A DNA stretch of 64,000 nucleotides. It comes from Gammaproteobacteria bacterium. Lineage in GTDB: Bacteria > Pseudomonadota > Gammaproteobacteria > SZUA-229. The DNA lies in the NCBI GenBank assembly GCA_026195895.1, contig JAPHRO010000023.1:18507-82506 (forward strand), given 5' to 3'. Below, piece by piece: positions 1 through 64,000 of this stretch (within the stretch, counting starts at the first letter, position 1; the number at the start of each line of letters is the position of its first letter). The position numbers and the translations under genes are program-made. The notes under the pieces are model-generated. The model was not told the origin of the DNA. It saw only the letters and a list, made by a program, of their open reading frames with translations, and made no database searches.

Positions 1-732
1 TTGTTCAATTTCTTCAGGCGGCTCATTGCTGATTTTAAGTTCGGCCATGTCACCGTCCTTGTTCCGGATCAGAGTGATTTTAGGCGTCCACAGTTTGCCG
101 GTTGCCGACGCGTAAAGTGCTAATAACGGTGCGGGCACATTGAGCCGTTCCACGGCAAGGGTGGTATCCGCTTTATTGCGAATAATCACCGGCGTTATTG
201 CTCGGTGTGGCAGTTGCCTGAGTTCATCAACATTTAGGCGACAGTGGGTGGTTGATGCATAGCAGAGTTCCCCTTCTCGGGTCGACGGGCCAAACCAGGT
301 GTCCGATGGTCGTTGAATCGCGATTTCTGTCAGCGCTTTTTTGCGGTCTGAGCCGACGGCTAAATTGATCCACAGGGGTGAACTCACATACAGGTTTACT
401 TCTTCGCCAGCGGTCAGATTAAATGGTGTCAGCGGCCTGGAAATAATGGGCCGATCGGCCAGTAGCGGTGTGATATTCAGGCAGCCACTGCTGTCATTTA
501 ATACATAGCGGGAGCTGTCATTCAGATGTTCAGGGAGTTGATCTGTGCTGTTGATATCCCAGCGGGTTGTATTTTCTTCAAAGTCGTCGTTACGCTCATA
601 GGCAAATTGCCATTCGCCGCTGAGTCGGCGTACTATCAGTGATAGTGGACCAATGCGCCATTGCATGCTTTGTTCAGTGTTTACATTGAAACTGCCCCAC
701 CAGGATGGTGCTGCGTTACTCTCAATTGTCAT
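1..732 (-). CDS. DUF432-like protein, C-terminus cut by window edge
   Basis: Minus-strand reading frame from an ATG at 732, open to base 1, so only the first 244 residues are visible. A Shine-Dalgarno-like AAAGAGG lies five bases upstream of the ATG. The translation carries stretches I recall from DUF432-type proteins of gammaproteobacteria: an N-terminal part with RIGPLSL, then DTWFGPSTREGELCYAS and a later RAITPVIIRN. Function is unknown for the family; members often sit near mechanosensitive channels and RimK-like ligases, which is also the case here. It is the last visible gene of a minus-strand set with the deacylase and the RimK fusion, separated from the deacylase by 156 bases. No signal peptide or membrane segment is apparent. 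The family call is from memory of motifs. Confidence 0.6.
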   Translation of the reverse strand, partial: MTIESNAAPSWWGSFNVNTEQSMQWRIGPLSLIVRRLSGEWQFAYERNDDFEENTTRWDINSTDQLPEHLNDSSRYVLNDSSGCLNITPLLADRPIISRPLTPFNLTAGEEVNLYVSSPLWINLAVGSDRKKALTEIAIQRPSDTWFGPSTREGELCYASTTHCRLNVDELRQLPHRAITPVIIRNKADTTLAVERLNVPAPLLALYASATGKLWTPKITLIRNKDGDMAELKISNEPPEEIEQ

Positions 733-888
733 ATAGCCTCTTTCCACGATGAGCGTCTGGTTGTTTAGTCATTTGCAGGAACATCTGGATATAAAATTAT
801 TCAGCCTATGTTCTCATTTTATTTTTAATAATTAAAACGCCACGATAAATATTTTTGAATAAATTCTCTGGTAGTTAACACCAGGTAA

Positions 889-1941
889 TTAAAAAATCGG
901 ACTCTCCGGGTGCGGGGAAGATTTCAGTTCTGGCGAATGCTCATCCTGAAATTCATCCACTTTGGCTTCGATTTCGTGGATATCTTCAAAGCGGGCGATG
1001 TGATATAGCGCGTCACCTTCATTGACCAGTGGCAGATTTGTTCGGCCAATAACAATACCACTATAGGTAGAAGTGATATTGGCTTCTCGTTCGCCAAAGG
1101 GGTCGGCAACCACACCCAGTAAAGTGCCTTTTTTTACGCGACTGCCGAGTGGAATCATGGCCCGTAAAATGCCACTGTCCGGGGCACGTACCCATGAACT
1201 TGATCTAGCAACAACAGGTTCCTTGGGTTTTTTTGATTTTCTGCTAGAAGGAGGAATCATTTCCAGTGAGCGCATCACATTGATAATGCCTTTTACGCCA
1301 GCTCGGATGGATATTTCATCGAAGCGCAAAGCTTCACCCGCTTCATATAACAACATGGGTATGCCATGTTCTGCGGCTGCTTCTCTTAATGAACCATCGC
1401 GCAGATTGGATGAAATAATCACCGGCACATCAAATGCTCTGGCTAAAAAATCGGTTTCAGGATCATCCAGATTAGCGCGCACCTGCGGCAGGTTGCTGCG
1501 ATGAATGGCGCCGGTGTGCAGATCAATGCCATGGCTACTTTGAGAAACGATTTCCTGCATAAAAAGATTGGCCAGCCTTGCCGCCAGAGAGCCTTTATCT
1601 GTGCCGGGGAAAGACCGGTTCAGATCGCGCCGGTCGGGTAAATAGCGGGAATGATTGATCAAACCATGTATGTTCACAATGGGAACTGCAATGATGGTTC
1701 CGCGCAGCCGTTTCAAAGATGAATGCTTGAGCAGGCGACGAATAATTTCAACGCCATTAATTTCATCACCATGAATGGCCGCGCTGATAAACAGTCGCGG
1801 CCCGGTTTTTTTTCCTCTGATGACATGCACCGGCATGGTCATGGGTGTATGCGTATATAAACGGCCTACCGGCAATTCGATATTAGTGCGTGTTCCCGGC
1901 TCGAAAGTGGTGCCATTGATCGTTAGTGGCGTATCATCCAT
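889..1941 (-). CDS. succinylglutamate desuccinylase/aspartoacylase-family deacylase
   Basis: 350-residue zinc carboxypeptidase-like protein of the AstE/AspA family, which removes acyl groups from amino acids. HGDE at residues 57-60 supplies the family's H-x-x-E zinc ligands, a later DLHTG motif carries the third zinc histidine, and LLYEAGE contains the usual catalytic glutamate. The C-terminal third (about 245-330) resembles the small beta-barrel domain common in this family. The ATG at 1941 is five bases after the stop of the upstream RimK fusion and is preceded by AAAGGA, so the two are translationally linked. Homologues next to RimK-type ligases suggest processing of amino-acid tags, but the actual substrate cannot be read from sequence. 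Confidence 0.85.
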   Translation of the reverse strand: MDDTPLTINGTTFEPGTRTNIELPVGRLYTHTPMTMPVHVIRGKKTGPRLFISAAIHGDEINGVEIIRRLLKHSSLKRLRGTIIAVPIVNIHGLINHSRYLPDRRDLNRSFPGTDKGSLAARLANLFMQEIVSQSSHGIDLHTGAIHRSNLPQVRANLDDPETDFLARAFDVPVIISSNLRDGSLREAAAEHGIPMLLYEAGEALRFDEISIRAGVKGIINVMRSLEMIPPSSRKSKKPKEPVVARSSSWVRAPDSGILRAMIPLGSRVKKGTLLGVVADPFGEREANITSTYSGIVIGRTNLPLVNEGDALYHIARFEDIHEIEAKVDEFQDEHSPELKSSPHPESPIF

Positions 1942-1946
1942 CGAGC

Positions 1947-3323
1947 TTATCCTTTCCCTCTGGTTTTTGTTTTATGGGGTTTGGCATTTTTTTCGATGAA
2001 TTCGATGATCATGCCCGCAATATCTTTTCCGGAAGCTGTTTCAATACCTTCAAGTCCGGGTGAAGAATTAACTTCCATTACCAGTGGGCCGCGCTCGGAA
2101 CGCAGAATATCAACACCGGCGACATTGAGTCCCATAACCGTTGCGGCTTTTACTGCTGTGGCACGTTCCGTTGGTGTGATCTTAACCAGTGAAGCAGAAC
2201 CCCCGCGATGCAGGTTAGAGCGAAATTCACCGGGCAGTGCCTGACGTTTCATTGCCGCTACCACTTTGCCACCCACTACCAGACAGCGAATATCGGCACC
2301 GCCGGCTTCTTTTATGTACTGCTGTACCATGATGTTGGCTTTCAGTCCCATGAAGGCTTCGATAACACTTTCTGCCGCTTTTTTTGTTTCGGCTAACACC
2401 ACACCAATGCCCTGAGTCCCTTCCAGTAATTTAATCACCAGGGGTGCGCCGCCGACCATTTTGATCAGATCCTGAATATCATCGGGGTCGTGTGCAAAGC
2501 CCGTATTGGGCAGGCCGACACCTTTACGCGACAGTAATTGTAAAGAACGAAGTTTGTCACGGGAGCGGGAAATGGCCACTGACTCGTTCAGCGGGAATGC
2601 GCCCATCATTTCAAACTGGCGTAAAACGGCCGTGCCATAAAAAGTGACCGAAGCACCAATCCGCGGAATAACCGCATCAAATGCATTTAGCGCCTGGCCT
2701 TTAAAATGCACTTCGGGTTTGCTGGGTACCACTTCCATGTAGGAGCGCAATACATCAAGCACCATGGGTTCATGGCCGCGTTGTTCGCAGGCTTCAATTA
2801 AACGGCGAGTGGAATAGAGTTTTTTGTTACGCGATAAAATTGCAATTTTCATATTATGATTTTCCCAGTTTTTTTTAGTTGCGATGGCGGCCGGTTTTCC
2901 GAGCAGATAGGAGGCGTTTGGGTGGACTACGATTCTTTGTTCCATGGCGGTGCGACCAAGCAACATTCGAAAACGCATGTTGTCCCGGTTGGTGAGGGTG
3001 ATTTCGATCGGCCAGCTTTGATTGGCCAGAACGATATGGGTTGATATGACATAGCGTATTTCCCTGTGCCCCCCGGAATCTGAAACCATTCTTTCATCAA
3101 TGACTCTGGCTTCACAATACATTTCAGTTTCGGTGTCATCCTGGTGGGGGTGAATACCAAACCGAATCCAGTTTTGATCATCTTTTATAAAGGGTTCGAT
3201 GGAAAATGCATGTAGACAGGATGTTCTGGCGCCCGTGTCAATTTTTGCCTTCAGCCAGGGCAGGTTCAAATCGGGTAATGACACCCATTCTCGCCAGCCG
3301 ACAGTGATTAATGTTTGATTCAC
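1947..3323 (-). CDS. rimK: retropepsin-like zinc protease domain fused to RimK ATP-grasp ligase
   Basis: 458 residues in two domains usually encoded separately. Residues 1 to about 145 are a DUF785 'ATP-dependent zinc protease' (retropepsin-like) with the D29-T30-G31-A32 active-site motif. Residues 158-458 begin with a methionine and read as a complete RimK ATP-grasp ligase of the usual length of about 300, ending with the [12 protein letters not shown] metal/ATP-site motif. RimK ligases add glutamate to protein C-termini (ribosomal S6 in E. coli) or make poly-glutamate. The start is GTG at 3323 with AAAAGG upstream. It heads a set with the deacylase and DUF432 protein. An ATG at the domain junction could give a separate RimK product by internal initiation. 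Confidence 0.88.
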
Positions 3324-3376
3324 TTATTAGCGCCTTTTAGCAAAATATGTTTTGCGATGAGTAATTTGGTTTTTTA

Positions 3377-3382
3377 ATTATA
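3377..3382 (-). promoter_or_regulatory. possible -10 box for RimK operon
   Basis: The minus strand reads a perfect TATAAT here, 54 bases before the GTG start of the RimK fusion. No recognisable -35 hexamer is found at 16-18 bases upstream, so this is only a candidate. Confidence 0.25.
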
Positions 3383-3469
3383 AAACAAATGTTTATAGAG
3401 AACCTATTTAAAATTGATAAACCACTTTAATTTACTATACATCAGAAGTTTCCTGCTTATTTTCCCGCA

Positions 3470-3501
3470 GGGGCAGAAAAAATGTTGTTTTTTTCTGCCC
3501 C
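3470..3501 (+). terminator. perfect 13-bp hairpin with A/T tracts, terminator-like
   Basis: GGGGCAG plus six A, a short loop, then at least six T plus CTGCCCC form a perfect 13-bp stem. The A and T tracts are inside the stem, unlike a textbook terminator where the T tract follows it. The site lies between two divergent gene starts, where no annotated transcript would end. It could be an attenuator in the leader of the CNNM gene (start 3665) or the end of an unseen small RNA. Confidence 0.45.
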
Positions 3502-3557
3502 AGTCAATTGATATATTACAGGTCACGGGTCGATCAATTCCAGAGCGTTGTTAAATT

Positions 3558-3571
3558 TATCTAAATAGATA
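3558..3571. promoter_or_regulatory. 14-base palindrome, possible operator
   Basis: TATCTAAATAGATA is an inverted repeat with five-base arms, 93 bases upstream of the CNNM start at 3665. It may bind a dimeric regulator. No regulator gene is adjacent, and AT-rich palindromes also arise by chance. Confidence 0.25.
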
Positions 3572-3664
3572 TAAGCATGTCCTCGTACTTGTCAACGGTC
3601 TACTGGCCAGAGGAGTGGAAACAGGTTAAATTGGCTGCAGGTAAATAATTAGTAACGTTAAGTT

Positions 3665-5050
3665 ATGGATGTGTCCTGGTTCGATCCGAGTGCTTTAACG
3701 TCTGTTGATACACAACGGTTGCTTGAAGCTGATATGATTTTTCGTATCTGTCTACAGATGTTTCTGTTGATGGCGTCGGCGTTCTTTTCAGGCTCGGAGA
3801 CGGCTTTATTCTCGCTTTCACGACTCGACCTGCAGCAACTGCGGCGTGAACGCAATCCACGGGCTGGATTACTACAGTCGCTGCTGGAACGTCCCCGTCA
3901 GTTAATAATTTCCATTTTATGTGGCAATGAAATTATAAATGTGGCAGCAGCGGCCAATATGACGGGCATACTGGTCGCCCTGTATGGTGCTGAACTGGGC
4001 GGGATGCTAACGGTTCTGGTGATGGTGCCATTGCTGTTATTGTTTGGTGAAGTGACGCCAAAAACCATCGCTGTTTCCGATCCGATTAAAATCAGTACCC
4101 GGGTGATAGCCTTACCATTGAGTGTCTGGGTTAAATTCATTACGCCCTTCCGCTGGGCTGTTCGACTGGTTGCCGATCGCCTGACTACCCTGCTGGTTGG
4201 CGAGGAAACCGCGGCAGAAAACATTCTTCGAGTAGACGAGTTTCGTGCCCTGGTTGATGAAGTCGCCAAAGGTGGGGAACTCAGCGCAAGGGAACGCGCC
4301 CTGATTTACAATCTGCTGGAAGCAGGCACCACCGAGGTTATCGAAATTATGATTCCTCGCACACAAACCGCCTTTATTGATGCAGATCTGCCGGTTGCTG
4401 AAATAGCACAACAGGTGCGTCTACTGCGTTATACCCGATTGCCGGTTTTTCGCGGCAGTCGCGATAATCTGATTGGTTTCATTCATGCTGAAGACATTAT
4501 GCAGCGCGTGCTGGATGGTATTGATTTTAGTGCGCTGAGTCTGGCGGATATTCTGCAACCTGTGGTGATTGTGCCGCCGACCAGGAAGGTTGACGAGATG
4601 CTGGATTTCTTTCGTGATCACAAGGTTCAGGCAGCGGCAGTACTCAATGAATTTGGTGGTATTGATGGTCTGGTGACCCTGAAAAGTGTGCTTAGTTTTG
4701 TGTTCGGGAAAATCACCCCGGAAACCGAACAGCAGCCAGCCAGTGTCAAACTGGCGGAGAATATATTTGAAGTCGCAGGGGATATGAAGCTGACGGATTT
4801 CGAAAACCTGACAAATTTTGGCATTACGGATTACCGAATGACCACCATTGGTGGTGTGATGTTGCGCATGCTGGATCGTTTGCCAAAGCAGGGTGACACG
4901 GTGACTACTGAAGGTGTCGTACTGAACGTACTGGAAATGGAAGGCAATCGAATTGCCCGGTTGCGCGCAAGCAAGGGTGATGCGGTAGAAAAGGTAGTGG
5001 CGTTGCAGGAAACGAATCTCGATGAACAAACTAATACAGAAAATCGCTGA
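3665..5050 (+). CDS. CNNM/CorC-HlyC family protein (DUF21, two CBS, C-terminal domain)
   Basis: 461-residue membrane protein of the CNNM/CorC ('hemolysin C') family, implicated in Mg2+ and Co2+ efflux or homeostasis. Order: DUF21 membrane domain (about 25-200, with FFSGSETALFSLSR and LLFGEVTPKTIAV signatures), a CBS pair (about 215-345), and the small CorC_HlyC domain at the end. The ATG at 3665 lacks a clear ribosome site; ATG 3734 just before the first helix is an alternative start. Fourteen bases separate it from a second, related gene, so the two are likely an operon and may form a heteromer. The ion cannot be assigned from sequence. Confidence 0.85.
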   Translation: MDVSWFDPSALTSVDTQRLLEADMIFRICLQMFLLMASAFFSGSETALFSLSRLDLQQLRRERNPRAGLLQSLLERPRQLIISILCGNEIINVAAAANMTGILVALYGAELGGMLTVLVMVPLLLLFGEVTPKTIAVSDPIKISTRVIALPLSVWVKFITPFRWAVRLVADRLTTLLVGEETAAENILRVDEFRALVDEVAKGGELSARERALIYNLLEAGTTEVIEIMIPRTQTAFIDADLPVAEIAQQVRLLRYTRLPVFRGSRDNLIGFIHAEDIMQRVLDGIDFSALSLADILQPVVIVPPTRKVDEMLDFFRDHKVQAAAVLNEFGGIDGLVTLKSVLSFVFGKITPETEQQPASVKLAENIFEVAGDMKLTDFENLTNFGITDYRMTTIGGVMLRMLDRLPKQGDTVTTEGVVLNVLEMEGNRIARLRASKGDAVEKVVALQETNLDEQTNTENR

Positions 5051-5064
5051 CGGGCAGTAAGCTG

Positions 5065-6333
5065 ATGATAGATATATTACTGATAATTCTGGCCATGGTA
5101 GCGCTGCTTTTATTGCAGGGCTTTTTCTCCGGTTCAGAAATTGCACTGGTGCATGCAAACCGACTGACATTGCATCACCTCGCTAGTCAGGGACATCGCG
5201 GTGCAATCCTGGTGCTGAAACTGTTTCGTAAACCTGAAGTGCTACTGGGAACCAGTCTGTTAGGCACCAATATTTCGGTGGTGACGCTGACGACTGTAGG
5301 CACCATATTGATGATCCGATTTTTTGGTGAATATGGTGATCTGTACGCCTTTCTGATTTATACCCCCTTATTCCTTATTTTTGGTGAAGTGGTGCCCAAG
5401 AGCGTGTATCAGCAAAAAGCCGATTTGCTGGCGCCGATTATTGTTTATCCGCTGCGATTTTTTTCCTGGGTATTTTATCCGGTGGTGCTGGTGTTCTCCT
5501 GGGTGGCGCGCAGAGTGGCCAGTCTGGCGGGTGTCGAAGTGGCCCATCGGGAACTTTTTACCAATCGTGAGCAGATACGTACTGTCATAGAAATGGCAGA
5601 GCAGGGTGCCGATATTGATGTGTTTGACCGGGATCGCATTTTGCGAGTGACTCAGTTTGCGGATACCACCGTCGGACAGGCGATGATTCCGATTACAGAA
5701 TCAACAACCCTTGGTAGTAACACCACAACCCGGGATGCAATTCGTCTGGCTCGGCAACGGGCACATTTTCGCCTGCCGGTTTACGAGGGTGAACATAATC
5801 AGATTATTGGTGTGGTGGGATTTACCATGTGGGATTTGATGGATCCTGAATTAGTCAACCGCCCGCTGGCTGAACTAATTAAGCCTGCTTATTATGTGAC
5901 AGCCCATGAAATGCTGGATGAGTTGTTGCCTGAATTGCGCCAACGGCATGATCATATGGCGGTGGTGATTGATGAATTTGGCTCGGCCATCGGCATGATT
6001 ACTCTGGAGGATATACTGGAAGAAATCGTGGGTGAGGTGATGCATGCGGGCTATACCTTTGAAGGCCATATACCACGACCCAGGTACACTATTGAGGCGC
6101 TCGAGGGGAGTGGCTATTTGATGGATGGGCGTGTACCAATCACTGAAGTGGGGGCGTTGCTCGAAGTATCCCTGCCTTCGGCGGAGGCGCACACCATTGG
6201 CGGTATGGTGATTTCCCATTTACGCCATATTCCGGCACAGGGCGAATTTGTGATTGAATCAGGTTACCGATTTACCGTAGCTGAAGTAAGTGATCGGGGT
6301 ATTCAGAAATTGCGGGTAGAACGGGCAGGCTAA
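5065..6333 (+). CDS. CNNM/CorC-HlyC family protein
   Basis: 422-residue paralogue of the upstream gene with the same layout: DUF21 membrane domain (FFSGSEIALVHANR near residue 20, IFGEVVPKSV near 110), CBS pair including DEFGSAIGMITLEDILEEI, and a C-terminal CorC_HlyC domain. It follows the first gene by 14 bases. Sequence divergence between the two is substantial, so this is not a recent duplication. Likely role is divalent-cation homeostasis in the inner membrane. It ends 28 bases from the convergent Mrp cluster with no visible terminator. Confidence 0.85.
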   Translation: MIDILLIILAMVALLLLQGFFSGSEIALVHANRLTLHHLASQGHRGAILVLKLFRKPEVLLGTSLLGTNISVVTLTTVGTILMIRFFGEYGDLYAFLIYTPLFLIFGEVVPKSVYQQKADLLAPIIVYPLRFFSWVFYPVVLVFSWVARRVASLAGVEVAHRELFTNREQIRTVIEMAEQGADIDVFDRDRILRVTQFADTTVGQAMIPITESTTLGSNTTTRDAIRLARQRAHFRLPVYEGEHNQIIGVVGFTMWDLMDPELVNRPLAELIKPAYYVTAHEMLDELLPELRQRHDHMAVVIDEFGSAIGMITLEDILEEIVGEVMHAGYTFEGHIPRPRYTIEALEGSGYLMDGRVPITEVGALLEVSLPSAEAHTIGGMVISHLRHIPAQGEFVIESGYRFTVAEVSDRGIQKLRVERAG

Positions 6334-6361
6334 AGTTTAGCGGGAGTACACAGTATTTATA

Positions 6362-7642
6362 TCACGCAGCCAGCCAGGCAAATGCCAGTCCCAGCAACAC
6401 AAATACCGTGCTGCTAAATTTCCATCCTGATAGAAAATGCCGCGATTTATTCCAGTCTATCAGGTGCTGATACTGATTTAGCAGCGCCAGCTCGGCATTT
6501 TTCCACAATCGATCGAAAGCCAGCAAGATGGAGCTATACCGCTGGCTCATCAGGTCAAGTCTGTGTTGATACCAGATCCGCAAAGCATGTATGCGTGATA
6601 AAGTGCTGTCAGGGGGACGCTGCGCATCATGTAATTGATCAGTGGTGATACAGACACCTGCCAGCAGGGTGCCAAATATCGCTATAAAGGGGTAAATAAG
6701 GAACGCGACATACTGCCACAGGGTGGGGTAGCTCAATCCCAGTCCAATCACCGTGACAAACAGGCTGGTTAGCAGGACACTTAACCAGCCAGCTAATAAC
6801 GCGGTCGAGCGAAGCGAGAGCAATCTGACCATAGCGTAAACCATACCTAGCGTTCCAGCTAGCTGGATAATCCAGCCGATAACATAAAAATCCTGTTCAC
6901 CTATGGGTAGCCAGCGAGTCATGCCGAGCAGCCCCATGGCTACCGGAATACCGGCGATAAGCACCAACTTTGGTCGTTCTGAGGCGCTGAATGCTGCCAG
7001 CAGCCAGATGTGGCAGGGCCAGATGCCGGCTTTGAAGGCAAAGGCCAGCACCACCATCGATAGATAAAATGCAGCATAGGTTCCAGTCATTGCCTGACGA
7101 ACCGCTGCAAAATCCAGATCGCTGCTGATCGATGCCGCCAGCAGCAGGGCTTCGAATAATGCAAGATCAGCCAGAATTAGAAAGACAAGGTACAGGCGTC
7201 CGGCCTGTTGGCTCGGTGCATCGTGTTTCTGCACCAGCAGGGCGTAGAAACTGTAGCCCATGAGCGTTGAGCAACTAAAGAACGTCACCAGATCGCCGGC
7301 AAAAATAGTGCCCATATTTCCAGCCAGTGCCAGCAGAAAGAAGCTGGTTTCGCGGGCATAAGCATCATTATTGACCGGTCTGGAAATGCTGGCCGCTGCG
7401 AACCAGAGAATAATCGACATGGCGAGTATCCAGCGTACCTCAGTATCCAGGGAAAACCCCGTGCCGAACAGCAGCCAGGGCAATTGCAGCGAGGCATCCC
7501 CCGGCAACAGCAGCAGTATTCCGGCCGGCAGGATCGCCAGATGACGTGGCCAGGGCAGGCGTGAATGCAACTGTGGAATGGTCAGCAGTAGCGGCCACAG
7601 GATGGCAATTCCCAGCAGCATATTGTTGATATCCAGATTCAT
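6362..7642 (-). CDS. degenerate NuoL/M/N-like subunit of Mrp-type antiporter
   Basis: About 426 residues, strongly hydrophobic with about a dozen membrane helices, resembling proton-conducting subunits of complex I and Mrp. The ATG at 7642 overlaps the TGA of the preceding antiporter gene (ATGA), so I prefer it to the ATG at 7681. Compared with the two preceding paralogues it keeps the TM7-type lysine (FKAGIWPCHIWL) but lacks the TM5 glutamate (STLMGY where they have ELxxL) and the lysine of the next helix. It is therefore probably not a proton pump itself and may be a structural or modified subunit. It is the last gene of the Mrp run. Confidence 0.75.
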   Translation of the reverse strand: MNLDINNMLLGIAILWPLLLTIPQLHSRLPWPRHLAILPAGILLLLPGDASLQLPWLLFGTGFSLDTEVRWILAMSIILWFAAASISRPVNNDAYARETSFFLLALAGNMGTIFAGDLVTFFSCSTLMGYSFYALLVQKHDAPSQQAGRLYLVFLILADLALFEALLLAASISSDLDFAAVRQAMTGTYAAFYLSMVVLAFAFKAGIWPCHIWLLAAFSASERPKLVLIAGIPVAMGLLGMTRWLPIGEQDFYVIGWIIQLAGTLGMVYAMVRLLSLRSTALLAGWLSVLLTSLFVTVIGLGLSYPTLWQYVAFLIYPFIAIFGTLLAGVCITTDQLHDAQRPPDSTLSRIHALRIWYQHRLDLMSQRYSSILLAFDRLWKNAELALLNQYQHLIDWNKSRHFLSGWKFSSTVFVLLGLAFAWLAA

Positions 7643-9138
7643 GGCTGGTAGAACTCCCGGATCGAAATCAGTTTTGCCCATTCCAGCGGACTAAACGGCA
7701 GGGTCGCTAACAGTCCGGCGGCCAATGCCAGCACTGCGGTAAATACCGGGGGCAGTAGTAATGCCCAGGCCGTTTCCTTGTGGCCGAAATGGTGCTCCTC
7801 GGGCCAGGGCCCCTGGGGTTTGCGGAACCAGGCGGCATGCAAAATGGGTAGAAAATAAGCGGCATTGAGTAAACTGCTGCCGGCTAACACGATCAGCACC
7901 CAGCTCTGCCCCGCGTCCAGTGCGCCAAAGCCCAGATACCATTTACTGATAAAACCGGCGACCGGGGGCGCACCGATCATGCCGAAGGCACCGACGGTGA
8001 AGGCGGCCATGGTCCAGGGCATGCGTCGTCCAACTCCGTTCATTTCGCTTACTTTATGAATGCCCAGTGTCTCGGCAAGATTACCGGCACAGAAAAACAG
8101 GGTGATTTTCATTAAGCCCTGGTGTACCAGATGCACCACGCCGCCAATGGTGGCGATGGGGCCGGCGATGGCAACCCCCAGTGCAATATAGGACACCTGG
8201 CTGACGGTGGAAAAAGCCAGCCGGCGTTTAAGATCGTCCTGATACAGGGCACGCAGGGAACCATAAATGATAGTGAACGCGGCCAGCCACGCCAGTGGTC
8301 TGGTTACGCCCAGTCCCGCCGCAAACTCGATGCCAAATACCTCATAGACCACGCGCACGATACCGAAGGCGCCGGCTTTGACCACGGCGACCGCATGTAG
8401 CAGTGCGCTGACGGGTGCCGGAGCAACCATCGCCTGTGGCAGCCAGCCGTGCAGCGGCACCAGAGCGGCTTTGACGCCCAGCCCTGCGATCAGCAGGATA
8501 AATATAATAATCAGCGCCGGGTGATGTTGCTCGTCCAGCTCAGCGAGAAACCCCCGCGGTGTGAATTCCAGCGTGCCCGTCAGGCTATACAGCCAGACTG
8601 TACCTAGCAGCAGCAGAGCGCCACCCAACATGGTATAGCGAAGATAGATCTTGCCGGCATGGCGGGCGACTTCCGTGCCACGATGCACCAATAATGGATA
8701 GGTGGACAGGGTGAGCAGTTCGTAGAAGATAAGGAAAGTGATCAGGTTGCCAGCCAGAGCCACACCGACTGTTGCCGTGACGCACAGACTGAAAAAACCA
8801 AAGAAACGACTACGATGGGGTGAGCCTTCCAGGTAACCGATGGCATAGACGGTGGTGACCAGCCAGAGCACGCTAGACAGGGAGACAAAGAAAAGCGATA
8901 GCGGCCCGGCGCGCAGGACCAGTTCCAGATCGGGGAGCAAAGGGAGGCGCGTTTCGAAATGATACTGGTTGTAAACACCCCAGATCATCCAGCCGACCAG
9001 TATCAGTTTCACCAGTGCTCCAGTCAGGTTAAGACTGGTGCGCAGACGTACTTTATCCTCGGGCAGACCGAAAATGATCAGACCGGGCAGCAGTGAACTG
9101 GCAACCACCAGCAGGGGAATCCAGTTATCCCAGTTCAT
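7639..9138 (-). CDS. NuoL/M-like proton-conducting subunit, Mrp-type antiporter
   Basis: 499-residue polytopic membrane protein of the complex I/Mrp antiporter-subunit family. The key charged residues are present: the TM5 glutamate (FLIFYELLTLSTYPLL), the TM7 lysine (GVKAALVPLHGWLPQA) and the next-helix lysine (AVAVVKAG), plus GFISKW. Its start overlaps the stop of the upstream MrpD-like gene in ATGA. It probably fills the role of the N-terminal half of MrpA, since the MrpA C-terminal part is found on the MrpB-like protein of this operon. Acts in Na+/H+ exchange across the inner membrane. Confidence 0.85.
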   Translation of the reverse strand: MNWDNWIPLLVVASSLLPGLIIFGLPEDKVRLRTSLNLTGALVKLILVGWMIWGVYNQYHFETRLPLLPDLELVLRAGPLSLFFVSLSSVLWLVTTVYAIGYLEGSPHRSRFFGFFSLCVTATVGVALAGNLITFLIFYELLTLSTYPLLVHRGTEVARHAGKIYLRYTMLGGALLLLGTVWLYSLTGTLEFTPRGFLAELDEQHHPALIIIFILLIAGLGVKAALVPLHGWLPQAMVAPAPVSALLHAVAVVKAGAFGIVRVVYEVFGIEFAAGLGVTRPLAWLAAFTIIYGSLRALYQDDLKRRLAFSTVSQVSYIALGVAIAGPIATIGGVVHLVHQGLMKITLFFCAGNLAETLGIHKVSEMNGVGRRMPWTMAAFTVGAFGMIGAPPVAGFISKWYLGFGALDAGQSWVLIVLAGSSLLNAAYFLPILHAAWFRKPQGPWPEEHHFGHKETAWALLLPPVFTAVLALAAGLLATLPFSPLEWAKLISIREFYQP

Positions 9139-10601
9139 GATCTCACCTCGGGAGTAACAAAAACATCGCCGATATTAATGAATTCCAGTACCGAAGTTGC
9201 CATGAATCCCAGCAGGATGGCGCCTAATGCGAGTAATAATGCGGCCCATTCCATACGTGCAGGTACCATAGAGGGCTCGTGGGGATGTGATGCCAGCGTG
9301 AAGGCAGGGCCGAGTACCTTGAAAATGTAAGCAGCGGCCAGCAGGCCGCCGACTAACAGTACCAGGATGATACCCCAATGGCCCTGTTCCAGCGCGGCTT
9401 GCAGCAGCAGCCACTTACCCACGAAGCCGCCGCTTGGTGGCAGTCCCATAATACTGACCCCCGCCAGCGCGAAAGCGCCTGCCGTCAGCGGCAGTCGTTG
9501 CACCACGCGATCCAGATCGGCGATGCGATCATGGCCACCATAGCGCAGCAGGTTTCCCGCAGATAAAAACATGGCCGCTTTGGCCAGGGCGTGGGATAGC
9601 GCAAGATACGCCACCCCATTCCAGGCGAGGCCACCGGTTGCAGCGGCCAGTGGGAATGCCAGAAACAGATAGCCAATCTGTGCCACGGTGGAATAGGCGA
9701 TCAACAGTTTCAGTCGCGTTTGTCGCAATGCCTGTATCGAACCCCAGAGTACCGCAGTGGCTCCCAGCAGGCCCAGCAGGGTATCGATGCCATCGCCGAG
9801 GGAGCTGAAAATGCTCAGCCATAAACGTAGCAGAATATAGAAAGAGGCTTTCACTACCAGCGCGGATAACAGGGCGCTGACCGGCGTAGGTGCGCTGGCA
9901 TGGGCCGGCGGTAACCAGAAATGCAGGGGGAACAGCGCCGTTTTTAGCGCCAGGCCGGTACTTATTAATCCCAGTGCTGCCCAGACAGCGGGTGTTGATT
10001 CCATGCGCACTGCCAGTGTCTCGATATCCACGCTGCCAAAACTGTGATACAGCAGGGCAACACCCAGCAGGTAACACATCGAACCCAGTAAAGTGGCCAG
10101 TAAATAACGCATGGCGCCCGCGAGTGCCTGTTTGCCTCCGGTCAATGCAGCCAGGGCGACGGCCGCCAGCCCCATCAATTCCAGGGTGACGTAGAGGTTA
10201 AAAATATCCGCGGCTAGAAACAGGGCATTCAGCGCGCCCAGCAGCAGTAGCCAGATGGGCCAGAAACGGATTTCGTCATGGCGTCTGGTGAAATAGCCGG
10301 TCGCGTAGATGCTGACTGCAAATCCGACCAGGGCTGTCGCGGCGAGCATTAGCAGGCTCAGGCCGTCGGCAAACAGGCCGATGCCCAACGGAGCATTCCA
10401 GCCGCCGATAGCGTGGTGGAGGCTGCCGCTGCTATCCTGCAATTGCCAGCCCAGACCGGCAACTGAAGCCACACCGGCCGCAGTGGTCAATATGCCCAGT
10501 AGCCTGGCGATGGCCGGCCACAGGAAGCAAAGCATACCGGCCGCTAACGGCAGCAGGATCAGCAGGGCATCAAAAGGCATATGGGTGAGCATGGCCTGCA
10601 T
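9135..10601 (-). CDS. mrpD: MrpD-like Na+/H+ antiporter subunit
   Basis: 488-residue antiporter subunit with the TM5 glutamate (NLYVTLELMGL), TM7 lysine (LKTALFPLHFWLPPAHA) and next-helix lysine (ALVVKASF) expected of active MrpD/NuoM/NuoN proteins, and GFVGKWLLL further on. It follows mrpC by four bases and its TGA overlaps the ATG of the next antiporter subunit. Together with MrpB, C, E, F and G it should form the membrane complex that exports Na+ in exchange for H+, supporting pH and Na+ homeostasis. Confidence 0.85.
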   Translation of the reverse strand: MQAMLTHMPFDALLILLPLAAGMLCFLWPAIARLLGILTTAAGVASVAGLGWQLQDSSGSLHHAIGGWNAPLGIGLFADGLSLLMLAATALVGFAVSIYATGYFTRRHDEIRFWPIWLLLLGALNALFLAADIFNLYVTLELMGLAAVALAALTGGKQALAGAMRYLLATLLGSMCYLLGVALLYHSFGSVDIETLAVRMESTPAVWAALGLISTGLALKTALFPLHFWLPPAHASAPTPVSALLSALVVKASFYILLRLWLSIFSSLGDGIDTLLGLLGATAVLWGSIQALRQTRLKLLIAYSTVAQIGYLFLAFPLAAATGGLAWNGVAYLALSHALAKAAMFLSAGNLLRYGGHDRIADLDRVVQRLPLTAGAFALAGVSIMGLPPSGGFVGKWLLLQAALEQGHWGIILVLLVGGLLAAAYIFKVLGPAFTLASHPHEPSMVPARMEWAALLLALGAILLGFMATSVLEFINIGDVFVTPEVRS

Positions 10602-10605
10602 CAGA

Positions 10606-10911
10606 CTAGTCCTGCTGATCGTCAGGTAGTTCGGCGTGACCGGTTTCCATATATAGCTTTAGCATCATGGCGAGTGCCAGCGCGGTCGCTGAAACCGCCA
10701 CCACGATGCCAGTAATGACCATGGCATGGGGCACAGGATCGGGTGCAGCGCCGCTACGTCTGGCCAGAGCCACCAGCAGCAGAAAAACGCCGCTGCCCAT
10801 CACATTGATAGCCAGGATTTTCCGCAGCAGATGTGCCCGGGCAATCAGTGTATACAGCCCGAGAGAAAACAGGCCAACACCTACCAGGGCATACAGTGAT
10901 GCGGTCGTCAT
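10606..10911 (-). CDS. mrpC: MrpC-like (NuoK-like) subunit
   Basis: 101 residues, three predicted membrane helices, resembling MrpC/MnhC and NuoK (GVGLFSLGLYTLIAR, NVMGSGVFLLLVALA, a conserved HAMVITGIVVAVSATALAL). Its ATG overlaps the stop of the MrpB-like gene and mrpD begins four bases after its stop. Small core subunit of the antiporter. Confidence 0.88.
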   Translation of the reverse strand: MTTASLYALVGVGLFSLGLYTLIARAHLLRKILAINVMGSGVFLLLVALARRSGAAPDPVPHAMVITGIVVAVSATALALAMMLKLYMETGHAELPDDQQD

Positions 10912-11867
10912 GTTGACTCCTCGTTATTTTTCCAGGGGTGACCACCCAGAAATAGCGCCGCCAGAGTTGCACCAATAGACAGGGTCGCTACCGTCTCCAG
11001 TAGCAATATCAATACGCCGGCCTGTGCAGGCGGGTATTCCAGTAGCTGGCCTTCGAATATCAGGGTGACCGCAGCCATGCTGATGAAAGCCACCGGGCCG
11101 GCCAACAGAATGAGTCTGGCCAGCAATGCTGACATTTTCGTCTGTAGCTGCCAGCCGGATAACAGCAGTAATACACCCGCTGCACCCAGGATCGAGCCCG
11201 CCTGAAAGGCGCCGCCGGGTGCATGGGAACCCACCCATAGCAAATAGGCGGCGACCAGAATTAAAACCGGAGTCAGCAGACGTGACAGAGTGTCGAGCAC
11301 CGTGCCGGGAAAAGGGTCATGGTGTTTGGCTATACCGCCAAGGGACCAGACACCCAGCAGGGCGATCAGTAATACCGTCATTTCGAGCAGAGTGTCGTAG
11401 CCGCGAAAGTTAAGCAACACCGCGGTCACCGGGTTTGCGACGCCACTGTTGGCGAGCTGTGTGCTGACTTCGCTACTCAGGCCAATGAATTCCGTGGGTA
11501 AAGTGGTTACGGTATAACCAAGTCCGAGGGTAACCAGCAGGAGTGCGCTAAAGGGTAGCCACGGCAGGGATTGCGGACTCAAATGCGTTTTAGCACTGGA
11601 TAGATCCGCTGGCTCGGCAGCATTCGTCGAATCCAGTCTGGCCAGTGCAGCCAGCAGCAGGGCGCCGGTCAAACCGGCACCAATGGCGGCTTCGGCGAGG
11701 GCGACGTCCGGTGCATCCAGGCGCACCCAGGCCAGGGACATTAACAGGCCAAAGGCAACGAACAATACCACCGCCTTGAACAGGTTCGGGGAGGCCAGCG
11801 CACGCCAGGCGAGCCATAACAGGCATAGTCCTAACAGGCTGTCGAACAACCCGGTCAGCAGCTGCAT
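10908..11867 (-). CDS. mrpB: MrpA C-terminal (MbhD-like) plus MrpB fusion
   Basis: About 319 residues in two parts. The first (to about 90) has the DUF4040/MbhD-like pattern (DAPDVALAEAAIGAGLTGALLL) that forms the C-terminal part of MrpA in other bacteria. The second (about 165-315) is a typical MrpB/MnhB domain (GSHAPGGAFQAGSILGAA). This explains why no full-length MrpA is present. The ATG at 11867 shares its A with the TAA of mrpG and has GGAAG upstream; a GTG at 11876 is less likely. Inner membrane. Confidence 0.85.
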   Translation of the reverse strand: MQLLTGLFDSLLGLCLLWLAWRALASPNLFKAVVLFVAFGLLMSLAWVRLDAPDVALAEAAIGAGLTGALLLAALARLDSTNAAEPADLSSAKTHLSPQSLPWLPFSALLLVTLGLGYTVTTLPTEFIGLSSEVSTQLANSGVANPVTAVLLNFRGYDTLLEMTVLLIALLGVWSLGGIAKHHDPFPGTVLDTLSRLLTPVLILVAAYLLWVGSHAPGGAFQAGSILGAAGVLLLLSGWQLQTKMSALLARLILLAGPVAFISMAAVTLIFEGQLLEYPPAQAGVLILLLETVATLSIGATLAALFLGGHPWKNNEEST

Positions 11868-12163
11868 TACTTCCACAAACGCACCTTCTTCTGTAATGCG
11901 CCTCTGGCAATCAGGTGGGCCACGCTGGCGCCCGCGAGTAGTACCAGCAGCCAGATCAGCAATAATTTGCCGACCGCCGTCCAGGATTCAAGTTGTAACA
12001 TCAGCCCGAGGATGGTCAGGCCCAGACCGAGGTTGTCTGCTTTGGTCAGTGCATGCAGCCGGGTATAGACGTCGGGAAATCGCAACAGACCGAGTGTACC
12101 GGCCAGAAAGAAAAAGGCGCCGCCGAGGAGTAATATGACAGAGACATAATCAATGACTGTCAT
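11867..12163 (-). CDS. mrpG: MrpG-like subunit
   Basis: 98 residues with three membrane helices and the conserved stretch LLRFPDVYTRLHALTKADNLG typical of MrpG/MnhG. Overlaps mrpF at its start and touches mrpB at its end, so it is translated as part of the same operon. Confidence 0.9.
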   Translation of the reverse strand: MTVIDYVSVILLLGGAFFFLAGTLGLLRFPDVYTRLHALTKADNLGLGLTILGLMLQLESWTAVGKLLLIWLLVLLAGASVAHLIARGALQKKVRLWK

Positions 12164-12428
12164 GATCGATCTCTTTCGTCGGCCAGGCGCGTTGTACGAA
12201 GGCTACGGCAGTGATTGCCGCCAGCAGGGCAAATACCAGTGCTACATCTCGCAGGGCGGGTTTGTCCGTAGCCTGGGCCAGCAGCAGCAGTATAGCAACT
12301 GCCGTGGTACTGAATAACTGGGCGGCCAGCATCCGGTCTGTGGTACTCGGGCCGCGGAGTATGCGCCACATACCGGCACCGAGAGTCAGCAATAGAAACA
12401 GGGCTAATGCCAGGTAAAAAGTCTGCAT
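12150..12428 (-). CDS. mrpF: MrpF-like subunit
   Basis: 92 residues, three helices, with RGPSTTDRMLAAQLFSTTAV and DVALVFALLAAITAVAFV, both characteristic of MrpF/MnhF. Follows mrpE by 32 bases and overlaps mrpG. Component of the Na+/H+ antiporter. Confidence 0.9.
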   Translation of the reverse strand: MQTFYLALALFLLLTLGAGMWRILRGPSTTDRMLAAQLFSTTAVAILLLLAQATDKPALRDVALVFALLAAITAVAFVQRAWPTKEIDHDSH

Positions 12429-12460
12429 GGAATATTAATCCTTTAGATACATTTTATAGT

Positions 12461-12973
12461 TCATGTTTTCATGCTGTCTGGTCTGGTTTCTTCAGGCATC
12501 TGCAGAACCATCCCGAAAATTTTCCCGACGTGTATTTCGATCACGGCTAATTCAGCCAGCATGTCCTGGTGTCGGTCGAGTACGTGTACTTTTAGCAGAT
12601 TCCCTGTTAGCGACGCGCTCAGTGTACCGGGTAACAGATTCGCCGTATTGGCCATGAACACCTGGGGAAGACCAGCGGGTAACTGCATCGGGTAATCAAT
12701 GAGGTCAGGCGCGATGGGCAGGTCAGGATGAAATGCTCGCCAGGCCACATCACTGCCGCCGCGCAGGGAATGGAGCAGGAAAAAGGGAATAAATTTCAGA
12801 AACTGGTACCAGCTAAAGGTAGTGGCTGGCAATAAGCGGATGCTGATCATAACGGCCAGTAGTATGGCGGGTACACCTATCCATAGTGATGCTGTTTCGC
12901 CATCGCTCAGCAGCCACCAGATCAGCAGGAATAGCAGACTGCGTGACAACAGGGCCGCACCGGTGGCTGTCAT
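12461..12973 (-). CDS. mrpE: MrpE-like subunit
   Basis: About 170 residues with two to three N-terminal helices and a soluble C-terminal part containing NTANLLPGTLSASL, typical of MrpE/MnhE. An ATG at 12988 is in frame, but the ATG at 12973 is preceded by AGGG at seven bases, so it is preferred. First antiporter gene of the operon, starting shortly after the P-type ATPase. Confidence 0.85.
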   Translation of the reverse strand: MTATGAALLSRSLLFLLIWWLLSDGETASLWIGVPAILLAVMISIRLLPATTFSWYQFLKFIPFFLLHSLRGGSDVAWRAFHPDLPIAPDLIDYPMQLPAGLPQVFMANTANLLPGTLSASLTGNLLKVHVLDRHQDMLAELAVIEIHVGKIFGMVLQMPEETRPDSMKT

Positions 12974-13010
12974 TGCAATCCCTGCCATCTGTTGCTAATT
13001 GCCAGGGGCA

Positions 13011-15725
13011 TTAGCCGCGCCCCGCCTGTTTCGAATATTTGCGTAATATGAGCTTCTCGATTTCGACCAGAACGAGTACCGATGAGCCGACCATGATGAC
13101 CCGTAACCAGGCATCGAGACTCATCCCGGTGGTGCCGAATAGCATCTGCATGGGTGCAAGGTAGGTAAAGCCCATCTGGATTACCAGCAGCAGACCAATA
13201 GCATAGAGGACATAACGGTTGCCGGACAGTCCCTCGCGGGTCAGTGACGGTGCCACTAGATAACGGGCGCTGAACAGATAGAAAATCTCGAACATCACCA
13301 GGGTATTGACGGCAACGGTACGCGCCAGTTCGATAGAAGCGCCATGATCACGCTCCCAGATGAACAGGCCAAAAGTGCCGGTTACCAGGATTAATGATAC
13401 AAAAATGATGCGCCAGACGAGGAAGCCGGACAGGATGGGATGTTTGGGATTTCGAGGTGGGCGTTGCATGACATTGCGTTCGGCCGGTTCGAAAGCCAGC
13501 GTCAGTGCCAGAGTAACAGCGGTAATCATGTTGATCCACAGGATCTGGGCGGCGGTAATTGGCAGCATTTTCCCGGAAACGATGGCGGCAATAATGGTAA
13601 AGGCTTCGCCACCGTTGGTTGGCAGTATAAACATCAGCGATTTTTTCAAATTGTCGTAGACCGTACGACCTTCCTCAACCGCGTGGGCGATGGAGGCGAA
13701 ATTGTCATCGGTCAGTACCATTTCCGCCGATTCTTTGGCCACTTCGGTGCCTTTCAGTCCCATGGCCACACCCACGTCGGCGCGTTTTAACGCCGGTGCG
13801 TCATTGACACCATCACCGGTCATGGAAACTATTTCCCCCGCTGCCTGTAGTGCGGTCACCAGTTGCAGTTTCTGCTCCGGTGAAACACGGGCAAAAATAT
13901 CCGACTGCTGTACTGCTTCCTGCAACTGTGCTGCCGAATAGTTTTCCAGTTCGCTGCCGTTAACAACCGTTACGCCATCGCCTATACCCATCTGGGTGCC
14001 GATAGCACGCGCGGTGATGGCATGATCACCGGTGATCATCTTGACGCGAATTCCGGCGGACTGGCAGGTGCGTACCGCTGCGGTGGCTTCTACACGGGGA
14101 GGGTCGATGATACCGATCACGCCCAGCAGGGTCAGCCCACCTTCGACATCAGCGAATGTCAGCGTCTGTTGTTCAACGGTGGTTGGTTTGAAGGCGATAG
14201 CCAGTAATCTCTGGCCGCGGCTGGCCATGTCGTGCATGCAGGTTTCCCAGTAGGTTCTGTCGAGCGGCGAGTCGTCGCCACGCATGCGTTGCAGATGGCA
14301 CATGTCCAGTACCCGTTCCGGCGCGCCTTTCAGGTATATAAAGCCATGGCCGAGATGATCGTGATGCAGGCTCGCCATGAAACGGTGTTGAGATTCAAAG
14401 GGTATGGCATCAGTACGCGGGTACTGACTTAGACAGAGATCGTGATTCAGTCCAGCCTTGAGCGCCAGTGTGACCAGCGCACCTTCGGTGGGATCACCCT
14501 GCATCTGCCACTTGCCATCGACTTCAGTCAGGCTGGCATCGTTGCACAGCAGAGATGCCTGAGCTATTTCGCGCAGCAGTGGGAATTCACCGGCGGTAAT
14601 GCCCTGATCGTCCAGCGTAAATCCACCATGTGGATCATAGCCGGCGCCGCTGACCTGACAAACGCCGGCCCCGGTAGTCACGGTCTGTACCGTCATTTCA
14701 TTGCGGGTGAGGGTGCCGGTTTTGTCGGAGCAGATGACGGTAACGGAACCCAGTGTTTCAACCGCAGGCAGACGTCGAATAATGGCGTTTTTCTTTGCCA
14801 TACGCTGTACACCAATGGCCAGGGTAATGGTCATGATGGCGGGCAGTCCCTCGGGAATACCGGCTACTGCCAGTCCCACGGCGGCGAGAAACATTTCACT
14901 CAGTGAAAAATTCTGCAGCAGCACGCCATAGGCAAAAGTGGCGGCAGCGACCACTCCGATGGCGATTGTCAGCCATTTGGCAAAGGTGGCCATCTGGCGG
15001 AGCAGCGGGGTGGTGAGCATCTGGACATGGTGCAACATCTGGCTAATGCGGCCGATTTCGGTGTGATCCGCCGTGGCTATCACCACGCCCTGGCCCTGAC
15101 CATAGGTTACCAGGGTGCCAGAGTATGCCAGGCATTTACGATCGCCTATGCTGGCCTGTGCAGCTACCGTCTCAGTGAGTTTTTCCACGGGTACCGATTC
15201 GCCGGTCAGCATGGCTTCATCGATGCGCAGTTCTCGGCTTTTAAACAGGCGCAGGTCGGCAGGTACCTTGTCCCCCGATTGCAGCATGACCACGTCACCC
15301 GGCACCAGCTGATCTGCTGCCAGGCTGATAAATTTACCATCGCGTCTTACCAGTGCCTGCTGGGAGAGCATGTTGCGGATGGCATCCAGCGCTTTTTCTG
15401 CCTTGCCTTCCTGAATGTATCCAATAATGGCATTTAGCACGACAACACCCAGGATAACGCTGCTATCCACCCAGTGACCTAACAGTGCCGTGATGACGCC
15501 TGAGGCCAGCAAAACATAAATCAGCACGTTATGAAACTGGGACAGAAATCGCGCCAGTGGGCCTTGCTTTTTCGCCGGACGAAGATGATTGAGTCCGTGT
15601 TCCTTGAGTCGCTTTGCAGCATCCTGCTGAGACAAACCGTCAACTGAGGAGGCTATTTTCTGGAATACAGTTTCGGTGTCGTCGCTGTGCCAGGATGAAT
15701 TAAGCGTCGCCTTGTCTTCAGTCAT
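13011..15725 (-). CDS. P2-type cation-transporting ATPase, atypical TM6 site
   Basis: About 904 residues with all P-type ATPase hallmarks: actuator TGES, phosphorylation motif CSDKTGTLT, and hinge [12 protein letters not shown]4 carries PEGLP as in Ca2+ pumps, but TM6 reads [12 protein letters not shown], so the aspartate of the canonical NLVTDGLP Ca2+ site is an alanine. The transported ion is therefore uncertain (Ca2+, Mn2+ or a monovalent cation). The ATG at 15725 has GAGGAAGG six bases upstream and is a much better start than the TTG at 15782. It sits between the PsiE-like gene and the Mrp operon on the same strand with short gaps, suggesting co-transcription. Confidence 0.87.
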
Positions 15726-15818
15726 ACAAACCTTCCTCGAAGGGTTTTTATTCACCTGCTGGATAGTCAGATATTCTGACAACAGATTTAGTTAATTTTT
15801 ATTACTATTATTTTCTTG

Positions 15819-16274
15819 TCAGGTAATTTTTTCTGGCTTGCGTTCCCGTTCAAAACTCATTGAGGTAGTGACACGGATTGCGGCCAGAGCCAGTAGCAGA
15901 ACGCTCAGTGCATAAATACTGTCGTTTTCCAGTTTGTGATCGAAAAGTTCGATCATGATATGGCGTAAAATAAAAACAATGCCGGCATCTATAATTGGCG
16001 TTAAGCGTAATTTGTGCTCGGTGAAATATTCAACCAGCGCGCGGGATAGTTCGATCAGGATGTAAAGCGTCAGTACATCAGAAAAGATATAGAGATAGCT
16101 GCCGGTAATGCCACTTACCTGAAACAGTTCACCGATGCGATAAAACAGCCGCACCACGCCAATGATCATGGTCAGGGTGATGAAAAACAGGATGACGGCA
16201 AATACAAGATTAATGATCCGGTTAAACAGTTTCTCCATATTGCTGGAAGACAATAACGAACTGGTTTTAAACAT
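15819..16274 (-). CDS. psiE: PsiE-family membrane protein
   Basis: About 151 residues with four predicted helices and a pattern like phosphate-starvation-inducible PsiE (EYFTEHKLRLTPIIDAGIVFILRHIMIELF). Function in E. coli is unknown. ATG 16274 has AAGGGG upstream; the in-frame TTG at 16301 is unlikely. It lies between mgtE (89-base gap) and the P-type ATPase in a minus-strand run of ion-transport genes. Confidence 0.75.
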   Translation of the reverse strand: MFKTSSLLSSSNMEKLFNRIINLVFAVILFFITLTMIIGVVRLFYRIGELFQVSGITGSYLYIFSDVLTLYILIELSRALVEYFTEHKLRLTPIIDAGIVFILRHIMIELFDHKLENDSIYALSVLLLALAAIRVTTSMSFERERKPEKIT

Positions 16275-16390
16275 TGACTCTATCCCCTTACCCGGTATCA
16301 ATGGCCAGGTAATTTTTATTTTTAGTATTCAGTAACAGGCTATTTATCATAGTGGTTTGTATTTAATAAAACACTACCTGATGAATCTAT

Positions 16391-17761
16391 TCATAAAAGA
16401 AACACTGTCGCCAGTCCCAGAAAACTCAGGAAACCAATCACGTCGGTGACGGTAGTCAAAACGACTGCACCAGACAGGGCGGGATCTATGCCCATCCGAG
16501 ATAGAATAACCGGGATCAACACGCCGGAAAACGCGGCTGCAATCAGGTTAAGTATCATGGCGGCAGCAATAATCGCAGCAATGCCGGTATCCTGGAACCA
16601 GACAAAGGTCACAATCGCCACCACGATAGCCCAGACAAATCCATTCAATATGCCGACAAACAATTCTTTATTACCCAGCCAGCGCAAATTGGCATTGCTG
16701 ATCTGGCCCAGTGCCAGGCCACGAATAGTCAGTGTTAAAGTTTGACTGCCGGCAATACCACCCATGCTGGCAACCACCGGCATTAACACGGCCAGCGCGA
16801 CAATTTTATCCAGCACGGCTTCAAAGCGACCAATCACCCAGGCCGCCATAAAAACTGTCAGCAGATTAATGCCCAGCCAGACAGCGCGGCGCCTGGCACT
16901 GGGAAAAACCGGCGCGAACAGATCTTCATCCTGATCCAGACCGGCACTGGCCAGCAGCGCCTTGTCGGCTTCGGCAAGAATTATGTCGACCACGTTATCT
17001 ACTGTAATGCGGCCGAGTAATATCCCCTGTTCATCGATGACGGCGACTGAAATCAAATCACGTCGTTCGAACAGTTGCGCCACATCATGTTCGTTGGCAT
17101 CGGCCTGTACCGAGTCGGCAGCAGGCTGCATGATGTCGGCGACCAGTGTGGATGGATGTTCTGACACCGCATCGGCCAGCGACAGTTTGCCAAGATAAGC
17201 GCCATTGTCATCAGTGACCATCAGTGCATCGGTGTGGGAGGGGAGTGGTTTCAGTCGTCGCAGATAACGCAGTACCACCGCCAGTGATACATCGGTGCGA
17301 ACACTGATGACGTCGGTACTCATCAGGCGGCCGGCGGTGTCTTCGTTAAAGGACAGGGTGGTTTCCAGGCGCTGACGACGGTCCTGATCCAGTGATTCCA
17401 GCACGGCCTCGCTGATGTCGCCGGGCAGCTCGTCCATGACATCGGCAAGGTCCACCACATCCATGCTTTCGGTCGCGGCAACCACGTCGGCATGTTCCAT
17501 TTCACCAATAATGCTGGCACGTACTTCCTCGCCCAGATAGGTCAGCGTTTCGCCTTCGATTTCCTGCGGCAACAGTGCCCACAGCCGTTGACGTAAATCA
17601 GGCGGCAGTGATTCCAGCATGACTGCTATTTCAGCGATATGCATATGCTCAACATAGCTGGCCACGGATATGTCATCCCCGGCTTTCAATAGACCAATGA
17701 TGTAATCCACCTGATTTGGCTCGTTGTTGTGCTCGTCAATATTGGCAGTAACCTGAGTCAT
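16391..17761 (-). CDS. mgtE: MgtE magnesium transporter
   Basis: 456 residues: N-terminal MgtE superhelical domain (about 15-130), CBS pair (about 135-260) and five-helix pore domain (about 285-456). The pore contains MPVVASMGGIAGSQ and the TM5 TTVTDVIGF motif with the Mg2+-coordinating aspartate. MgtE proteins are Mg2+-gated Mg2+ channels in the inner membrane; the N and CBS domains sense cytosolic Mg2+. It follows a CNNM gene by 26 bases on the same strand. No strong ribosome-binding site precedes the ATG. Confidence 0.92.
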   Translation of the reverse strand: MTQVTANIDEHNNEPNQVDYIIGLLKAGDDISVASYVEHMHIAEIAVMLESLPPDLRQRLWALLPQEIEGETLTYLGEEVRASIIGEMEHADVVAATESMDVVDLADVMDELPGDISEAVLESLDQDRRQRLETTLSFNEDTAGRLMSTDVISVRTDVSLAVVLRYLRRLKPLPSHTDALMVTDDNGAYLGKLSLADAVSEHPSTLVADIMQPAADSVQADANEHDVAQLFERRDLISVAVIDEQGILLGRITVDNVVDIILAEADKALLASAGLDQDEDLFAPVFPSARRRAVWLGINLLTVFMAAWVIGRFEAVLDKIVALAVLMPVVASMGGIAGSQTLTLTIRGLALGQISNANLRWLGNKELFVGILNGFVWAIVVAIVTFVWFQDTGIAAIIAAAMILNLIAAAFSGVLIPVILSRMGIDPALSGAVVLTTVTDVIGFLSFLGLATVFLL

Positions 17762-17787
17762 AATATTTCTGTCTTATCTGTTTTGGC

Positions 17788-19146
17788 TTATGTGTTGTCG
17801 GGGGCTGAGTCAGCGTTAATTTTTTCCAGTTCTTCTGGATGCAGTTTTTCAATTAGCAGTTTACCCACGCGGTGATTTTCGACGCTTTGTACGGTAAAAC
17901 GAAATCCGTAGGCATTGATCTCGTTGCCGATTTCAGGCATTTCCCCTAACGAGGCCATACACAAACCGGAAAGGGTATTGGCATCAAGGCCATCGGGTAC
18001 CAGCAGGCCGATGTTGCGCTCAGCGTCGGACAATGACACCAGGCCATCAGCTTGCCACCGGTTTTCTGCGATCTGGGTGATGCTGTTGGCGTCGTCTACC
18101 GCATCGGTTTCATCTTCTATATCCCCAACGATTTCTTCCAGTAAATCTTCCAGGGTAACGATGCCGACCAGGTCGCCATATTCATCTGCGACCAGCGCCA
18201 TATGCGCACGTTTGGCACGCATGGCATCGAACAGGTGGGAGACTTTTTGCGACTCGGGAACAATAAAAGGTTTGCGGCAATAACGTGACAGATGGGTCCA
18301 GGGTTCCGGGTCGTCATGTAATATGCCGGCATAGAGATCTTTGGCCAGAACGATGCCGACGATTTTGCTGTCGTTATCGCTATCAACCAGAGGAAAACGG
18401 GAATGCCCGCTATCACGGAGCGTGGCCAGATTGTCGCTATCGTCACCATGAATATCCAGCAGTTTTAAGGCAGTGCGCGGAATCATGACACGACCCACAT
18501 GGCGTTGATCAAATTCAAACAGATTGCGTAACATTTCTGCTTTGTCGGCACCCAGCTCGCCATGTTCTTCGGAGGTGGCCACCAGACCTTTGAGTTCATC
18601 ATGGCTATACACATCGCCGTGGGTGGCTTCGGCGACTTTGAACAGGGCCAGTATTTTGCTGGTCGATGCATTGAGTAACCAGTTGAGTGGAAACACCAGC
18701 AAATAGGAAATGTGCAGCGGATAAGCAATCCACAGCGCAACTGGCTCAGCTTTACGAATGGCCAGGGTTTTGGGTACCTGTTCACCCACCACAATATGCA
18801 GTGATGAAAAAATTAAAAAGCCGACGATAAAGGCCGTGGTGTGTAGCATTGCATCGGGCATGCCCCAGTCATGGAACAGTGGTTCAAGCAGAGCAGCAAC
18901 GGCCGGTTCACCCACCCACCCCAGTCCCAGCGATGCCATGGTAATACCTAATTGACAGGCCGCCAGATAGGCCTCCAGTTTATGCTGGATGCGCAGGGTG
19001 AGCGCCGCCGCTGAGCGACCTTCGTTGGCCAGGGTTTCAATGCGAAAACTTTTGGCTTTGACCAGGGCAAATTCTGCCGCCACGAAAAATCCATTGGCAG
19101 CAAGTAACGCAACGACTGCTATGAGACTAAGAGAAATATTATCCAT
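17788..19146 (-). CDS. CNNM/CorC-HlyC (TlyC-like) family protein
   Basis: 452 residues: DUF21 domain (about 1-200, with ANGFFVAAEFALVKAKSFR and VVGEQVPKTLAIRKAE), CBS pair (DEYGDLVGIVTLEDLLEEIVGDI) and C-terminal CorC_HlyC domain. This is the YfjD/TlyC-like subgroup, distinct from the two proteins at 3.7-6.3 kb. First gene of the minus-strand run that leads through mgtE to the Mrp operon, which suggests that divalent-cation and Na+/H+ transport are expressed together. Confidence 0.87.
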   Translation of the reverse strand: MDNISLSLIAVVALLAANGFFVAAEFALVKAKSFRIETLANEGRSAAALTLRIQHKLEAYLAACQLGITMASLGLGWVGEPAVAALLEPLFHDWGMPDAMLHTTAFIVGFLIFSSLHIVVGEQVPKTLAIRKAEPVALWIAYPLHISYLLVFPLNWLLNASTSKILALFKVAEATHGDVYSHDELKGLVATSEEHGELGADKAEMLRNLFEFDQRHVGRVMIPRTALKLLDIHGDDSDNLATLRDSGHSRFPLVDSDNDSKIVGIVLAKDLYAGILHDDPEPWTHLSRYCRKPFIVPESQKVSHLFDAMRAKRAHMALVADEYGDLVGIVTLEDLLEEIVGDIEDETDAVDDANSITQIAENRWQADGLVSLSDAERNIGLLVPDGLDANTLSGLCMASLGEMPEIGNEINAYGFRFTVQSVENHRVGKLLIEKLHPEELEKINADSAPDNT

Positions 19147-19545
19147 TGATGTGCCTGTTTGGGGTTATCTGCTATTCGACAGGGTACAGGTTAATGCTGT
19201 GTTGCCGTATGTAATAAGATAAAAAGTTTTTTTATTTAAATTTTCAATACTAAACACGAAAATTTTAGCCGCTTATCGCTAGATACTGTTTTCAATTTTG
19301 CGCTTTACCTGTAGTCTGAAAGCCATATAAATTGCTGGTTATGCTTAAGAATTTCGCAATGTACGATACCCCTGGGTATTCAGCAACAGGAATAATCATA
19401 CAAACGAATAAAAATTGTATAGACCAGAGTGATCTGTCAGCAAACGAAGACTCGCAGCAATATTTGCTGTGTATTCGAGAGAACAACAACCCAAGGGAGC
19501 TCAGGCATCCTGCATAAATTATGATGGATACTACTGGGAAAAATT
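19147..19545 (+). other. long divergent intergenic region with structured leader
   Basis: 399 bases between the divergent CNNM (minus) and MscS-like (plus) genes. Features on the plus strand: a promoter-like pair at 19304-19331, a palindrome ATACCC-CT-GGGTAT at 19366-19379, and a six-base-pair hairpin CAGCAA-TAT-TTGCTG at 19455-19469 enclosed by CTCG/CGAG. If the promoter is used, the leader before the MscS start exceeds 200 bases, enough for a cation-sensing RNA. I could not match it to a known riboswitch family. Confidence 0.35.
19304..19331 (+). promoter_or_regulatory. possible sigma70 promoter for MscS-MgtE operon
   Basis: TTTACC and TATAAA hexamers separated by 16 bases, upstream of the plus-strand MscS/MgtE/Na-Pi/diguanylate cyclase operon. 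Hexamer quality is moderate and the assignment is by eye. Confidence 0.3.
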
Positions 19546-20382
19546 ATGAATGATTCAGCATCGATAATTGAAGGCCTTACTTCCGTTTTTCAGAATATCG
19601 GCGAGCAGGCATTACTGTATTTACCAAAAATTGCGGCGGCAGTGATGCTACTGGTTGTTGGCTGGTTACTGGCCAGACTGGTACGACTGCTGGTGGTGCG
19701 CGCAATAGGCAGTCTTGATCATGTGTGGCAGCGGCTAGTTTCCAGACGTGGGCTGGAACATATGCAGTCGCGACAACCACCGACCCGTATTGTGGGGGAA
19801 TTAGTGTTCTGGCTATTGATGCTGGTGTTCGTGACTCTGGCGACGGAGGTGCTTGGGCTGGATGTGTTTGGAACCTGGCTGAAACAGATTGTGAGCTATT
19901 TGCCTCTGGTGGTAGCGGGTCTGCTGATCGTACTGGTGGGTTTTATTGTCAGTGCACTGGCCCGTGATCTGGTGGCATCAGCGGCAGGGTCGGCAGGACT
20001 GGCGCGAGGTGATCTACTGGCGCGCACTGCGCAGATGATCATCCTGTTTATTGCCATTATTCTCGGCATCGATCAAATCGGCATCGATATTATGTTCCTG
20101 TCGGTGGTGGCCGGTATTATCCTGGCGGCCATGCTGGGTGGTATTGCACTGGCTTTTGGGCTGGGTGCGCGTACCCATGTGAGTAATATCATTGCGGCTA
20201 ATCAATTGCGCCAGATTTATCAGATCGGTGATAAAGTGCGCATCGGCGATACTGAGGGCCGTGTTATTAGTATCACGGTATCCCGGGTCATTCTGGAAAC
20301 CGCAGAAGGCAGTGTCGATGTGCCGGCAAAAATATTCGATGAACAGGTAACGGTTCTGCTTGAGAAAGGAGCCTTAAAGTGA
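19546..20382 (+). CDS. small MscS-like / CmpX-type membrane channel protein
   Basis: 278 residues with about five helices and then a short beta-like C-terminal domain (about 215-275), matching the mechanosensitive-ion-channel/conserved-TM-helix family. The last helix segment (AMLGGIALAFGLGARTHVSNIIAANQL) resembles the MscS pore helix, followed by a DKVRIGD beta-domain entry. It may respond to membrane tension or osmotic change. It starts the operon and its TGA overlaps the GTG start of the next gene. Confidence 0.75.
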   Translation: MNDSASIIEGLTSVFQNIGEQALLYLPKIAAAVMLLVVGWLLARLVRLLVVRAIGSLDHVWQRLVSRRGLEHMQSRQPPTRIVGELVFWLLMLVFVTLATEVLGLDVFGTWLKQIVSYLPLVVAGLLIVLVGFIVSALARDLVASAAGSAGLARGDLLARTAQMIILFIAIILGIDQIGIDIMFLSVVAGIILAAMLGGIALAFGLGARTHVSNIIAANQLRQIYQIGDKVRIGDTEGRVISITVSRVILETAEGSVDVPAKIFDEQVTVLLEKGALK

Positions 20383-21209
20383 AAATCGATAATCCCCTGA
20401 GCAGGGACTACCTGCTGCATTATCCGTCTGAAGCTGCCCGGGTGCTGGAACAGGTTTCCGTAGATCATGTGGCCGCACTGCTTGGTGAATTACCTGTCCA
20501 GCAAATAGTACCGGTGATGGCGGCCATGCTGCCCAAAAAAGCGGCAGCCTGTATTGCGGCCATGCCGGCATCATCGGCAGCTCGGCTGGTGATTGAAATG
20601 CCGATAGCGGCGGCGGCCCGATCATTCCGCTTACTGGCGCCCGCTTATCAGGATGAATTATTAAAATACCTGTCAGAAAAAAAACGTCGACAGCTACAGC
20701 GCTATCTGATTTATCCGTCCAGTTCCGCCGGTGCCCTGGTGGATTCAGATGTTGATGTGCTGCCGGTAAATATGACGGTAAACGAGGCAATCCGCCAGCT
20801 AAAACAGTTTGATCATCCTGTCCGGTATGGGATTTATATTGTTAATGAAAAATATCAACTGGTGGGTATAGTCGATTCCGGCAAAATGTTGATATCCGAT
20901 CTGCATGCCAGATTAAAAGACATCATGATACCTAAGGTTCAATCAATTTCAGCCCATGTTAATTACGAAACCCTGTTGCAACATCCGGGCTGGCAAAGCC
21001 ATCGCAGGCTGCCGGTGCTGGAACGCGACAACACGCTAATCGGCATACTGCATCAACATCAATTGCAGGAAGTGATGGGCGATACAGGTTCAGCAATCAC
21101 TGTCGATCCGGTTGATGATTTTCTGTCTCTGGCCAGTCTTTACTGGCTCAGTCTGGCCCAGTTTCTGGATGGTATTCTGAGCACCCACTCCAGCAAAGGA
21201 GAGCGTTGA
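20379..21209 (+). CDS. soluble MgtE N-terminal/CBS protein without pore domain
   Basis: 276 residues that look like the cytosolic half of MgtE: a repeated helical N domain (residues 10 to about 120), then a CBS-like region (about 120-235), with no transmembrane helices. Starts with GTG preceded by AGGAG at eight bases, overlapping the stop of the MscS-like gene; its TGA overlaps the ATG of the complete MgtE that follows. The arrangement suggests a partner subunit that modulates the neighbouring MgtE, or a detached Mg2+ sensor. It is not a truncation of the next gene, since both N domains are intact. Confidence 0.7.
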   Translation: MKIDNPLSRDYLLHYPSEAARVLEQVSVDHVAALLGELPVQQIVPVMAAMLPKKAAACIAAMPASSAARLVIEMPIAAAARSFRLLAPAYQDELLKYLSEKKRRQLQRYLIYPSSSAGALVDSDVDVLPVNMTVNEAIRQLKQFDHPVRYGIYIVNEKYQLVGIVDSGKMLISDLHARLKDIMIPKVQSISAHVNYETLLQHPGWQSHRRLPVLERDNTLIGILHQHQLQEVMGDTGSAITVDPVDDFLSLASLYWLSLAQFLDGILSTHSSKGER

Positions 21210-22513
21210 TGAGCAATGCCATGCCCGCGATTCAGGCGCTGAATCAGGCTTTTTTGAGTGACCATCTGTTGCCCGCACAACGGGCTGCAAACCGATTATC
21301 GACGGAGGATCTGCTAGAGCTGTTCCAGCAACTGTCGACGACCGATATGATTCATCTGTGGGATGGCTTAACGCTGGATGTGGCAAGCCTGGTGCTACAG
21401 AAATTACCGGAAAAAAAAGTTCGCCAGGTTCTGCAACGGGGCGATCCCGTTTATACCGCCCGCGTGCTGGTAAGGCTGCCAGATAATGAGCGCCAGCAGA
21501 AAATGCAGTTGGTCGATAGTAGCCGGCAACGTGAACTCAGTGCCCTGGTACAGTACCCGGAAGACAGTGCCGGCGGGCTGATGGATCCACGGTTTCTGCC
21601 ATTAAATGCATCGCTCACGGTGAGGGAAGTGTTGCATCGTATTCGGAAATTCAAACCCCGTTTTACGCGTCAGCTTTATATTATTGATGGTGAAGGAAAA
21701 CTCCAGGGCATGGTTGAAATGCACCGACTGGCGCTGGCGGAAGCGGCTGACACATTGTATGAACTGGCCCAGTCTGTGCCAGGGTTTGTGACCGCCCTGG
21801 CTACCCGGGAAGAAGTCGTCCAGTTACTGGAAACCCATCGCGTTACCGACTTGCCGGTGGTGGATATCGCCGGACGCCTGATTGGCATTATTCGCTACGA
21901 TGCCCTGGTGGATGCGGTTCGAGAAGAAAGCAGTATTGATATTCTGACCATGGTCGGTGCCAGTCGTGATGAACGCGCTTTATCATCGGTGGGGTTTGTC
22001 GTGCGTAAACGTTTGCCATGGTTATCGATTAACCTGCTGACGGCATTCCTGGCGGCAGCCGTGGTGGGTTTGTTTGAGAGCACAATCGCCCAGTTCACCG
22101 CACTGGCGGTCCTGTTGCCTGTGGTCGCGGGACAATCGGGTAATACGGGGGCGCAGGCGCTGGCCGTTACCATGCGTGGCCTGGCCTTGCGGGAGATTGG
22201 CACCAGTCAATGGCTACGCGTTGCCTGGAAAGAGGTTGGCGCCGCTTTTGTTAATGGCGTCGCGATTGCACTGCTGACATCACTGGGGGTGCTGGTCTGG
22301 AGTTCATCGGTGGGGCTGGCGCTGGTGATCGCTTCGTCGATGGTGATCGCGATGGTGGCGGCGGCTTTTTCGGGGGCGATTATCCCGGTCGCGCTTGCTT
22401 CCCTGGGCCAGGACCCGGCACAGTCATCTTCGATTATTCTTACCACCGTTACCGATGTGGTGGGTTTTTTTGCCTTTCTGGGTATAGCCACCGTGCTTTC
22501 GGGAATGTTGTAA
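21209..22513 (+). CDS. mgtE: MgtE-family magnesium transporter (second copy)
   Basis: About 434 residues with N domain, CBS pair (residues about 130-255) and a five-helix pore domain containing LPVVAGQSGNTGAQ and TTVTDVVGFFAF. The pore motif differs from the MgtE at 16.4-17.8 kb (GGIAGSQ there, SGNTGAQ here), so these are divergent paralogues. ATG 21209 shares its A with the previous stop and follows AAGGAG. One base separates its stop from the next gene's start, indicating a tight operon. Confidence 0.9.
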   Translation: MSNAMPAIQALNQAFLSDHLLPAQRAANRLSTEDLLELFQQLSTTDMIHLWDGLTLDVASLVLQKLPEKKVRQVLQRGDPVYTARVLVRLPDNERQQKMQLVDSSRQRELSALVQYPEDSAGGLMDPRFLPLNASLTVREVLHRIRKFKPRFTRQLYIIDGEGKLQGMVEMHRLALAEAADTLYELAQSVPGFVTALATREEVVQLLETHRVTDLPVVDIAGRLIGIIRYDALVDAVREESSIDILTMVGASRDERALSSVGFVVRKRLPWLSINLLTAFLAAAVVGLFESTIAQFTALAVLLPVVAGQSGNTGAQALAVTMRGLALREIGTSQWLRVAWKEVGAAFVNGVAIALLTSLGVLVWSSSVGLALVIASSMVIAMVAAAFSGAIIPVALASLGQDPAQSSSIILTTVTDVVGFFAFLGIATVLSGML

Positions 22514-22514
22514 T

Positions 22515-24197
22515 ATGCAAATGAGTTTTCTAACCATAGGCATGCTGGCCGGCGGCCTGGGCCTGTTTCTGCTGGCGGTAGGTATGATTACCGATGGCCT
22601 TAAACAGGCGGCTGGCAACACCTTGCGCGATATGCTGGCAAAATCAACGCGTTCACCGGCGCATGGCATTGTCACCGGCTTATCCATAACTGCCATCGTA
22701 CAGTCATCCAGTGCGGTTACCGTGGCGACTATCGGTTTTGTCAATGCCGGCTTGCTCACCATGTATCAGTCACTCGGTATTATCTATGGTACGAACATTG
22801 GTACCACCGTGACTGGCTGGCTGGTAGCCATTATTGGCTTTAAAATCAAAGTCGAAACCTTTGCGTTGCCAATCATTGGTATCGGTATGCTATTGCGGCT
22901 CACCGGTGGAGAAAGTCGCCGCGCGCCACTGGGTATGGCGATAGCGGGTTTTGGCCTGTTCTTTATTGGTATCGATGTATTGAGGGAGGCTTTTGAAGGG
23001 CTGGCGACGGCTATTGACCTGCAGCAATTTACCGTCGATGGCATTCCGGGTATTTTGCTGTATGTGATGATAGGGTTCCTGATGACAGTACTGACCCAGG
23101 CATCCGCCGCGGCCATTGCTATTATCTTAACCGCAGCCACCGGCGGTATATTAGGTCTGTACGCCGCCGCCGCCATGGTCATAGGCGCGAATGTGGGCAC
23201 CACCTCAACCGCGGCTTTTGCTGTCATCGGTGCTACGCCCAACGCGAAAAGGGTTGCTGCCGCACATATCGTGTTCAATGTAGCCACCGGTATGGTGGCG
23301 CTGCTGATTATGCCCCTGCTGTTCTGGATTGTGAACGTCACTAGTGAGTTACTGGGCCTGGAACATATTCCCGCCGTGACCCTGGCTTTATTTCATACCA
23401 TATTCAATATCCTCGGCGTATTGCTGATGTGGCCACTGACTGATCGCATGACTCGGTTTCTGGAAAAACGATTTGTCACTCAGGAAGAGATCGAAGGTCA
23501 GCCGCGCTATCTCGATAAGACCGTCGCAGTTACGCCGATGCTGGCGGTGAATGCTTTAACGCTGGAACTGTCACGCATTGCGGCCGTCGTCAGGCGCATG
23601 GCCATGGCGGTATTGAGTGCAGAATACGGCCAGAGTAAACGTATCACCAGCGATCATATTGTGGTGTCGAAACTGAGCAATGCCGTTGCCGTATTTATTA
23701 CCCAGCTGGAAAAAGGCGTGCTGTCTGCTGAAGTCGCCGAACAGTTAACCAAAGTGCTGCGTGCCGAACAGCATTTGCTGTCCTGTGCCAGTCAGGCGCT
23801 GGAAATTTCTCAAATGCAGTCCAGTCTGGAGTCTATAAATGACAGGGCGCTGGTGGAAAGCATATCGGCTTTTCGGCTGTCGGTTGTTCATTTAATGGAG
23901 CTGGCGAATCCAGAGAGCGAAAAATTCTCATTTGTCGACTGTGAAACGCAACTGGAACGGGTTCAGTCCAGATATGATGATGTGAAGGACGAGTTGTTAC
24001 AGGCAGGTGCCGAGCTGCGTACGCCCATACCCGGCATGATCAAAGTGATGGAACAGAACAGCCAGATTCGACGTATGGCGCGCCAGATGGTCAGGGCGAT
24101 GTACTACCTGAGTGAGCTGTATGCCGTGGTCGAGGTGCTTAAACCTGAGGCAGAAAAGAGCCTGTCGGATAAAGACAGCATGGCACAACATAGCTAG
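22515..24197 (+). CDS. Na/Pi cotransporter family protein with PhoU-like C-terminus
   Basis: 560 residues. The membrane part (1 to about 320) has the duplicated PNaS signature: QSSSAVTVATIGFVNAG in the first half and QASAAAIAIILTAATGG in the second. The C-terminal 230 residues are helical and PhoU-like. Family members carry out sodium-coupled phosphate transport or efflux at the inner membrane. Placed within a Mg2+ transport operon, it could balance phosphate with magnesium; that is inference. Confidence 0.88.
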   Translation: MQMSFLTIGMLAGGLGLFLLAVGMITDGLKQAAGNTLRDMLAKSTRSPAHGIVTGLSITAIVQSSSAVTVATIGFVNAGLLTMYQSLGIIYGTNIGTTVTGWLVAIIGFKIKVETFALPIIGIGMLLRLTGGESRRAPLGMAIAGFGLFFIGIDVLREAFEGLATAIDLQQFTVDGIPGILLYVMIGFLMTVLTQASAAAIAIILTAATGGILGLYAAAAMVIGANVGTTSTAAFAVIGATPNAKRVAAAHIVFNVATGMVALLIMPLLFWIVNVTSELLGLEHIPAVTLALFHTIFNILGVLLMWPLTDRMTRFLEKRFVTQEEIEGQPRYLDKTVAVTPMLAVNALTLELSRIAAVVRRMAMAVLSAEYGQSKRITSDHIVVSKLSNAVAVFITQLEKGVLSAEVAEQLTKVLRAEQHLLSCASQALEISQMQSSLESINDRALVESISAFRLSVVHLMELANPESEKFSFVDCETQLERVQSRYDDVKDELLQAGAELRTPIPGMIKVMEQNSQIRRMARQMVRAMYYLSELYAVVEVLKPEAEKSLSDKDSMAQHS

Positions 24198-24223
24198 CGG
24201 CTTAACGCAGAAAGGTTAGTTAC

Positions 24224-25075
24224 TTGTTTAAGTATATAAATGCTTATTTTGAAGGGATGGATGCCCGTAGCTGCCTGTTAACTACGCTGCTGGCCAGTCT
24301 TCTGCTGGGCGTTGTGGATTATCTGGTGGGGCCGGATATTTCATTTTCTGTGTTTTATACCCTGCCGATTATGCTGGCTGCCTGGTACGGTGGTAAACAG
24401 ACAGGATTAACCGTCGCCGGGGTTTCGGCGGCAGTGTGGCTGGCGGCTGACCTGGCTGCTGGCAGCCAGTATTCGAATCTGCTGATTCCTGTCTGGAATA
24501 CGCTGGTGCGCTTGTCATTTTTTCTGATTATTCTGTGGCTGCTGTTAATTGTACGCGACAAGCTGGCCCTTGAAGAAAGCCTGGCGGATACCGATCCGTT
24601 GACGGGTCTGGCAAACCGGCGTTTTTTCCAGGAACAACTGGAACGTGAATATGCCCGGGTTCGACGGTATCCGGAGCCCTTCACCATTGCCTATTTTGAC
24701 CTGGACAATTTCAAATATGTAAACGATAACCTGGGGCACGATGTTGGTGACGAGTTGTTAAAGACGGTTGCCAGTACCTTAAGCAATAGTATCAGGGCCA
24801 CCGATTTTGCCGCGCGGCTGGGTGGCGATGAGTTCGCGGTACTGTTCCCGAAACTGGAAAAAGATTCGGTACTGGCGGTTTTGGAAACCTTGCCGGCTGA
24901 GTTGTTGGCCGCCATGGGGGATAATAAATGGCCAGTGACCTTTAGTATTGGTGCGGTGACGTTTTCTGAAGTGATGGGCTCCAGTCGCGACATGATCAAG
25001 CAGGTAGATGACCTGATGTATCAGGTTAAAAAATCAGGCAAAAACAGTATTCGTCATGTTGTCTGGCCGGAATAA
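24224..25075 (+). CDS. membrane-bound GGDEF diguanylate cyclase
   Basis: 283 residues. About four N-terminal helices (18-110) resemble a membrane sensor; the GGDEF domain follows with DPLTGLANRRFF and an intact GGDEF. An RATD sequence five residues before GGDEF is a product-inhibition I-site, so the enzyme should be active and feedback-controlled, making c-di-GMP from GTP. The start is TTG at 24224 with AAAGG upstream; an ATG at 24257 has no room for a ribosome site. It ends the MscS-MgtE-Na/Pi operon, linking ion transport to second-messenger signalling. Confidence 0.88.
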   Translation: MFKYINAYFEGMDARSCLLTTLLASLLLGVVDYLVGPDISFSVFYTLPIMLAAWYGGKQTGLTVAGVSAAVWLAADLAAGSQYSNLLIPVWNTLVRLSFFLIILWLLLIVRDKLALEESLADTDPLTGLANRRFFQEQLEREYARVRRYPEPFTIAYFDLDNFKYVNDNLGHDVGDELLKTVASTLSNSIRATDFAARLGGDEFAVLFPKLEKDSVLAVLETLPAELLAAMGDNKWPVTFSIGAVTFSEVMGSSRDMIKQVDDLMYQVKKSGKNSIRHVVWPE

Positions 25076-25105
25076 AAAGTTGACTCACATTCTTTTTGAA
25101 ATTGC

Positions 25106-26065
25106 TTACAGCCAGCGTACGCGACGGAACAGATACAGCATAACCACAGCAATACCCGACATGGCTGACAGTAGTATGTAATACCCGTGTTTGCTTTTCA
25201 GTTCCGGCATGTTCTCGAAATTCATACCATAGATACCCACCAGCAAAGTAAGCGGTACAAAAACCACGGTAACGATGGTTAGCACTTTCATGATTTGATT
25301 AAGCCGGTGACCGTTTAAACTGATATAAGCTTCGATGAGATCGGTAATCACATTCTGATATAAAGTAGACAGGCTATTGAAGCGTTCGATCAGGGCATAG
25401 ATATCATTGAATGCAGCATGCTGATGATCACCGTTATTTTGTAACTCATTGCGCAATGTGCCAAACACCTCGACATAGTAAGCCAGTATGCGATGCATTT
25501 TGCGCAAACCTGTATTGTAGCCGACCAGTTCTTTCATCAGGGTATCTGTTGGGCTATCGAACAACTCGTCTTCGATGATATCCAGGCGTTGTTCCAGATC
25601 CAGTAAAACGCCGCCATAACGCTGGGCCACCCGATGACTCATGGCTGCGACCAGCGTCATGGGCGATTCGTCAGTGGATCCGTTCTGTTCCAGTCGTTGC
25701 CATAATCTGGCCAGATAGGGCGATTCTTTAGTGCGTCGCGTAATCAGAAATCGATCACTGGCGAAAAAAGCCAGTTGGAAAGTATTGAAATCCAGTGAAT
25801 CCGATTCTGCATCGAGAGGTTTGAGTAACAGGTAAATATAATTTTCAAACACTTCAAAACTGGGGGGGTGGCGACTCCGTTGTGCTTCGCTGATAACGTT
25901 GTGATCCAGCGCAAACTGTTCGCTCAGAAATAATTGTTCTTCAGTCACCGACTCTTCATACAGGTCAACCCAGATCCAGCTATTCGGCTGTGCCTGCCAT
26001 TGCTGCAATAATTCTTTACCGCCCACCTGGCTGGTATTGTTATGGCACAACATAAATTGCATCAT
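25106..26065 (-). CDS. corA: CorA-family magnesium/cobalt transporter
   Basis: 319 residues: large cytosolic N-terminal domain and two C-terminal helices with the signature YGMNFENMPELKSKHGY between them (GMN motif plus following acidic loop). CorA pentamers carry Mg2+, Co2+ or related ions inward. ATG 26065 has GGGAG upstream. It follows the MscS gene by 26 bases on the minus strand. The C-terminus ends in an RR-rich tail as is usual. Confidence 0.9.
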   Translation of the reverse strand: MMQFMLCHNNTSQVGGKELLQQWQAQPNSWIWVDLYEESVTEEQLFLSEQFALDHNVISEAQRSRHPPSFEVFENYIYLLLKPLDAESDSLDFNTFQLAFFASDRFLITRRTKESPYLARLWQRLEQNGSTDESPMTLVAAMSHRVAQRYGGVLLDLEQRLDIIEDELFDSPTDTLMKELVGYNTGLRKMHRILAYYVEVFGTLRNELQNNGDHQHAAFNDIYALIERFNSLSTLYQNVITDLIEAYISLNGHRLNQIMKVLTIVTVVFVPLTLLVGIYGMNFENMPELKSKHGYYILLSAMSGIAVVMLYLFRRVRWL

Positions 26066-26091
26066 AAGGAGTCTCCCAAATTCATTTTTAT

Positions 26092-27408
26092 TTAACTATC
26101 ATCCGAGTTATTCAACTGATCAAAACCGCTGCGCAGATGCAGATCGCGTTGGGGGAATGGAATTTCAATACCCTGTTCATGAAACCGATCCCACACGCCA
26201 AGCAGAATTTCACTTAATACATTGGAGCGTCCATTGGTAGGATCATCAATCCAGACGCGCAATTCCAGATCGACTGAGCTGTTACCAAAACCTTTTAACA
26301 AACATCGCGGTTCCGGTTTTCGCATAATGCGCGGGATGGCTAATGCGGCATCAACACAGAGTTGCATGGCCAGGCGAACATCTGATTTATAGGAAATACC
26401 AACCGGCACTCGCAGGCGGACAAGATTGTCGCTGAATGACCAGTTCTCTACCCGTTCGGTGATTAATATTTCGTTGGGGATAAGATGTTCGATGCCGTCA
26501 CGGGTAATCACCGAGACATAGCGTGCACTCAGATGATTGATCCAGCCAAAAGTCTGGCCCACAGAAATGACGTCACCGGGTTTGATGGATCGGTCCATGA
26601 GTAGAATCACGCCGCTAACCAGGTTGGAAAATATTTTCTGTAATCCAAAGCCCAGACCCACACCCAGGGCGCCACCAAATACCGCCAGTGCGGTAAGATC
26701 GATGCCGACGGCCGAAAACGTAATCAGCAAAGCGGCGGTGATTAAACCAATGTGCAACAGCTTGACGCTGAGCACTCGCATCGCCGGGGTTATATTTTCT
26801 GAACCTTCCAGACGACGATCAAGAAATGTTGCCAGTACACTGGCCAGCCATAATGACAACCACAGAGAAACCCCGGCTTTTATCACCACCAGTGGTGACA
26901 GACGTACTGCGCCGAGTGTCAGCGACATGCTGTCCAGGATTTCCAGCGTCGGTGTGAGCCAGCCAAAAATATTTAAGATGGCCAGCGTCCAGGCTACGCT
27001 TGCCACGAGGCGTGCCGCCATCCGATTTTTTAACAGCTTGGAGGCAATGCGTATTAAAAGCCAGGCGCTGAGCAGACTGGCAACAGGTACCAGTAGATGA
27101 TGTGAATGGCCCAGATAGCTGTAAGTCTGAATGGCAAACCATTGCAATATTAACCACACCAGAATGTTGGCAAATTCATTCAGTGTCACAATTACGCGGT
27201 TGAAGCTGGCCACGCGGCCACTGATCGTGCTAAATCGTACCAGCATGCGCTGAAGTTGTGGCGTGAGTAACCAGCGGGCCAGTACAAATACCGCCACTAT
27301 AACGGCAAGCTGTAGCCAGATTTCGGGAGAGCTTAACGAATGTTGTAAAGCGTTAAACTTTTCTGTTACGAATATATTTAGCTGATTTAGTTCTGGCCAG
27401 TCTGCCAT
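26092..27408 (-). CDS. MscS-family mechanosensitive channel with extended N-terminus
   Basis: 438 residues. An N-terminal extension of several helices (about 30-200) precedes the MscS core: pore helix with GGALGVGLGFGLQKIFSNL, then the beta domain (DRSIKPGDVISVG) and a C-terminal alpha/beta domain. Likely releases osmolytes on hypo-osmotic shock. AAGG lies eight bases before the ATG, and a promoter-like pair lies upstream at 27428-27456. Co-transcribed with corA. Confidence 0.9.
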   Translation of the reverse strand: MADWPELNQLNIFVTEKFNALQHSLSSPEIWLQLAVIVAVFVLARWLLTPQLQRMLVRFSTISGRVASFNRVIVTLNEFANILVWLILQWFAIQTYSYLGHSHHLLVPVASLLSAWLLIRIASKLLKNRMAARLVASVAWTLAILNIFGWLTPTLEILDSMSLTLGAVRLSPLVVIKAGVSLWLSLWLASVLATFLDRRLEGSENITPAMRVLSVKLLHIGLITAALLITFSAVGIDLTALAVFGGALGVGLGFGLQKIFSNLVSGVILLMDRSIKPGDVISVGQTFGWINHLSARYVSVITRDGIEHLIPNEILITERVENWSFSDNLVRLRVPVGISYKSDVRLAMQLCVDAALAIPRIMRKPEPRCLLKGFGNSSVDLELRVWIDDPTNGRSNVLSEILLGVWDRFHEQGIEIPFPQRDLHLRSGFDQLNNSDDS

Positions 27409-27427
27409 CCGCGCGACCTTATGAGAT

Positions 27428-27456
27428 ATTTATTTTGATAACTGATTATGGGTCAA
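27428..27456 (-). promoter_or_regulatory. possible sigma70 promoter for mscS-corA
   Basis: The minus strand reads TTGACC, 17 bases, ATAAAT, placed 20 bases upstream of the MscS ATG. Good -35, fair -10, correct spacing; identified by eye. Confidence 0.4.
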
Positions 27457-27586
27457 CTGCTGCATATATACCACAATAAGCATTGACTTCTTGTGTCGCC
27501 AAATCAACAATTATGTTTGCAGGTGTGTTCAGGTTCTAAATCGGGTTTTATCTTTCATTCACTTACCTGCGGGTGCAGAATATGGA

Positions 27587-28075
27587 TTATTGTTCTGATT
27601 CACAATTGGGCGAAGTCGTTAGCTTGCTGGCAGAGTCGACCAGAAAACGCTGTTTGAGAAAGCTGCGACCAATCAGCATCCGATATTTAAAGTTTTTTCG
27701 TTTGGCAAGATTAACCGGGGTCAGGAATTGCTGGTTGCCGATACAAATCAGCATATTGACCACCGGACGTTTAAGTGGCTCGGTGCCTTTACGTTTAATG
27801 CGAGTATAACGTTCCAGCGGGCGTTCAAATACCTGCGTATGACCAGAATTATTGATTACCGTAAAACGAATCCATGGATTGCCATCACGGTTGAGTTTTT
27901 GCCAGTCAGTAATATCCAGCGATGAATTGTCTGCGCCGGTATCGATTTTGGCTTCCAGCTCCAGCCCTTCCGGTAGTATTTTAACCGACTCGATCCAGCC
28001 GATCGTGGTCAGGGGTGTGTTTTCTGCTGAGGCATGGGTGCAGTAAAAAATAAATAGTATTATTAAATAGCGCAT
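27587..28075 (-). CDS. periplasmic retropepsin-like (DUF785/RimB-type) protease
   Basis: 162 residues: signal peptide (1 to about 17, cleavage after THASA), then a single retropepsin-like domain with the D45-T46-G47-A48 active-site motif and a closing LIGRSFL segment. Same family as the N-terminal domain of the RimK fusion at 1.9-3.3 kb, but exported. AGGAA precedes the ATG by five bases. It is divergent from the 7TM inactive transglutaminase, its usual genomic partner. Confidence 0.85.
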   Translation of the reverse strand: MRYLIILFIFYCTHASAENTPLTTIGWIESVKILPEGLELEAKIDTGADNSSLDITDWQKLNRDGNPWIRFTVINNSGHTQVFERPLERYTRIKRKGTEPLKRPVVNMLICIGNQQFLTPVNLAKRKNFKYRMLIGRSFLKQRFLVDSASKLTTSPNCESEQ

Positions 28076-28188
28076 GCTTGTTCCTGGCGGCTTTCTAGAT
28101 TAAGTTAAAGTATAGGTGATGTTTACCCGCAGTTTTCAATGTAATAAAGCATTATTTTTATTCTATTAAATTTAATAAAGAAATATAA

Positions 28189-29856
28189 ATGCATGAATCC
28201 ACTATAACCTCCGAACGGGATAATCAGCAAAAGATGCGCAGGATAGCGATGATTCTGTTCGTTGTGGGACTGGTGCTGATAGCTGTGCACTACATGTTTC
28301 TTCAAACACAGCAACTGAATAGTGATGAAAACTGGCTGATTACACTGGATACGACCCATATAGTTAAATTGCCTGGCAGTGTTATAAGTATCCAGCCACC
28401 CTATGAATCAGAAAATATACGTCTTACAGGGAGGAGTCTTAATCACACCGGTTTGCGCGTGATTCCGCCGTTACGCAATAGTCTGAATAAACGCGCGCTA
28501 AGGCTGCGTGCCAATCAACCGGGTACCTATCAGGTTAGCGTGGAATTTTCATTACAGCTTGGCCAGACGCCTCATTTCCATGAAGGCATTGTTACGCTAC
28601 TGGATACAAAGAGACGACAGCATTTTCTGGCCGACAATGAATGGTTACAGCTTGAAGATCCTGTATTTGAAACAAAACTTACCGATATCGGACTGAATGA
28701 GATAGAGCGCGAGAAGTTACCGGAGAAAATATTTCAGTTCGTCCATCAATTTGCCAGTTATGACCAGGCCAGTTTTCGTACTGCCCCACGTGTGCTTGTA
28801 TCACGCGCCGGGAATCACCGGGAGCGGGCATTACTCATGGTTGCTATGTGTCGTAAGGCGGGTATTCCCGCGCGAGTCATTACCGGTATTGAACTCAAGG
28901 ATGACCCCTCGGTTAGCCCTGATTACTGGGTTGAAGTTTTTATTAATGACCACTGGAACATTTTTCATCCGGGTCTTGGCTACCGTGATAGCCTGCCAAT
29001 AAATTATGTCGCGCTTGATAAATTCGGTGAGGGTATCGTATCTGCTGCTATAAAAGGGTCACCGATAAGTAGCATGAATTATGTTTTTACTAACGACATT
29101 ATGATCGAGCGTGAGCCGGTTAGCAGCAGTGGTCCCGATAATACGCGCAGTGAGTGGTATCAGGTTTTCATGCTGGACCGTTTGCCTGCTGATACGCGCG
29201 AACAATTATCTTTGCTGATGTTGCTACCACTGGGCGCATTGTTATGCAGTTTGATACGACAGCTTGGTGGTATTCACAGCTATGGTGTGTTTACACCGAC
29301 CATACTGGCACTGGCTGTTACCTATACTGAAACAGAAACCACGGTGCTTATTCTGGTAATTACGTTACTGCTGGTATATTTTGGTCGACCCACCTTTCAT
29401 CAGGAAATGTCACGCACGCCGCGATTATCGATTATCTTCACCCTGGTTGCTACCGGTATGGTCATTGGCGTTTCGATACTGGATTATTTTTCAATGGCCA
29501 CTGATGGTCATCTGATTCTGCTGCCCATCGTAATTATTACCTCGTTGATTGACCGCTTTTTCTCCGCTATTGAAACACACGGTTATCATATTGCATTTGT
29601 TCGGCTGGTGTGGACGTTTATCCTGACGCTTGCCGTGTTGCCGGTATTACTGCTGGACTGGTTGGGTGGCTGGATACTTCGCTATCCAGAATTTCATATA
29701 TTAACATTGGCCCTGTTAATTCTTGTTTCTTACTATCCCTTTGGCAAGCATAAATTCCCGAGCTGGTTGCGCTGGTTAGTCGAGCCGGAAGAAAAGAGTG
29801 CTAAAAAATTTGCTAGAAAAAGTCGCGTGAAACGTAAAAAACCAACACCGTCCTGA
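28189..29856 (+). CDS. inactive transglutaminase fused to 7-TM domain
   Basis: 555 residues: N-terminal helix (about 18-38), periplasmic UUP1-like region, transglutaminase-like fold (about 175-290), then seven helices (about 340-535) and a basic tail. The catalytic cysteine position reads NHRERALLMVAM and the histidine position reads DYWVEVF, so the classical Cys-His pair is missing, as expected for this family. Homologues cluster with a retropepsin and an ATP-grasp alpha-glutamate ligase-like protein in proposed peptide-tagging systems. The retropepsin is adjacent here; the ligase is not. Confidence 0.85.
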   Translation: MHESTITSERDNQQKMRRIAMILFVVGLVLIAVHYMFLQTQQLNSDENWLITLDTTHIVKLPGSVISIQPPYESENIRLTGRSLNHTGLRVIPPLRNSLNKRALRLRANQPGTYQVSVEFSLQLGQTPHFHEGIVTLLDTKRRQHFLADNEWLQLEDPVFETKLTDIGLNEIEREKLPEKIFQFVHQFASYDQASFRTAPRVLVSRAGNHRERALLMVAMCRKAGIPARVITGIELKDDPSVSPDYWVEVFINDHWNIFHPGLGYRDSLPINYVALDKFGEGIVSAAIKGSPISSMNYVFTNDIMIEREPVSSSGPDNTRSEWYQVFMLDRLPADTREQLSLLMLLPLGALLCSLIRQLGGIHSYGVFTPTILALAVTYTETETTVLILVITLLLVYFGRPTFHQEMSRTPRLSIIFTLVATGMVIGVSILDYFSMATDGHLILLPIVIITSLIDRFFSAIETHGYHIAFVRLVWTFILTLAVLPVLLLDWLGGWILRYPEFHILTLALLILVSYYPFGKHKFPSWLRWLVEPEEKSAKKFARKSRVKRKKPTPS

Positions 29857-29962
29857 CAGCAGTTTTGTGCGTGCCCTGGTATTTATTAGTCGACTGAATT
29901 ATCAAACAGATCAGTTTTTGCGATGCGATGTTATGCAGATAGCACTGGAGAAAGCTGTTTCG

Positions 29963-30109
29963 ACCATTGGCCATGATTTCCACGGTAATCGCTGTCAGGA
30001 TCAGGCCAAAAATACGATTGATAATATTAAGTCCTGTCGGGCTCAGTATTTTTCCAGTGCTCGATGCCATATGCAGAATAAACCATAATGTCAGGCAGTC
30101 CAGTGTTCC
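29963..30109 (-). pseudogene. MarC-family C-terminal remnant
   Basis: In a 372-base gap, the minus strand encodes about 49 residues resembling the end of MarC (UPF0056) membrane proteins: SPTGLNIINRIFGLILTAI followed by TVEIMANG. The matching N-terminal 150 residues are absent upstream, so this is a decayed fragment. The rest of the gap (29857-29962 and 30110-30228) shows nothing convincing. Confidence 0.5.
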
Positions 30110-30228
30110 ATGATTATGTGTTTACAGTATTATTGGTTTCAGGTGTTTAATACAAAGAATACGACATTAAATATAATGTATAGTTATTTACTATGAAAAT
30201 AATTAGCTGAATTACCTGGATAATATAA

Positions 30229-31071
30229 ATGTTTCGATTTATAGAGAAATTCTTTCTCTTGTTTATTGTGTATCTTTTTGTGCCACTGAGTGCCTCGGCT
30301 GAAGTAAGTGAAACAGGCGAGAATGTTGAAGAAGAGTCTGTGCATTCTAACCTGTCATCTACTGAAGCAGCGCTGTCAGTGAATGAGCCTATGTATTTTG
30401 TCGTGGGTGGCGATGGTGAGACTAAGGGCCGATTTCAGTTTAGTTTTAAATACCGGGTTTTTGATGAAGATAGCCGCATTGTTAAAAATACCCACTGGCT
30501 AAAAGGGTTTCATTTTGCCTATACTCAACGCTCCTTATGGAACTTGAGTGCAGACTCACGCCCTTTTGAAGACTCCAGTTACAGACCCAGTTTTTTTCTT
30601 GATTTTTACTCGCCAGCAGAAAACTATCGGCCGGGATTTATTCGTACCGGATATGAGCATGAATCAAACGGTCGAAGCGGAGGTGCATCGCGCAGTGTGG
30701 ATACATTTTTTTTCTGGCCTTTCTGGGCCAGTGAGTGGGGTGATCAGGAATTACTCATTGCGCCTAAATTCTATGCTTATTTTTCGCGCAGTGACAACAA
30801 TCGAGATATTGATGATTATCGAGGCTACAGCGATTTCTGGTTAAGTTATGGCAATGAAGATAGCTGGTTGTTATCAACAACATTACGCCACAGTAGTAAA
30901 AATCATAATATGATTCAACTGGATATTTCTTATCCTGTACGGAAGAAAATATTTTCTCGTACCGGTGGCTATATTTATATGCAAATATTCAATGGTTATG
31001 GCGAAAGTTTGCTCACCTACAATGAAAGACAGGATACACAATTTCGCATAGGTTTTGCCATCGTACGGTAA
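30229..31071 (+). CDS. pldA: outer-membrane phospholipase A (PldA-like)
   Basis: 280 residues with signal peptide (1 to about 24) and an outer-membrane beta-barrel of the OMPLA type. The active-site block YEHESNGRSGGASRSVD gives H144 and S146, matching E. coli His142 and Ser144. The position of E. coli Asn156 is an aspartate (D158) here. PldA hydrolyses mislocalised outer-leaflet phospholipids and is activated by Ca2+-dependent dimerisation, which fits a neighbourhood rich in cation transporters. Ends in aromatic/charged barrel strands. Confidence 0.82.
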   Translation: MFRFIEKFFLLFIVYLFVPLSASAEVSETGENVEEESVHSNLSSTEAALSVNEPMYFVVGGDGETKGRFQFSFKYRVFDEDSRIVKNTHWLKGFHFAYTQRSLWNLSADSRPFEDSSYRPSFFLDFYSPAENYRPGFIRTGYEHESNGRSGGASRSVDTFFFWPFWASEWGDQELLIAPKFYAYFSRSDNNRDIDDYRGYSDFWLSYGNEDSWLLSTTLRHSSKNHNMIQLDISYPVRKKIFSRTGGYIYMQIFNGYGESLLTYNERQDTQFRIGFAIVR

Positions 31072-31149
31072 ACAGAAAATTAAACTGCATATTGGGAACA
31101 GGTTCTCAGGTGTTTTTTCAATCAATGTAATTAATTAAGGATGTAGGAA

Positions 31150-32193
31150 ATGGAAGCAGTGCCGATGAATACGTTTGTGTGGCTGGGTATCCTGTTCTGT
31201 ATTAGTCAGTCGGCCATGTTTTCAGGTTTGAATCTGGCGTTATTGGGTGTGAGTCGTTTGCGTCTGGAAGTGGAAGCGTCTACTGGTAATGCAAGGGCGT
31301 TAAAAGTATTGGCGTTACGGGAGGATTTTAATTTTCTTCTCACTACAATTCTCTGGGGTAATGTGGGTATTAATGTTTTGTTGACGCTATTATCCAATTC
31401 AGTCATGGCGGGTTTGACTGCTTTTTTATTTTCTACTGTGCTTATAACTTTTCTGGGAGAAATTACTCCGCAGGCATACTTTTCACGTCATGCTATGCGA
31501 ATGGGTTCTATGCTGGCACCCTTGCTACGCTTTTATCAATGGCTGCTCTATCCTGTTGCTAAACCCAGTGCCCTGGTGCTTGACTGGTGGTTAGGTGAAG
31601 AGGGTATACGCTATTTTAAGGAACGAGATTTAAGAATGCTCATTCATAAGCACATAGAAGCTGATGAAACTGATGTCGATCGGCTGGAAGGTATTGGCGC
31701 ATTAAACTTTCTGGCGCTGGATGATATTACCGTTACTCAGGAAGGTGAGTTTGTTGATCCTGCAAGCATTATTACGCTGCCGATAAAAGATGATGTGCCG
31801 GTATTCCCGGAATTTGAACGCAACAGTCAGGATCCTTTTTTGCTGGAGATCAACAGCTCGGGGAAAAAATGGATAATTATTGTAGATGAAAAAAAACAGC
31901 CGTGTGTGGTGCTCAACGCCAATGCTTTTCTGCGTGCTGCATTATTTGGCGAGCAGTCAATAAATCCACATATTTACTGTCATCGACCCATTGTTGTCAA
32001 TAATGTTCGCACCTTGCTGGGTAAGGTGTTATCACATCTAAAAGTATATCCAAAGTCTGAAGTCGATGATGTTATTGATAATGACCTTATTCTGATCTGG
32101 TCTGAAGAAAAGCGTGTTATAACGGGGTCTGATATTCTTGGGCGTTTACTGCGTGGTATCGCTTTGCGGGACCTTGTTAAATCTAAATCATGA
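31150..32193 (+). CDS. CNNM-like DUF21 protein lacking recognisable CBS domains
   Basis: 347 residues. The DUF21 membrane domain (about 5-150) is clear (QSAMFSGLNLALLGVSRLRL, FLGEITPQAYFS). The following 190 residues lack standard CBS motifs and a CorC_HlyC domain, although a segment near 235-345 (WIIIVDEKKQPCVVLNANAF) may be a diverged CBS fold. Start ATG 31150 or, with better spacing from GGAAG, 31165. Fourth CNNM-type gene of the window. Confidence 0.75.
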   Translation: MEAVPMNTFVWLGILFCISQSAMFSGLNLALLGVSRLRLEVEASTGNARALKVLALREDFNFLLTTILWGNVGINVLLTLLSNSVMAGLTAFLFSTVLITFLGEITPQAYFSRHAMRMGSMLAPLLRFYQWLLYPVAKPSALVLDWWLGEEGIRYFKERDLRMLIHKHIEADETDVDRLEGIGALNFLALDDITVTQEGEFVDPASIITLPIKDDVPVFPEFERNSQDPFLLEINSSGKKWIIIVDEKKQPCVVLNANAFLRAALFGEQSINPHIYCHRPIVVNNVRTLLGKVLSHLKVYPKSEVDDVIDNDLILIWSEEKRVITGSDILGRLLRGIALRDLVKSKS

Positions 32194-32262
32194 ATATTGA
32201 TAATTTTAGACTGCTAAAATGTATGTGCCGTTAAGGGACGATAAGGAACGAGGTAAAAAACG

Positions 32263-32472
32263 ATGAATAAAAAAAGTATTTCGCATCATCACTATATTCT
32301 TGGAATAATGAGCATTCTTGTAGTTCTGGTTATAGCGTTACAGAATTCAGACACGGTTACGGTTCGCTTTCTTTTCTGGGGTTTTGAAATGTCACGATTC
32401 ATTTTAATACTGCTGGTGTTTGCTATTGGATTCCTATCGGGTTATATTTTTCGAAGTGCACGAAAAATATAA
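32263..32472 (+). CDS. LapA-domain (DUF1049) small membrane protein
   Basis: 69 residues, two helices (about 8-27 and 42-63), with the conserved ALQNSDTVTVRFLFWGFEMS stretch of LapA/YciS proteins. In E. coli LapA takes part in lipopolysaccharide synthesis control. GAGG lies nine bases before the ATG. A short AT-rich hairpin at 32203-32220 separates it from the CNNM-like gene. Confidence 0.85.
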   Translation: MNKKSISHHHYILGIMSILVVLVIALQNSDTVTVRFLFWGFEMSRFILILLVFAIGFLSGYIFRSARKI

Positions 32473-32545
32473 ATTGATTAAAGCAGAAGTGTTGTGAAAA
32501 CAGGCGCAGAAAATTAATTCTGTCCTGACTGATTATGTTTGCAGA

Positions 32546-33913
32546 CTAGCCGGTGGCTTCGGCAGGCGAGGCTTTCAGTATTTCAGTTTTTATCATCCAG
32601 CGATTCATTAGCTTGGCAGCAACAAGGTCACCACAGACATTGACCGCGGTTCGGCTCATATCAAGAATACGGTCAACGCCCATTATCAAAACAATGCCAG
32701 CCGTGGGTACACCTGCCGTTTCAAGTACCATGGCAAGAATTACGATGCCAACGCCGGGAGTGCCTGGTGAACCAATTGATGCACCGACTGCGGTAACGAT
32801 AACCAGCAGTAAAGCACTCATACCGAGATCAACGCCAAACACCTGGGCTAAAAATATTGTGGCAACACCCTGATATAAAGCCGTGCCATTCATATTAATG
32901 GTGGCGCCCAGAGGTATTACAAATTGCGAGACAGACGGGTGAACTTTAAGTTTTTCTTCGGCGGTCTTGATCGACAGTGGCATCACTGCTGCTGAACTCG
33001 AGGTAGAAAAAGCCAATAACAAAACATCCCGGCTATCGTTTAAAAACTGCAGCGGTGATTCACGGGTAAAAATATATATCAGCAATAAATATACAGACAA
33101 TAATATCAGCAGGCCAAGCAATACCGTGCCGACATAGACCCCCATACCGAGTATCGCATTTAATCCAATCTTGGTGGTTAACTGCGCCATTAATCCAAAA
33201 ACGGCTATGGGTGCCAGGCGCATGGCCCAGCCGACGACGGTCATGCAAACTTCCTGCAATGACGCCATTAAATCTAACAGGGGTTTTGACTGTGTGGGCT
33301 GCATCATCACCAGCGCGATACCCATAATCATGGCAAACAACACGACCTGTAACATTTGGCCTTCAACCATTGAGGTTAATGGGTTGGTGGGCAAAATGGT
33401 CACCAGTTTTTGTGGCAGTTCAGACAGGCTGGGGGCTGCGACCTGCGTCGAAGTTGCGGGTGCTGATGCGGTGCTTGTCTGAAGAGTCATCCTCAGGTTA
33501 TCGGCGTCGACAAAACTGCCGGGATTAATGGCTATTGCAACACCCAGGCCAATAATAATGGCCAGGGTGGTGGTAATCACAAAATAAATGACAACCCCTG
33601 AACCCATTTTTCGCAATTGTTCAAAGCTTTCACTTGCGGTTAAGCCGCGCACCACAGAAGCAAAAATTAATGGCATGACTATCATTTGAATCAGGGTCAG
33701 GAACAGTTGACCGGGTAAAGCGAGCCAGTTTCCAATCGTTGTTGCGGTGTCCTGGTCAAACCAGCCGGTGGTCGGTCCAATTAGCATCCCCACGGTAATG
33801 CCCAGAAACATACCAATGAGAACTTTTAACCATAAGCGACCTGCCACCAGTCTTGTCAGGTGCTTGTTGAGGAAATCGAAAGGCGTATTGATAGTTAGAT
33901 ATTTGCTAATCAT
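32546..33913 (-). CDS. dicarboxylate/amino acid:cation symporter (DAACS)
   Basis: 455 residues of the GltP/GltT/DctA family. Diagnostic segments: the serine-rich hairpin STSSSAAVMPLSIK, the NMNGTALYQG motif with cation-binding residues, and a late GVDRILDMSRTAVNVCGD. Imports glutamate, aspartate or C4-dicarboxylates with Na+ or H+. The ATG at 33913 faces the P-type ATPase gene across 175 bases. The final GDLVAAK block is normal for the family. Confidence 0.92.
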   Translation of the reverse strand: MISKYLTINTPFDFLNKHLTRLVAGRLWLKVLIGMFLGITVGMLIGPTTGWFDQDTATTIGNWLALPGQLFLTLIQMIVMPLIFASVVRGLTASESFEQLRKMGSGVVIYFVITTTLAIIIGLGVAIAINPGSFVDADNLRMTLQTSTASAPATSTQVAAPSLSELPQKLVTILPTNPLTSMVEGQMLQVVLFAMIMGIALVMMQPTQSKPLLDLMASLQEVCMTVVGWAMRLAPIAVFGLMAQLTTKIGLNAILGMGVYVGTVLLGLLILLSVYLLLIYIFTRESPLQFLNDSRDVLLLAFSTSSSAAVMPLSIKTAEEKLKVHPSVSQFVIPLGATINMNGTALYQGVATIFLAQVFGVDLGMSALLLVIVTAVGASIGSPGTPGVGIVILAMVLETAGVPTAGIVLIMGVDRILDMSRTAVNVCGDLVAAKLMNRWMIKTEILKASPAEATG

Positions 33914-34088
33914 GGCTTTATTTGAAACTGTTTTAAAAGCTAAGTCTATTTAAAAACAAAATAGCTACTAGATGTAAATCAATAGAATACCGATACAGTA
34001 AAAATTACAGGATAATAATGTATTCGCTAAAGTTACTATATAGTTAAAGTAACTATCATGCTCAGTTTTCTGAAAACAGAGGTTTAAC

Positions 34089-36722
34089 ATGGCATCGGTC
34101 GTCTGGCACAGTGCTGCTGCTGAAGATGTATTACAGCAACTTGATTCTTCCTTATCCGGTTTGACAGGCGCCGAGGCTCAAAAACGTTTACTCGAACACG
34201 GCCCGAATGCTATTCCCGAAAAGCACCGCCGTTCAATACTGGCCATGTTACTGGCACAGTTTACCGATTTCATGATTTTAGTGTTGCTGGCGGCCGCATT
34301 GATTTCCGGAATTATTGGCGAGCCGCAGGACACCATTGCCATTCTGGTGATTGTGTTACTCAATGCCATTATTGGACTGGTGCAGGAGTTTCGGGCAGAA
34401 CGTGCGGTGGCTGCCCTGCGCGAAATGGCCGCACCCGAAACACAGGTGCTGCGCGATGGACAGCTGGTCACGCTGGCGGCTGCCGATCTGGTGCCCGGCG
34501 ATGTAGTCATGCTGGAGGCCGGCAACATCGTGCCCGCCGATCTGCGCTTGCTGGAAGTGGAAGAGATGCTGGCGGATGAGTCAGCCCTGACCGGAGAATC
34601 CCATCCGGTCGATAAGCAGATTGAGCCACTCTCTGAAACTGAACTTCCCCTGGGCGATCGTCAGAATCTGGCTTTCAAGAGCAGTCTGATCACCCGAGGC
34701 CGTGGTATGGGCGTGGTGGTGGCCACAGGCCTGGGAACCGAAATTGGCCAGATTGCAGAACTGCTGCGGGGTGAGGCTGGCGTAAAAACGCCGTTACAGG
34801 TGCGGCTTGCGCGCTTTGGCCGATATCTGGCCCTGGCCGTACTGGCCATTTGTGCGGTGGTGTTTACCGCCGGCCTGTTGCAGGGGCAGCCGGTGTTGCT
34901 GATGTTTTTAACTGCGGTGAGTCTGGCGGTGGCGGCGATTCCAGAAGCATTGCCGGCCGTGGTGACTATTTCTCTCGCGCTGGGTGCGCGCAAACTGATT
35001 TTACACAAGGCGCTGGTGCGTAATCTCCCCGCCGTCGAAACCCTGGGCTCGGTCACCTACATCTGTGCCGACAAGACCGGTACGCTGACACAAAACCGGA
35101 TGACCGTGGAGCTGTTTTTTGTCGCAGGTGAGCGCAGGGATTCGCTCTCCGATCCGCAAATTCAGCAGATTTTGAACGAGCTGGGAGAAGCGCTGGTACT
35201 TAACAATGATGTCGCCGAAAAGGACGGTAAACCGGCAGGGGAGCCGACCGAATTAGCTCTATTTGAAGCGGCACAGCTAGCAGGTTTTGACAAAGCAGCG
35301 ATGGAACAGGCAAAACCGCGACTGGCGGCTATCCCGTTTGATAGTCAGCGCAAGCAAATGACCACCTTGCATCAGGCATCGGACGGTGTCATCGCCTATA
35401 TTAAAGGGGCGCCGGAACGGTTGTTGCCACAATGTTCCCGAGCACTGGCCGCTGACGGCGAACAGGCATTTGAGCCTGAAACCGTACTGGCAGAAGCAAC
35501 CGCTTTAGCCCATGAAGGCTACCGGGTGCTGGCACTGGCAAAACGAGATTTTACGATGGTGCCGGAACCACTCGAGCCTGCAACCACGGAACAGGATTTA
35601 ACTTTTATTGGACTGGTGGCACTGATTGATCCGCCACGCTCAGAAGCCTCACAGGCAGTAGCCGATTGTTTAACCGCTGGCATCACACCGGTGATGATTA
35701 CCGGTGATCATCCCGGTACGGCCATGGCCATCGCCCGGCGCATCGGAATTAGTGACGATGATCAGGCGACTCTGAGTGGTGAAGAACTGGAAAAATTATC
35801 CGATAAACAGTTTGCCCATCTGGTCGAATCTGTGCGGGTATATGCCCGTGTCACACCGCAACAGAAATTACGCATCGTTAAAGCACTGCAGGAGAATGGT
35901 GAATTTGTAGCCATGACCGGTGACGGTGTCAACGACGCACCGGCATTGAAGCGTGCCGGCATCGGTATATCAATGGGGCAAAAAGGCACGGATGTTGCGC
36001 GCGAGGCATCGGACATGGTTTTGTTAGACGATGACTTCGCAACAATCGTGCGTGCGATAAAAGCAGGGCGGCGCATATTCGATAATATTCGCAAGTTTAT
36101 TAAAGACACCATGAGTTCAAATTCAGGCGAGATCTGGACGCTGTTCCTGGCGCCGTTTCTCGGCTTGCCCATTCCCCTGTTACCAATCCATATTTTATGG
36201 ATCAACCTGGTCACCGATGGTTTACCCGGACTCGCCTTTGCCGCAGAACCGGCTGAAAAGGGAATTATGCAGCGGCCACCACGTCCGCCAGAAGAAAATA
36301 TTTTTGCGCATGGCATGTGGCAACATATTATCTGGGTGGGGTTGTTTGTGGGCGGTATATCAGTCGCATCTCAGGCCTGGGCTATTTCACGCGATGTCAG
36401 TTACTGGCAAACTATTGTATTTACCGTATTAACCCTCTCGCAATTATTTCATTCACTTGCGGTGCGCAGTGAAAACCAGTCACTGTTTCGCATAGGTTTG
36501 TTCAGTAACCTGCCAATGCTGGGAGCGGTGATGTTAATGTTGCTATTGCAGATGGCGGTAATTTATACACCAGCACTGAATAGTATTTTTCACACGCAAC
36601 CCTTGCCATTGTTTGATCTTGCCGTTTGTCTGGTGTTGTCTTCCAGCGTATTAATCGTTGTGGAAATTGAAAAATGGCTGATGCGTAGCGGTGTTATTTA
36701 TAGCAATACCAGGTCAGGCTAA
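34089..36722 (+). CDS. P2-type Ca2+-transporting ATPase (SERCA/PacL-like)
   Basis: 877 residues with LTGES, CADKTGTLTQ and [12 protein letters not shown]4 reads AIPEALPAVV and TM6 reads WINLVTDGLPGLAF, keeping the Asn, Thr and Asp of the canonical Ca2+ site, unlike the ATPase at 13-15.7 kb. Likely exports Ca2+. AGAGG precedes the ATG by six bases. The upstream 175 bases hold a palindrome GTTTTC-T-GAAAAC at about 34055-34078 and a repeated AAAGT-ACT motif that may bind a regulator. Last gene before the island-like region. Confidence 0.9.
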   Translation: MASVVWHSAAAEDVLQQLDSSLSGLTGAEAQKRLLEHGPNAIPEKHRRSILAMLLAQFTDFMILVLLAAALISGIIGEPQDTIAILVIVLLNAIIGLVQEFRAERAVAALREMAAPETQVLRDGQLVTLAAADLVPGDVVMLEAGNIVPADLRLLEVEEMLADESALTGESHPVDKQIEPLSETELPLGDRQNLAFKSSLITRGRGMGVVVATGLGTEIGQIAELLRGEAGVKTPLQVRLARFGRYLALAVLAICAVVFTAGLLQGQPVLLMFLTAVSLAVAAIPEALPAVVTISLALGARKLILHKALVRNLPAVETLGSVTYICADKTGTLTQNRMTVELFFVAGERRDSLSDPQIQQILNELGEALVLNNDVAEKDGKPAGEPTELALFEAAQLAGFDKAAMEQAKPRLAAIPFDSQRKQMTTLHQASDGVIAYIKGAPERLLPQCSRALAADGEQAFEPETVLAEATALAHEGYRVLALAKRDFTMVPEPLEPATTEQDLTFIGLVALIDPPRSEASQAVADCLTAGITPVMITGDHPGTAMAIARRIGISDDDQATLSGEELEKLSDKQFAHLVESVRVYARVTPQQKLRIVKALQENGEFVAMTGDGVNDAPALKRAGIGISMGQKGTDVAREASDMVLLDDDFATIVRAIKAGRRIFDNIRKFIKDTMSSNSGEIWTLFLAPFLGLPIPLLPIHILWINLVTDGLPGLAFAAEPAEKGIMQRPPRPPEENIFAHGMWQHIIWVGLFVGGISVASQAWAISRDVSYWQTIVFTVLTLSQLFHSLAVRSENQSLFRIGLFSNLPMLGAVMLMLLLQMAVIYTPALNSIFHTQPLPLFDLAVCLVLSSSVLIVVEIEKWLMRSGVIYSNTRSG

Positions 36723-36955
36723 AATCAGCTTGATGAATTAAGCTCGGGTTAGCAGTTGTTATCAATTGGCTGGTATCAAGATACGAATGGCAAATTGATA
36801 AAGTCACCATGGATCTTCGATGGGTTCTTATGTGTGAATTTGTTTTAGCAATATCTGAGACACCGCCTGGACTATAAACAGCAACGATGAAAACGCGTGA
36901 CTCTGCAATAACAGGCCAGACGTGATTCAGCAGAATTTTAATGGAGGATTTTATA

Positions 36956-36969
36956 GTGCCGAGAAGAGG
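36956..36969 (+). repeat. 14-base copy of tRNA-Leu 3' end (att-like)
   Basis: GTGCCGAGAAGAGG matches 63906-63919, the 3' part of the tRNA-Leu gene, in the same orientation. It is the leftmost of three such fragments and lies just after the last transport-cluster gene, as expected for the far end of an element integrated into the tRNA 3' end. Confidence 0.5.
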
Positions 36970-37000
36970 GCTGGTATCTCTGGCATTAGTAAAATATTCT

Positions 37001-37627
37001 TCAATGGGAATCTACAGTAATTATGGCAAGCCTGGTGATCTGTACTGGATTACGAGGGTAAACACGGACGTAATATTTGCCTGCATCTTCAATAGTAATT
37101 GGGATTACAATTTGTTTTTCACTAGCAAGGAAACAATCCTCAATAACTGTATCGAATATTTCAGAAACAAAATGGACCGTGACTTTTTCATCTTTGGCCA
37201 GACTCAACTCAAGGCGATAGGTGCCGGGTAATAAAGGGCCAACAGGCACGAAATAGTTTTTCTCTACCAGGGTTGACATCTTCCCCAGGATTTCACTATT
37301 CCAGATCCGTTGCGGAGGTACAGGTGCTGACATCGGATAATAGGCGCATTTTTCTTTCATGTGGTTCAGTATGCTGAACAATTCTTTTTGCAGCCATTTT
37401 TTTTCCGATGCCTGGTTGTAGTGACGCACGATATGCTCAATGGATGCTTCATAAGCATCACCAAAGCTTGCTCGTCCACTGCATTGAGCTTCATGGCATT
37501 TGGCACAAATGGTATTGAAAATAATTACAGATTCCTGAAAGGGTTTATTTTCAGTGGGGAATGCCTGGCTGGAAATCAGTAGAAGAATAAGTATCCACTG
37601 AGTTCTGCTGATGTAAGCTAGTTTCAT
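37001..37627 (-). CDS. secreted protein with single c-type heme motif
   Basis: About 208 residues. Signal peptide (ends near SSQAFPTE), then CAKCH, a CxxCH heme-attachment motif near residue 44, followed by a helical segment with a methionine-containing KEKCAYYP stretch. The C-terminal half (about 115-205) is a beta-rich domain I do not recognise. Start at ATG 37627 is preferred to TTG 37645. A periplasmic electron carrier or redox sensor is possible. Sits alone between the att-like repeat and the dsrB remnant. Confidence 0.65.
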   Translation of the reverse strand: MKLAYISRTQWILILLLISSQAFPTENKPFQESVIIFNTICAKCHEAQCSGRASFGDAYEASIEHIVRHYNQASEKKWLQKELFSILNHMKEKCAYYPMSAPVPPQRIWNSEILGKMSTLVEKNYFVPVGPLLPGTYRLELSLAKDEKVTVHFVSEIFDTVIEDCFLASEKQIVIPITIEDAGKYYVRVYPRNPVQITRLAIITVDSH

Positions 37628-37741
37628 TTTAAAATTTTTTTTCAAAATTCTGAATTCGGGTCATTTATCAGGTCTGGACGTGATATAGATTCAGTATATC
37701 AGGGAATCTCTTACCATACTTGCCCAAAGCTTCCCTGGGTA

Positions 37742-38222
37742 CAGGCGATGCCATAAAAACCAGCACAGGAAGATTCGGTATTATCCACGAACGCATGCTC
37801 AATCGGGTGCGCCTGCCCACCTCCTGCTGTCAGATTAACTGCGGTGGCCAGGCTGATATTTCCATCAATAATCAGCACACCAGGCCATTCAAGATCGATC
37901 ACAGTCTGGTGGCCAATATCTGTGAGCGCCCATCGGTGGCAAAAATTCTAATGCCCGTTCCAGGCCCACCATGCAGAAACTGGTGATGGCCGGGTTGCCG
38001 AATAATCCACCTGGATGGCCGGAGGCGACTGTAGCAGTAAAGACCATTCTCGACTGTTATAAACAGGATGCCCATGACTGGGAGCGTCTTGGTGAATGGG
38101 TCGAACGTATCGGCTGGCCACGCTTCTTTGAAATGACCGGCTTTCCGTTTACCCGTTACCATATGGATAACTGGCACGGTGCCCGCAGTACGCTTAATCA
38201 TTCTATGCATATTCGATTTTAG
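37742..38222 (+). pseudogene. dsrB: dsrB remnant (dissimilatory sulfite reductase beta subunit), internal deletion
   Basis: Two frames together read as the C-terminal half of DsrB. Frame 1 (37742 to about 37945): siroheme/Fe-S region with TSCCQINCGGQADISI and a following VANICERPSVAK. Frame 2 (about 37950-38222): NSNARSRPTMQKLVMAGLPN, then RLGEWVERIGWPRFFEMTG, ending at a normal stop. The ferredoxin domain that should lie between them is missing and the frame shifts there, so the gene is dead. The CCQINCGGQ form is what I recall from oxidative (reverse) Dsr of sulfur oxidisers. No N-terminal half is present. Confidence 0.78.
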
Positions 38223-38938
38223 TAAATTGACGATGCTGTAGAGCAGCCTTGTAAAAACAGGTGACAGGAGCTGGGAACTATCATGCCTCGATCTGCCCTG
38301 GTGTCTGTTCCTGTTTTTGCCCTATTTGGCGATGGTGATTTATCCCTCATGTTAATAACAGCATAACGGATTTCATGTGATCACCATACGCATTTTAAAT
38401 TACCTGCAGTGGCAATAATGTCACCGGCAGTGGGCGAAAAACATTTCACTTATGAACTGCTAATAATAACAGGCAAAGCTGTTGCTCATGTAAGGAGGGA
38501 ATGGCTTGTGTTTGCCGAGGTTTTTATATCGTGCCGGATGTAAACAACCGCCTCAGGGTGAAATGCAAAAGCCGATGGCTATTATCTGATTTTACAAAAC
38601 GCTAGCAGTTTTGCGAGGAGCTGTAAGCCATTACTATGATGTCAGTTTTTTTAATAATTAATCAGAGCTGACTTAGGCTTTACCTGGATATAGAAGAGGT
38701 TGACAGCTTCCCCTGTAAATATGAATTGCTTTAAATATCAGAGTTAAAGGGAGCTGAAGAGATGGGTTTAAAATTGATTAATGCAGTATGTTAGGCACCA
38801 TCTTCCGTGATGTACACGTACAGGATAATCCGCTTTTTCAGTGCTGGTTGAGATATTTGTGTAATCCCGAGAAATTATGCTTGACACAGGAAAAGGTTTT
38901 GTTCTACGGTGTTTCTTGTTTCGAAACAGGAAATCGTA
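38223..38938. other. 716-base non-coding stretch upstream of toxin-antitoxin-like pair
   Basis: No convincing long reading frame. A 34-codon frame at 38501-38605 follows AAGGAGG, but the spacing is only two bases. A TTGACA at 38881 lacks a good -10 box. The 12-base palindrome at 38917-38928 is the clearest signal. Probably decayed DNA of the island edge. Confidence 0.4.
38917..38928. promoter_or_regulatory. 12-base perfect palindrome, candidate operator
   Basis: TGTTTCGAAACA is a perfect palindrome ending ten bases before the ATG of the HTH gene, ideally placed for autoregulation by its winged-helix product. No experimental support can be read from sequence. Confidence 0.45.
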
Positions 38939-39463
38939 ATGGAACTAAAACCCCAGGATACCTTATTGGTGCTCAAATATTGGTCTCTCAAGCAAGATGG
39001 TCTGGATAGTAGTGTCCGCGGTATTTCGGATGCTATAGGTATTAGCCCAAGTGAAGTTAGCAAAGGAACCAAACGGTTAATGGCGTCACATCTGGTTGTG
39101 GAAAGGTCGGGAGGTGTATTTGCCGAAAGCGGTGCGCTACTTGAATGGCTGTGCTATGGGGTTCGCTATGCTTTTCCACAGGAGAGTATTGGTTACGGGC
39201 GAGGTATGGCAACTTCATGGAATTGCCCGGTTTTAGAAAGTGAGGTCAGCCCACCAGTTCCACCCCTGGTATGGCCAGTATCCGGTGGTGATGTCGAAGG
39301 TGCGTTAATTAAGCCTATTCATAATTCCGTACCCCTGGCTGCCAGCCGTGATGAGCGTTTATATCAGGCAATGTCTTTGTTAGAGGCTATTAGGGGTGGT
39401 AAACCCAGGGAATTAGCTATTGCCCGAGATCTTTTCGCCCGCTTGATTAAAGGGAATTTATGA
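38939..39463 (+). CDS. winged-helix DNA-binding protein, antitoxin-like
   Basis: 174 residues. Residues 5-60 form a winged helix-turn-helix of MarR-like type (VRGISDAIGISPSEVSKGTK). The remainder is helical without known motif. The ATG at 38939 has CAGG upstream; a GTG at 38909 is less likely. Its TGA overlaps the ATG of the nucleotidyltransferase gene in ATGA, typical of a toxin-antitoxin pair in which the first protein represses the operon. Confidence 0.7.
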   Translation: MELKPQDTLLVLKYWSLKQDGLDSSVRGISDAIGISPSEVSKGTKRLMASHLVVERSGGVFAESGALLEWLCYGVRYAFPQESIGYGRGMATSWNCPVLESEVSPPVPPLVWPVSGGDVEGALIKPIHNSVPLAASRDERLYQAMSLLEAIRGGKPRELAIARDLFARLIKGNL

Positions 39464-40149
39464 ACGGCAAAGATATAAATTTAATACAGCTGGATTTAAT
39501 TGCGTCGGCTTTAGGTGATTTATTGTCACATGTTACGTTTGTAGGTGGCAGTACAACAGTATTGCTAGTCGATGAGGCTGCACATTACGGTGTACGTAAA
39601 ACAGACGATGTGGATGCCATTATCGATGTGGCAACTTTGGTTGAATACCATAAGTTTTCCCAGAAGCTACGCGACCTTGGTTTTCGGGAAGATATTGGTG
39701 GCCCTGTCTGTCGTTGGCTTTACAAAACTGATATAGGCAGCGTGAAGCTGGATGTAATGCCGATCGATGAAGAAATACTCGGTTTTTCAAACCGTTGGTA
39801 TAAAGAAGCAATTGTGGAATCGTTAGAATTTAAGCTGCCCAGTGGAATTCTTATTCATGTTGTTAGTCCTGCTTATTTTATAGCAACGAAGTTTGAAGCA
39901 TTTGCTGGTCGTGGAAAGGGTGATTATTTTAGCCATGATCTGGAAGATATTGTTTTTGTGATGGAAAACAGGGGAGAGTTGATTACTGAGTTAATGAATA
40001 GCTCTGAAGAGTTAAAGCACTATTTTTCAGGTCAGGTAGCATTGCTGCTCAATGATGATTTTCTAAATGTATTGCCTGGGTTAGTAAACAACGCCGAATC
40101 AGTGAGAGTTATAGAAAGTCATTTAAACTTAATGAAAACATGGTCGTAG
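39460..40149 (+). CDS. AbiEii/MenT-like nucleotidyltransferase, toxin-like
   Basis: 229 residues of the minimal nucleotidyltransferase superfamily: FVGGSTTVLLVDE followed by TDDVDAII provides the GGS and DxD active-site motifs; a later KLDVMP adds the third strand. Relatives in AbiE and MenAT systems transfer nucleotides onto tRNA or other targets and act in abortive infection or growth arrest. Overlap with the HTH gene and a position in a decayed island support the toxin-like reading. Not proven as a toxin. Confidence 0.7.
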   Translation: MNGKDINLIQLDLIASALGDLLSHVTFVGGSTTVLLVDEAAHYGVRKTDDVDAIIDVATLVEYHKFSQKLRDLGFREDIGGPVCRWLYKTDIGSVKLDVMPIDEEILGFSNRWYKEAIVESLEFKLPSGILIHVVSPAYFIATKFEAFAGRGKGDYFSHDLEDIVFVMENRGELITELMNSSEELKHYFSGQVALLLNDDFLNVLPGLVNNAESVRVIESHLNLMKTWS

Positions 40150-40171
40150 AGATAAGGAAATAATAAAAAAA

Positions 40172-40375
40172 ATGAGCGCATCAGTAATAGTAAACAAAGT
40201 CTGGAACTACGCCCACGTCTTATGTGACGACCGTGTGTGATATGGAGATTATTATGTAGATGTGGAGGCCCTTGAAGATCTGGTTGTCGATGAAGAATTA
40301 GAAGCGCCAGGAGGCTTAACCGCTGGGTTTAATGTTTTTGAGTCTATCGGTGCGGTACGTCGAGAAACGAGATAA
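40172..40375 (+). pseudogene. hsdM: hsdM N-terminal remnant
   Basis: From ATG 40172 the frame reads SVIVNKVWNYAHVLCDDRV, then a TGA, then YGDYY. That is the start of type I restriction-modification HsdM (normally ...VSYGDYVEQ...), with the serine codon changed to stop. After YGDYY the frame continues without homology I know (DVEALEDLVVDEELEAP...) to a TAA at 40375. The gene is truncated and joined to other sequence by a deletion. It lies 22 bases after the nucleotidyltransferase gene. Confidence 0.6.
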
Positions 40376-40837
40376 TCTGACTTTCTAGTTATTAATCTGT
40401 TATGAATGTAGTTTCGCTATATTAGATAAATACGAGGGTTTTTTAGGACATGACTCCTGGGCTTAATACACTATAGATCATGCTTAAGAATTGAGTGAAG
40501 AATAAGTGTATCAAACTGTTTCTGAGCTCTGGTTATATTAAAATAGTTAACGGGACAGCAGTGGTTTTAATTGATTTTTATGAAGGGTAGTAATGATAAT
40601 TTGTGTGCTCCGCACTATCTATTTCCGTGTACCATACACGTAAGTGTGGTGCCGAGAATGGGTTTTATGCGTTATTAAATAGCATTGTTATCCCAATACA
40701 GAGGGAGGTGCAGGTTAAGTTATAGTTTGCTTCATGCGATATAAAGCGTACTTGTTAATTTTTTAGCAAAGGCCTTTTATTTCCCTGTAATTTTCCAACT
40801 ATAATGATTACAGCTTTTCCGAATCATAAGGTTTTCT
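40376..40837. other. 462-base non-coding stretch with tRNA-end fragment
   Basis: No coding frame. Contains the tRNA-Leu 3' fragment at 40647-40657. The segment just before 40838 should hold the hemerythrin promoter, but no clear hexamers stand out. Confidence 0.4.
40647..40657 (+). repeat. 11-base copy of tRNA-Leu 3' end
   Basis: TGGTGCCGAGA equals 63904-63914 (encoded CCA and acceptor strand of the tRNA-Leu) in the same orientation. It shares the longer block AGTGTGGTGCCGA with the copy at 41503-41515, which makes chance less likely. Confidence 0.45.
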
Positions 40838-41302
40838 ATGAAAAAATTCTTTAAATGGCGAAATGAGTGGTCTCTGGGAATTGAAGTAATGGACTTGCAA
40901 CATCGCCAGCTTGCTGAAATTCTTAATAAAATAGTTGAGCTATATCTTACAAATGGCGAACAGACAGATTTAACACAGCGATCAAATCAACTGCATGAAC
41001 AGCTGAATATATTCTATGACCAGGTCAAGAAACATTTTTATGATGAGGAAGATCTGATGCACAAGACAAATTATTCCGGTCACACAGATCATGCCCATGA
41101 ACATTTGATGCTGCTTGCAGAATTAAAACACTACCTAAGGGAAGTTGAAGAGAAGCAAGATGATATCAATACAGATACCTTAAGTTCATTAAAAACATGG
41201 TTTATTTCACACATTATAGAGAGTGATAAGGAATTTGCTGATTTCCTTCATGCGAATACTCAAGATGACGTCATCTCGATAGATTCTGTTAGTAGTAATT
41301 AG
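40838..41302 (+). CDS. bacteriohemerythrin
   Basis: 154 residues with the full diiron O2-binding ligand set: H22, H66, E70, H85, H89, H125 and D130, with spacings (4, 4 and 5) equal to characterised bacteriohemerythrins. Likely binds O2 in the cytoplasm for transport, storage or sensing. AAGG lies seven bases before the ATG. A terminator-like hairpin follows at 41390. Confidence 0.9.
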   Translation: MKKFFKWRNEWSLGIEVMDLQHRQLAEILNKIVELYLTNGEQTDLTQRSNQLHEQLNIFYDQVKKHFYDEEDLMHKTNYSGHTDHAHEHLMLLAELKHYLREVEEKQDDINTDTLSSLKTWFISHIIESDKEFADFLHANTQDDVISIDSVSSN

Positions 41303-41389
41303 TGGTATACAGACATCGGGAACATAGTTCAGATATTATTGTTATTAGTTAGTAGAAATTGTCATCTTGAACGCCCCGATGATAAATAG

Positions 41390-41417
41390 AAAGGCGGCTT
41401 TTTTAGTCGCCTTTTTT
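41390..41417 (+). terminator. rho-independent terminator after hemerythrin
   Basis: AAAGGCG and CGCCTTT form a seven-base-pair stem around an 11-base loop, followed by a T tract. Located 87 bases after the hemerythrin stop. Confidence 0.7.
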
Positions 41418-41506
41418 AATTCTATTGAATGTCCGCAGCCGATAGCAGTCATATAACCACAATCAAAACTATTCAGCTTTATATCCAACAAAATTATTTA
41501 ATAGTG

Positions 41507-41531
41507 TGGTGCCGATGAAAGGACTTGCACC
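41507..41531 (+). repeat. 25-base degenerate copy of tRNA-Leu 3' end
   Basis: Aligned without gaps to 63904-63928, 21 of 25 bases agree, covering the CCA end, acceptor strand and T-arm. A few bases on, TGCTCCTGAAATAG loosely resembles the anticodon-arm strand of the same tRNA, so this may be a decayed tRNA-Leu copy missing the variable arm. Same orientation as the intact gene. The surrounding gap (41303-41748) is otherwise non-coding. Confidence 0.5.
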
Positions 41532-41748
41532 TATCTGTTGCTCCTGAAATAGTAAATATATTCAAATAGTTAGAAATCTTATTGTGTTGTAAGAGCTGCA
41601 TCAGTGTTATTTGTCATTTGGCTGGTTACTCGATAACTCTCCAATGTATTGATTTGAATCAGCTTTTTATTTTCTAATCAGGACAAAATATTAAATTAGC
41701 GGACTGTAAGGTAAGCTAAATAACAAAAAGAACAGGGAATGATTAGAC

Positions 41749-44700
41749 ATGGGGCGATTTGTAAGAAATATAGCATTATTATGGCTTGGGCTTGGTCATG
41801 CTGCATTCGTCGTGGCTGATGTCGTTGTAGATGATTCGCTGGGTACAGCCAGGCAAGTGTTAACAGGGCCTGACTACCAGATAGATGCCAATATGGGACA
41901 GCAACAGGGTGTGAATCTGTTCCATAGTTTTGAAAGTTTCAATCTCCTTTCTTCAGAATCAGCTAACTTCTCTGGTCCCGCTGAGATTGGCAATATCTTT
42001 AGTCGAGTCACCGGCGGCAGCTCTTCCAGTATTAATGGTGTCCTGGGATCTGATATTGCCGGAGCAAATCTATATTTTCTTAATCCTAACGGTATTGTGT
42101 TTGGCGATAGTGCCAGTCTGAATTTGTCAGGTTCCTTTTATGCCTCAACGGCTGATTATATCGATTTTCAGGATGGCGCTCGGTTCGCCGTGGCGAACTA
42201 TACAGCTTCGGATGTAACGCTAAGTGCATCGCCCATATCGGCATTTGGATTTTTAGATAACAGCCTGGCGACTATTCAACTTAACCAGTCGGAGCTAGCG
42301 GTAAATGATGGCGAGACCATTGGTTTTTATGCGGGTGACATTTCTATAGCGGGAGATAGTCGAGATGCACTGACAGGTTATATGGATAATCTATTGGTGA
42401 GCGACGGTCGAATAGAGCTTGTTTCACTGGCTTCATCAGGTGAAGTGAATGTGGAGGGAGCGAATCCTGTCATCGATTCTGGAACATCCAGGGGCAATAT
42501 TAGTTTAACTGAATCAGCTGGAATAAATGTCGAAGGTGATCCCGGCGGTACAGTTGTAATTCGTGGTGGTCAGTTACTCGTCAGGGAAAGTGTTATTCAT
42601 GCAGCCAATATTGGCACTACGGTTCATGCAGGCAATGCCGTTGATATCGAATTAACGGGTGCGATGACCGTGGAAGCGACCACTGTAAATGATGCTGGGG
42701 TGGGTGCGTCAAATTTTTCTACCGGACAATCGGGTGACATCAATATTGAGGCGTCAGCCTTAAATATTGTTAGAACCAGTGGGGTGTATTTCCCCGCAAT
42801 ACAATCGTATCAGTTTGGTGATGGTACGACGGGCGATATTCGAATCGACGCAGATTCTATTTATTTGCGAAGCGCACAAATCGATTCAACCGTCTCCAAT
42901 CAGGGTGATGTTTATGGTAGCAGTGGCAATATATTTATTACGGCAGATACCATTGAATTAGATGGTTCCGAAGATGGTACATATATTTCAACCAACTCTG
43001 CCAATTACGGCAATGCTGGCAATATCACCATTAATGCCAATGAATTAATTGCCACGGGCAATGATGTATATTCGGATTTTATTGGAATCACGACGCAGGT
43101 TAATAGCTCCGGAAGAGGTTCCGCATCGTCAGGTGATTTGAATATAAACGTTGCCAATATTGCGTTATACAACTCGGCACAAATTAATGCTGCGCGCAGA
43201 GCAGGTGGTGGTACCAGCGGTGACATTACGGTTAACTCTGATTCTATTTTAATCGAAGGGCGTAATACTGCTTATCAACCGGCGGGTATATTTACCACCA
43301 TCGAATCGAGTGTAACGAGTGGTGACGGTGGGCATATCAATATTAATACGCGTGAATTAACTATGAATGAATATGGTCAGATTAACTCATTTGTGAACTG
43401 GGCGCCGGTACTAAATACCATTCGTGGTGGTGATATTAACATCACAGCAGACACTATCAATGTTAATACAGCCTCTGCAATTTATGCATCAACTTTTGGA
43501 CATGGTCGTTCGGGAGATATCAATATAAATACCCGTCGACTGGATTTAACGGGATCGGATTTAGTCGATTACTTCGGGCGACAGACCGGTATGTATGCTT
43601 TTACGGGAACAGGACTTGCTGATGCTGGAAATGTAACAGTTTCGGCATCAGAAGCAATATCTATCAAAGATGGTGCGCAGGTCGCACTGGATACCTATGG
43701 TTCCGGCAATGGCGGGATTTTAACTTTTGATGCACCACAAATAACAATATCAGGATGGAATGAGGCTAGAAACATTGCATCGAGTGTTAGCGCGGGTGTT
43801 CGTAACTTTGGTTATCCAGCCCCGGGTACGGGTGGTACTTTAAACTTTATTGGCGGCAATGTTGATGTACTGGATCGAGCCATGGTAACGGTGCAAACGT
43901 ACATGGATGGCGATGCAGGCGTTATCAATATTGATGCGGATAATTTCACCATGTCAGATGCTACCTTGCTAGCAACCAGTTTTTCAGCAGGTGACGCGGG
44001 CAGTATCAATGTAGTCGCAGACAACATAACCATGAATAACGCCTCGGTGATTAAATCCTCTACTACGGGAACAGGTACTGCTGGAAATATTTCTATTAGT
44101 GGAGGCAATCTCACCATAACCGGTAGCGATGTGCTGGCTGATCACCAACAGCAACAAACGGGGCTATACAGTAATGCGGGTGTTAATAGCTCGCAGGCGG
44201 GCAGCATATCGGTGAATTTAGATGGTGATTTACTGATAGAAAATCAGGCCCAGGTTCTGGCCGAAACGGAAGGAGCTGCAGAAGGCGGCAATATTAATCT
44301 TGCTGCTCGAAACATTATGCTGCGAGACGAGGTGTTCATTTCAGCAGAAAGCACAGGTGTTGGTAGAGCAGGGGATGTTACTCTCAACGCTGCTGTTGCA
44401 TTACGTATAGATGATAGTGAAATAAAAACTGAAACAACCCAGGCTGATGGTGGCAATATCAATCTTCTTGCAACAGACCTGATGACGATTAAAGACTCTA
44501 TCATTTCAACCTCAGTGCAGGGTGGTGCGGGTAATGGTGGAAATATATTTATCGATCCGCAGCTGCTATTGATTGACAAGTCACAAATTATCGCCAATGC
44601 ATTTTCGGGTGCTGGGGGTAATATTACTATTCAGGCAGTAAACATGTTGATATCTGAAGATTCAATGATTAATGCTTCATCGCAATTAGGTATTGATGGT

Positions 44701-44955
44701 GAACTGGCGTTTAATTCGTTGAATGATAACGTGGGTGGTCAGATAGAGAAGCTATCGACACCTGCCGCTGACAGTTCAGTTAATTTCAAACAAAATTGCG
44801 CAGCGAGTAAAAGTATTTATAGCAGCTTCATCGTCAGTGGAGTAAAACGCGATATACAGGAACATACCGGGCTCTGGATAAGTGATTTTTCACAATATAA
44901 ACAAGGCGATAAATCTGCACGCCTGGGGCTCAATCAAAATAAAGGTTGTAGTTAA
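41749..44955 (+). CDS. two-partner secretion exoprotein (TpsA, filamentous hemagglutinin type)
   Basis: 1068 residues. Signal peptide (about 1-23), then a TPS/haemagglutination domain (about 25-270) with FHSFESFNL and NLYFLNPNGIVFG. The rest is a long right-handed beta-helix with many short repeats of GNI-x-I/GDI-x-I type; two cysteines-bearing C-terminal segments (QNCAAS and the end NKGCS) recall the disulfide-containing tails of cyanobacterial-style TpsA proteins. Exported by the partner gene 35 bases downstream to form a surface filament or adhesin. Confidence 0.9.
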   Translation: MGRFVRNIALLWLGLGHAAFVVADVVVDDSLGTARQVLTGPDYQIDANMGQQQGVNLFHSFESFNLLSSESANFSGPAEIGNIFSRVTGGSSSSINGVLGSDIAGANLYFLNPNGIVFGDSASLNLSGSFYASTADYIDFQDGARFAVANYTASDVTLSASPISAFGFLDNSLATIQLNQSELAVNDGETIGFYAGDISIAGDSRDALTGYMDNLLVSDGRIELVSLASSGEVNVEGANPVIDSGTSRGNISLTESAGINVEGDPGGTVVIRGGQLLVRESVIHAANIGTTVHAGNAVDIELTGAMTVEATTVNDAGVGASNFSTGQSGDINIEASALNIVRTSGVYFPAIQSYQFGDGTTGDIRIDADSIYLRSAQIDSTVSNQGDVYGSSGNIFITADTIELDGSEDGTYISTNSANYGNAGNITINANELIATGNDVYSDFIGITTQVNSSGRGSASSGDLNINVANIALYNSAQINAARRAGGGTSGDITVNSDSILIEGRNTAYQPAGIFTTIESSVTSGDGGHININTRELTMNEYGQINSFVNWAPVLNTIRGGDINITADTINVNTASAIYASTFGHGRSGDININTRRLDLTGSDLVDYFGRQTGMYAFTGTGLADAGNVTVSASEAISIKDGAQVALDTYGSGNGGILTFDAPQITISGWNEARNIASSVSAGVRNFGYPAPGTGGTLNFIGGNVDVLDRAMVTVQTYMDGDAGVINIDADNFTMSDATLLATSFSAGDAGSINVVADNITMNNASVIKSSTTGTGTAGNISISGGNLTITGSDVLADHQQQQTGLYSNAGVNSSQAGSISVNLDGDLLIENQAQVLAETEGAAEGGNINLAARNIMLRDEVFISAESTGVGRAGDVTLNAAVALRIDDSEIKTETTQADGGNINLLATDLMTIKDSIISTSVQGGAGNGGNIFIDPQLLLIDKSQIIANAFSGAGGNITIQAVNMLISEDSMINASSQLGIDGELAFNSLNDNVGGQIEKLSTPAADSSVNFKQNCAASKSIYSSFIVSGVKRDIQEHTGLWISDFSQYKQGDKSARLGLNQNKGCS

Positions 44956-44990
44956 AAGGATATTGCTTAATACATTGTCGTGCTACTGAT

Positions 44991-46646
44991 ATGAAAAAAA
45001 TAATAATATATAGTTTTATTGCTATTAATATCTGCATGGGAATTGCCAATGCAGTCACTATTCCTCAGCAAAGGCCATCCGACAAACCTCTGGAAATGCC
45101 GGGGGAAATAGAACCGGATGAAGTATTCCTGTTGCCACCTCCGTTGCTGGATTCTGATGATTTTTCATCTAGTTTAAATATTAATGTTAAAGCCATTGAG
45201 CTATCGGGCAACAAGGCGATATCGTCAGATGAGTTATTGAGCATTGTTGATGCTTATACGAATCGAATGCTAGATCAACACTTGCTCAATCAGCTTCGCA
45301 ATAAAATCACCTGGTACTATGTAGAAAAGGGATATCTAAATTCGGGGGCTTATTATCCCGATCAGGATCTTGCCGATGGTGTGTTAAAGATTAGTATTAT
45401 TGAGGGGAAAATTACAGAACTGGATATTTCAATAGAAGGAGACTTAACGGAAGCCTATGTCAGGCAGTTATTGTCGATAAACACAGATCGTATTTTCAAT
45501 ATGAACGAAATAAAAAATCGTTTATACATTTTGCAGCAGTATTCGAATATCGCCAAAGTTGACGCTAATCTGCTGCCGACAGAACTAAAAGGTAAAGCAA
45601 AGTTGATACTACGGGTAACCGAAGATGACCCACTACATTTTTCAGCTTTGCTAAATAACTACCGTCCGCCGAGTGTTGGTGAATACCAGGGTGTTTTTCA
45701 GTTAGATCATTTAAATTTAACCGGGCAGGGTGATCAGGGCTATCTACTCACTAGCGTTACGGAAGGTTTGCGTAATATCGACGGGCAGTATCGCTATCCT
45801 TTGGTACCAGGAAAATATGATCTTGGCGTATTCGCAAGTACCAATGATTCAGAAGTAGTAGAAGATGTACTTAATCTGGTTGATATCGAAAACGAATCCA
45901 GCTTATGGGGCGTTAGCGCCCGGTACGTGCCCTATAAAACGCTATATAGCGAATTGAATTTATCATTGAGTATGGAGTTTAAAAGCAGTGAGACAAGGAT
46001 AGATGGAAGCCCGTTTCTCAGTGTGAGTGGTACAGTTGACCCGGAAGTTCGGGCCAGTATTGTGCGTTTTTCACAGGAATGGTTGCATCGTGATAGAACG
46101 TCAGTGATGACCATGCGCTCCATGTTCTCTGTTGGCCTGGATCGTAACAATGCAACTATTGTTAATGGCCCGGTGGATGCAAAGTACGCCGCCTGGCTGG
46201 GTCAGCTGCAATGGCGTAACAAAACTTATAAAAATCAAAGTATTGAGCTTCGCTCTATGATACAGCTGAGCAACGATCCACTATTGCCGTTTGAACAAAT
46301 AGCGGCAGGTGGTCGTTATACAGCTCGTGGTTATAGAGAAAATGCCTTAATCCGTGATAATGGCCTTATTGCAAATCTCGAATACTATGTGCCTTTCAAA
46401 ATAAATAAATCCATATATCCCCTGAATGTTGTTTTATTTACCGATTATGCGCAGTTGAAGAATAGAGAGCGTACTTCAGGAGATAGTAAGTCTATCTCAT
46501 CTGCGGGCCTGGGTATGGTTGGCCAAATCGATAAGCACTGGTCCTATGAGATGTTCTGGGCTCATGCCAATAATGATCTCCAATCTACTACAGATGATGC
46601 CTTGCAGGATGATGGGGTTCATCTTCAGTTTCGGCTGAATTACTAA
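44991..46646 (+). CDS. two-partner secretion outer-membrane translocator (TpsB, ShlB/FhaC type)
   Basis: 551 residues: signal peptide (about 1-20), proline-rich linker, POTRA domains (about 60-210) and a 16-strand barrel ending in QFRLNY with the usual terminal aromatic. AAGGRYTARGYREN is the conserved VRGY/F-like motif of the plug loop in TpsB proteins. Transports the adjacent TpsA across the outer membrane. No ECF-type promoter element precedes this pair. Confidence 0.92.
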   Translation: MKKIIIYSFIAINICMGIANAVTIPQQRPSDKPLEMPGEIEPDEVFLLPPPLLDSDDFSSSLNINVKAIELSGNKAISSDELLSIVDAYTNRMLDQHLLNQLRNKITWYYVEKGYLNSGAYYPDQDLADGVLKISIIEGKITELDISIEGDLTEAYVRQLLSINTDRIFNMNEIKNRLYILQQYSNIAKVDANLLPTELKGKAKLILRVTEDDPLHFSALLNNYRPPSVGEYQGVFQLDHLNLTGQGDQGYLLTSVTEGLRNIDGQYRYPLVPGKYDLGVFASTNDSEVVEDVLNLVDIENESSLWGVSARYVPYKTLYSELNLSLSMEFKSSETRIDGSPFLSVSGTVDPEVRASIVRFSQEWLHRDRTSVMTMRSMFSVGLDRNNATIVNGPVDAKYAAWLGQLQWRNKTYKNQSIELRSMIQLSNDPLLPFEQIAAGGRYTARGYRENALIRDNGLIANLEYYVPFKINKSIYPLNVVLFTDYAQLKNRERTSGDSKSISSAGLGMVGQIDKHWSYEMFWAHANNDLQSTTDDALQDDGVHLQFRLNY

Positions 46647-46675
46647 TCCTGAGTTAATAAATACCAATAAAAATT

Positions 46676-46700
46676 AAACCCTTTTTTAAAATCGAGTGTC
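46676..46700 (+). promoter_or_regulatory. ECF-type promoter element, site 1
   Basis: AAACCC, 14 bases, GTGTC, on the plus strand 64 bases before the ATG of the Ig/36-residue repeat lipoprotein. It is one of six elements with identical spacing that I attribute to the ECF sigma factor at 61.5 kb. Confidence 0.65.
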
Positions 46701-46764
46701 CTGATAGTAAATAAACAAATTTAATGCGGTTAGCCGGATTATTATTACTATTAAGGACAAAGAT

Positions 46765-48069
46765 ATGATTTATAAAGTAGCGGCAGTTTTATTGACCTGT
46801 TTGGGGCTTGTAATAGCAGGGTGTGGGGGAGGCGGCAGTAGTGGTAACCTGACGCCGTATGATGGTGCAGATGTTATGCCAAATGACGGATCAGAAAAGG
46901 TCAGTGTGTTAACAGATATCCAGATTACCCTGGATAAATCCTTAGATCCGACAACCGTTAATGCGAACAATGTTATGCTGGTTAGTAAATTACCTGTTAC
47001 CGGTACGTTGGTTTATGATAATGCAAACCAGGTTGTTACGTTTACTCCATCAAAGCCTCTTGAGTACGATACTCGGTACATATTGAGACTTTCTGGTATT
47101 AAAGATGACGCAGGTAATGATCTAAGTTATCCCGAATATTCGTTTAAAACCTATGTTAACCCAATTCGTCAGAGAATTTATTACTCCTCAGGAATAACCA
47201 CATCTTATATTGAATCAACACAGGACTCGAATGGTAATGAAATCCAGACCGTACGATATGGTGGTGCCGGAAATGATGGCGTCTGGTTAACTTCTGATGA
47301 CACGATTGCCTCTTACGGTAAAAGCACCTTTGATGACAATAACAATAAACTACAAAATATTTCTTATGATGGCCCTGGTTTAGATGCGAACTGGCTTACA
47401 GCGGATGATGAAGTATCTAATCACATAGTCTACGGATATAATTCTAATGGTGATAATACAGAGTTTATTTATTATGCTGCATCAGGAAGCGATGGTATCT
47501 GGTTTACGAATGACGATACGGTAAGTACCCACAATGAGCACTTGTATAATACAGATGGGCTAATAACCGACCTTATATACAGGTCCTCAGCGGGTGCAGA
47601 TAATGTGTGGTATACATCTGATGATGTTATAGGAACACACGTCGAATATGTTTATGATAATTACGGAAATGCAACCCAATCACATTATTATAATGATGCG
47701 GGTAACGATGGAATCTGGTTAACTGTAGATGATGTTATATCACGATCAAATATAACCAGTTATGACGTGAATGGGTTTAAAACCCAATATGTTTCTTATA
47801 ATCAGCCTAATAATGTAACCAGGGGATATGGGGTTTATGACCATAATAGTAATGGTAATTTAATAAGAAGTATTAATTATAATGCCACAGGTGCTGATGG
47901 CATCTGGTTTACAGCAGATGATATTATTGCGGATTATACAGTTAACTATTACGATGTTGCAGGCAATAGAACGCAAGCAGTAAGGTACAACGGTGAAGGA
48001 ATGGATGGTGTGTGGCAAACCAGTGATGATGATATTGCACATGTTATGGAATATGACTCTAGTCTATAG
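46765..48069 (+). CDS. lipoprotein with Ig-like domain and seven 36-residue repeats
   Basis: 434 residues. Lipobox IAGC with Cys20, then a glycine/serine spacer. Residues about 35-130 form a bacterial Ig-like (Big_5/SbsA-like) domain (LDPTTVNANNVMLV, YDTRYILRLSG). The rest holds seven copies of G-x-D-x-x-W-x-T-x-DD, spaced exactly 36 residues for most copies, with Y-x-x-x-GN loops between them. One repeat unit has lost its acidic part. Acidic DD loops could bind Ca2+. I do not know a named family for these repeats. AAGGAC precedes the ATG. Surface location is inferred. Confidence 0.8.
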   Translation: MIYKVAAVLLTCLGLVIAGCGGGGSSGNLTPYDGADVMPNDGSEKVSVLTDIQITLDKSLDPTTVNANNVMLVSKLPVTGTLVYDNANQVVTFTPSKPLEYDTRYILRLSGIKDDAGNDLSYPEYSFKTYVNPIRQRIYYSSGITTSYIESTQDSNGNEIQTVRYGGAGNDGVWLTSDDTIASYGKSTFDDNNNKLQNISYDGPGLDANWLTADDEVSNHIVYGYNSNGDNTEFIYYAASGSDGIWFTNDDTVSTHNEHLYNTDGLITDLIYRSSAGADNVWYTSDDVIGTHVEYVYDNYGNATQSHYYNDAGNDGIWLTVDDVISRSNITSYDVNGFKTQYVSYNQPNNVTRGYGVYDHNSNGNLIRSINYNATGADGIWFTADDIIADYTVNYYDVAGNRTQAVRYNGEGMDGVWQTSDDDIAHVMEYDSSL

Positions 48070-48095
48070 TTTAGTTTAAACTCAGGTCTATTATT

Positions 48096-48129
48096 AAAGC
48101 CCTGTCAGGTAACTGGCAGGGCTTTTTTT
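48096..48129 (+). terminator. rho-independent terminator
   Basis: AAGCCCTG and CAGGGCTT stem with a short loop, followed by seven T, 27 bases after the repeat-lipoprotein stop. Confidence 0.85.
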
Positions 48130-48167
48130 ATCTCATAAAAAATCTTCTTAAAAAATCGTATATTTTT

Positions 48168-48192
48168 AATCCCTATTTCATCGGCAGGTGTC
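48168..48192 (+). promoter_or_regulatory. ECF-type promoter element, site 2
   Basis: AATCCC, 14 bases, GTGTC, ending 35 bases before the GTG start of the GAF gene and right after the preceding terminator, so it should drive an independent three-gene unit. Confidence 0.65.
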
Positions 48193-48227
48193 CTAGTATA
48201 AAGAATAACGCTAATGGATAGCTGTCT

Positions 48228-48791
48228 GTGACAGACTTTAAAAATGAAAAAATTCTTCAGGATTACTGGTCAAGAAAACAGGTTCTGGAACAGTCTAGTA
48301 GACGATCTGATCGTCAGAATTTACTTGAGCTATTTGTCGAATTATTGCCAAAGGTGATAGGTGCTGAACGATGCAGTGTGTTTATTTCTGACTATGATAA
48401 TGATCAGTTGTGGGTGGAAACCGGTACAGGTGTAATGCAGCGACAAATAGAAGTGCCCATGGCCAATTCTATGGTAGGTCATGTAGTTCGTCATGGCGTG
48501 ACGAGCATCCGTATGAATATGGATAAAGAACCGGGAGCTCATAAGTTAATAGATCAACAAACCGGCTTTAAAACTCGTAATGCAATCTGCGTCCCTGTTA
48601 TCAGCCTGGTTCGTGATCAGGTAGTGGGCGCAATTCAGGTTTTAAACAAACATAATAATATTCGATTTACCCCCTATGACAAAGAAATACTACTGAAAGT
48701 GGCATTTCATATTCAGTGGTCAATCGAAAACACACTGCTTAACCAGGATCTTTTGTCTATGGCTGAAGAGATGATGAGCAGTAATAGATAA
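48228..48791 (+). CDS. GAF-domain sensor protein
   Basis: 187 residues. A GAF domain (about 25-170) with ERCSVFISDYDNDQLW, NSMVGHVVRHG and ICVPVI. N-terminal helix (5-25) could be a coiled coil. No output domain and no signal peptide, so a cytosolic ligand or redox sensor acting on a partner. Starts with GTG; the nearby ATG at 48213 runs into a stop. First gene of a unit with two envelope proteins, driven by ECF element 2. Confidence 0.8.
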   Translation: MTDFKNEKILQDYWSRKQVLEQSSRRSDRQNLLELFVELLPKVIGAERCSVFISDYDNDQLWVETGTGVMQRQIEVPMANSMVGHVVRHGVTSIRMNMDKEPGAHKLIDQQTGFKTRNAICVPVISLVRDQVVGAIQVLNKHNNIRFTPYDKEILLKVAFHIQWSIENTLLNQDLLSMAEEMMSSNR

Positions 48792-48802
48792 AAGGTAATG
48801 AG

Positions 48803-49354
48803 ATGAGAAAGAAACAGTTTTTAATACTGATCGTATCTGTTATTACACTCCAAATAGGGGCGAACTATTACACTTATTCTTATATGAAGGAAGAGTTGAA
48901 AGAAATAATCACTCTGACTGATATATCGGGTAATTCTGCAGAAAATACGCTTACTTTTGCAAATACTTATTCAAAGACAGAGACTTGTATTGCTCAGGAT
49001 TTCTCGGTCTCGCTGAATGATATAGATCAGCTCATGCAATCACGCCTGGAAGATTTGCATTTCTCGATCCTGCAGGAACTGGAGCAGTCCAAAAAATCGC
49101 AAGCTAATCACTCTATTGCTCAGTCTGAGCTGTCTGAAGAACAATTGACAGCACAGCAACTGGCCAACCAGCAAGCCACCCAGATCATAGATGATTTACT
49201 CATCAGTGGGATATTGACCAGAGAAACTAGAACTCAGCTTCATCAGTCGCTTTCAAATTTGTCAGCTGAGCAGTATTCGGCTGCTATGGATCGACTAATG
49301 ACGGCTGTTAATGAGCAGAAACTGGATACCCAAAATCTTGGCTTGATGTATTAG
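48803..49354 (+). CDS. membrane-anchored coiled-coil protein, unknown function
   Basis: 183 residues: N-terminal helix (about 5-25) as anchor and a periplasmic, glutamine-rich helical part (about 85-180) likely to form coiled coil. A single Cys occurs at about 62. I do not recognise a family. AAGG precedes the ATG; it begins 11 bases after the GAF gene and is part of the same unit. Confidence 0.65.
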   Translation: MRKKQFLILIVSVITLQIGANYYTYSYMKEELKEIITLTDISGNSAENTLTFANTYSKTETCIAQDFSVSLNDIDQLMQSRLEDLHFSILQELEQSKKSQANHSIAQSELSEEQLTAQQLANQQATQIIDDLLISGILTRETRTQLHQSLSNLSAEQYSAAMDRLMTAVNEQKLDTQNLGLMY

Positions 49355-49382
49355 TTTTTTAAAGCATAACAAGGAGAATAAT

Positions 49383-49781
49383 ATGAAAATTATAAAATCT
49401 ATAACCAGCGGTGCAGCCATTATGGCATTAAGTTTGTCGGCTTACGCAGGGAAACATGTCAAAGGAGAGGTTGATGTCTATTTGGTAGGATTCGAGGTTG
49501 TCATGGCAGCTGATATGAATGTCAGATTTAATGATGAACAAAGCAGCAGCTCTTTTGTAGGTGTGTCATATAATTCAACAGATAAAACTGTTTATTTCGA
49601 AGGTTCCGATACAGGCTTTAATTTTTCGTGCAAGGTGAGCCCAACAAGTTCTTTATATGATACAGCTTTGTCTATAGCCAATAACTTAAGGCATGGTAGT
49701 CGAATAATAGTTAGAAGATATAACTTTAATAACCTGTGTCGATACATTCATGTGACGCATAGATCAGACAGGCTAGAGTAG
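49383..49781 (+). CDS. small secreted protein, unknown function
   Basis: 132 residues with a signal peptide cleaved after SAYA (about residue 22). The mature part is beta-rich with two cysteines (NFSCKV and NNLCRY) that could form a disulfide. AAGGAG precedes the ATG. Third gene of the GAF unit, followed by a strong terminator. Not recognised. Confidence 0.65.
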   Translation: MKIIKSITSGAAIMALSLSAYAGKHVKGEVDVYLVGFEVVMAADMNVRFNDEQSSSSFVGVSYNSTDKTVYFEGSDTGFNFSCKVSPTSSLYDTALSIANNLRHGSRIIVRRYNFNNLCRYIHVTHRSDRLE

Positions 49782-49810
49782 TCAATGATTAATAACTAAA
49801 CAGAAAAAAT

Positions 49811-49834
49811 AAAGGCCAGATATATCTGGCCTTT
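49811..49834. terminator. bidirectional terminator between convergent units
   Basis: A perfect 24-base palindrome (12-base arms, AAAGGCCAGATA and its complement) with T tracts on both strands, placed between the GAF unit and the convergent gene ending at 49855. Confidence 0.88.
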
Positions 49835-49854
49835 ATTTTTGGGTGTTTAACTAT

Positions 49855-51534
49855 TTAAATAATATACAGAGATCCACCTAGAATAAGGTGCACCAGGCCA
49901 ACTCCCAGGCAGGCCAGGCCAATAGTCTGGGAATAAACGTTAAGTTGTTTAACTTTATCTTTGGACTGGTCAATCTGGTCTTTTAATTTGCCTTTGGCAT
50001 TTTTCTTGATTGTGTCGTAAGCCAGAATCAAACCGAGCAATACCGCGGTCAATTGAGGAATAATAGAAGCCAGGATATTCAGGCTAATAAAGGAGTATAC
50101 AAATCCAAGAACACCCAGGGCTAAGGCCGCAAGACCAATTGGTATGGATAACTTGTCCAGCTCAGTCAGTACTTTGTCTAACGCAGGCGCTTTCTGGTTT
50201 AGAAATGCTTTAGCAGCAATCATACCGGCTACAATATTGACGACAGACAGTAATAACCAGAGCAGGGTGCTCATTGTTCCGTCACTGGAAGATGGATCAA
50301 AGGTTCCACCACGAGCCTCGGACCAGCCTTCAGGGCAGCCCATGCAGAAAGCCTTGAATTTAAGTTGGCTCCAGTTGCCGCTGGTCTTGTCTGAAATAAA
50401 TACGTAGGTCATAAAGCGACTGATGCCGTCATTGTCCTTGTCGTGGAATAATACGGTACCCTGAATTTTTCTGTACTCAATTTTGGTGTCACGGTAGATT
50501 CCAGATTTCCAGTCTGAAGTTACAGAAATCTCCAGCACTTCCGTCTCATTCTTGATAACGGAAGGATTTAACGCCTTGAGCATCTGCTGTTTGATATCTG
50601 AAAGATCGCCACCAGAGTAACTGTCTGAAGGATAATCGACCAGTTGTTTTGATTTGTCCTGGCGATCGGCTTCTTCTTTAGCAACCTGTTTGGCTTCGTC
50701 CATTGCTTTTTCCAGATCGGGCAGGTATTTAGTCAACCATTCATTGAAAAAATTAAGCTCACTGGCGGGCGAACTAAAGTTCTTTGTGACACTACCTGGA
50801 ATAGGGTTGATCACCTTATGCATGGTGCTGGTGAAGTTATCGGCACTGGTATTGTATTTCTTCTGCAGTGATAGAAAATACTTGGTGATATCTTTTAGCT
50901 GATTGTTTTTAAAGTCCAGAGTTTCCTCATGTAGTGTCTGTAACTCTTTCTGATCCCAGGAAAAACCCTTGGGTCGATCATGGCTTTGCTGGAATGCAGA
51001 GGCTTCAGCTACCATTTCAATGAATATTTTTAAATCTTTCTGGGCCTGCTCGCTGAGTTCTATCTTTTCATTATCGCCCATGGCGTTCTTCAAAGAAGCC
51101 ATGTATTTGTCCAGGTGTTTATTGAAAAAGTTCAGATCCATATCCAGCAGACTGAGTTTTGCTCTGGAATTATTTCGGAAAGGATTATCGAATTTCTGCA
51201 TATTGCGTTTGAAGTAATTAGCATTTATGTCATATTTCTTCTTCAGATTATCAAGTTGTCTAGTGATGTCCTGAAACTGGTTTTGTTTAAACGACTGTGC
51301 TTCCTTATAAAGCTTATTTACATCAGCCTGGCCCCAATTGTCTCCAGTAGGTCGAGTATGACTCTTCTGGAACTCGGCAGCTTCAGATGCCATTTCAATA
51401 AATACTTTTATATCTTTCTGAGACTGTTTGCTCAGTGCGGCTTTTTCATCGTCACTCATAGCCATGGCCAGGCTGGTATGCAAGCCAAGTGTAAGTACGG
51501 TAAGAAAGCTTAAAATCCGGTTTGCCCATTTCAT
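49855..51534 (-). CDS. secreted/membrane protein with tandemly duplicated helical domain
   Basis: 559 residues. Signal peptide (about 1-25), then two similar helical domains of about 125 residues (28-153 and 154-280) sharing QKD-x-K-x-FIEM, FQ-x-SH-x-RP and LNFFN. A beta-rich middle part (about 320-410) and about four C-terminal helices (425-555) follow. This looks like an envelope protein anchored at its C-terminus with a periplasmic sensor or binding region. I do not recognise a family. AGGAG precedes the ATG, and ECF element 6 lies upstream. Confidence 0.75.
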   Translation of the reverse strand: MKWANRILSFLTVLTLGLHTSLAMAMSDDEKAALSKQSQKDIKVFIEMASEAAEFQKSHTRPTGDNWGQADVNKLYKEAQSFKQNQFQDITRQLDNLKKKYDINANYFKRNMQKFDNPFRNNSRAKLSLLDMDLNFFNKHLDKYMASLKNAMGDNEKIELSEQAQKDLKIFIEMVAEASAFQQSHDRPKGFSWDQKELQTLHEETLDFKNNQLKDITKYFLSLQKKYNTSADNFTSTMHKVINPIPGSVTKNFSSPASELNFFNEWLTKYLPDLEKAMDEAKQVAKEEADRQDKSKQLVDYPSDSYSGGDLSDIKQQMLKALNPSVIKNETEVLEISVTSDWKSGIYRDTKIEYRKIQGTVLFHDKDNDGISRFMTYVFISDKTSGNWSQLKFKAFCMGCPEGWSEARGGTFDPSSSDGTMSTLLWLLLSVVNIVAGMIAAKAFLNQKAPALDKVLTELDKLSIPIGLAALALGVLGFVYSFISLNILASIIPQLTAVLLGLILAYDTIKKNAKGKLKDQIDQSKDKVKQLNVYSQTIGLACLGVGLVHLILGGSLYII

Positions 51535-51578
51535 TTTGAGACTCCTGTGATGTCTTTATTTGGTTTGTTTGTTAATAA

Positions 51579-51603
51579 GAAACCACAGGGGTAAAAAAGG
51601 ATT
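51579..51603 (-). promoter_or_regulatory. ECF-type promoter element, site 6
   Basis: On the minus strand AATCCT, 14 bases, GTTTC, 44 bases before the ATG at 51534. The surrounding sequence also matches element 5 (upstream of 55974) over an AT-rich block TTAATTTATTTT seen on the plus strand. Confidence 0.6.
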
Positions 51604-51714
51604 AATTTATTTTGAAAAATAGCAAATATTTATTGTTTTCGAATGGATGGGTTTTTTTAGTGCTTATCTAATAAGATATTAATGAAATCTATTATTAATG
51701 AGAAGATAAGGAAT

Positions 51715-51915
51715 TCAACGAAGGTCATGCATTGTCTCAATGTTGACAATTAAAAACAGAAGACTCCAGTAACTTGGCGATATGGGTAGATAAAAGTAAC
51801 CCATAAGAATTAGAATAGATGCAAGAAAGGGTGTTGGATAACTGTGTGCTTCATAGCCAGTTTTTGTTTTCCGGTAATTTATTAGTTGTCGAGTGATGCC
51901 AGCTATCACCACAAA
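51715..51915 (-). CDS. possible small two-helix membrane protein
   Basis: In the 523-base gap 51535-52057 the minus strand has a frame of 66 codons with two hydrophobic stretches: one at the N-terminus that extends upstream of the first GTG, the other PFLASILILMGYFYL followed by SYWSLLFLIV. Only GTG starts are available, no ribosome site is visible and a stop lies just before the frame. It could be a real small membrane protein or a fragment. The rest of the gap has ECF element 6 and nothing else. Confidence 0.3.
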   Translation of the reverse strand, partial: FVVIAGITRQLINYRKTKTGYEAHSYPTPFLASILILMGYFYLPISPSYWSLLFLIVNIETMHDLR

Positions 51916-52057
51916 AAAAGTAATTAAAATTAATATTGAATCGGGTAGTCAGTCGAGATTATTCATGTGGACTCATGTGTGGCAGTAGGTGGAAAGGATC
52001 GGATAAATGAGTTTCTCTGCGACACAGTAAGTGTCACAGAGAAACTAAATGTAGGCG

Positions 52058-53887
52058 TTAATCTAGTCGTGATCTTCGTACGAAGAACAGTATTAATCCG
52101 CTTATAATTAACAGAAGTCCACTCATGGTGCCACCGCTGCTGTTACCTGTAGGATCAGGATCAGGATCAGGAGTAGGTGTAGGTGGTGGTGTAGTCGACG
52201 AGCCTGTTGTACTGGTGAAGATATCTCTGGTCACAGAGCCAAGTATCACGGAAGTATTATCGGGAGTATGCCTGCCTCCGATATTGACAATAGTATGTGC
52301 CGAATCCCCGTCATTGGCCGCTGAGGTATGACGGACATTGATCTGATCGCCATTTTGAACATAACCAATATGTCTTTGATACATGGTGGAACCATTTAGA
52401 GCGTATTCGCCATCAACAACGTTTAAGGGAACAGTGATGTTAGGGCCCAGGCCAGCTACTGTGATCATATCCGATGTGACCAGCGTGCTGGCGCTCGCTC
52501 CGATTTCATCTGTGAAGCTGAAAGCATCCGCCAGTGTGTCCAGGGTGCTTCCTTCATATCGTGTTAAGGTGAATTGAGTTTGAGTTCCCGAAGAATAACC
52601 TGCATTGACTATGTTTCCATCTGTTTGAATCGCTGTGGCCCATGACCATGTCATGCTTGGGGAAGTGGCTTTGCCCCCTGTACCGAAACTTGAATCAAGA
52701 GAGCCATCAGTGTTGTACCTGAGTAGCATGTCTGATGTGCCAGACAGTCCACCGAGCAGGATTTTGCCATCGGCCTGGAGTACGACTGAATAACCCTGAT
52801 CTCGGCTATACGCGTTACCGTCAGTAACAACGTAGCCATCGGTATCAAAGCTGGTGTCCAGCGAGCCATCACTGTTATAGCGAATGAGTAAAAAGTCCGC
52901 GCCATTGGTTGTAGACATACTGTCCCTGGAAAATCCGGCGACCAGTATTTTTCCATCTGGCTGGATTAATATATCTTTGACATCGTCACCAGCTTTAATA
53001 TCCAGGCTTTCAGATACACCATCGGTGCCAAAGGTAGGATCCAGGGTGCCATCACTATCCAGCCGAGCAACAAATGGATCTTTATTCCCCGAGCCAGATA
53101 CTAAAACCAATTCACCACCGATTATAATTTTGCCATCAGGCTGGATGGCTATGGCTGTAGCAAGATCAGGTATGCTGTTTGTAGTGCCAATATCGAGTAT
53201 CAGTGCACCTGTTCCATCGAACGTCGTATCCAGGCTGCCGTCACTGTTGTAGCGTAGAACTGCTATATCATCCTGGATTCTACGAGTTTGTGCACTGACT
53301 AGAATTTTTCCATCGGGTTGTAGAGCCATTCTGGTAGGTGTATCCGCACTAATGTTGTTGCTCTGGGTCGACGCCATATTAATGTCGGTGACGACGCTGC
53401 CATCCATATCAAAACTTGTATCCAGAGTACCGTCAGTGTTGAACCGTAACAGCGACACATCTTCACTGCTGGAGCCGCTGGCCACATTCCAGCTGGAACA
53501 GAGTACGACAATTTTTCCATCCGGCTGGATGATCATATCCTTTGGTTCGTCACTTAATGAAGATAGTTGGCCAACGACTGTTCCTGAAGTTCCGAAGCTT
53601 GTATCCAGTGAACCGTCGTTATTATAGCGAGAAAGGGCGTAACGCTTGATATGGTTTGTTGTGTTAAAGGTGTAGCCAGCAACAACTATTTTGCCATCTG
53701 TTTGAATAGCCATGGCTCGTATTACTTCAGCAGCACCACTTACAATAGTGCTAGTAACGACGCCATTGGTGCCAAAGCTGGTATCAAGATCACCCGGCGC
53801 GGCGAATACGGGATTTGCCATGAACAGGGTAGTGCCGGTAATGATTCCCATCATACTCCTGAACAAATATTTTCTACTAGTGTTCAT
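52058..53887 (-). CDS. delta-60 repeat surface protein
   Basis: About 609 residues. Signal peptide (cleavage near VFAAPGD), then about eight delta-60 repeats of the form DGSLDTSFG-x-x-G followed by QPDGKI-x-V, a beta-propeller-like array. A C-terminal region (about 450-570) precedes a GNSSGG spacer, a hydrophobic stretch and RRSR, which resembles a sorting tail. ATG 53887 has AAGGAG six bases upstream; the longer frame from 53965 is rejected. It follows the FG-GAP gene by 26 bases and is presumably driven by ECF element 5. Confidence 0.85.
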   Translation of the reverse strand: MNTSRKYLFRSMMGIITGTTLFMANPVFAAPGDLDTSFGTNGVVTSTIVSGAAEVIRAMAIQTDGKIVVAGYTFNTTNHIKRYALSRYNNDGSLDTSFGTSGTVVGQLSSLSDEPKDMIIQPDGKIVVLCSSWNVASGSSSEDVSLLRFNTDGTLDTSFDMDGSVVTDINMASTQSNNISADTPTRMALQPDGKILVSAQTRRIQDDIAVLRYNSDGSLDTTFDGTGALILDIGTTNSIPDLATAIAIQPDGKIIIGGELVLVSGSGNKDPFVARLDSDGTLDPTFGTDGVSESLDIKAGDDVKDILIQPDGKILVAGFSRDSMSTTNGADFLLIRYNSDGSLDTSFDTDGYVVTDGNAYSRDQGYSVVLQADGKILLGGLSGTSDMLLRYNTDGSLDSSFGTGGKATSPSMTWSWATAIQTDGNIVNAGYSSGTQTQFTLTRYEGSTLDTLADAFSFTDEIGASASTLVTSDMITVAGLGPNITVPLNVVDGEYALNGSTMYQRHIGYVQNGDQINVRHTSAANDGDSAHTIVNIGGRHTPDNTSVILGSVTRDIFTSTTGSSTTPPPTPTPDPDPDPTGNSSGGTMSGLLLIISGLILFFVRRSRLD

Positions 53888-53913
53888 TTCTCTCTCCTTA
53901 CCTAAGTGTAAAT

Positions 53914-55974
53914 TCATGTCTTTGCTCGAAACTGTTTGCGATGCCTTTGAATCACCAGTTTCCATGCCAGTGGAAGTAGTAGTAATTCCAGCCAGCCAAT
54001 ACTGCCTCCACTGCCACCGCCCAAATTGTCATCAGCCGCGATACCGGTTCCAGTAATAGAAACTGTAATAATGGTTTCGTCGGGATCGTCCGATGGGATA
54101 TCAAAATTGTCGCTAAAGTCGTTTGCGAAAGTCGGTTCGAAGAGGATTCTGAATGAGCAGCTGGTTGATGGTGCGATGCTCTGACCTGAACAACCGTCAT
54201 TGCTTGTACTAAAGGGTGCTGCGAGTGCGTTATTGTTGGCAATGTTTCCAATCAGCAGGTCTGCGTTGCCATCATTAGTGAGGGTGATGGTTTCAAATGC
54301 TGATTCAAATTCAACAATATTGCCAAATGAAATTAGATAATTGGTGAACGGTGAAGCGGTTGAGGTTACAGTAATATCAGGTACTGCCATTCCCACGCCC
54401 TGGCCACTAAGATTAATAGTGACTGGACTTTCATCAGCATCATCTGAAGGGATATCAAAACTATCGCTAAAGCTTGTGCTAGATGTGGGATAAAAACTGA
54501 CGTTAATAGTGCAATAAGTTGAAGGTTGTAGAACCAGCCCTGAGCAGGTATCAAGTAAAAAGGCGAATGGGTTAACCAGGCTATCAATCTGGGCAATCTG
54601 GCCAATGGTTAAATCTGCTGTGCCAGTATTTGTGACGGTTATTGTTTCGCTTTCGGCCGTAAATTCGGTAACACTGCCAAAATTAACCAGAAGATCATTC
54701 GCAGGTACGACCTGATCGGTAATGGTGATTTCTGGTGCAGGTGCAGCCCAGCTATAAATATAAGTGGAGCCAGAATTCAGGCCACTGTCATCGTCCCGGT
54801 GCGCGCCGATTGCAATGAAATCCCCATCAATTGAAACGGAGTTGCCGTATTCGTCATAGCTTGAGCCATCGGACGACTCCAGTTTCTGTAACTGGGACCA
54901 GTTGCCGTTCATGTCACGACTGAATACATAGGCTGAGCCGGTATCGGTGCCTCGGTCACTATCTCCAACGGCACCGACAACGATTCGGTCACCACTGATC
55001 GAAATACGGTGTCCAAAATAATCCGATGCCGTACCATCGGTGGCCAGAAGCTTGTCCTGTTGTGACCAGATACCATTAGTATCACGAACAAAGGCATAGG
55101 CTGAGCCAGAATTGCTACCGTTATCGTCGTCGTAGTAAGCGCCAACCGCAACCGTGTCGTTGTCTACGGCTACCGAGACACCAAAGAAATCGGTTGTTGC
55201 ACCATCTGATGCAGTGAGTTTTTGCTGGGTGCTCCAGTTACCATTAGTGTCACGCACATATACTACGGCCGACCCCTCGTAACTGAGGTCGAAATATACA
55301 CCGACTACCGCCGTGTCGTTATGGATGTCTACCGAAAGGCCGGCGAATTCGCCGGCATCACCAGGGGCGAATTCTGCTGGCTGCCCCCAGTTACCGTTCG
55401 TATCACGGGTGTAAACATAGGCGCGACCTGCGTCTGTTCCAGCTGCGTCGTCTTTGGGGGCGCCGATAATGGCCGTGTCATTATGAATTGCGACACTGAA
55501 ACCGAATCTGCCAGTATCTGAACCGGAAGTAGGATTGAGTTTTTGCTGTTGTGTCCAGTTGCCATTCGTGTCGCGCACAAAAACATAAGCGGCACCTGCA
55601 TGGCCAATGGGGTTAGTATAATTACTATAGGGAGCACCGATAATGACCGTATCACCACTGATGGCAACAGCTTCACCGAAACGATCATAGGCTGCCCCAT
55701 CACTGGGAAGCAATTTCTGTTGTTGAGCCCAGTTGCCATTGGTATCGCGAACGAAAATATAGGCGGAACCGGAATGCTCACCATTATCACCGTCGTATAT
55801 AGCGCCGACAATGGCTGTATCGCCACTTATGGCGACCGCTTCACCAAAGCTGTCCTGGTAGGCGCCATCTGAAGCTAACAACTTGAGTTCATTGGCGAAG
55901 TTTGCAGATGCTGTTAACGGTGTAAATATCAGTGATATCAAAGCGATAAGAGCTGGCAGCTTTTTGTTGTTCAT
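53914..55974 (-). CDS. FG-GAP repeat protein with choice-of-anchor domains and GlyGly-CTERM tail
   Basis: 686 residues. Signal peptide (cleavage near TASANFAN); about seven FG-GAP/integrin-like repeats (25-430; GDTAIVGA and GSAYVFVRDTNGNW-type units), an integrin-like beta propeller. Two ASPM-SPD2-Hydin/choice-of-anchor D domains follow (about 435-540 and 545-650; TNTGTADLTIG, PSTYCTINVSF). The C-terminus GGGSGGSIGW, hydrophobic stretch and basic end fit the GlyGly-CTERM signal processed by rhombosortase in type II-secreted surface proteins. GAAGGG precedes the ATG. Confidence 0.87.
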   Translation of the reverse strand: MNNKKLPALIALISLIFTPLTASANFANELKLLASDGAYQDSFGEAVAISGDTAIVGAIYDGDNGEHSGSAYIFVRDTNGNWAQQQKLLPSDGAAYDRFGEAVAISGDTVIIGAPYSNYTNPIGHAGAAYVFVRDTNGNWTQQQKLNPTSGSDTGRFGFSVAIHNDTAIIGAPKDDAAGTDAGRAYVYTRDTNGNWGQPAEFAPGDAGEFAGLSVDIHNDTAVVGVYFDLSYEGSAVVYVRDTNGNWSTQQKLTASDGATTDFFGVSVAVDNDTVAVGAYYDDDNGSNSGSAYAFVRDTNGIWSQQDKLLATDGTASDYFGHRISISGDRIVVGAVGDSDRGTDTGSAYVFSRDMNGNWSQLQKLESSDGSSYDEYGNSVSIDGDFIAIGAHRDDDSGLNSGSTYIYSWAAPAPEITITDQVVPANDLLVNFGSVTEFTAESETITVTNTGTADLTIGQIAQIDSLVNPFAFLLDTCSGLVLQPSTYCTINVSFYPTSSTSFSDSFDIPSDDADESPVTINLSGQGVGMAVPDITVTSTASPFTNYLISFGNIVEFESAFETITLTNDGNADLLIGNIANNNALAAPFSTSNDGCSGQSIAPSTSCSFRILFEPTFANDFSDNFDIPSDDPDETIITVSITGTGIAADDNLGGGSGGSIGWLELLLLPLAWKLVIQRHRKQFRAKT

Positions 55975-56038
55975 TTTTAAACCCTTCCCTTAAAAACAGC
56001 GCATTAATGAAATTGCTTTGCTACTGTGTTACTGCTGA

Positions 56039-56063
56039 GAAACCGCAGTCTTAAAAAGGGTTT
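56039..56063 (-). promoter_or_regulatory. ECF-type promoter element, site 5
   Basis: On the minus strand AAACCC, 14 bases, GTTTC, 64 bases before the ATG of the FG-GAP gene. Confidence 0.65.
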
Positions 56064-56184
56064 AATTTATTTTCTGTCAGGGAGAGTTAAAGAGGGGGTT
56101 GGTAGCTTGTATTTAGCGTAGACACAGAAAGGCTCATTTTATTGGGATAGGGCAGTGCTATTAAGGATAAGTGCCGAAAAATGC

Positions 56185-58239
56185 TTATAACCAGTTGCCA
56201 ATCAGTAAAAATGGCGCCCAGTAACCGGGGTGGCGATAGCGAATATTACCTATCATATTGCGTTGAGCCAGTTGCAGGGAGCGGGCTTTACCCAGGTTGT
56301 TCTGTTTAAGATTTTTATAGAATTCATTCATTAACAGGCTGGTTGCTTCATCATTTACCTGCCATAGGGTTGCAAGTGCACTACGAGAACCAGCTTTAAC
56401 GGTGATGCCTGCGAGACCGAGAGCAGCTTTTTCATTGCCTGCCGCCGTGTGACAGGCGCTCAAGGTTAATAAATCCAGTGGCGTGTCTCTAAATCGATTA
56501 AAGCCTATGTAGTCTGCCAGTTGGCCGACATTGATTTTTTTATCATAGGCCAGCACAAAGGATTTCTGTATATCATCGTTAAACTCGCCGTGGGTAGCAA
56601 TATGAGCAATGCTATAGGTCTCGTTGGTAAAAGCAGTGGATAGCGATTGGCTATTAAATTGCTCGTCTAGCATGATTTCAGACTGAAAATGCTGATTTAT
56701 GTCATTCAGTTCTTTTTGCACGTGATTTAAAGGTGCATAGCCTGAAACCGATTCTGACAGGCCAGTGAGCAAAATGGTTTTTGCCGAATCTGGTCTACCT
56801 GTATCCGTTAGATTTAGTCCGGGCGATGTCGCCAGAGCATATTTTTCAATTAGAAACTGGTTGCCGTCATGTAATGCTGCTAACGGTAGCCCGTTGAGCC
56901 CATAGCCTGGAATGGCGATCAATGTTGATACCTGTGCGGCTTTGAGCTCATTTTCAATGGGTCGAACAATCGTGTCGTAAAGATGTTGCGCCAGATCCAG
57001 GTAGCTTCGTGAGCGTCGTTTCTCGAGGTGCTGCCTAAACTCTTTAATATCTTCCAATAGGACTAATTTATTCAGAGGTAATGTAAATTGTTTTATTTCG
57101 TTTTCTAAACTGAGTAAGAGTTCCAGTCGGTCATTAAATGCTATTGGGTAGAGTACCGCTGTGTTGTTGTCGATTATCGATTCTAGCGTTCGGATACGTT
57201 GCTGAGTTTCTGTAACGCACTGGTCCTTAAAGTAATTTTGTAAATCAACCGCCTTTGATTTTTCTATTACTTTCCTGGCAGTTTGCAATGTTACCTGTTT
57301 TTCTTCATGGGTAAGTGATGAAGTGCGATTTAGTAGAGCGTCAGCATACTCAATGTACACTTCTGCTGTATTACTTGATCTTAGAGATAATTTATCAAAC
57401 ACATCTGACAGGGAAATATTATGCTTTTCAATGTTATTAATACTGTTCTGATAATAATCAATGGCAGCATTTATGTCAGTAGCCTGTTTATAGTATCGGG
57501 CAAGTTGCCAGTTTGACTTAAAAATTAATTCTGGATTCTGAATTTGTTGTGCCAGATGGTGAGTTTTTAGGGCCTGGTCAATTGCATGCTTCGTTTGACC
57601 TGTCAGGCTATATAAAATTGACTGTAGTAAATAGGCGCTGGCTCTGTTTTCCTTAGTGGATGATGTGCTTAGAATCTGGTTAAGTAAATTAAAAGAATAA
57701 AGAATTAACGATTTATTATTGGCGTTATTCTGGGACAGTATTTTCTGTAGTATTTTTGCCTGGCGGATCGCTGAAATTTCCAGGTCCTGTTTGTCTGGAA
57801 ACACAGATTCTAATTCAAATGGGTTGTTTTCCTGAATAATATCAAAGGCGTTTTTATAATTACCGAGATGTAAGTGGGTGATTGCCAGATTGTTTTTAAG
57901 TCGAAAATCAATGTATTTGTTCGTGTTTAAACTTAAAGCCTGGCTGATAGTGTTTTGAGCATCAGTCAGGTTGCCAGACAGGATCTGCGTGGTAGAAAGA
58001 TTGTTCAATAATTCTACGTATAATTTACTGTTTTTCTCGGAATTAATCTGGCTTATAAGATTATTAAAACAGTTATGCGCCTCGGAAAATTGAGTGTTTG
58101 TTATCAGATTGTTGCACTTTTGTGCGTCATCAATATTGCTGGCAGAAACGTTGAGGGCTCCTGATAAAAAGCAAATGCAGCTGATCAAAGCGCTAAATTT
58201 GCACCAGTTTGTTCTCACTAGTTTCTGAATAACATCCAT
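56185..58239 (-). CDS. secreted TPR-CHAT (caspase-like) protease
   Basis: 684 residues. Signal-peptide-like N-terminus (about 10-33, ending NVSAS), TPR-like helical repeats (about 35-330), and a C-terminal CHAT domain (about 400-684). The caspase-type dyad is intact: H550 in HIATHGEF and C596 in LSACHTAAGN; GYWAPFLLIG ends the domain as usual. CHAT proteases cut specific protein partners. The ATG at 58239 overlaps the end of the M48 gene; a GTG at 58215 is an alternative start. Last gene of the sigma operon. An exported CHAT protease is uncommon and puts its targets in the periplasm, if the signal is real. Confidence 0.87.
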   Translation of the reverse strand: MDVIQKLVRTNWCKFSALISCICFLSGALNVSASNIDDAQKCNNLITNTQFSEAHNCFNNLISQINSEKNSKLYVELLNNLSTTQILSGNLTDAQNTISQALSLNTNKYIDFRLKNNLAITHLHLGNYKNAFDIIQENNPFELESVFPDKQDLEISAIRQAKILQKILSQNNANNKSLILYSFNLLNQILSTSSTKENRASAYLLQSILYSLTGQTKHAIDQALKTHHLAQQIQNPELIFKSNWQLARYYKQATDINAAIDYYQNSINNIEKHNISLSDVFDKLSLRSSNTAEVYIEYADALLNRTSSLTHEEKQVTLQTARKVIEKSKAVDLQNYFKDQCVTETQQRIRTLESIIDNNTAVLYPIAFNDRLELLLSLENEIKQFTLPLNKLVLLEDIKEFRQHLEKRRSRSYLDLAQHLYDTIVRPIENELKAAQVSTLIAIPGYGLNGLPLAALHDGNQFLIEKYALATSPGLNLTDTGRPDSAKTILLTGLSESVSGYAPLNHVQKELNDINQHFQSEIMLDEQFNSQSLSTAFTNETYSIAHIATHGEFNDDIQKSFVLAYDKKINVGQLADYIGFNRFRDTPLDLLTLSACHTAAGNEKAALGLAGITVKAGSRSALATLWQVNDEATSLLMNEFYKNLKQNNLGKARSLQLAQRNMIGNIRYRHPGYWAPFLLIGNWL

Positions 58240-59999
58240 GATCTGATTTTATTGTTATTAATTTGAAAGGCCAGGCCCTGGTCTGCATATATTAAATTGC
58301 TACCATTTATAGAATATTGAACGGAGCTAGGGGTTCCGTAATTGCGATAGATCAACTTGTCTTCACTATTGACGCTGAGCCCCGTTTGAGTAATGCCAGA
58401 AAAAGACTTATCTACAATTAGGTAATTAATTTCATCTTCGAGTGAAATGGTGTTAATGCCATTGTTGAATCGACTAAAGGTGTAGATGTTTCCCTGCAGA
58501 TTAAACTGAAAGGAATTGATGAGTTTCCAGCTGTCAGGAATCTCGTCAATATAATGTCCAACCTGAACATCGTTGATGTTTTCTGGAGCATGAGAACGGG
58601 ATATATAAGTAGTGATTCCAAGCTGTTTTTTTACTTTATTGGCCCAGTGGCTGTGGTTATCCAATGCCAGGTATTGTGACCAGTAATCTTTTGCTAAATC
58701 CTCACGCGAGGACTGTTTGGCCAGTAATCCTAAATTGAAAATTGCATTGATATTGTCGTGGTTCAGATCAATAGCGGATAAAAGAAACTGTTCTGATTTT
58801 TTAAGATCGCCAACGGCTTGAAAAGCAATGGCCAGGTTATTATGAATATTCGAATTCTCAGGATCTATGGTGATGGCTTCTTTTAACAGACCAATGGCTT
58901 TGTAGGCCTGGTCGTTTTCCAGGTATGCACATGCCAGATTACTATATGCCAGGGTATAGTCTTTATCTTGTGAAATCGCCTGTTGATAATATTTGATCGC
59001 CTTATTTAACAGGGTTTTATATTTCTCGTGATCAGGCGTGCTATTGCTGCGATCGAATGCCCGTGAGTAGGGATCAAGTTCCAGTGACACTCGATAATCG
59101 TTTCTGGAGTTATGTGGGCGCAGTTGAAGTGCGAGCTTGTGATTGCTCAATGCAAGATTATGGTTTACTTCTCGTCCCGGATAAAATTGCCTGAACTCTT
59201 CAAATGCTGCTATAGATTGCTGATAATCGCCCGCCTGATGAAACCATACGCCTAATCTGAACAACAGAGATTGTCTTCTGATTTCGTCCATACGGCTGGT
59301 GACCGCTATTTCACGTTGTTCAGCAGAGGGGTGTGTTTTAGAAACAAGATCAGGATTAGCAGAAAACCGAGTAATCCAGTTTTCAAAAAAACTGCCATTG
59401 GTAGAATGACCCAGAATATTATCAGGATTAAAACCAGCCATAATTGCAAAAGTCAGCCCCTGTTCATCAGCCCGAAGTTCTTTTGAAAGAATCTTATGGT
59501 TTTCTGATGCTATCCGTTGCAATTCTTTCTTTTGTATATTGTTATTGTGCTTAGAAGCAGCAAGTGTTTGAAAGAATTTCATATGCCAGAAATCATCTTC
59601 CAGTTGATGAGCGATTTCATGAGCCAGGATGAAAGCAAGGATGTCGTCACTTTTGCCAGGGTGTTTTTTGGTAAATTTTAAGGTATGTTCTGAAATGATT
59701 ATCCAGCCATCGGGGATAGCCATGGGTAAGGGAAGGTGTTCGGGCGCGTTTTTAATAATTAGAAGTTGAGGTTCGATACCATTTCTTGTGCCCGCGGTTC
59801 GAACCAGCTGGTTAAAAATACTATGTGCCTTATCGGCTTCCATGCCTGATGCTTCGTTATAGTTGTTCTTCCAGAAACTGATGCGTTCTTTTGGATTTAC
59901 TGGTTGAGATATAGCCTGCGAACTGAGTATAGCGGTGAGAAGGATGCCCAGCGTAAGCCAGCATCTGAAAAAATTCTGTCCCATGATGGAGTATTTCAT
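58218..59999 (-). CDS. secreted M48 metalloprotease with TPR repeats
   Basis: About 593 residues. Signal peptide (ending near AISQPV), M48 peptidase domain with HEIAH at 127-131 and the downstream zinc ligand in ELRADEQG, so catalytically complete, then TPR repeats (about 230-430) and a beta-rich C-terminus. Resembles BepA-like periplasmic M48-TPR proteases. ATG 59999 is preferred to TTG 60026. It lies 19 bases after the anti-sigma-like gene and overlaps the CHAT gene, so all four genes form one operon. Confidence 0.87.
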   Translation of the reverse strand: MKYSIMGQNFFRCWLTLGILLTAILSSQAISQPVNPKERISFWKNNYNEASGMEADKAHSIFNQLVRTAGTRNGIEPQLLIIKNAPEHLPLPMAIPDGWIIISEHTLKFTKKHPGKSDDILAFILAHEIAHQLEDDFWHMKFFQTLAASKHNNNIQKKELQRIASENHKILSKELRADEQGLTFAIMAGFNPDNILGHSTNGSFFENWITRFSANPDLVSKTHPSAEQREIAVTSRMDEIRRQSLLFRLGVWFHQAGDYQQSIAAFEEFRQFYPGREVNHNLALSNHKLALQLRPHNSRNDYRVSLELDPYSRAFDRSNSTPDHEKYKTLLNKAIKYYQQAISQDKDYTLAYSNLACAYLENDQAYKAIGLLKEAITIDPENSNIHNNLAIAFQAVGDLKKSEQFLLSAIDLNHDNINAIFNLGLLAKQSSREDLAKDYWSQYLALDNHSHWANKVKKQLGITTYISRSHAPENINDVQVGHYIDEIPDSWKLINSFQFNLQGNIYTFSRFNNGINTISLEDEINYLIVDKSFSGITQTGLSVNSEDKLIYRNYGTPSSVQYSINGSNLIYADQGLAFQINNNKIRSWMLFRN

Positions 60000-60018
60000 G
60001 TGCCATCTATCCAATAGG

Positions 60019-60981
60019 CTAACCAAGTATTGAGTTTATTGTCTCAATAGCGGTGGTGAGTTGTTTAATATCAGTTTTTTCAAGACTCTTCTTGCTTAAC
60101 ACTGAATTTATCGTATTCCAGTGGTCATGAACCCCTTTGGGAAAATCTATGGTTCTTAAGTCCTGAAAAAGTACCTGTCCTTCTTCCTGTATTGATTTTG
60201 TATTTAATAAATTAATCTGCCTGCTTTCTGTTAATAAGCGTACTTTGGTAATCCAGATTCCGGATCGAAACAGCACAAAGTCGTTTGATGAAAGGGATTT
60301 CGCTAGCTGGTCTTTTGTTGTTTCAAGGGTGGCGGCAATATTATGGGTAGACACTGTTAAATGTGAAATGCCAGCCAGATTGTGTATGGCTTCCAGTTTT
60401 TTAGTGCTGTTAGATAAATCCTCTTTATAGAAATAGGCGGTTGATAACGCATATTGTTGGCCAAGATTAAATACATTAAGAGATGTCGACTCTGTAAATG
60501 AAAAATGTGAATGCTGGATGTTTTCCAGTTTTTGTATGTCAATCGCAGAAAGATTTAGCTCTTGCCAATAGTGATCCTGTTCAGGAATCAGGTAAATAGT
60601 AAGGGCTATCAATAATCCCAGGGCAAGAGCCGGTTCGGCTAATTTAGCGAGGAGAGGGAGTTCACTCCACCAATAACGAAGTTTAGCTAAAACACCAGTA
60701 TCAGGTTTTGTCGTATTTTCGATGGGTGACTCTGGTTTACATTTTTTCAGAACATTATCAGCAAAACTATTCCAGAATTCAGTTCCAGGATCAGGAACTT
60801 CATCGGCCTGGCTGAGCTCAATAAATGCTTTTTGCTCATTGTGATAGTTTTGAAGTTCAGCATTATTATTCATTAAAGCTTCTATTTCAGCGCGGCTATT
60901 ATCATCCAGTAAGCCCAGGATATAGTCGTCAATCCGTTCCTGAAGTTCCTGCGATATCTCTGACTGGGGAGTATTATTCAT
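60019..60981 (-). CDS. anti-sigma-factor-like membrane protein
   Basis: About 320 residues. The N-terminal part (ERIDDYILGLLDDNSRAEIE) resembles the cytosolic domain of anti-sigma factors in which a short helix bundle binds the sigma factor; no zinc-binding HxxxCxxC is present. One hydrophobic helix at about 118-140, then a periplasmic helical domain of about 180 residues. The ATG at 60981 has AGG eight bases upstream; ATG 60987 is in frame. It overlaps the sigma gene's stop, so expression is coupled. Periplasmic cleavage by the neighbouring proteases would be a natural release mechanism, but is not shown. Confidence 0.75.
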   Translation of the reverse strand: MNNTPQSEISQELQERIDDYILGLLDDNSRAEIEALMNNNAELQNYHNEQKAFIELSQADEVPDPGTEFWNSFADNVLKKCKPESPIENTTKPDTGVLAKLRYWWSELPLLAKLAEPALALGLLIALTIYLIPEQDHYWQELNLSAIDIQKLENIQHSHFSFTESTSLNVFNLGQQYALSTAYFYKEDLSNSTKKLEAIHNLAGISHLTVSTHNIAATLETTKDQLAKSLSSNDFVLFRSGIWITKVRLLTESRQINLLNTKSIQEEGQVLFQDLRTIDFPKGVHDHWNTINSVLSKKSLEKTDIKQLTTAIETINSILG

Positions 60982-61519
60982 AGTCATCGCCTTGCATAAA
61001 TTGTCGTAGCGTCTTTAACGCGTGATGATAATTAGCTTTTGCTGTGCCAATCGGGCATTCCATTATTTCAGCTACCTGCTTAAGCGTACATTCCTGGAAA
61101 AACCGTAGCTGAATTGTTAAACGCTGTTTTTCCGGCAACCGAGAAATTACCGATTTTATCCGGGCTTTCTGCTCATCGTCGAGGACGTTTTCACAACCCG
61201 TATCAGAGCCCGTCTTTTCAATAATCTCGGGTTCAACATTTTTATCGATTCGTTGTCGGGCTGCACTTCGATGATGGTTTTTGCTCAGGTTTATAGCAAT
61301 CTTATATAACCAGCTTTTAAAAGCAGCATGGCCCTGAAACTGGGCCGCTTTCCTGTAAACCTGAACAAAGCTGGCCTGACATATATCCGAGGTATCGTCA
61401 TGATTACCTACCTGTCGCCAGACAAATCGATATAAATTATGTTGATGCCTGGAGACTAATTCCTTAAATGCTGACTCGTTTCCATCCAGAAACTGTTTTA
61501 ATAACTCATCATCGGTCAT
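60974..61519 (-). CDS. ECF-subfamily RNA polymerase sigma factor
   Basis: 181 residues with sigma-2 (about 20-90: RFVWRQVGNHDDTSDICQAS) and sigma-4 (about 120-175: LPEKQRLTIQLRFFQECTLK, then PIGTAKANYHHALKTLR) regions and no sigma-3, as in ECF factors. Likely held by the membrane protein encoded directly downstream. Candidate promoter element 4 lies 23 bases before its start, so it probably controls itself. Directs transcription of the six-element regulon, if the motif assignment is correct. Confidence 0.9.
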   Translation of the reverse strand: MTDDELLKQFLDGNESAFKELVSRHQHNLYRFVWRQVGNHDDTSDICQASFVQVYRKAAQFQGHAAFKSWLYKIAINLSKNHHRSAARQRIDKNVEPEIIEKTGSDTGCENVLDDEQKARIKSVISRLPEKQRLTIQLRFFQECTLKQVAEIMECPIGTAKANYHHALKTLRQFMQGDDYE

Positions 61520-61542
61520 TAAATCACCAGAATTACTGCCAA

Positions 61543-61567
61543 GACACCGCTAACTGTGGAAGGGTTT
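61543..61567 (-). promoter_or_regulatory. ECF-type promoter element, site 4 (autoregulation)
   Basis: On the minus strand AAACCC, 14 bases, GTGTC, 23 bases before the ATG of the sigma gene. Confidence 0.65.
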
Positions 61568-61745
61568 AGTAAATAGCACATATTGCCACGAATTTATTAT
61601 TTGTTGATTATTAGAGAAATTATACTGGTGATTGGGGGTGGTATCTATTGATTAATCTCCTTTAAACGTCCGTTTTATCTTGTGAGTCAATTATCAGCCA
61701 TTATTCATATTCCTCGTTATGACCGGTAAATCTTCAAATTTTATT

Positions 61746-61770
61746 AATCCCTTTTTTGCCCTCTGGTGTC
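61746..61770 (+). promoter_or_regulatory. ECF-type promoter element, site 3
   Basis: AATCCC, 14 bases, GTGTC, on the plus strand 63 bases before the ATG of the propeller lipoprotein. Together with element 4 it makes a divergent promoter pair. Confidence 0.65.
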
Positions 61771-61833
61771 ATAGCTGTGTATTTAGAATTTTTAAAAGAT
61801 TTTTGTGCATATGGAATACCCAGGGGGTGAAAA

Positions 61834-63741
61834 ATGTACCAACAGCTATCTTTAAAATGTAAGGCATCTATTCTAATTTTACTTGCCGCCATCGTCACTG
61901 CATGTGGAGGTGGTGGTTCTTCGTCCTCTGGTAATCCATCAACTATAGCAGCCAACAAACCCATCGCTCCTGGCGCAGTATGCCCTAATGGCGGCATACA
62001 GGTTGACTCTGGTATTGATGACAATGCCAATGGCGTACTGGATGCCAGTGAAGTTGATGTGTCTGAAATCATTTGCAATGGCGCCGATGGTCTAACCAGC
62101 CTGATAAGCACTTTTGACGAGCTGGCTGGCAGCAACTGTGAATACGGCGGTACACGAGTCGATGCAGGCATTGATACCAACAATAATGGACTGCTAGACA
62201 GTAGTGAAATCACTGCCACCCATTATCTGTGTGCCCTGACAGGTACAACATTCAATGGATTGGTATTTCGCAGTGATGCAAATTTAACAAACACCTTTCA
62301 ATTATTTCGTACGGCACCGAACAGTGCCAGCGTTAGCAAACTGGCTGGACCGAGATATGCATCGGGGGATGTCGAAAACTCATTTCAGATATCACCAGAT
62401 CGCAGCAAGGTTGCATTTCGTGGCGATCTTGATACTGATGAGGTAAAAGAATTATATGTCATTAGTTTGCTGGACGGCCTGCCACCCGTCAAAGTGTCTG
62501 CACCTATGGTAACAAACGGAGATGTATTAGATTTTAAATGGTCACCCGACAGCCGCCGTATTGTTTACCGAGCCGATCAGGATACCGATGGTGTATACGA
62601 GTTGTTCACCGTTCTAGCGGATGGTACGGGCAACAGAAAGGTGAGTGGTGTACTCGTTGCGAATGGTAACGTTCGTAATGATTATAGCTGGGCACCAGAC
62701 AGTAGCAGAATTGCATATACTGCGGACAAAGATACCGACATTGTTACTGAACTGTACACAACTTTGACCACAGGACTGGATACGATAAAAGTGAGTGGCA
62801 CAATGGGTGTCGGCGGTAATATACAAAACTACAAATGGGCCGAGGATGGTAGTCGTATTGCCTATCTCGCAGACCAGGAGTCGGATTCGGTTTTCGAGCT
62901 CTACACGGTGACACCAACAGGGACGGCTCGAGTCAAGGTATCGGGTACATTACCCACAGGTGGAGATGTCGATAACGGATATAGTTGGGCACCTGATAGT
63001 AGCCGTATTCTTTATCTTGCAGATCAGGATGTTGATAACGTAACGGAGGCATACACCGTGTTGCCCGATGGCACAAACAATATCCAGGTTTCCGGTATTC
63101 TCGTTTCTAACGGAGATGTTGCCGTTGCCAACTGGTCACCTGACAGCAGCCGTATTGCTTATCGTGCAACCGAGGATGTTTCCAATGTTGCTGATATTTA
63201 CACGGTATTACCTGATGGCACTGGCCGTATCAAGGTTTCCGGTCCGGTGGTGGCCGGTGGCTCGGCTGGCGCGCACATCTGGGCACCCGATGGAAGTCGT
63301 ATACTTATTATTGGAGACCTGGATATAGACGAAACATACGAACTGTTTACCGTGTTACCCGATGGTAGTGGATATACCAAGGTCTCCGGTACACTGCCTG
63401 CTTTTGGTGATGTCAATAATGGTCTCTACTGGTCGCCAGACAGCAGTCGCATCGCTTACACAGCAGATGTCGAAACAGATGGAGTAGACGATCTTTATGT
63501 CGTACTCGCCGACGGAACGGGCCATGTAAAAGTGTCCGAGCAACAACGGACCAGTTCTGCGCTTGGCGTGCTTCATTCTTATCAATGGTCGCCTGACAGC
63601 AGTCGTATCGCCTATATTTCAGATGAACAGGCACCGTCAATTCAAAATCTATATACGGTATTAGCGGACGGCACGGGACGAGTTAAGGTTTCACAGGATA
63701 TTACAGACTATTTTGGTGTTGCTAGTATGGCGTGGGAATAA
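61834..63741 (+). CDS. lipoprotein with DUF7151-like motifs and TolB-like beta propeller
   Basis: 635 residues. Lipobox VTAC (Cys near 28), then two copies of a DUF7151-like unit (about 50-95 and 100-140; GIDDNANGVLDASEV and GIDTNNNGLLDSSEI) whose acidic loops look EF-hand-like, then about ten TolB/PD40-type propeller blades, each with WSPDSSRIAY or similar followed by VLPDGTG-x-x-KVSG. Outer-membrane or surface lipoprotein by inference. AGGGGG precedes the ATG. ECF element 3 lies upstream. Confidence 0.85.
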   Translation: MYQQLSLKCKASILILLAAIVTACGGGGSSSSGNPSTIAANKPIAPGAVCPNGGIQVDSGIDDNANGVLDASEVDVSEIICNGADGLTSLISTFDELAGSNCEYGGTRVDAGIDTNNNGLLDSSEITATHYLCALTGTTFNGLVFRSDANLTNTFQLFRTAPNSASVSKLAGPRYASGDVENSFQISPDRSKVAFRGDLDTDEVKELYVISLLDGLPPVKVSAPMVTNGDVLDFKWSPDSRRIVYRADQDTDGVYELFTVLADGTGNRKVSGVLVANGNVRNDYSWAPDSSRIAYTADKDTDIVTELYTTLTTGLDTIKVSGTMGVGGNIQNYKWAEDGSRIAYLADQESDSVFELYTVTPTGTARVKVSGTLPTGGDVDNGYSWAPDSSRILYLADQDVDNVTEAYTVLPDGTNNIQVSGILVSNGDVAVANWSPDSSRIAYRATEDVSNVADIYTVLPDGTGRIKVSGPVVAGGSAGAHIWAPDGSRILIIGDLDIDETYELFTVLPDGSGYTKVSGTLPAFGDVNNGLYWSPDSSRIAYTADVETDGVDDLYVVLADGTGHVKVSEQQRTSSALGVLHSYQWSPDSSRIAYISDEQAPSIQNLYTVLADGTGRVKVSQDITDYFGVASMAWE

Positions 63742-63903
63742 AGTTAAAGAACCTTCACAGGGAAGTGACAGGACTATCAGTTATCCAAGTTGAGCTCAAT
63801 TTAAGAATTAAAATTGAAAGAAATAACCAATATTTTGTTTCAGTTGAAGCAGGCAACAGATTGCCCAAGGATAAATTTACAACGATATACAGAGAGAGAA
63901 TTA
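63742..63903. other. gap between propeller lipoprotein and tRNA-Leu
   Basis: 162 bases without a coding frame that I support. A frame reading VPRRGLEPPR over the tRNA 3' end is a known spurious translation of tRNA sequence. Confidence 0.6.
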
Positions 63904-63990
63904 TGGTGCCGAGAAGAGGACTTGAACCTCCACGAGCCAAAGCTCACTAGCACCTGAAGCTAGCGCGTCTACCAATTCCGCCACCTCGGC
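63904..63990 (-). tRNA. tRNA-Leu (anticodon CAG), CCA encoded
   Basis: The minus strand reads GCCGAGGTGGCGGAATTGGT at the 5' end, an anticodon loop TTCAGGT with CAG, a long variable arm (class II) and a T-arm with TTCAAGT, then TCTCGGC-ACCA. All arms pair. Its 3' end faces the island-like region to the left, the usual side for integration into a tRNA. Confidence 0.95.
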
Positions 63991-64000
63991 ATGGGTGCAG

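Follow-up and report, generated by a model that had tools for sequence, protein, structure and literature searches.

The window analysed here, a stretch of 64,000 nucleotides from a gammaproteobacterial contig, encodes an operon in the order ECF sigma factor, one-helix membrane anti-sigma-like protein, M48-TPR protein and TPR-CHAT (caspase-like) protein. The ECF sigma factor (60974..61519, minus strand) is a protein of 181 amino acid residues. It contains only the sigma2 and sigma4 regions (Pfam Sigma70_r2, residues 21-88; Sigma70_r4_2, residues 120-171), and a profile of its relatives matches the structures of sigma-H (6in7), RpoE and SigW. An earlier note on this DNA had read one of the local transcription units as an ECF sigma operon, which these two domains and the membrane anti-sigma-like gene behind them bear out.

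The second gene (60019..60987, minus strand, 322 aa) adjoins and overlaps the ECF gene, and its product was predicted as a membrane anti-sigma factor from hydropathy, weak profile matches and operon position. Hydropathy places a single transmembrane helix near residues 116-134, which predicts a single-pass membrane protein. The NCBIfam anti-sigma match reached 23 bits, below the cut-off of 100; among nine PDB profile matches at E <= 10, four, the best two included, were anti-sigma factors (E 0.03-0.6), one of them RslA. A search for zf-HC2 in the window's protein gave no match and the zinc motif of its relatives is absent, whereas the relatives at the same operon position do have zf-HC2. A sequence search with the protein retrieved no relative outside its own genome, and its structural model was poor (mean pLDDT 66), the fold search with that model yielding no reliable match.

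The third protein (58218..60026, minus strand) is a M48 metalloprotease-like protein with TPRs, recognized by domain search, a conserved HEIAH motif and a signal-like N-terminus seen by eye. The fourth (56185..58239, minus strand) is a TPR-CHAT caspase-like protein, assigned by a CHAT match of 172 bits and by fold matches, and has a signal-peptide-like N-terminus. Judged from their sequences, both are probably exported. Residues His550 and Cys596 of the TPR-CHAT protein, presumably catalytic, were invariant in all 12 sequences compared. The best PDB matches of its model in Foldseek were the TPR-CHAT chains of Craspase, followed less strongly by DdvA, a transmembrane anti-sigma factor of Myxococcus; the protein combines the TPR-CHAT protease fold with a conserved His and Cys, as in Craspase. 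PDB sequence searches with the whole protein and with its CHAT domain found no CHAT relative, and hence the link to Csx29 and DdvA is one of fold alone. A full-length CHAT profile gave 127 matches, the best 60 of the 127 being mostly TPR proteins. Both the M48-TPR and the TPR-CHAT protein were left unmentioned in the earlier account of the regulon.

A pattern scan of the window found AAWCCY-N14-GTKTC six times, spread over one 15-kb stretch; all six elements of the earlier note are present at the positions and on the strands it gave. For the sigma operon, the predicted ECF promoter (61543..61567, minus strand) ends 23 bases before the start codon and reads CTAAACC-N15-GTGTC, where CTAAACC includes two bases 5' of the box as first described; it was also recognized through orthologous boxes. 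Divergent from it, a predicted promoter at 61746..61770 (plus strand, 63 bases) precedes the gene of a putative lipoprotein with PD40 beta-propeller repeats (61834..63741, plus strand; lipobox by eye). An antisense frame at 61734-62219, taken as spurious, overlaps this box. The predicted promoter at 56039..56063 (minus strand, 64 bases) belongs to a unit of a FG-GAP repeat protein (53914..55974, minus strand) and a delta-60 repeat protein (52058..53965, minus strand; domain searches). The former has a signal-like N-terminus, choice-of-anchor D domains and a GlyGly_CTERM sorting signal (16.1 bits, cut-off 15.5); the latter's frame overlaps the end of the FG-GAP gene, with which it is probably co-transcribed, and a later start codon is likely. 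Next is a 559-aa protein (49855..51534, minus strand; promoter predicted at 51579..51603, minus strand, 44 bases) with a signal-like N-terminus, an internal duplication seen by eye and four C-terminal hydrophobic segments, for which family searches gave nothing above cut-off. On the plus strand, a predicted promoter at 48168..48192 (35 bases) precedes the GAF unit (48228..49781), composed of the gene of a GAF-domain protein at 48228-48791 followed by small genes at 48803-49354 and 49383-49781, and another at 46676..46700 (64 bases), just after tpsB, precedes the gene of a putative lipoprotein with a bacterial Ig-like Big_5 domain (46765..48069; lipobox by eye). The five flanking units mostly encode likely surface proteins, and the distances of 23-64 bases to the start codons are as previously claimed.

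The composition of the boxes was only partly as proposed. An AAC-type -35 and a GTC-type -10 stood for the remainder, but AATCC, found at three of the six -35 positions, does not contain AAC as such, and GTTTC, found at two of the six -10 positions, does not contain GTC. The sites share an AT-rich upstream stretch, and four of the six have a T-run, which is interrupted in a fifth. Spacers and downstream bases otherwise differ among the sites, which for this reason do not look like recent copies. Upstream of tpsA and in the gap between tpsA and tpsB no close seventh box was found, the best candidates having three mismatches and spacings of 16 or 17, in agreement with the claim that the two-partner secretion pair has no such element.

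By chance, 0.27 matches on average are expected in the window, and none of 100 dinucleotide shuffles reached six. The genome-wide scan (3.33 Mb), set beforehand as the refutation test of the proposal, left it standing: the pattern occurs 14 times (reversed pattern, 7), six times in the window and eight times elsewhere, each of the eight within an open frame of 263-535 aa. The extended form of the element, YTAAWCC-N15-GTKTC, has five further matches in the genome, again all inside frames. Outside coding frames, the element is confined in its own genome to the cluster in the window. Since the pattern came from the sites themselves, they were also scored by matrix; scores were 30-40 bits for the six and 14 for the best of all other places in the window. 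In a leave-one-out test, five were outscored by no place outside the set, and the ECF gene's own box by one. A similar pattern matched 30 times in 53 other genomes of the family, none of which has a comparable ECF match (0 to 4 each; reversed control 20), and seven times in the source genome, six of these within the window.

Orthologous operons (ECF, anti-sigma, M48-TPR, CHAT) occur in four relatives from another family, G352, G425, G426 and G427, with identities of 43-46% for the ECF and 37-39% for the M48-TPR protein. The anti-sigma-like proteins of all five operons, the window's included, each have one mid-protein hydrophobic helix. In each of the four relatives CTAAACC-N15-GTGTC precedes the orthologous ECF gene, identical in all 12 fixed bases and in spacing to the window's ECF box. 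The same box stands in all four before a BTAD regulator gene beside TpsA and/or TpsB, and in one relative before tpsB itself. Start codons follow the boxes at 17-64 bases, both in the six units of the window and at the ECF genes of the relatives. Among 24 genomes of the relatives' order the box was found 14 times, only in the four that have the operon, and a search of the other twenty did not find it. As the reversed pattern gave 11 matches, five of them in G426, and the operon-bearing genomes are among the larger of the 24 (3.8-5.2 Mb), the number of matches carries little weight by itself, and the argument depends on the positions of the boxes. In a looser search of five genomes, 37 real matches compare with 17 in the reversed control. 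One box of a relative (G352 C6) lies inside an antisense frame and was counted as a likely chance match. The flanking surface genes of the window were not found in the stretches of the relatives that were examined.

The operon looks rare in the class, given the few ECF and M48-TPR matches there. The ECF protein found 4 of 369 genomes at E <= 1e-30, source genome included. Besides the source genome, G352 alone among these has the operon; in G265 and G191, stretches of 20 kb contained no M48-TPR or CHAT gene. The M48-TPR protein found at least 2 of 369 genomes at E <= 1e-60, source genome included, a lower bound with at most three candidates per genome scored among the matches listed. A wider contig search with the ECF protein yielded 42 loci, mostly from other phyla (20-31% identity), and a motif scan of 101 loci gave three isolated matches among these 42.

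On balance we favour the reading that the six boxes are ECF promoters which switch on the sigma operon and five flanking units, the probable trigger being cleavage of the anti-sigma factor outside the cytoplasm by the predicted exported M48-TPR and TPR-CHAT proteins. Its first part, the local ECF regulon of the earlier note, is strongly supported by the identity of the sigma factor, the confinement of the element to the cluster and the retention of the box ahead of orthologous ECF genes, which suggest that the operon's own sigma factor would transcribe from the boxes. In the proposed mechanism, the anti-sigma-like membrane protein would hold the ECF sigma factor until one or both of the putatively exported proteases cut it outside the cytoplasm; the freed sigma factor would then turn on its own operon and the five units. 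Activation would feed forward, since the autoregulated promoter has the protease genes downstream of it. The regulon would yield two putative lipoproteins, the GlyGly-CTERM FG-GAP protein and the delta-60 protein, the 559-aa membrane protein and the GAF unit. In the relatives, the box before a BTAD regulator gene beside two-partner-secretion genes implies that the conserved output would be cell-surface remodelling. Counting against the favoured reading are the boxes that lack AAC or GTC, the matches of the reversed patterns, the flanking surface genes not found in the relatives' examined stretches, the window's own tps genes, which have no box, and the anti-sigma-like protein itself, with its missing zinc motif, its search without relatives from other genomes and its poor model.

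A less likely but serious reading accepts the regulon and places the CHAT and M48-TPR proteins among its outputs, where they would process or fold the TpsA passenger or other surface proteins, with standard DegS/RseP-type proteases cutting the anti-sigma factor. In other genomes, CHAT genes without a sigma factor on the examined stretch adjoin TpsA or TpsB in 5 of 10 loci, so that the role of CHAT may lie in secretion and not in control of the anti-sigma factor, and the relatives' BTAD gene with its box adjoins tps genes as well. Against this, in 5 of 5 operons, the window's included, the M48-TPR and CHAT genes come directly after that of the anti-sigma factor, and a connection of TPR-CHAT to a sigma inhibitor exists in Craspase and perhaps, judged by fold, in DdvA. 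A role of the boxes in binding a transcription factor, instead of as promoters, would suit the GTTTC of two boxes and the BTAD regulators in the relatives' regulon, but is very improbable for an asymmetric element that always has 15 bases between AAWCC and GTKTC, is directed at the gene, lies close before start codons and goes together with the ECF operon. An origin by chance, or by duplication of a common upstream region, was rejected as scarcely credible: the pattern was chosen once the sites had been seen and reversed patterns also yield matches, but the shuffles, genome scan, frame check, matrix scores, leave-one-out test, differing spacers and downstream bases, low counts in the family genomes and boxes before orthologous ECF and BTAD genes all argue against it.

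The preferred reading, a regulon released by proteolysis, describes a sigma factor whose promoter code is readable from sequence alone, with few targets, all local, and with a caspase-like protein encoded in its own operon as candidate activator. If CHAT cuts the anti-sigma factor, caspase-type proteolysis would govern bacterial transcription in settings other than CRISPR defence, and what CHAT proteins do beside surface secretion genes would become testable. In the open-access literature on CHAT with ECF sigma factors, only the Csx29 paper was found; subscription papers lay mostly outside the scope of the search.

A defence function of the operon was considered and rejected. PADLOC found no Cas7-11-type effector among the four operon proteins, only two weak TPR-region matches, and no match among ten neighbours. 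Around the operon no CRISPR array was found, and the window has no 22-mer in three copies; on one side this search reached only to the contig end, about 2.5 kb past the operon.

Several known systems resemble the locus in part. For SigW of Bacillus subtilis, the -35 box is given as ATTGAAACCTTT (PMC8103513). It resembles ATTAAACCCTTT of the window's element. The -10 box of SigW differs from that of the element. The same paper lists positive ECF autoregulation as from an AAC / CGT type promoter (PMC8103513); the boxes before the ECF genes of all five operons, the window's included, have AAACC and GTGTC, without CGT. The PUMA3 system of Pseudomonas aeruginosa (VreA-VreI-VreR) is described as an ECF regulon that takes in a two-partner secretion system (PMC2729926); there the signal comes via a receptor-like protein, whereas none is encoded in the window's operon. 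In RpoE-RseA-DegS-RseP, a membrane anti-sigma factor is freed by proteolysis and the ECF operon is autoregulated (PMC8103513). A membrane anti-sigma factor and an autoregulated operon are likewise predicted here. RpoE, however, responds to envelope stress in general, whereas the targets here are clustered locally and the operon itself has genes for candidate proteases.

In DdvS-DdvA of Myxococcus xanthus, the TPR-CHAT-like part would share one chain with the anti-sigma factor, whereas in the window and the four relatives the two are separate genes with the M48-TPR gene between them. The likeness to Craspase / CASP type III-E (Csx29, Csx30, CASP-sigma) lies in the TPR-CHAT fold of the operon protein: in Craspase, the TPR-CHAT protein Csx29 cuts the ECF inhibitor Csx30 (PMC10028731). 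The window's operon differs in the signal-peptide-like N-terminus of its CHAT protein, in having a membrane protein as inhibitor candidate, in its additional M48-TPR gene and in its outputs, for the most part surface proteins. Tentatively, the operon may be a CRISPR-free, exported counterpart of Craspase, in which periplasmic TPR-CHAT and M48-TPR proteins would sense trouble at the surface, cut the anti-sigma factor and free the ECF sigma factor for surface protein synthesis; caspase-type control of sigma factors might then be ancient in bacteria and have been taken over by CRISPR systems.

The window contains exactly six AAWCCY-N14-GTKTC sites (46676-46700 (+), 48168-48192 (+), 51579-51603 (-), 56039-56063 (-), 61543-61567 (-) and 61746-61770 (+)); the mean in shuffled sequence of this 64-kb stretch is 0.27. 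The earlier note had proposed these six as ECF-type promoters, and their positions, strands and distances to the start codon (23 to 64 bases past the box end) were all recovered. Positions lying 10-80 bases upstream of a correctly oriented start amount to 1.4% of strand positions (crude list of 45 frames). The aligned sites share more than the original pattern: every AAWCC is preceded by a T, with an AT-rich stretch further upstream, and a T-run follows the -35 box in four sites and, interrupted, in a fifth. Since the pattern was derived from the sites themselves, it was scored further. Under a matrix built from the six, they score between 30 and 40 bits, and no other window position exceeds 14. 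In leave-one-out matrices five sites were unbeaten by any position other than the six, and a single such position scored higher than the box of the ECF gene itself.

The earlier note had also suggested a genome-wide scan (3.33 Mb in 84 contigs), and the outcome did not refute its reading: 14 matches were found, the six and eight on other contigs, each of these eight inside an open frame (263 to 535 aa long). The reversed pattern gave seven matches. The extended pattern YTAAWCC-N15-GTKTC occurs 11 times, at the six sites and five times within other frames. The contig ends with the window, so the cluster may extend further than is visible here.

The ECF gene (60974-61519) heads an operon whose next three genes encode, in order, a protein of 322 aa predicted to have a single transmembrane helix, an M48-TPR protein containing the motif HEIAH, and a TPR-CHAT protein. 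The latter two have signal-like N-terminal stretches, judged by hydropathy only (for M48-TPR by eye, its stretch being below the cut-off used), and are therefore probably exported. Elsewhere in the window, the 559-aa protein at 49855-51534 (-) has an apparently internally duplicated N-terminal part and four hydrophobic segments at its C-terminus; a family search with it returned nothing above cut-off. The FG-GAP protein carries a GlyGly-CTERM signal, which fits the rhombosortase encoded in the genome (153 bits, cut-off 84); no GlyGly-CTERM match was found in the delta-60 protein. By eye, 38909-40149 (+) resembles an AbiE-type nucleotidyltransferase gene pair, and 3665-6333 and 16391-24197 are packed with CBS-domain transporter-like, MgtE-like and mechanosensitive-channel-like genes.

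Within its family (n = 54, profile search) the ECF gene is unique to this genome (E value 2e-93 versus 4e-39 or weaker for other matches). A pattern close to the box matches seven times here versus 30 times summed over the 53 other genomes, in which the reversed control gave 20. Among 24 genomes from one order of the same class, searched with the M48-TPR protein, four (G352, G425, G426 and G427) encode orthologues of 37-39% identity. All four keep the order ECF, anti-sigma, M48-TPR, CHAT, with ECF proteins 43-46% identical to that of the window, and all have CTAAACC-N15-GTGTC immediately upstream of the ECF gene (assuming in G425 an inner start codon, as the longest frame spans the box), its 12 fixed bases being those of the window's ECF box. 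The exact motif occurs 14 times in these four genomes and in none of the remaining 20; the reversed control gave 11 matches, five in G426 and six across five operon-less genomes. Four of the 14 precede the ECF genes and four a BTAD regulator gene (assigned by Pfam in three genomes, in G426 by likeness to one of those). Such placement before orthologous genes in independent loci is not expected by chance. Of the other six, one has tpsB downstream and three lie before a frame of 110 aa, a KAS III-like gene and, at a distance of 182 bases, a frame of 246 aa, respectively. The fifth is accompanied only by a small frame some way off, and the sixth falls within an antisense frame. Similar boxes precede a Ser/Thr protein kinase gene (G426 locus L165, 3604-3630) and a gene for a small secreted-looking protein adjoining hydrogenase-like genes (G427 locus L164, 7945-7971), both possible further regulon members. 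More distant second M48-TPR paralogues occur in G426 (L126, 413-2395, 31% identity) and G425 (L125, 1601-3538, 27%), on short fragments lacking sigma and CHAT genes. In a wider protein set, M48-TPR homologues include ones from Nitrospirae and Syntrophobacteraceae; four lie on contigs equal in length to that of an ECF homologue, which suggests, without proving, a wider spread of the operon.

The two-partner secretion pair directly before the regulon (41749-46646 (+); TpsA with a TPS domain, TpsB with POTRA and ShlB domains) has no box, as previously noted. In contrast, the BTAD regulator adjoining tps genes has one in the four relatives: it adjoins TpsA and TpsB genes in three (in G427 across two joined stretches of one contig), and in G426, where the contig ends, it adjoins tpsB. 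TpsA or TpsB genes also lie near five of ten sigma-less CHAT loci of other genomes, a lower bound as several contigs are short. On this basis CHAT may itself belong to the output and serve to mature secreted proteins. This role and one in the sigma switch can hold at once.

A separate membrane anti-sigma factor combined with an exported-looking M48-TPR/TPR-CHAT pair and a box conserved across families was not found in the open-access literature searched, which did not include structure papers on DdvA, the anti-sigma factor of Myxococcus xanthus. Autoregulated ECF regulons are common, at about 55% of known ECFs (PMC8103513), and two-partner secretion under ECF control is already known from PUMA3 (PMC2729926).
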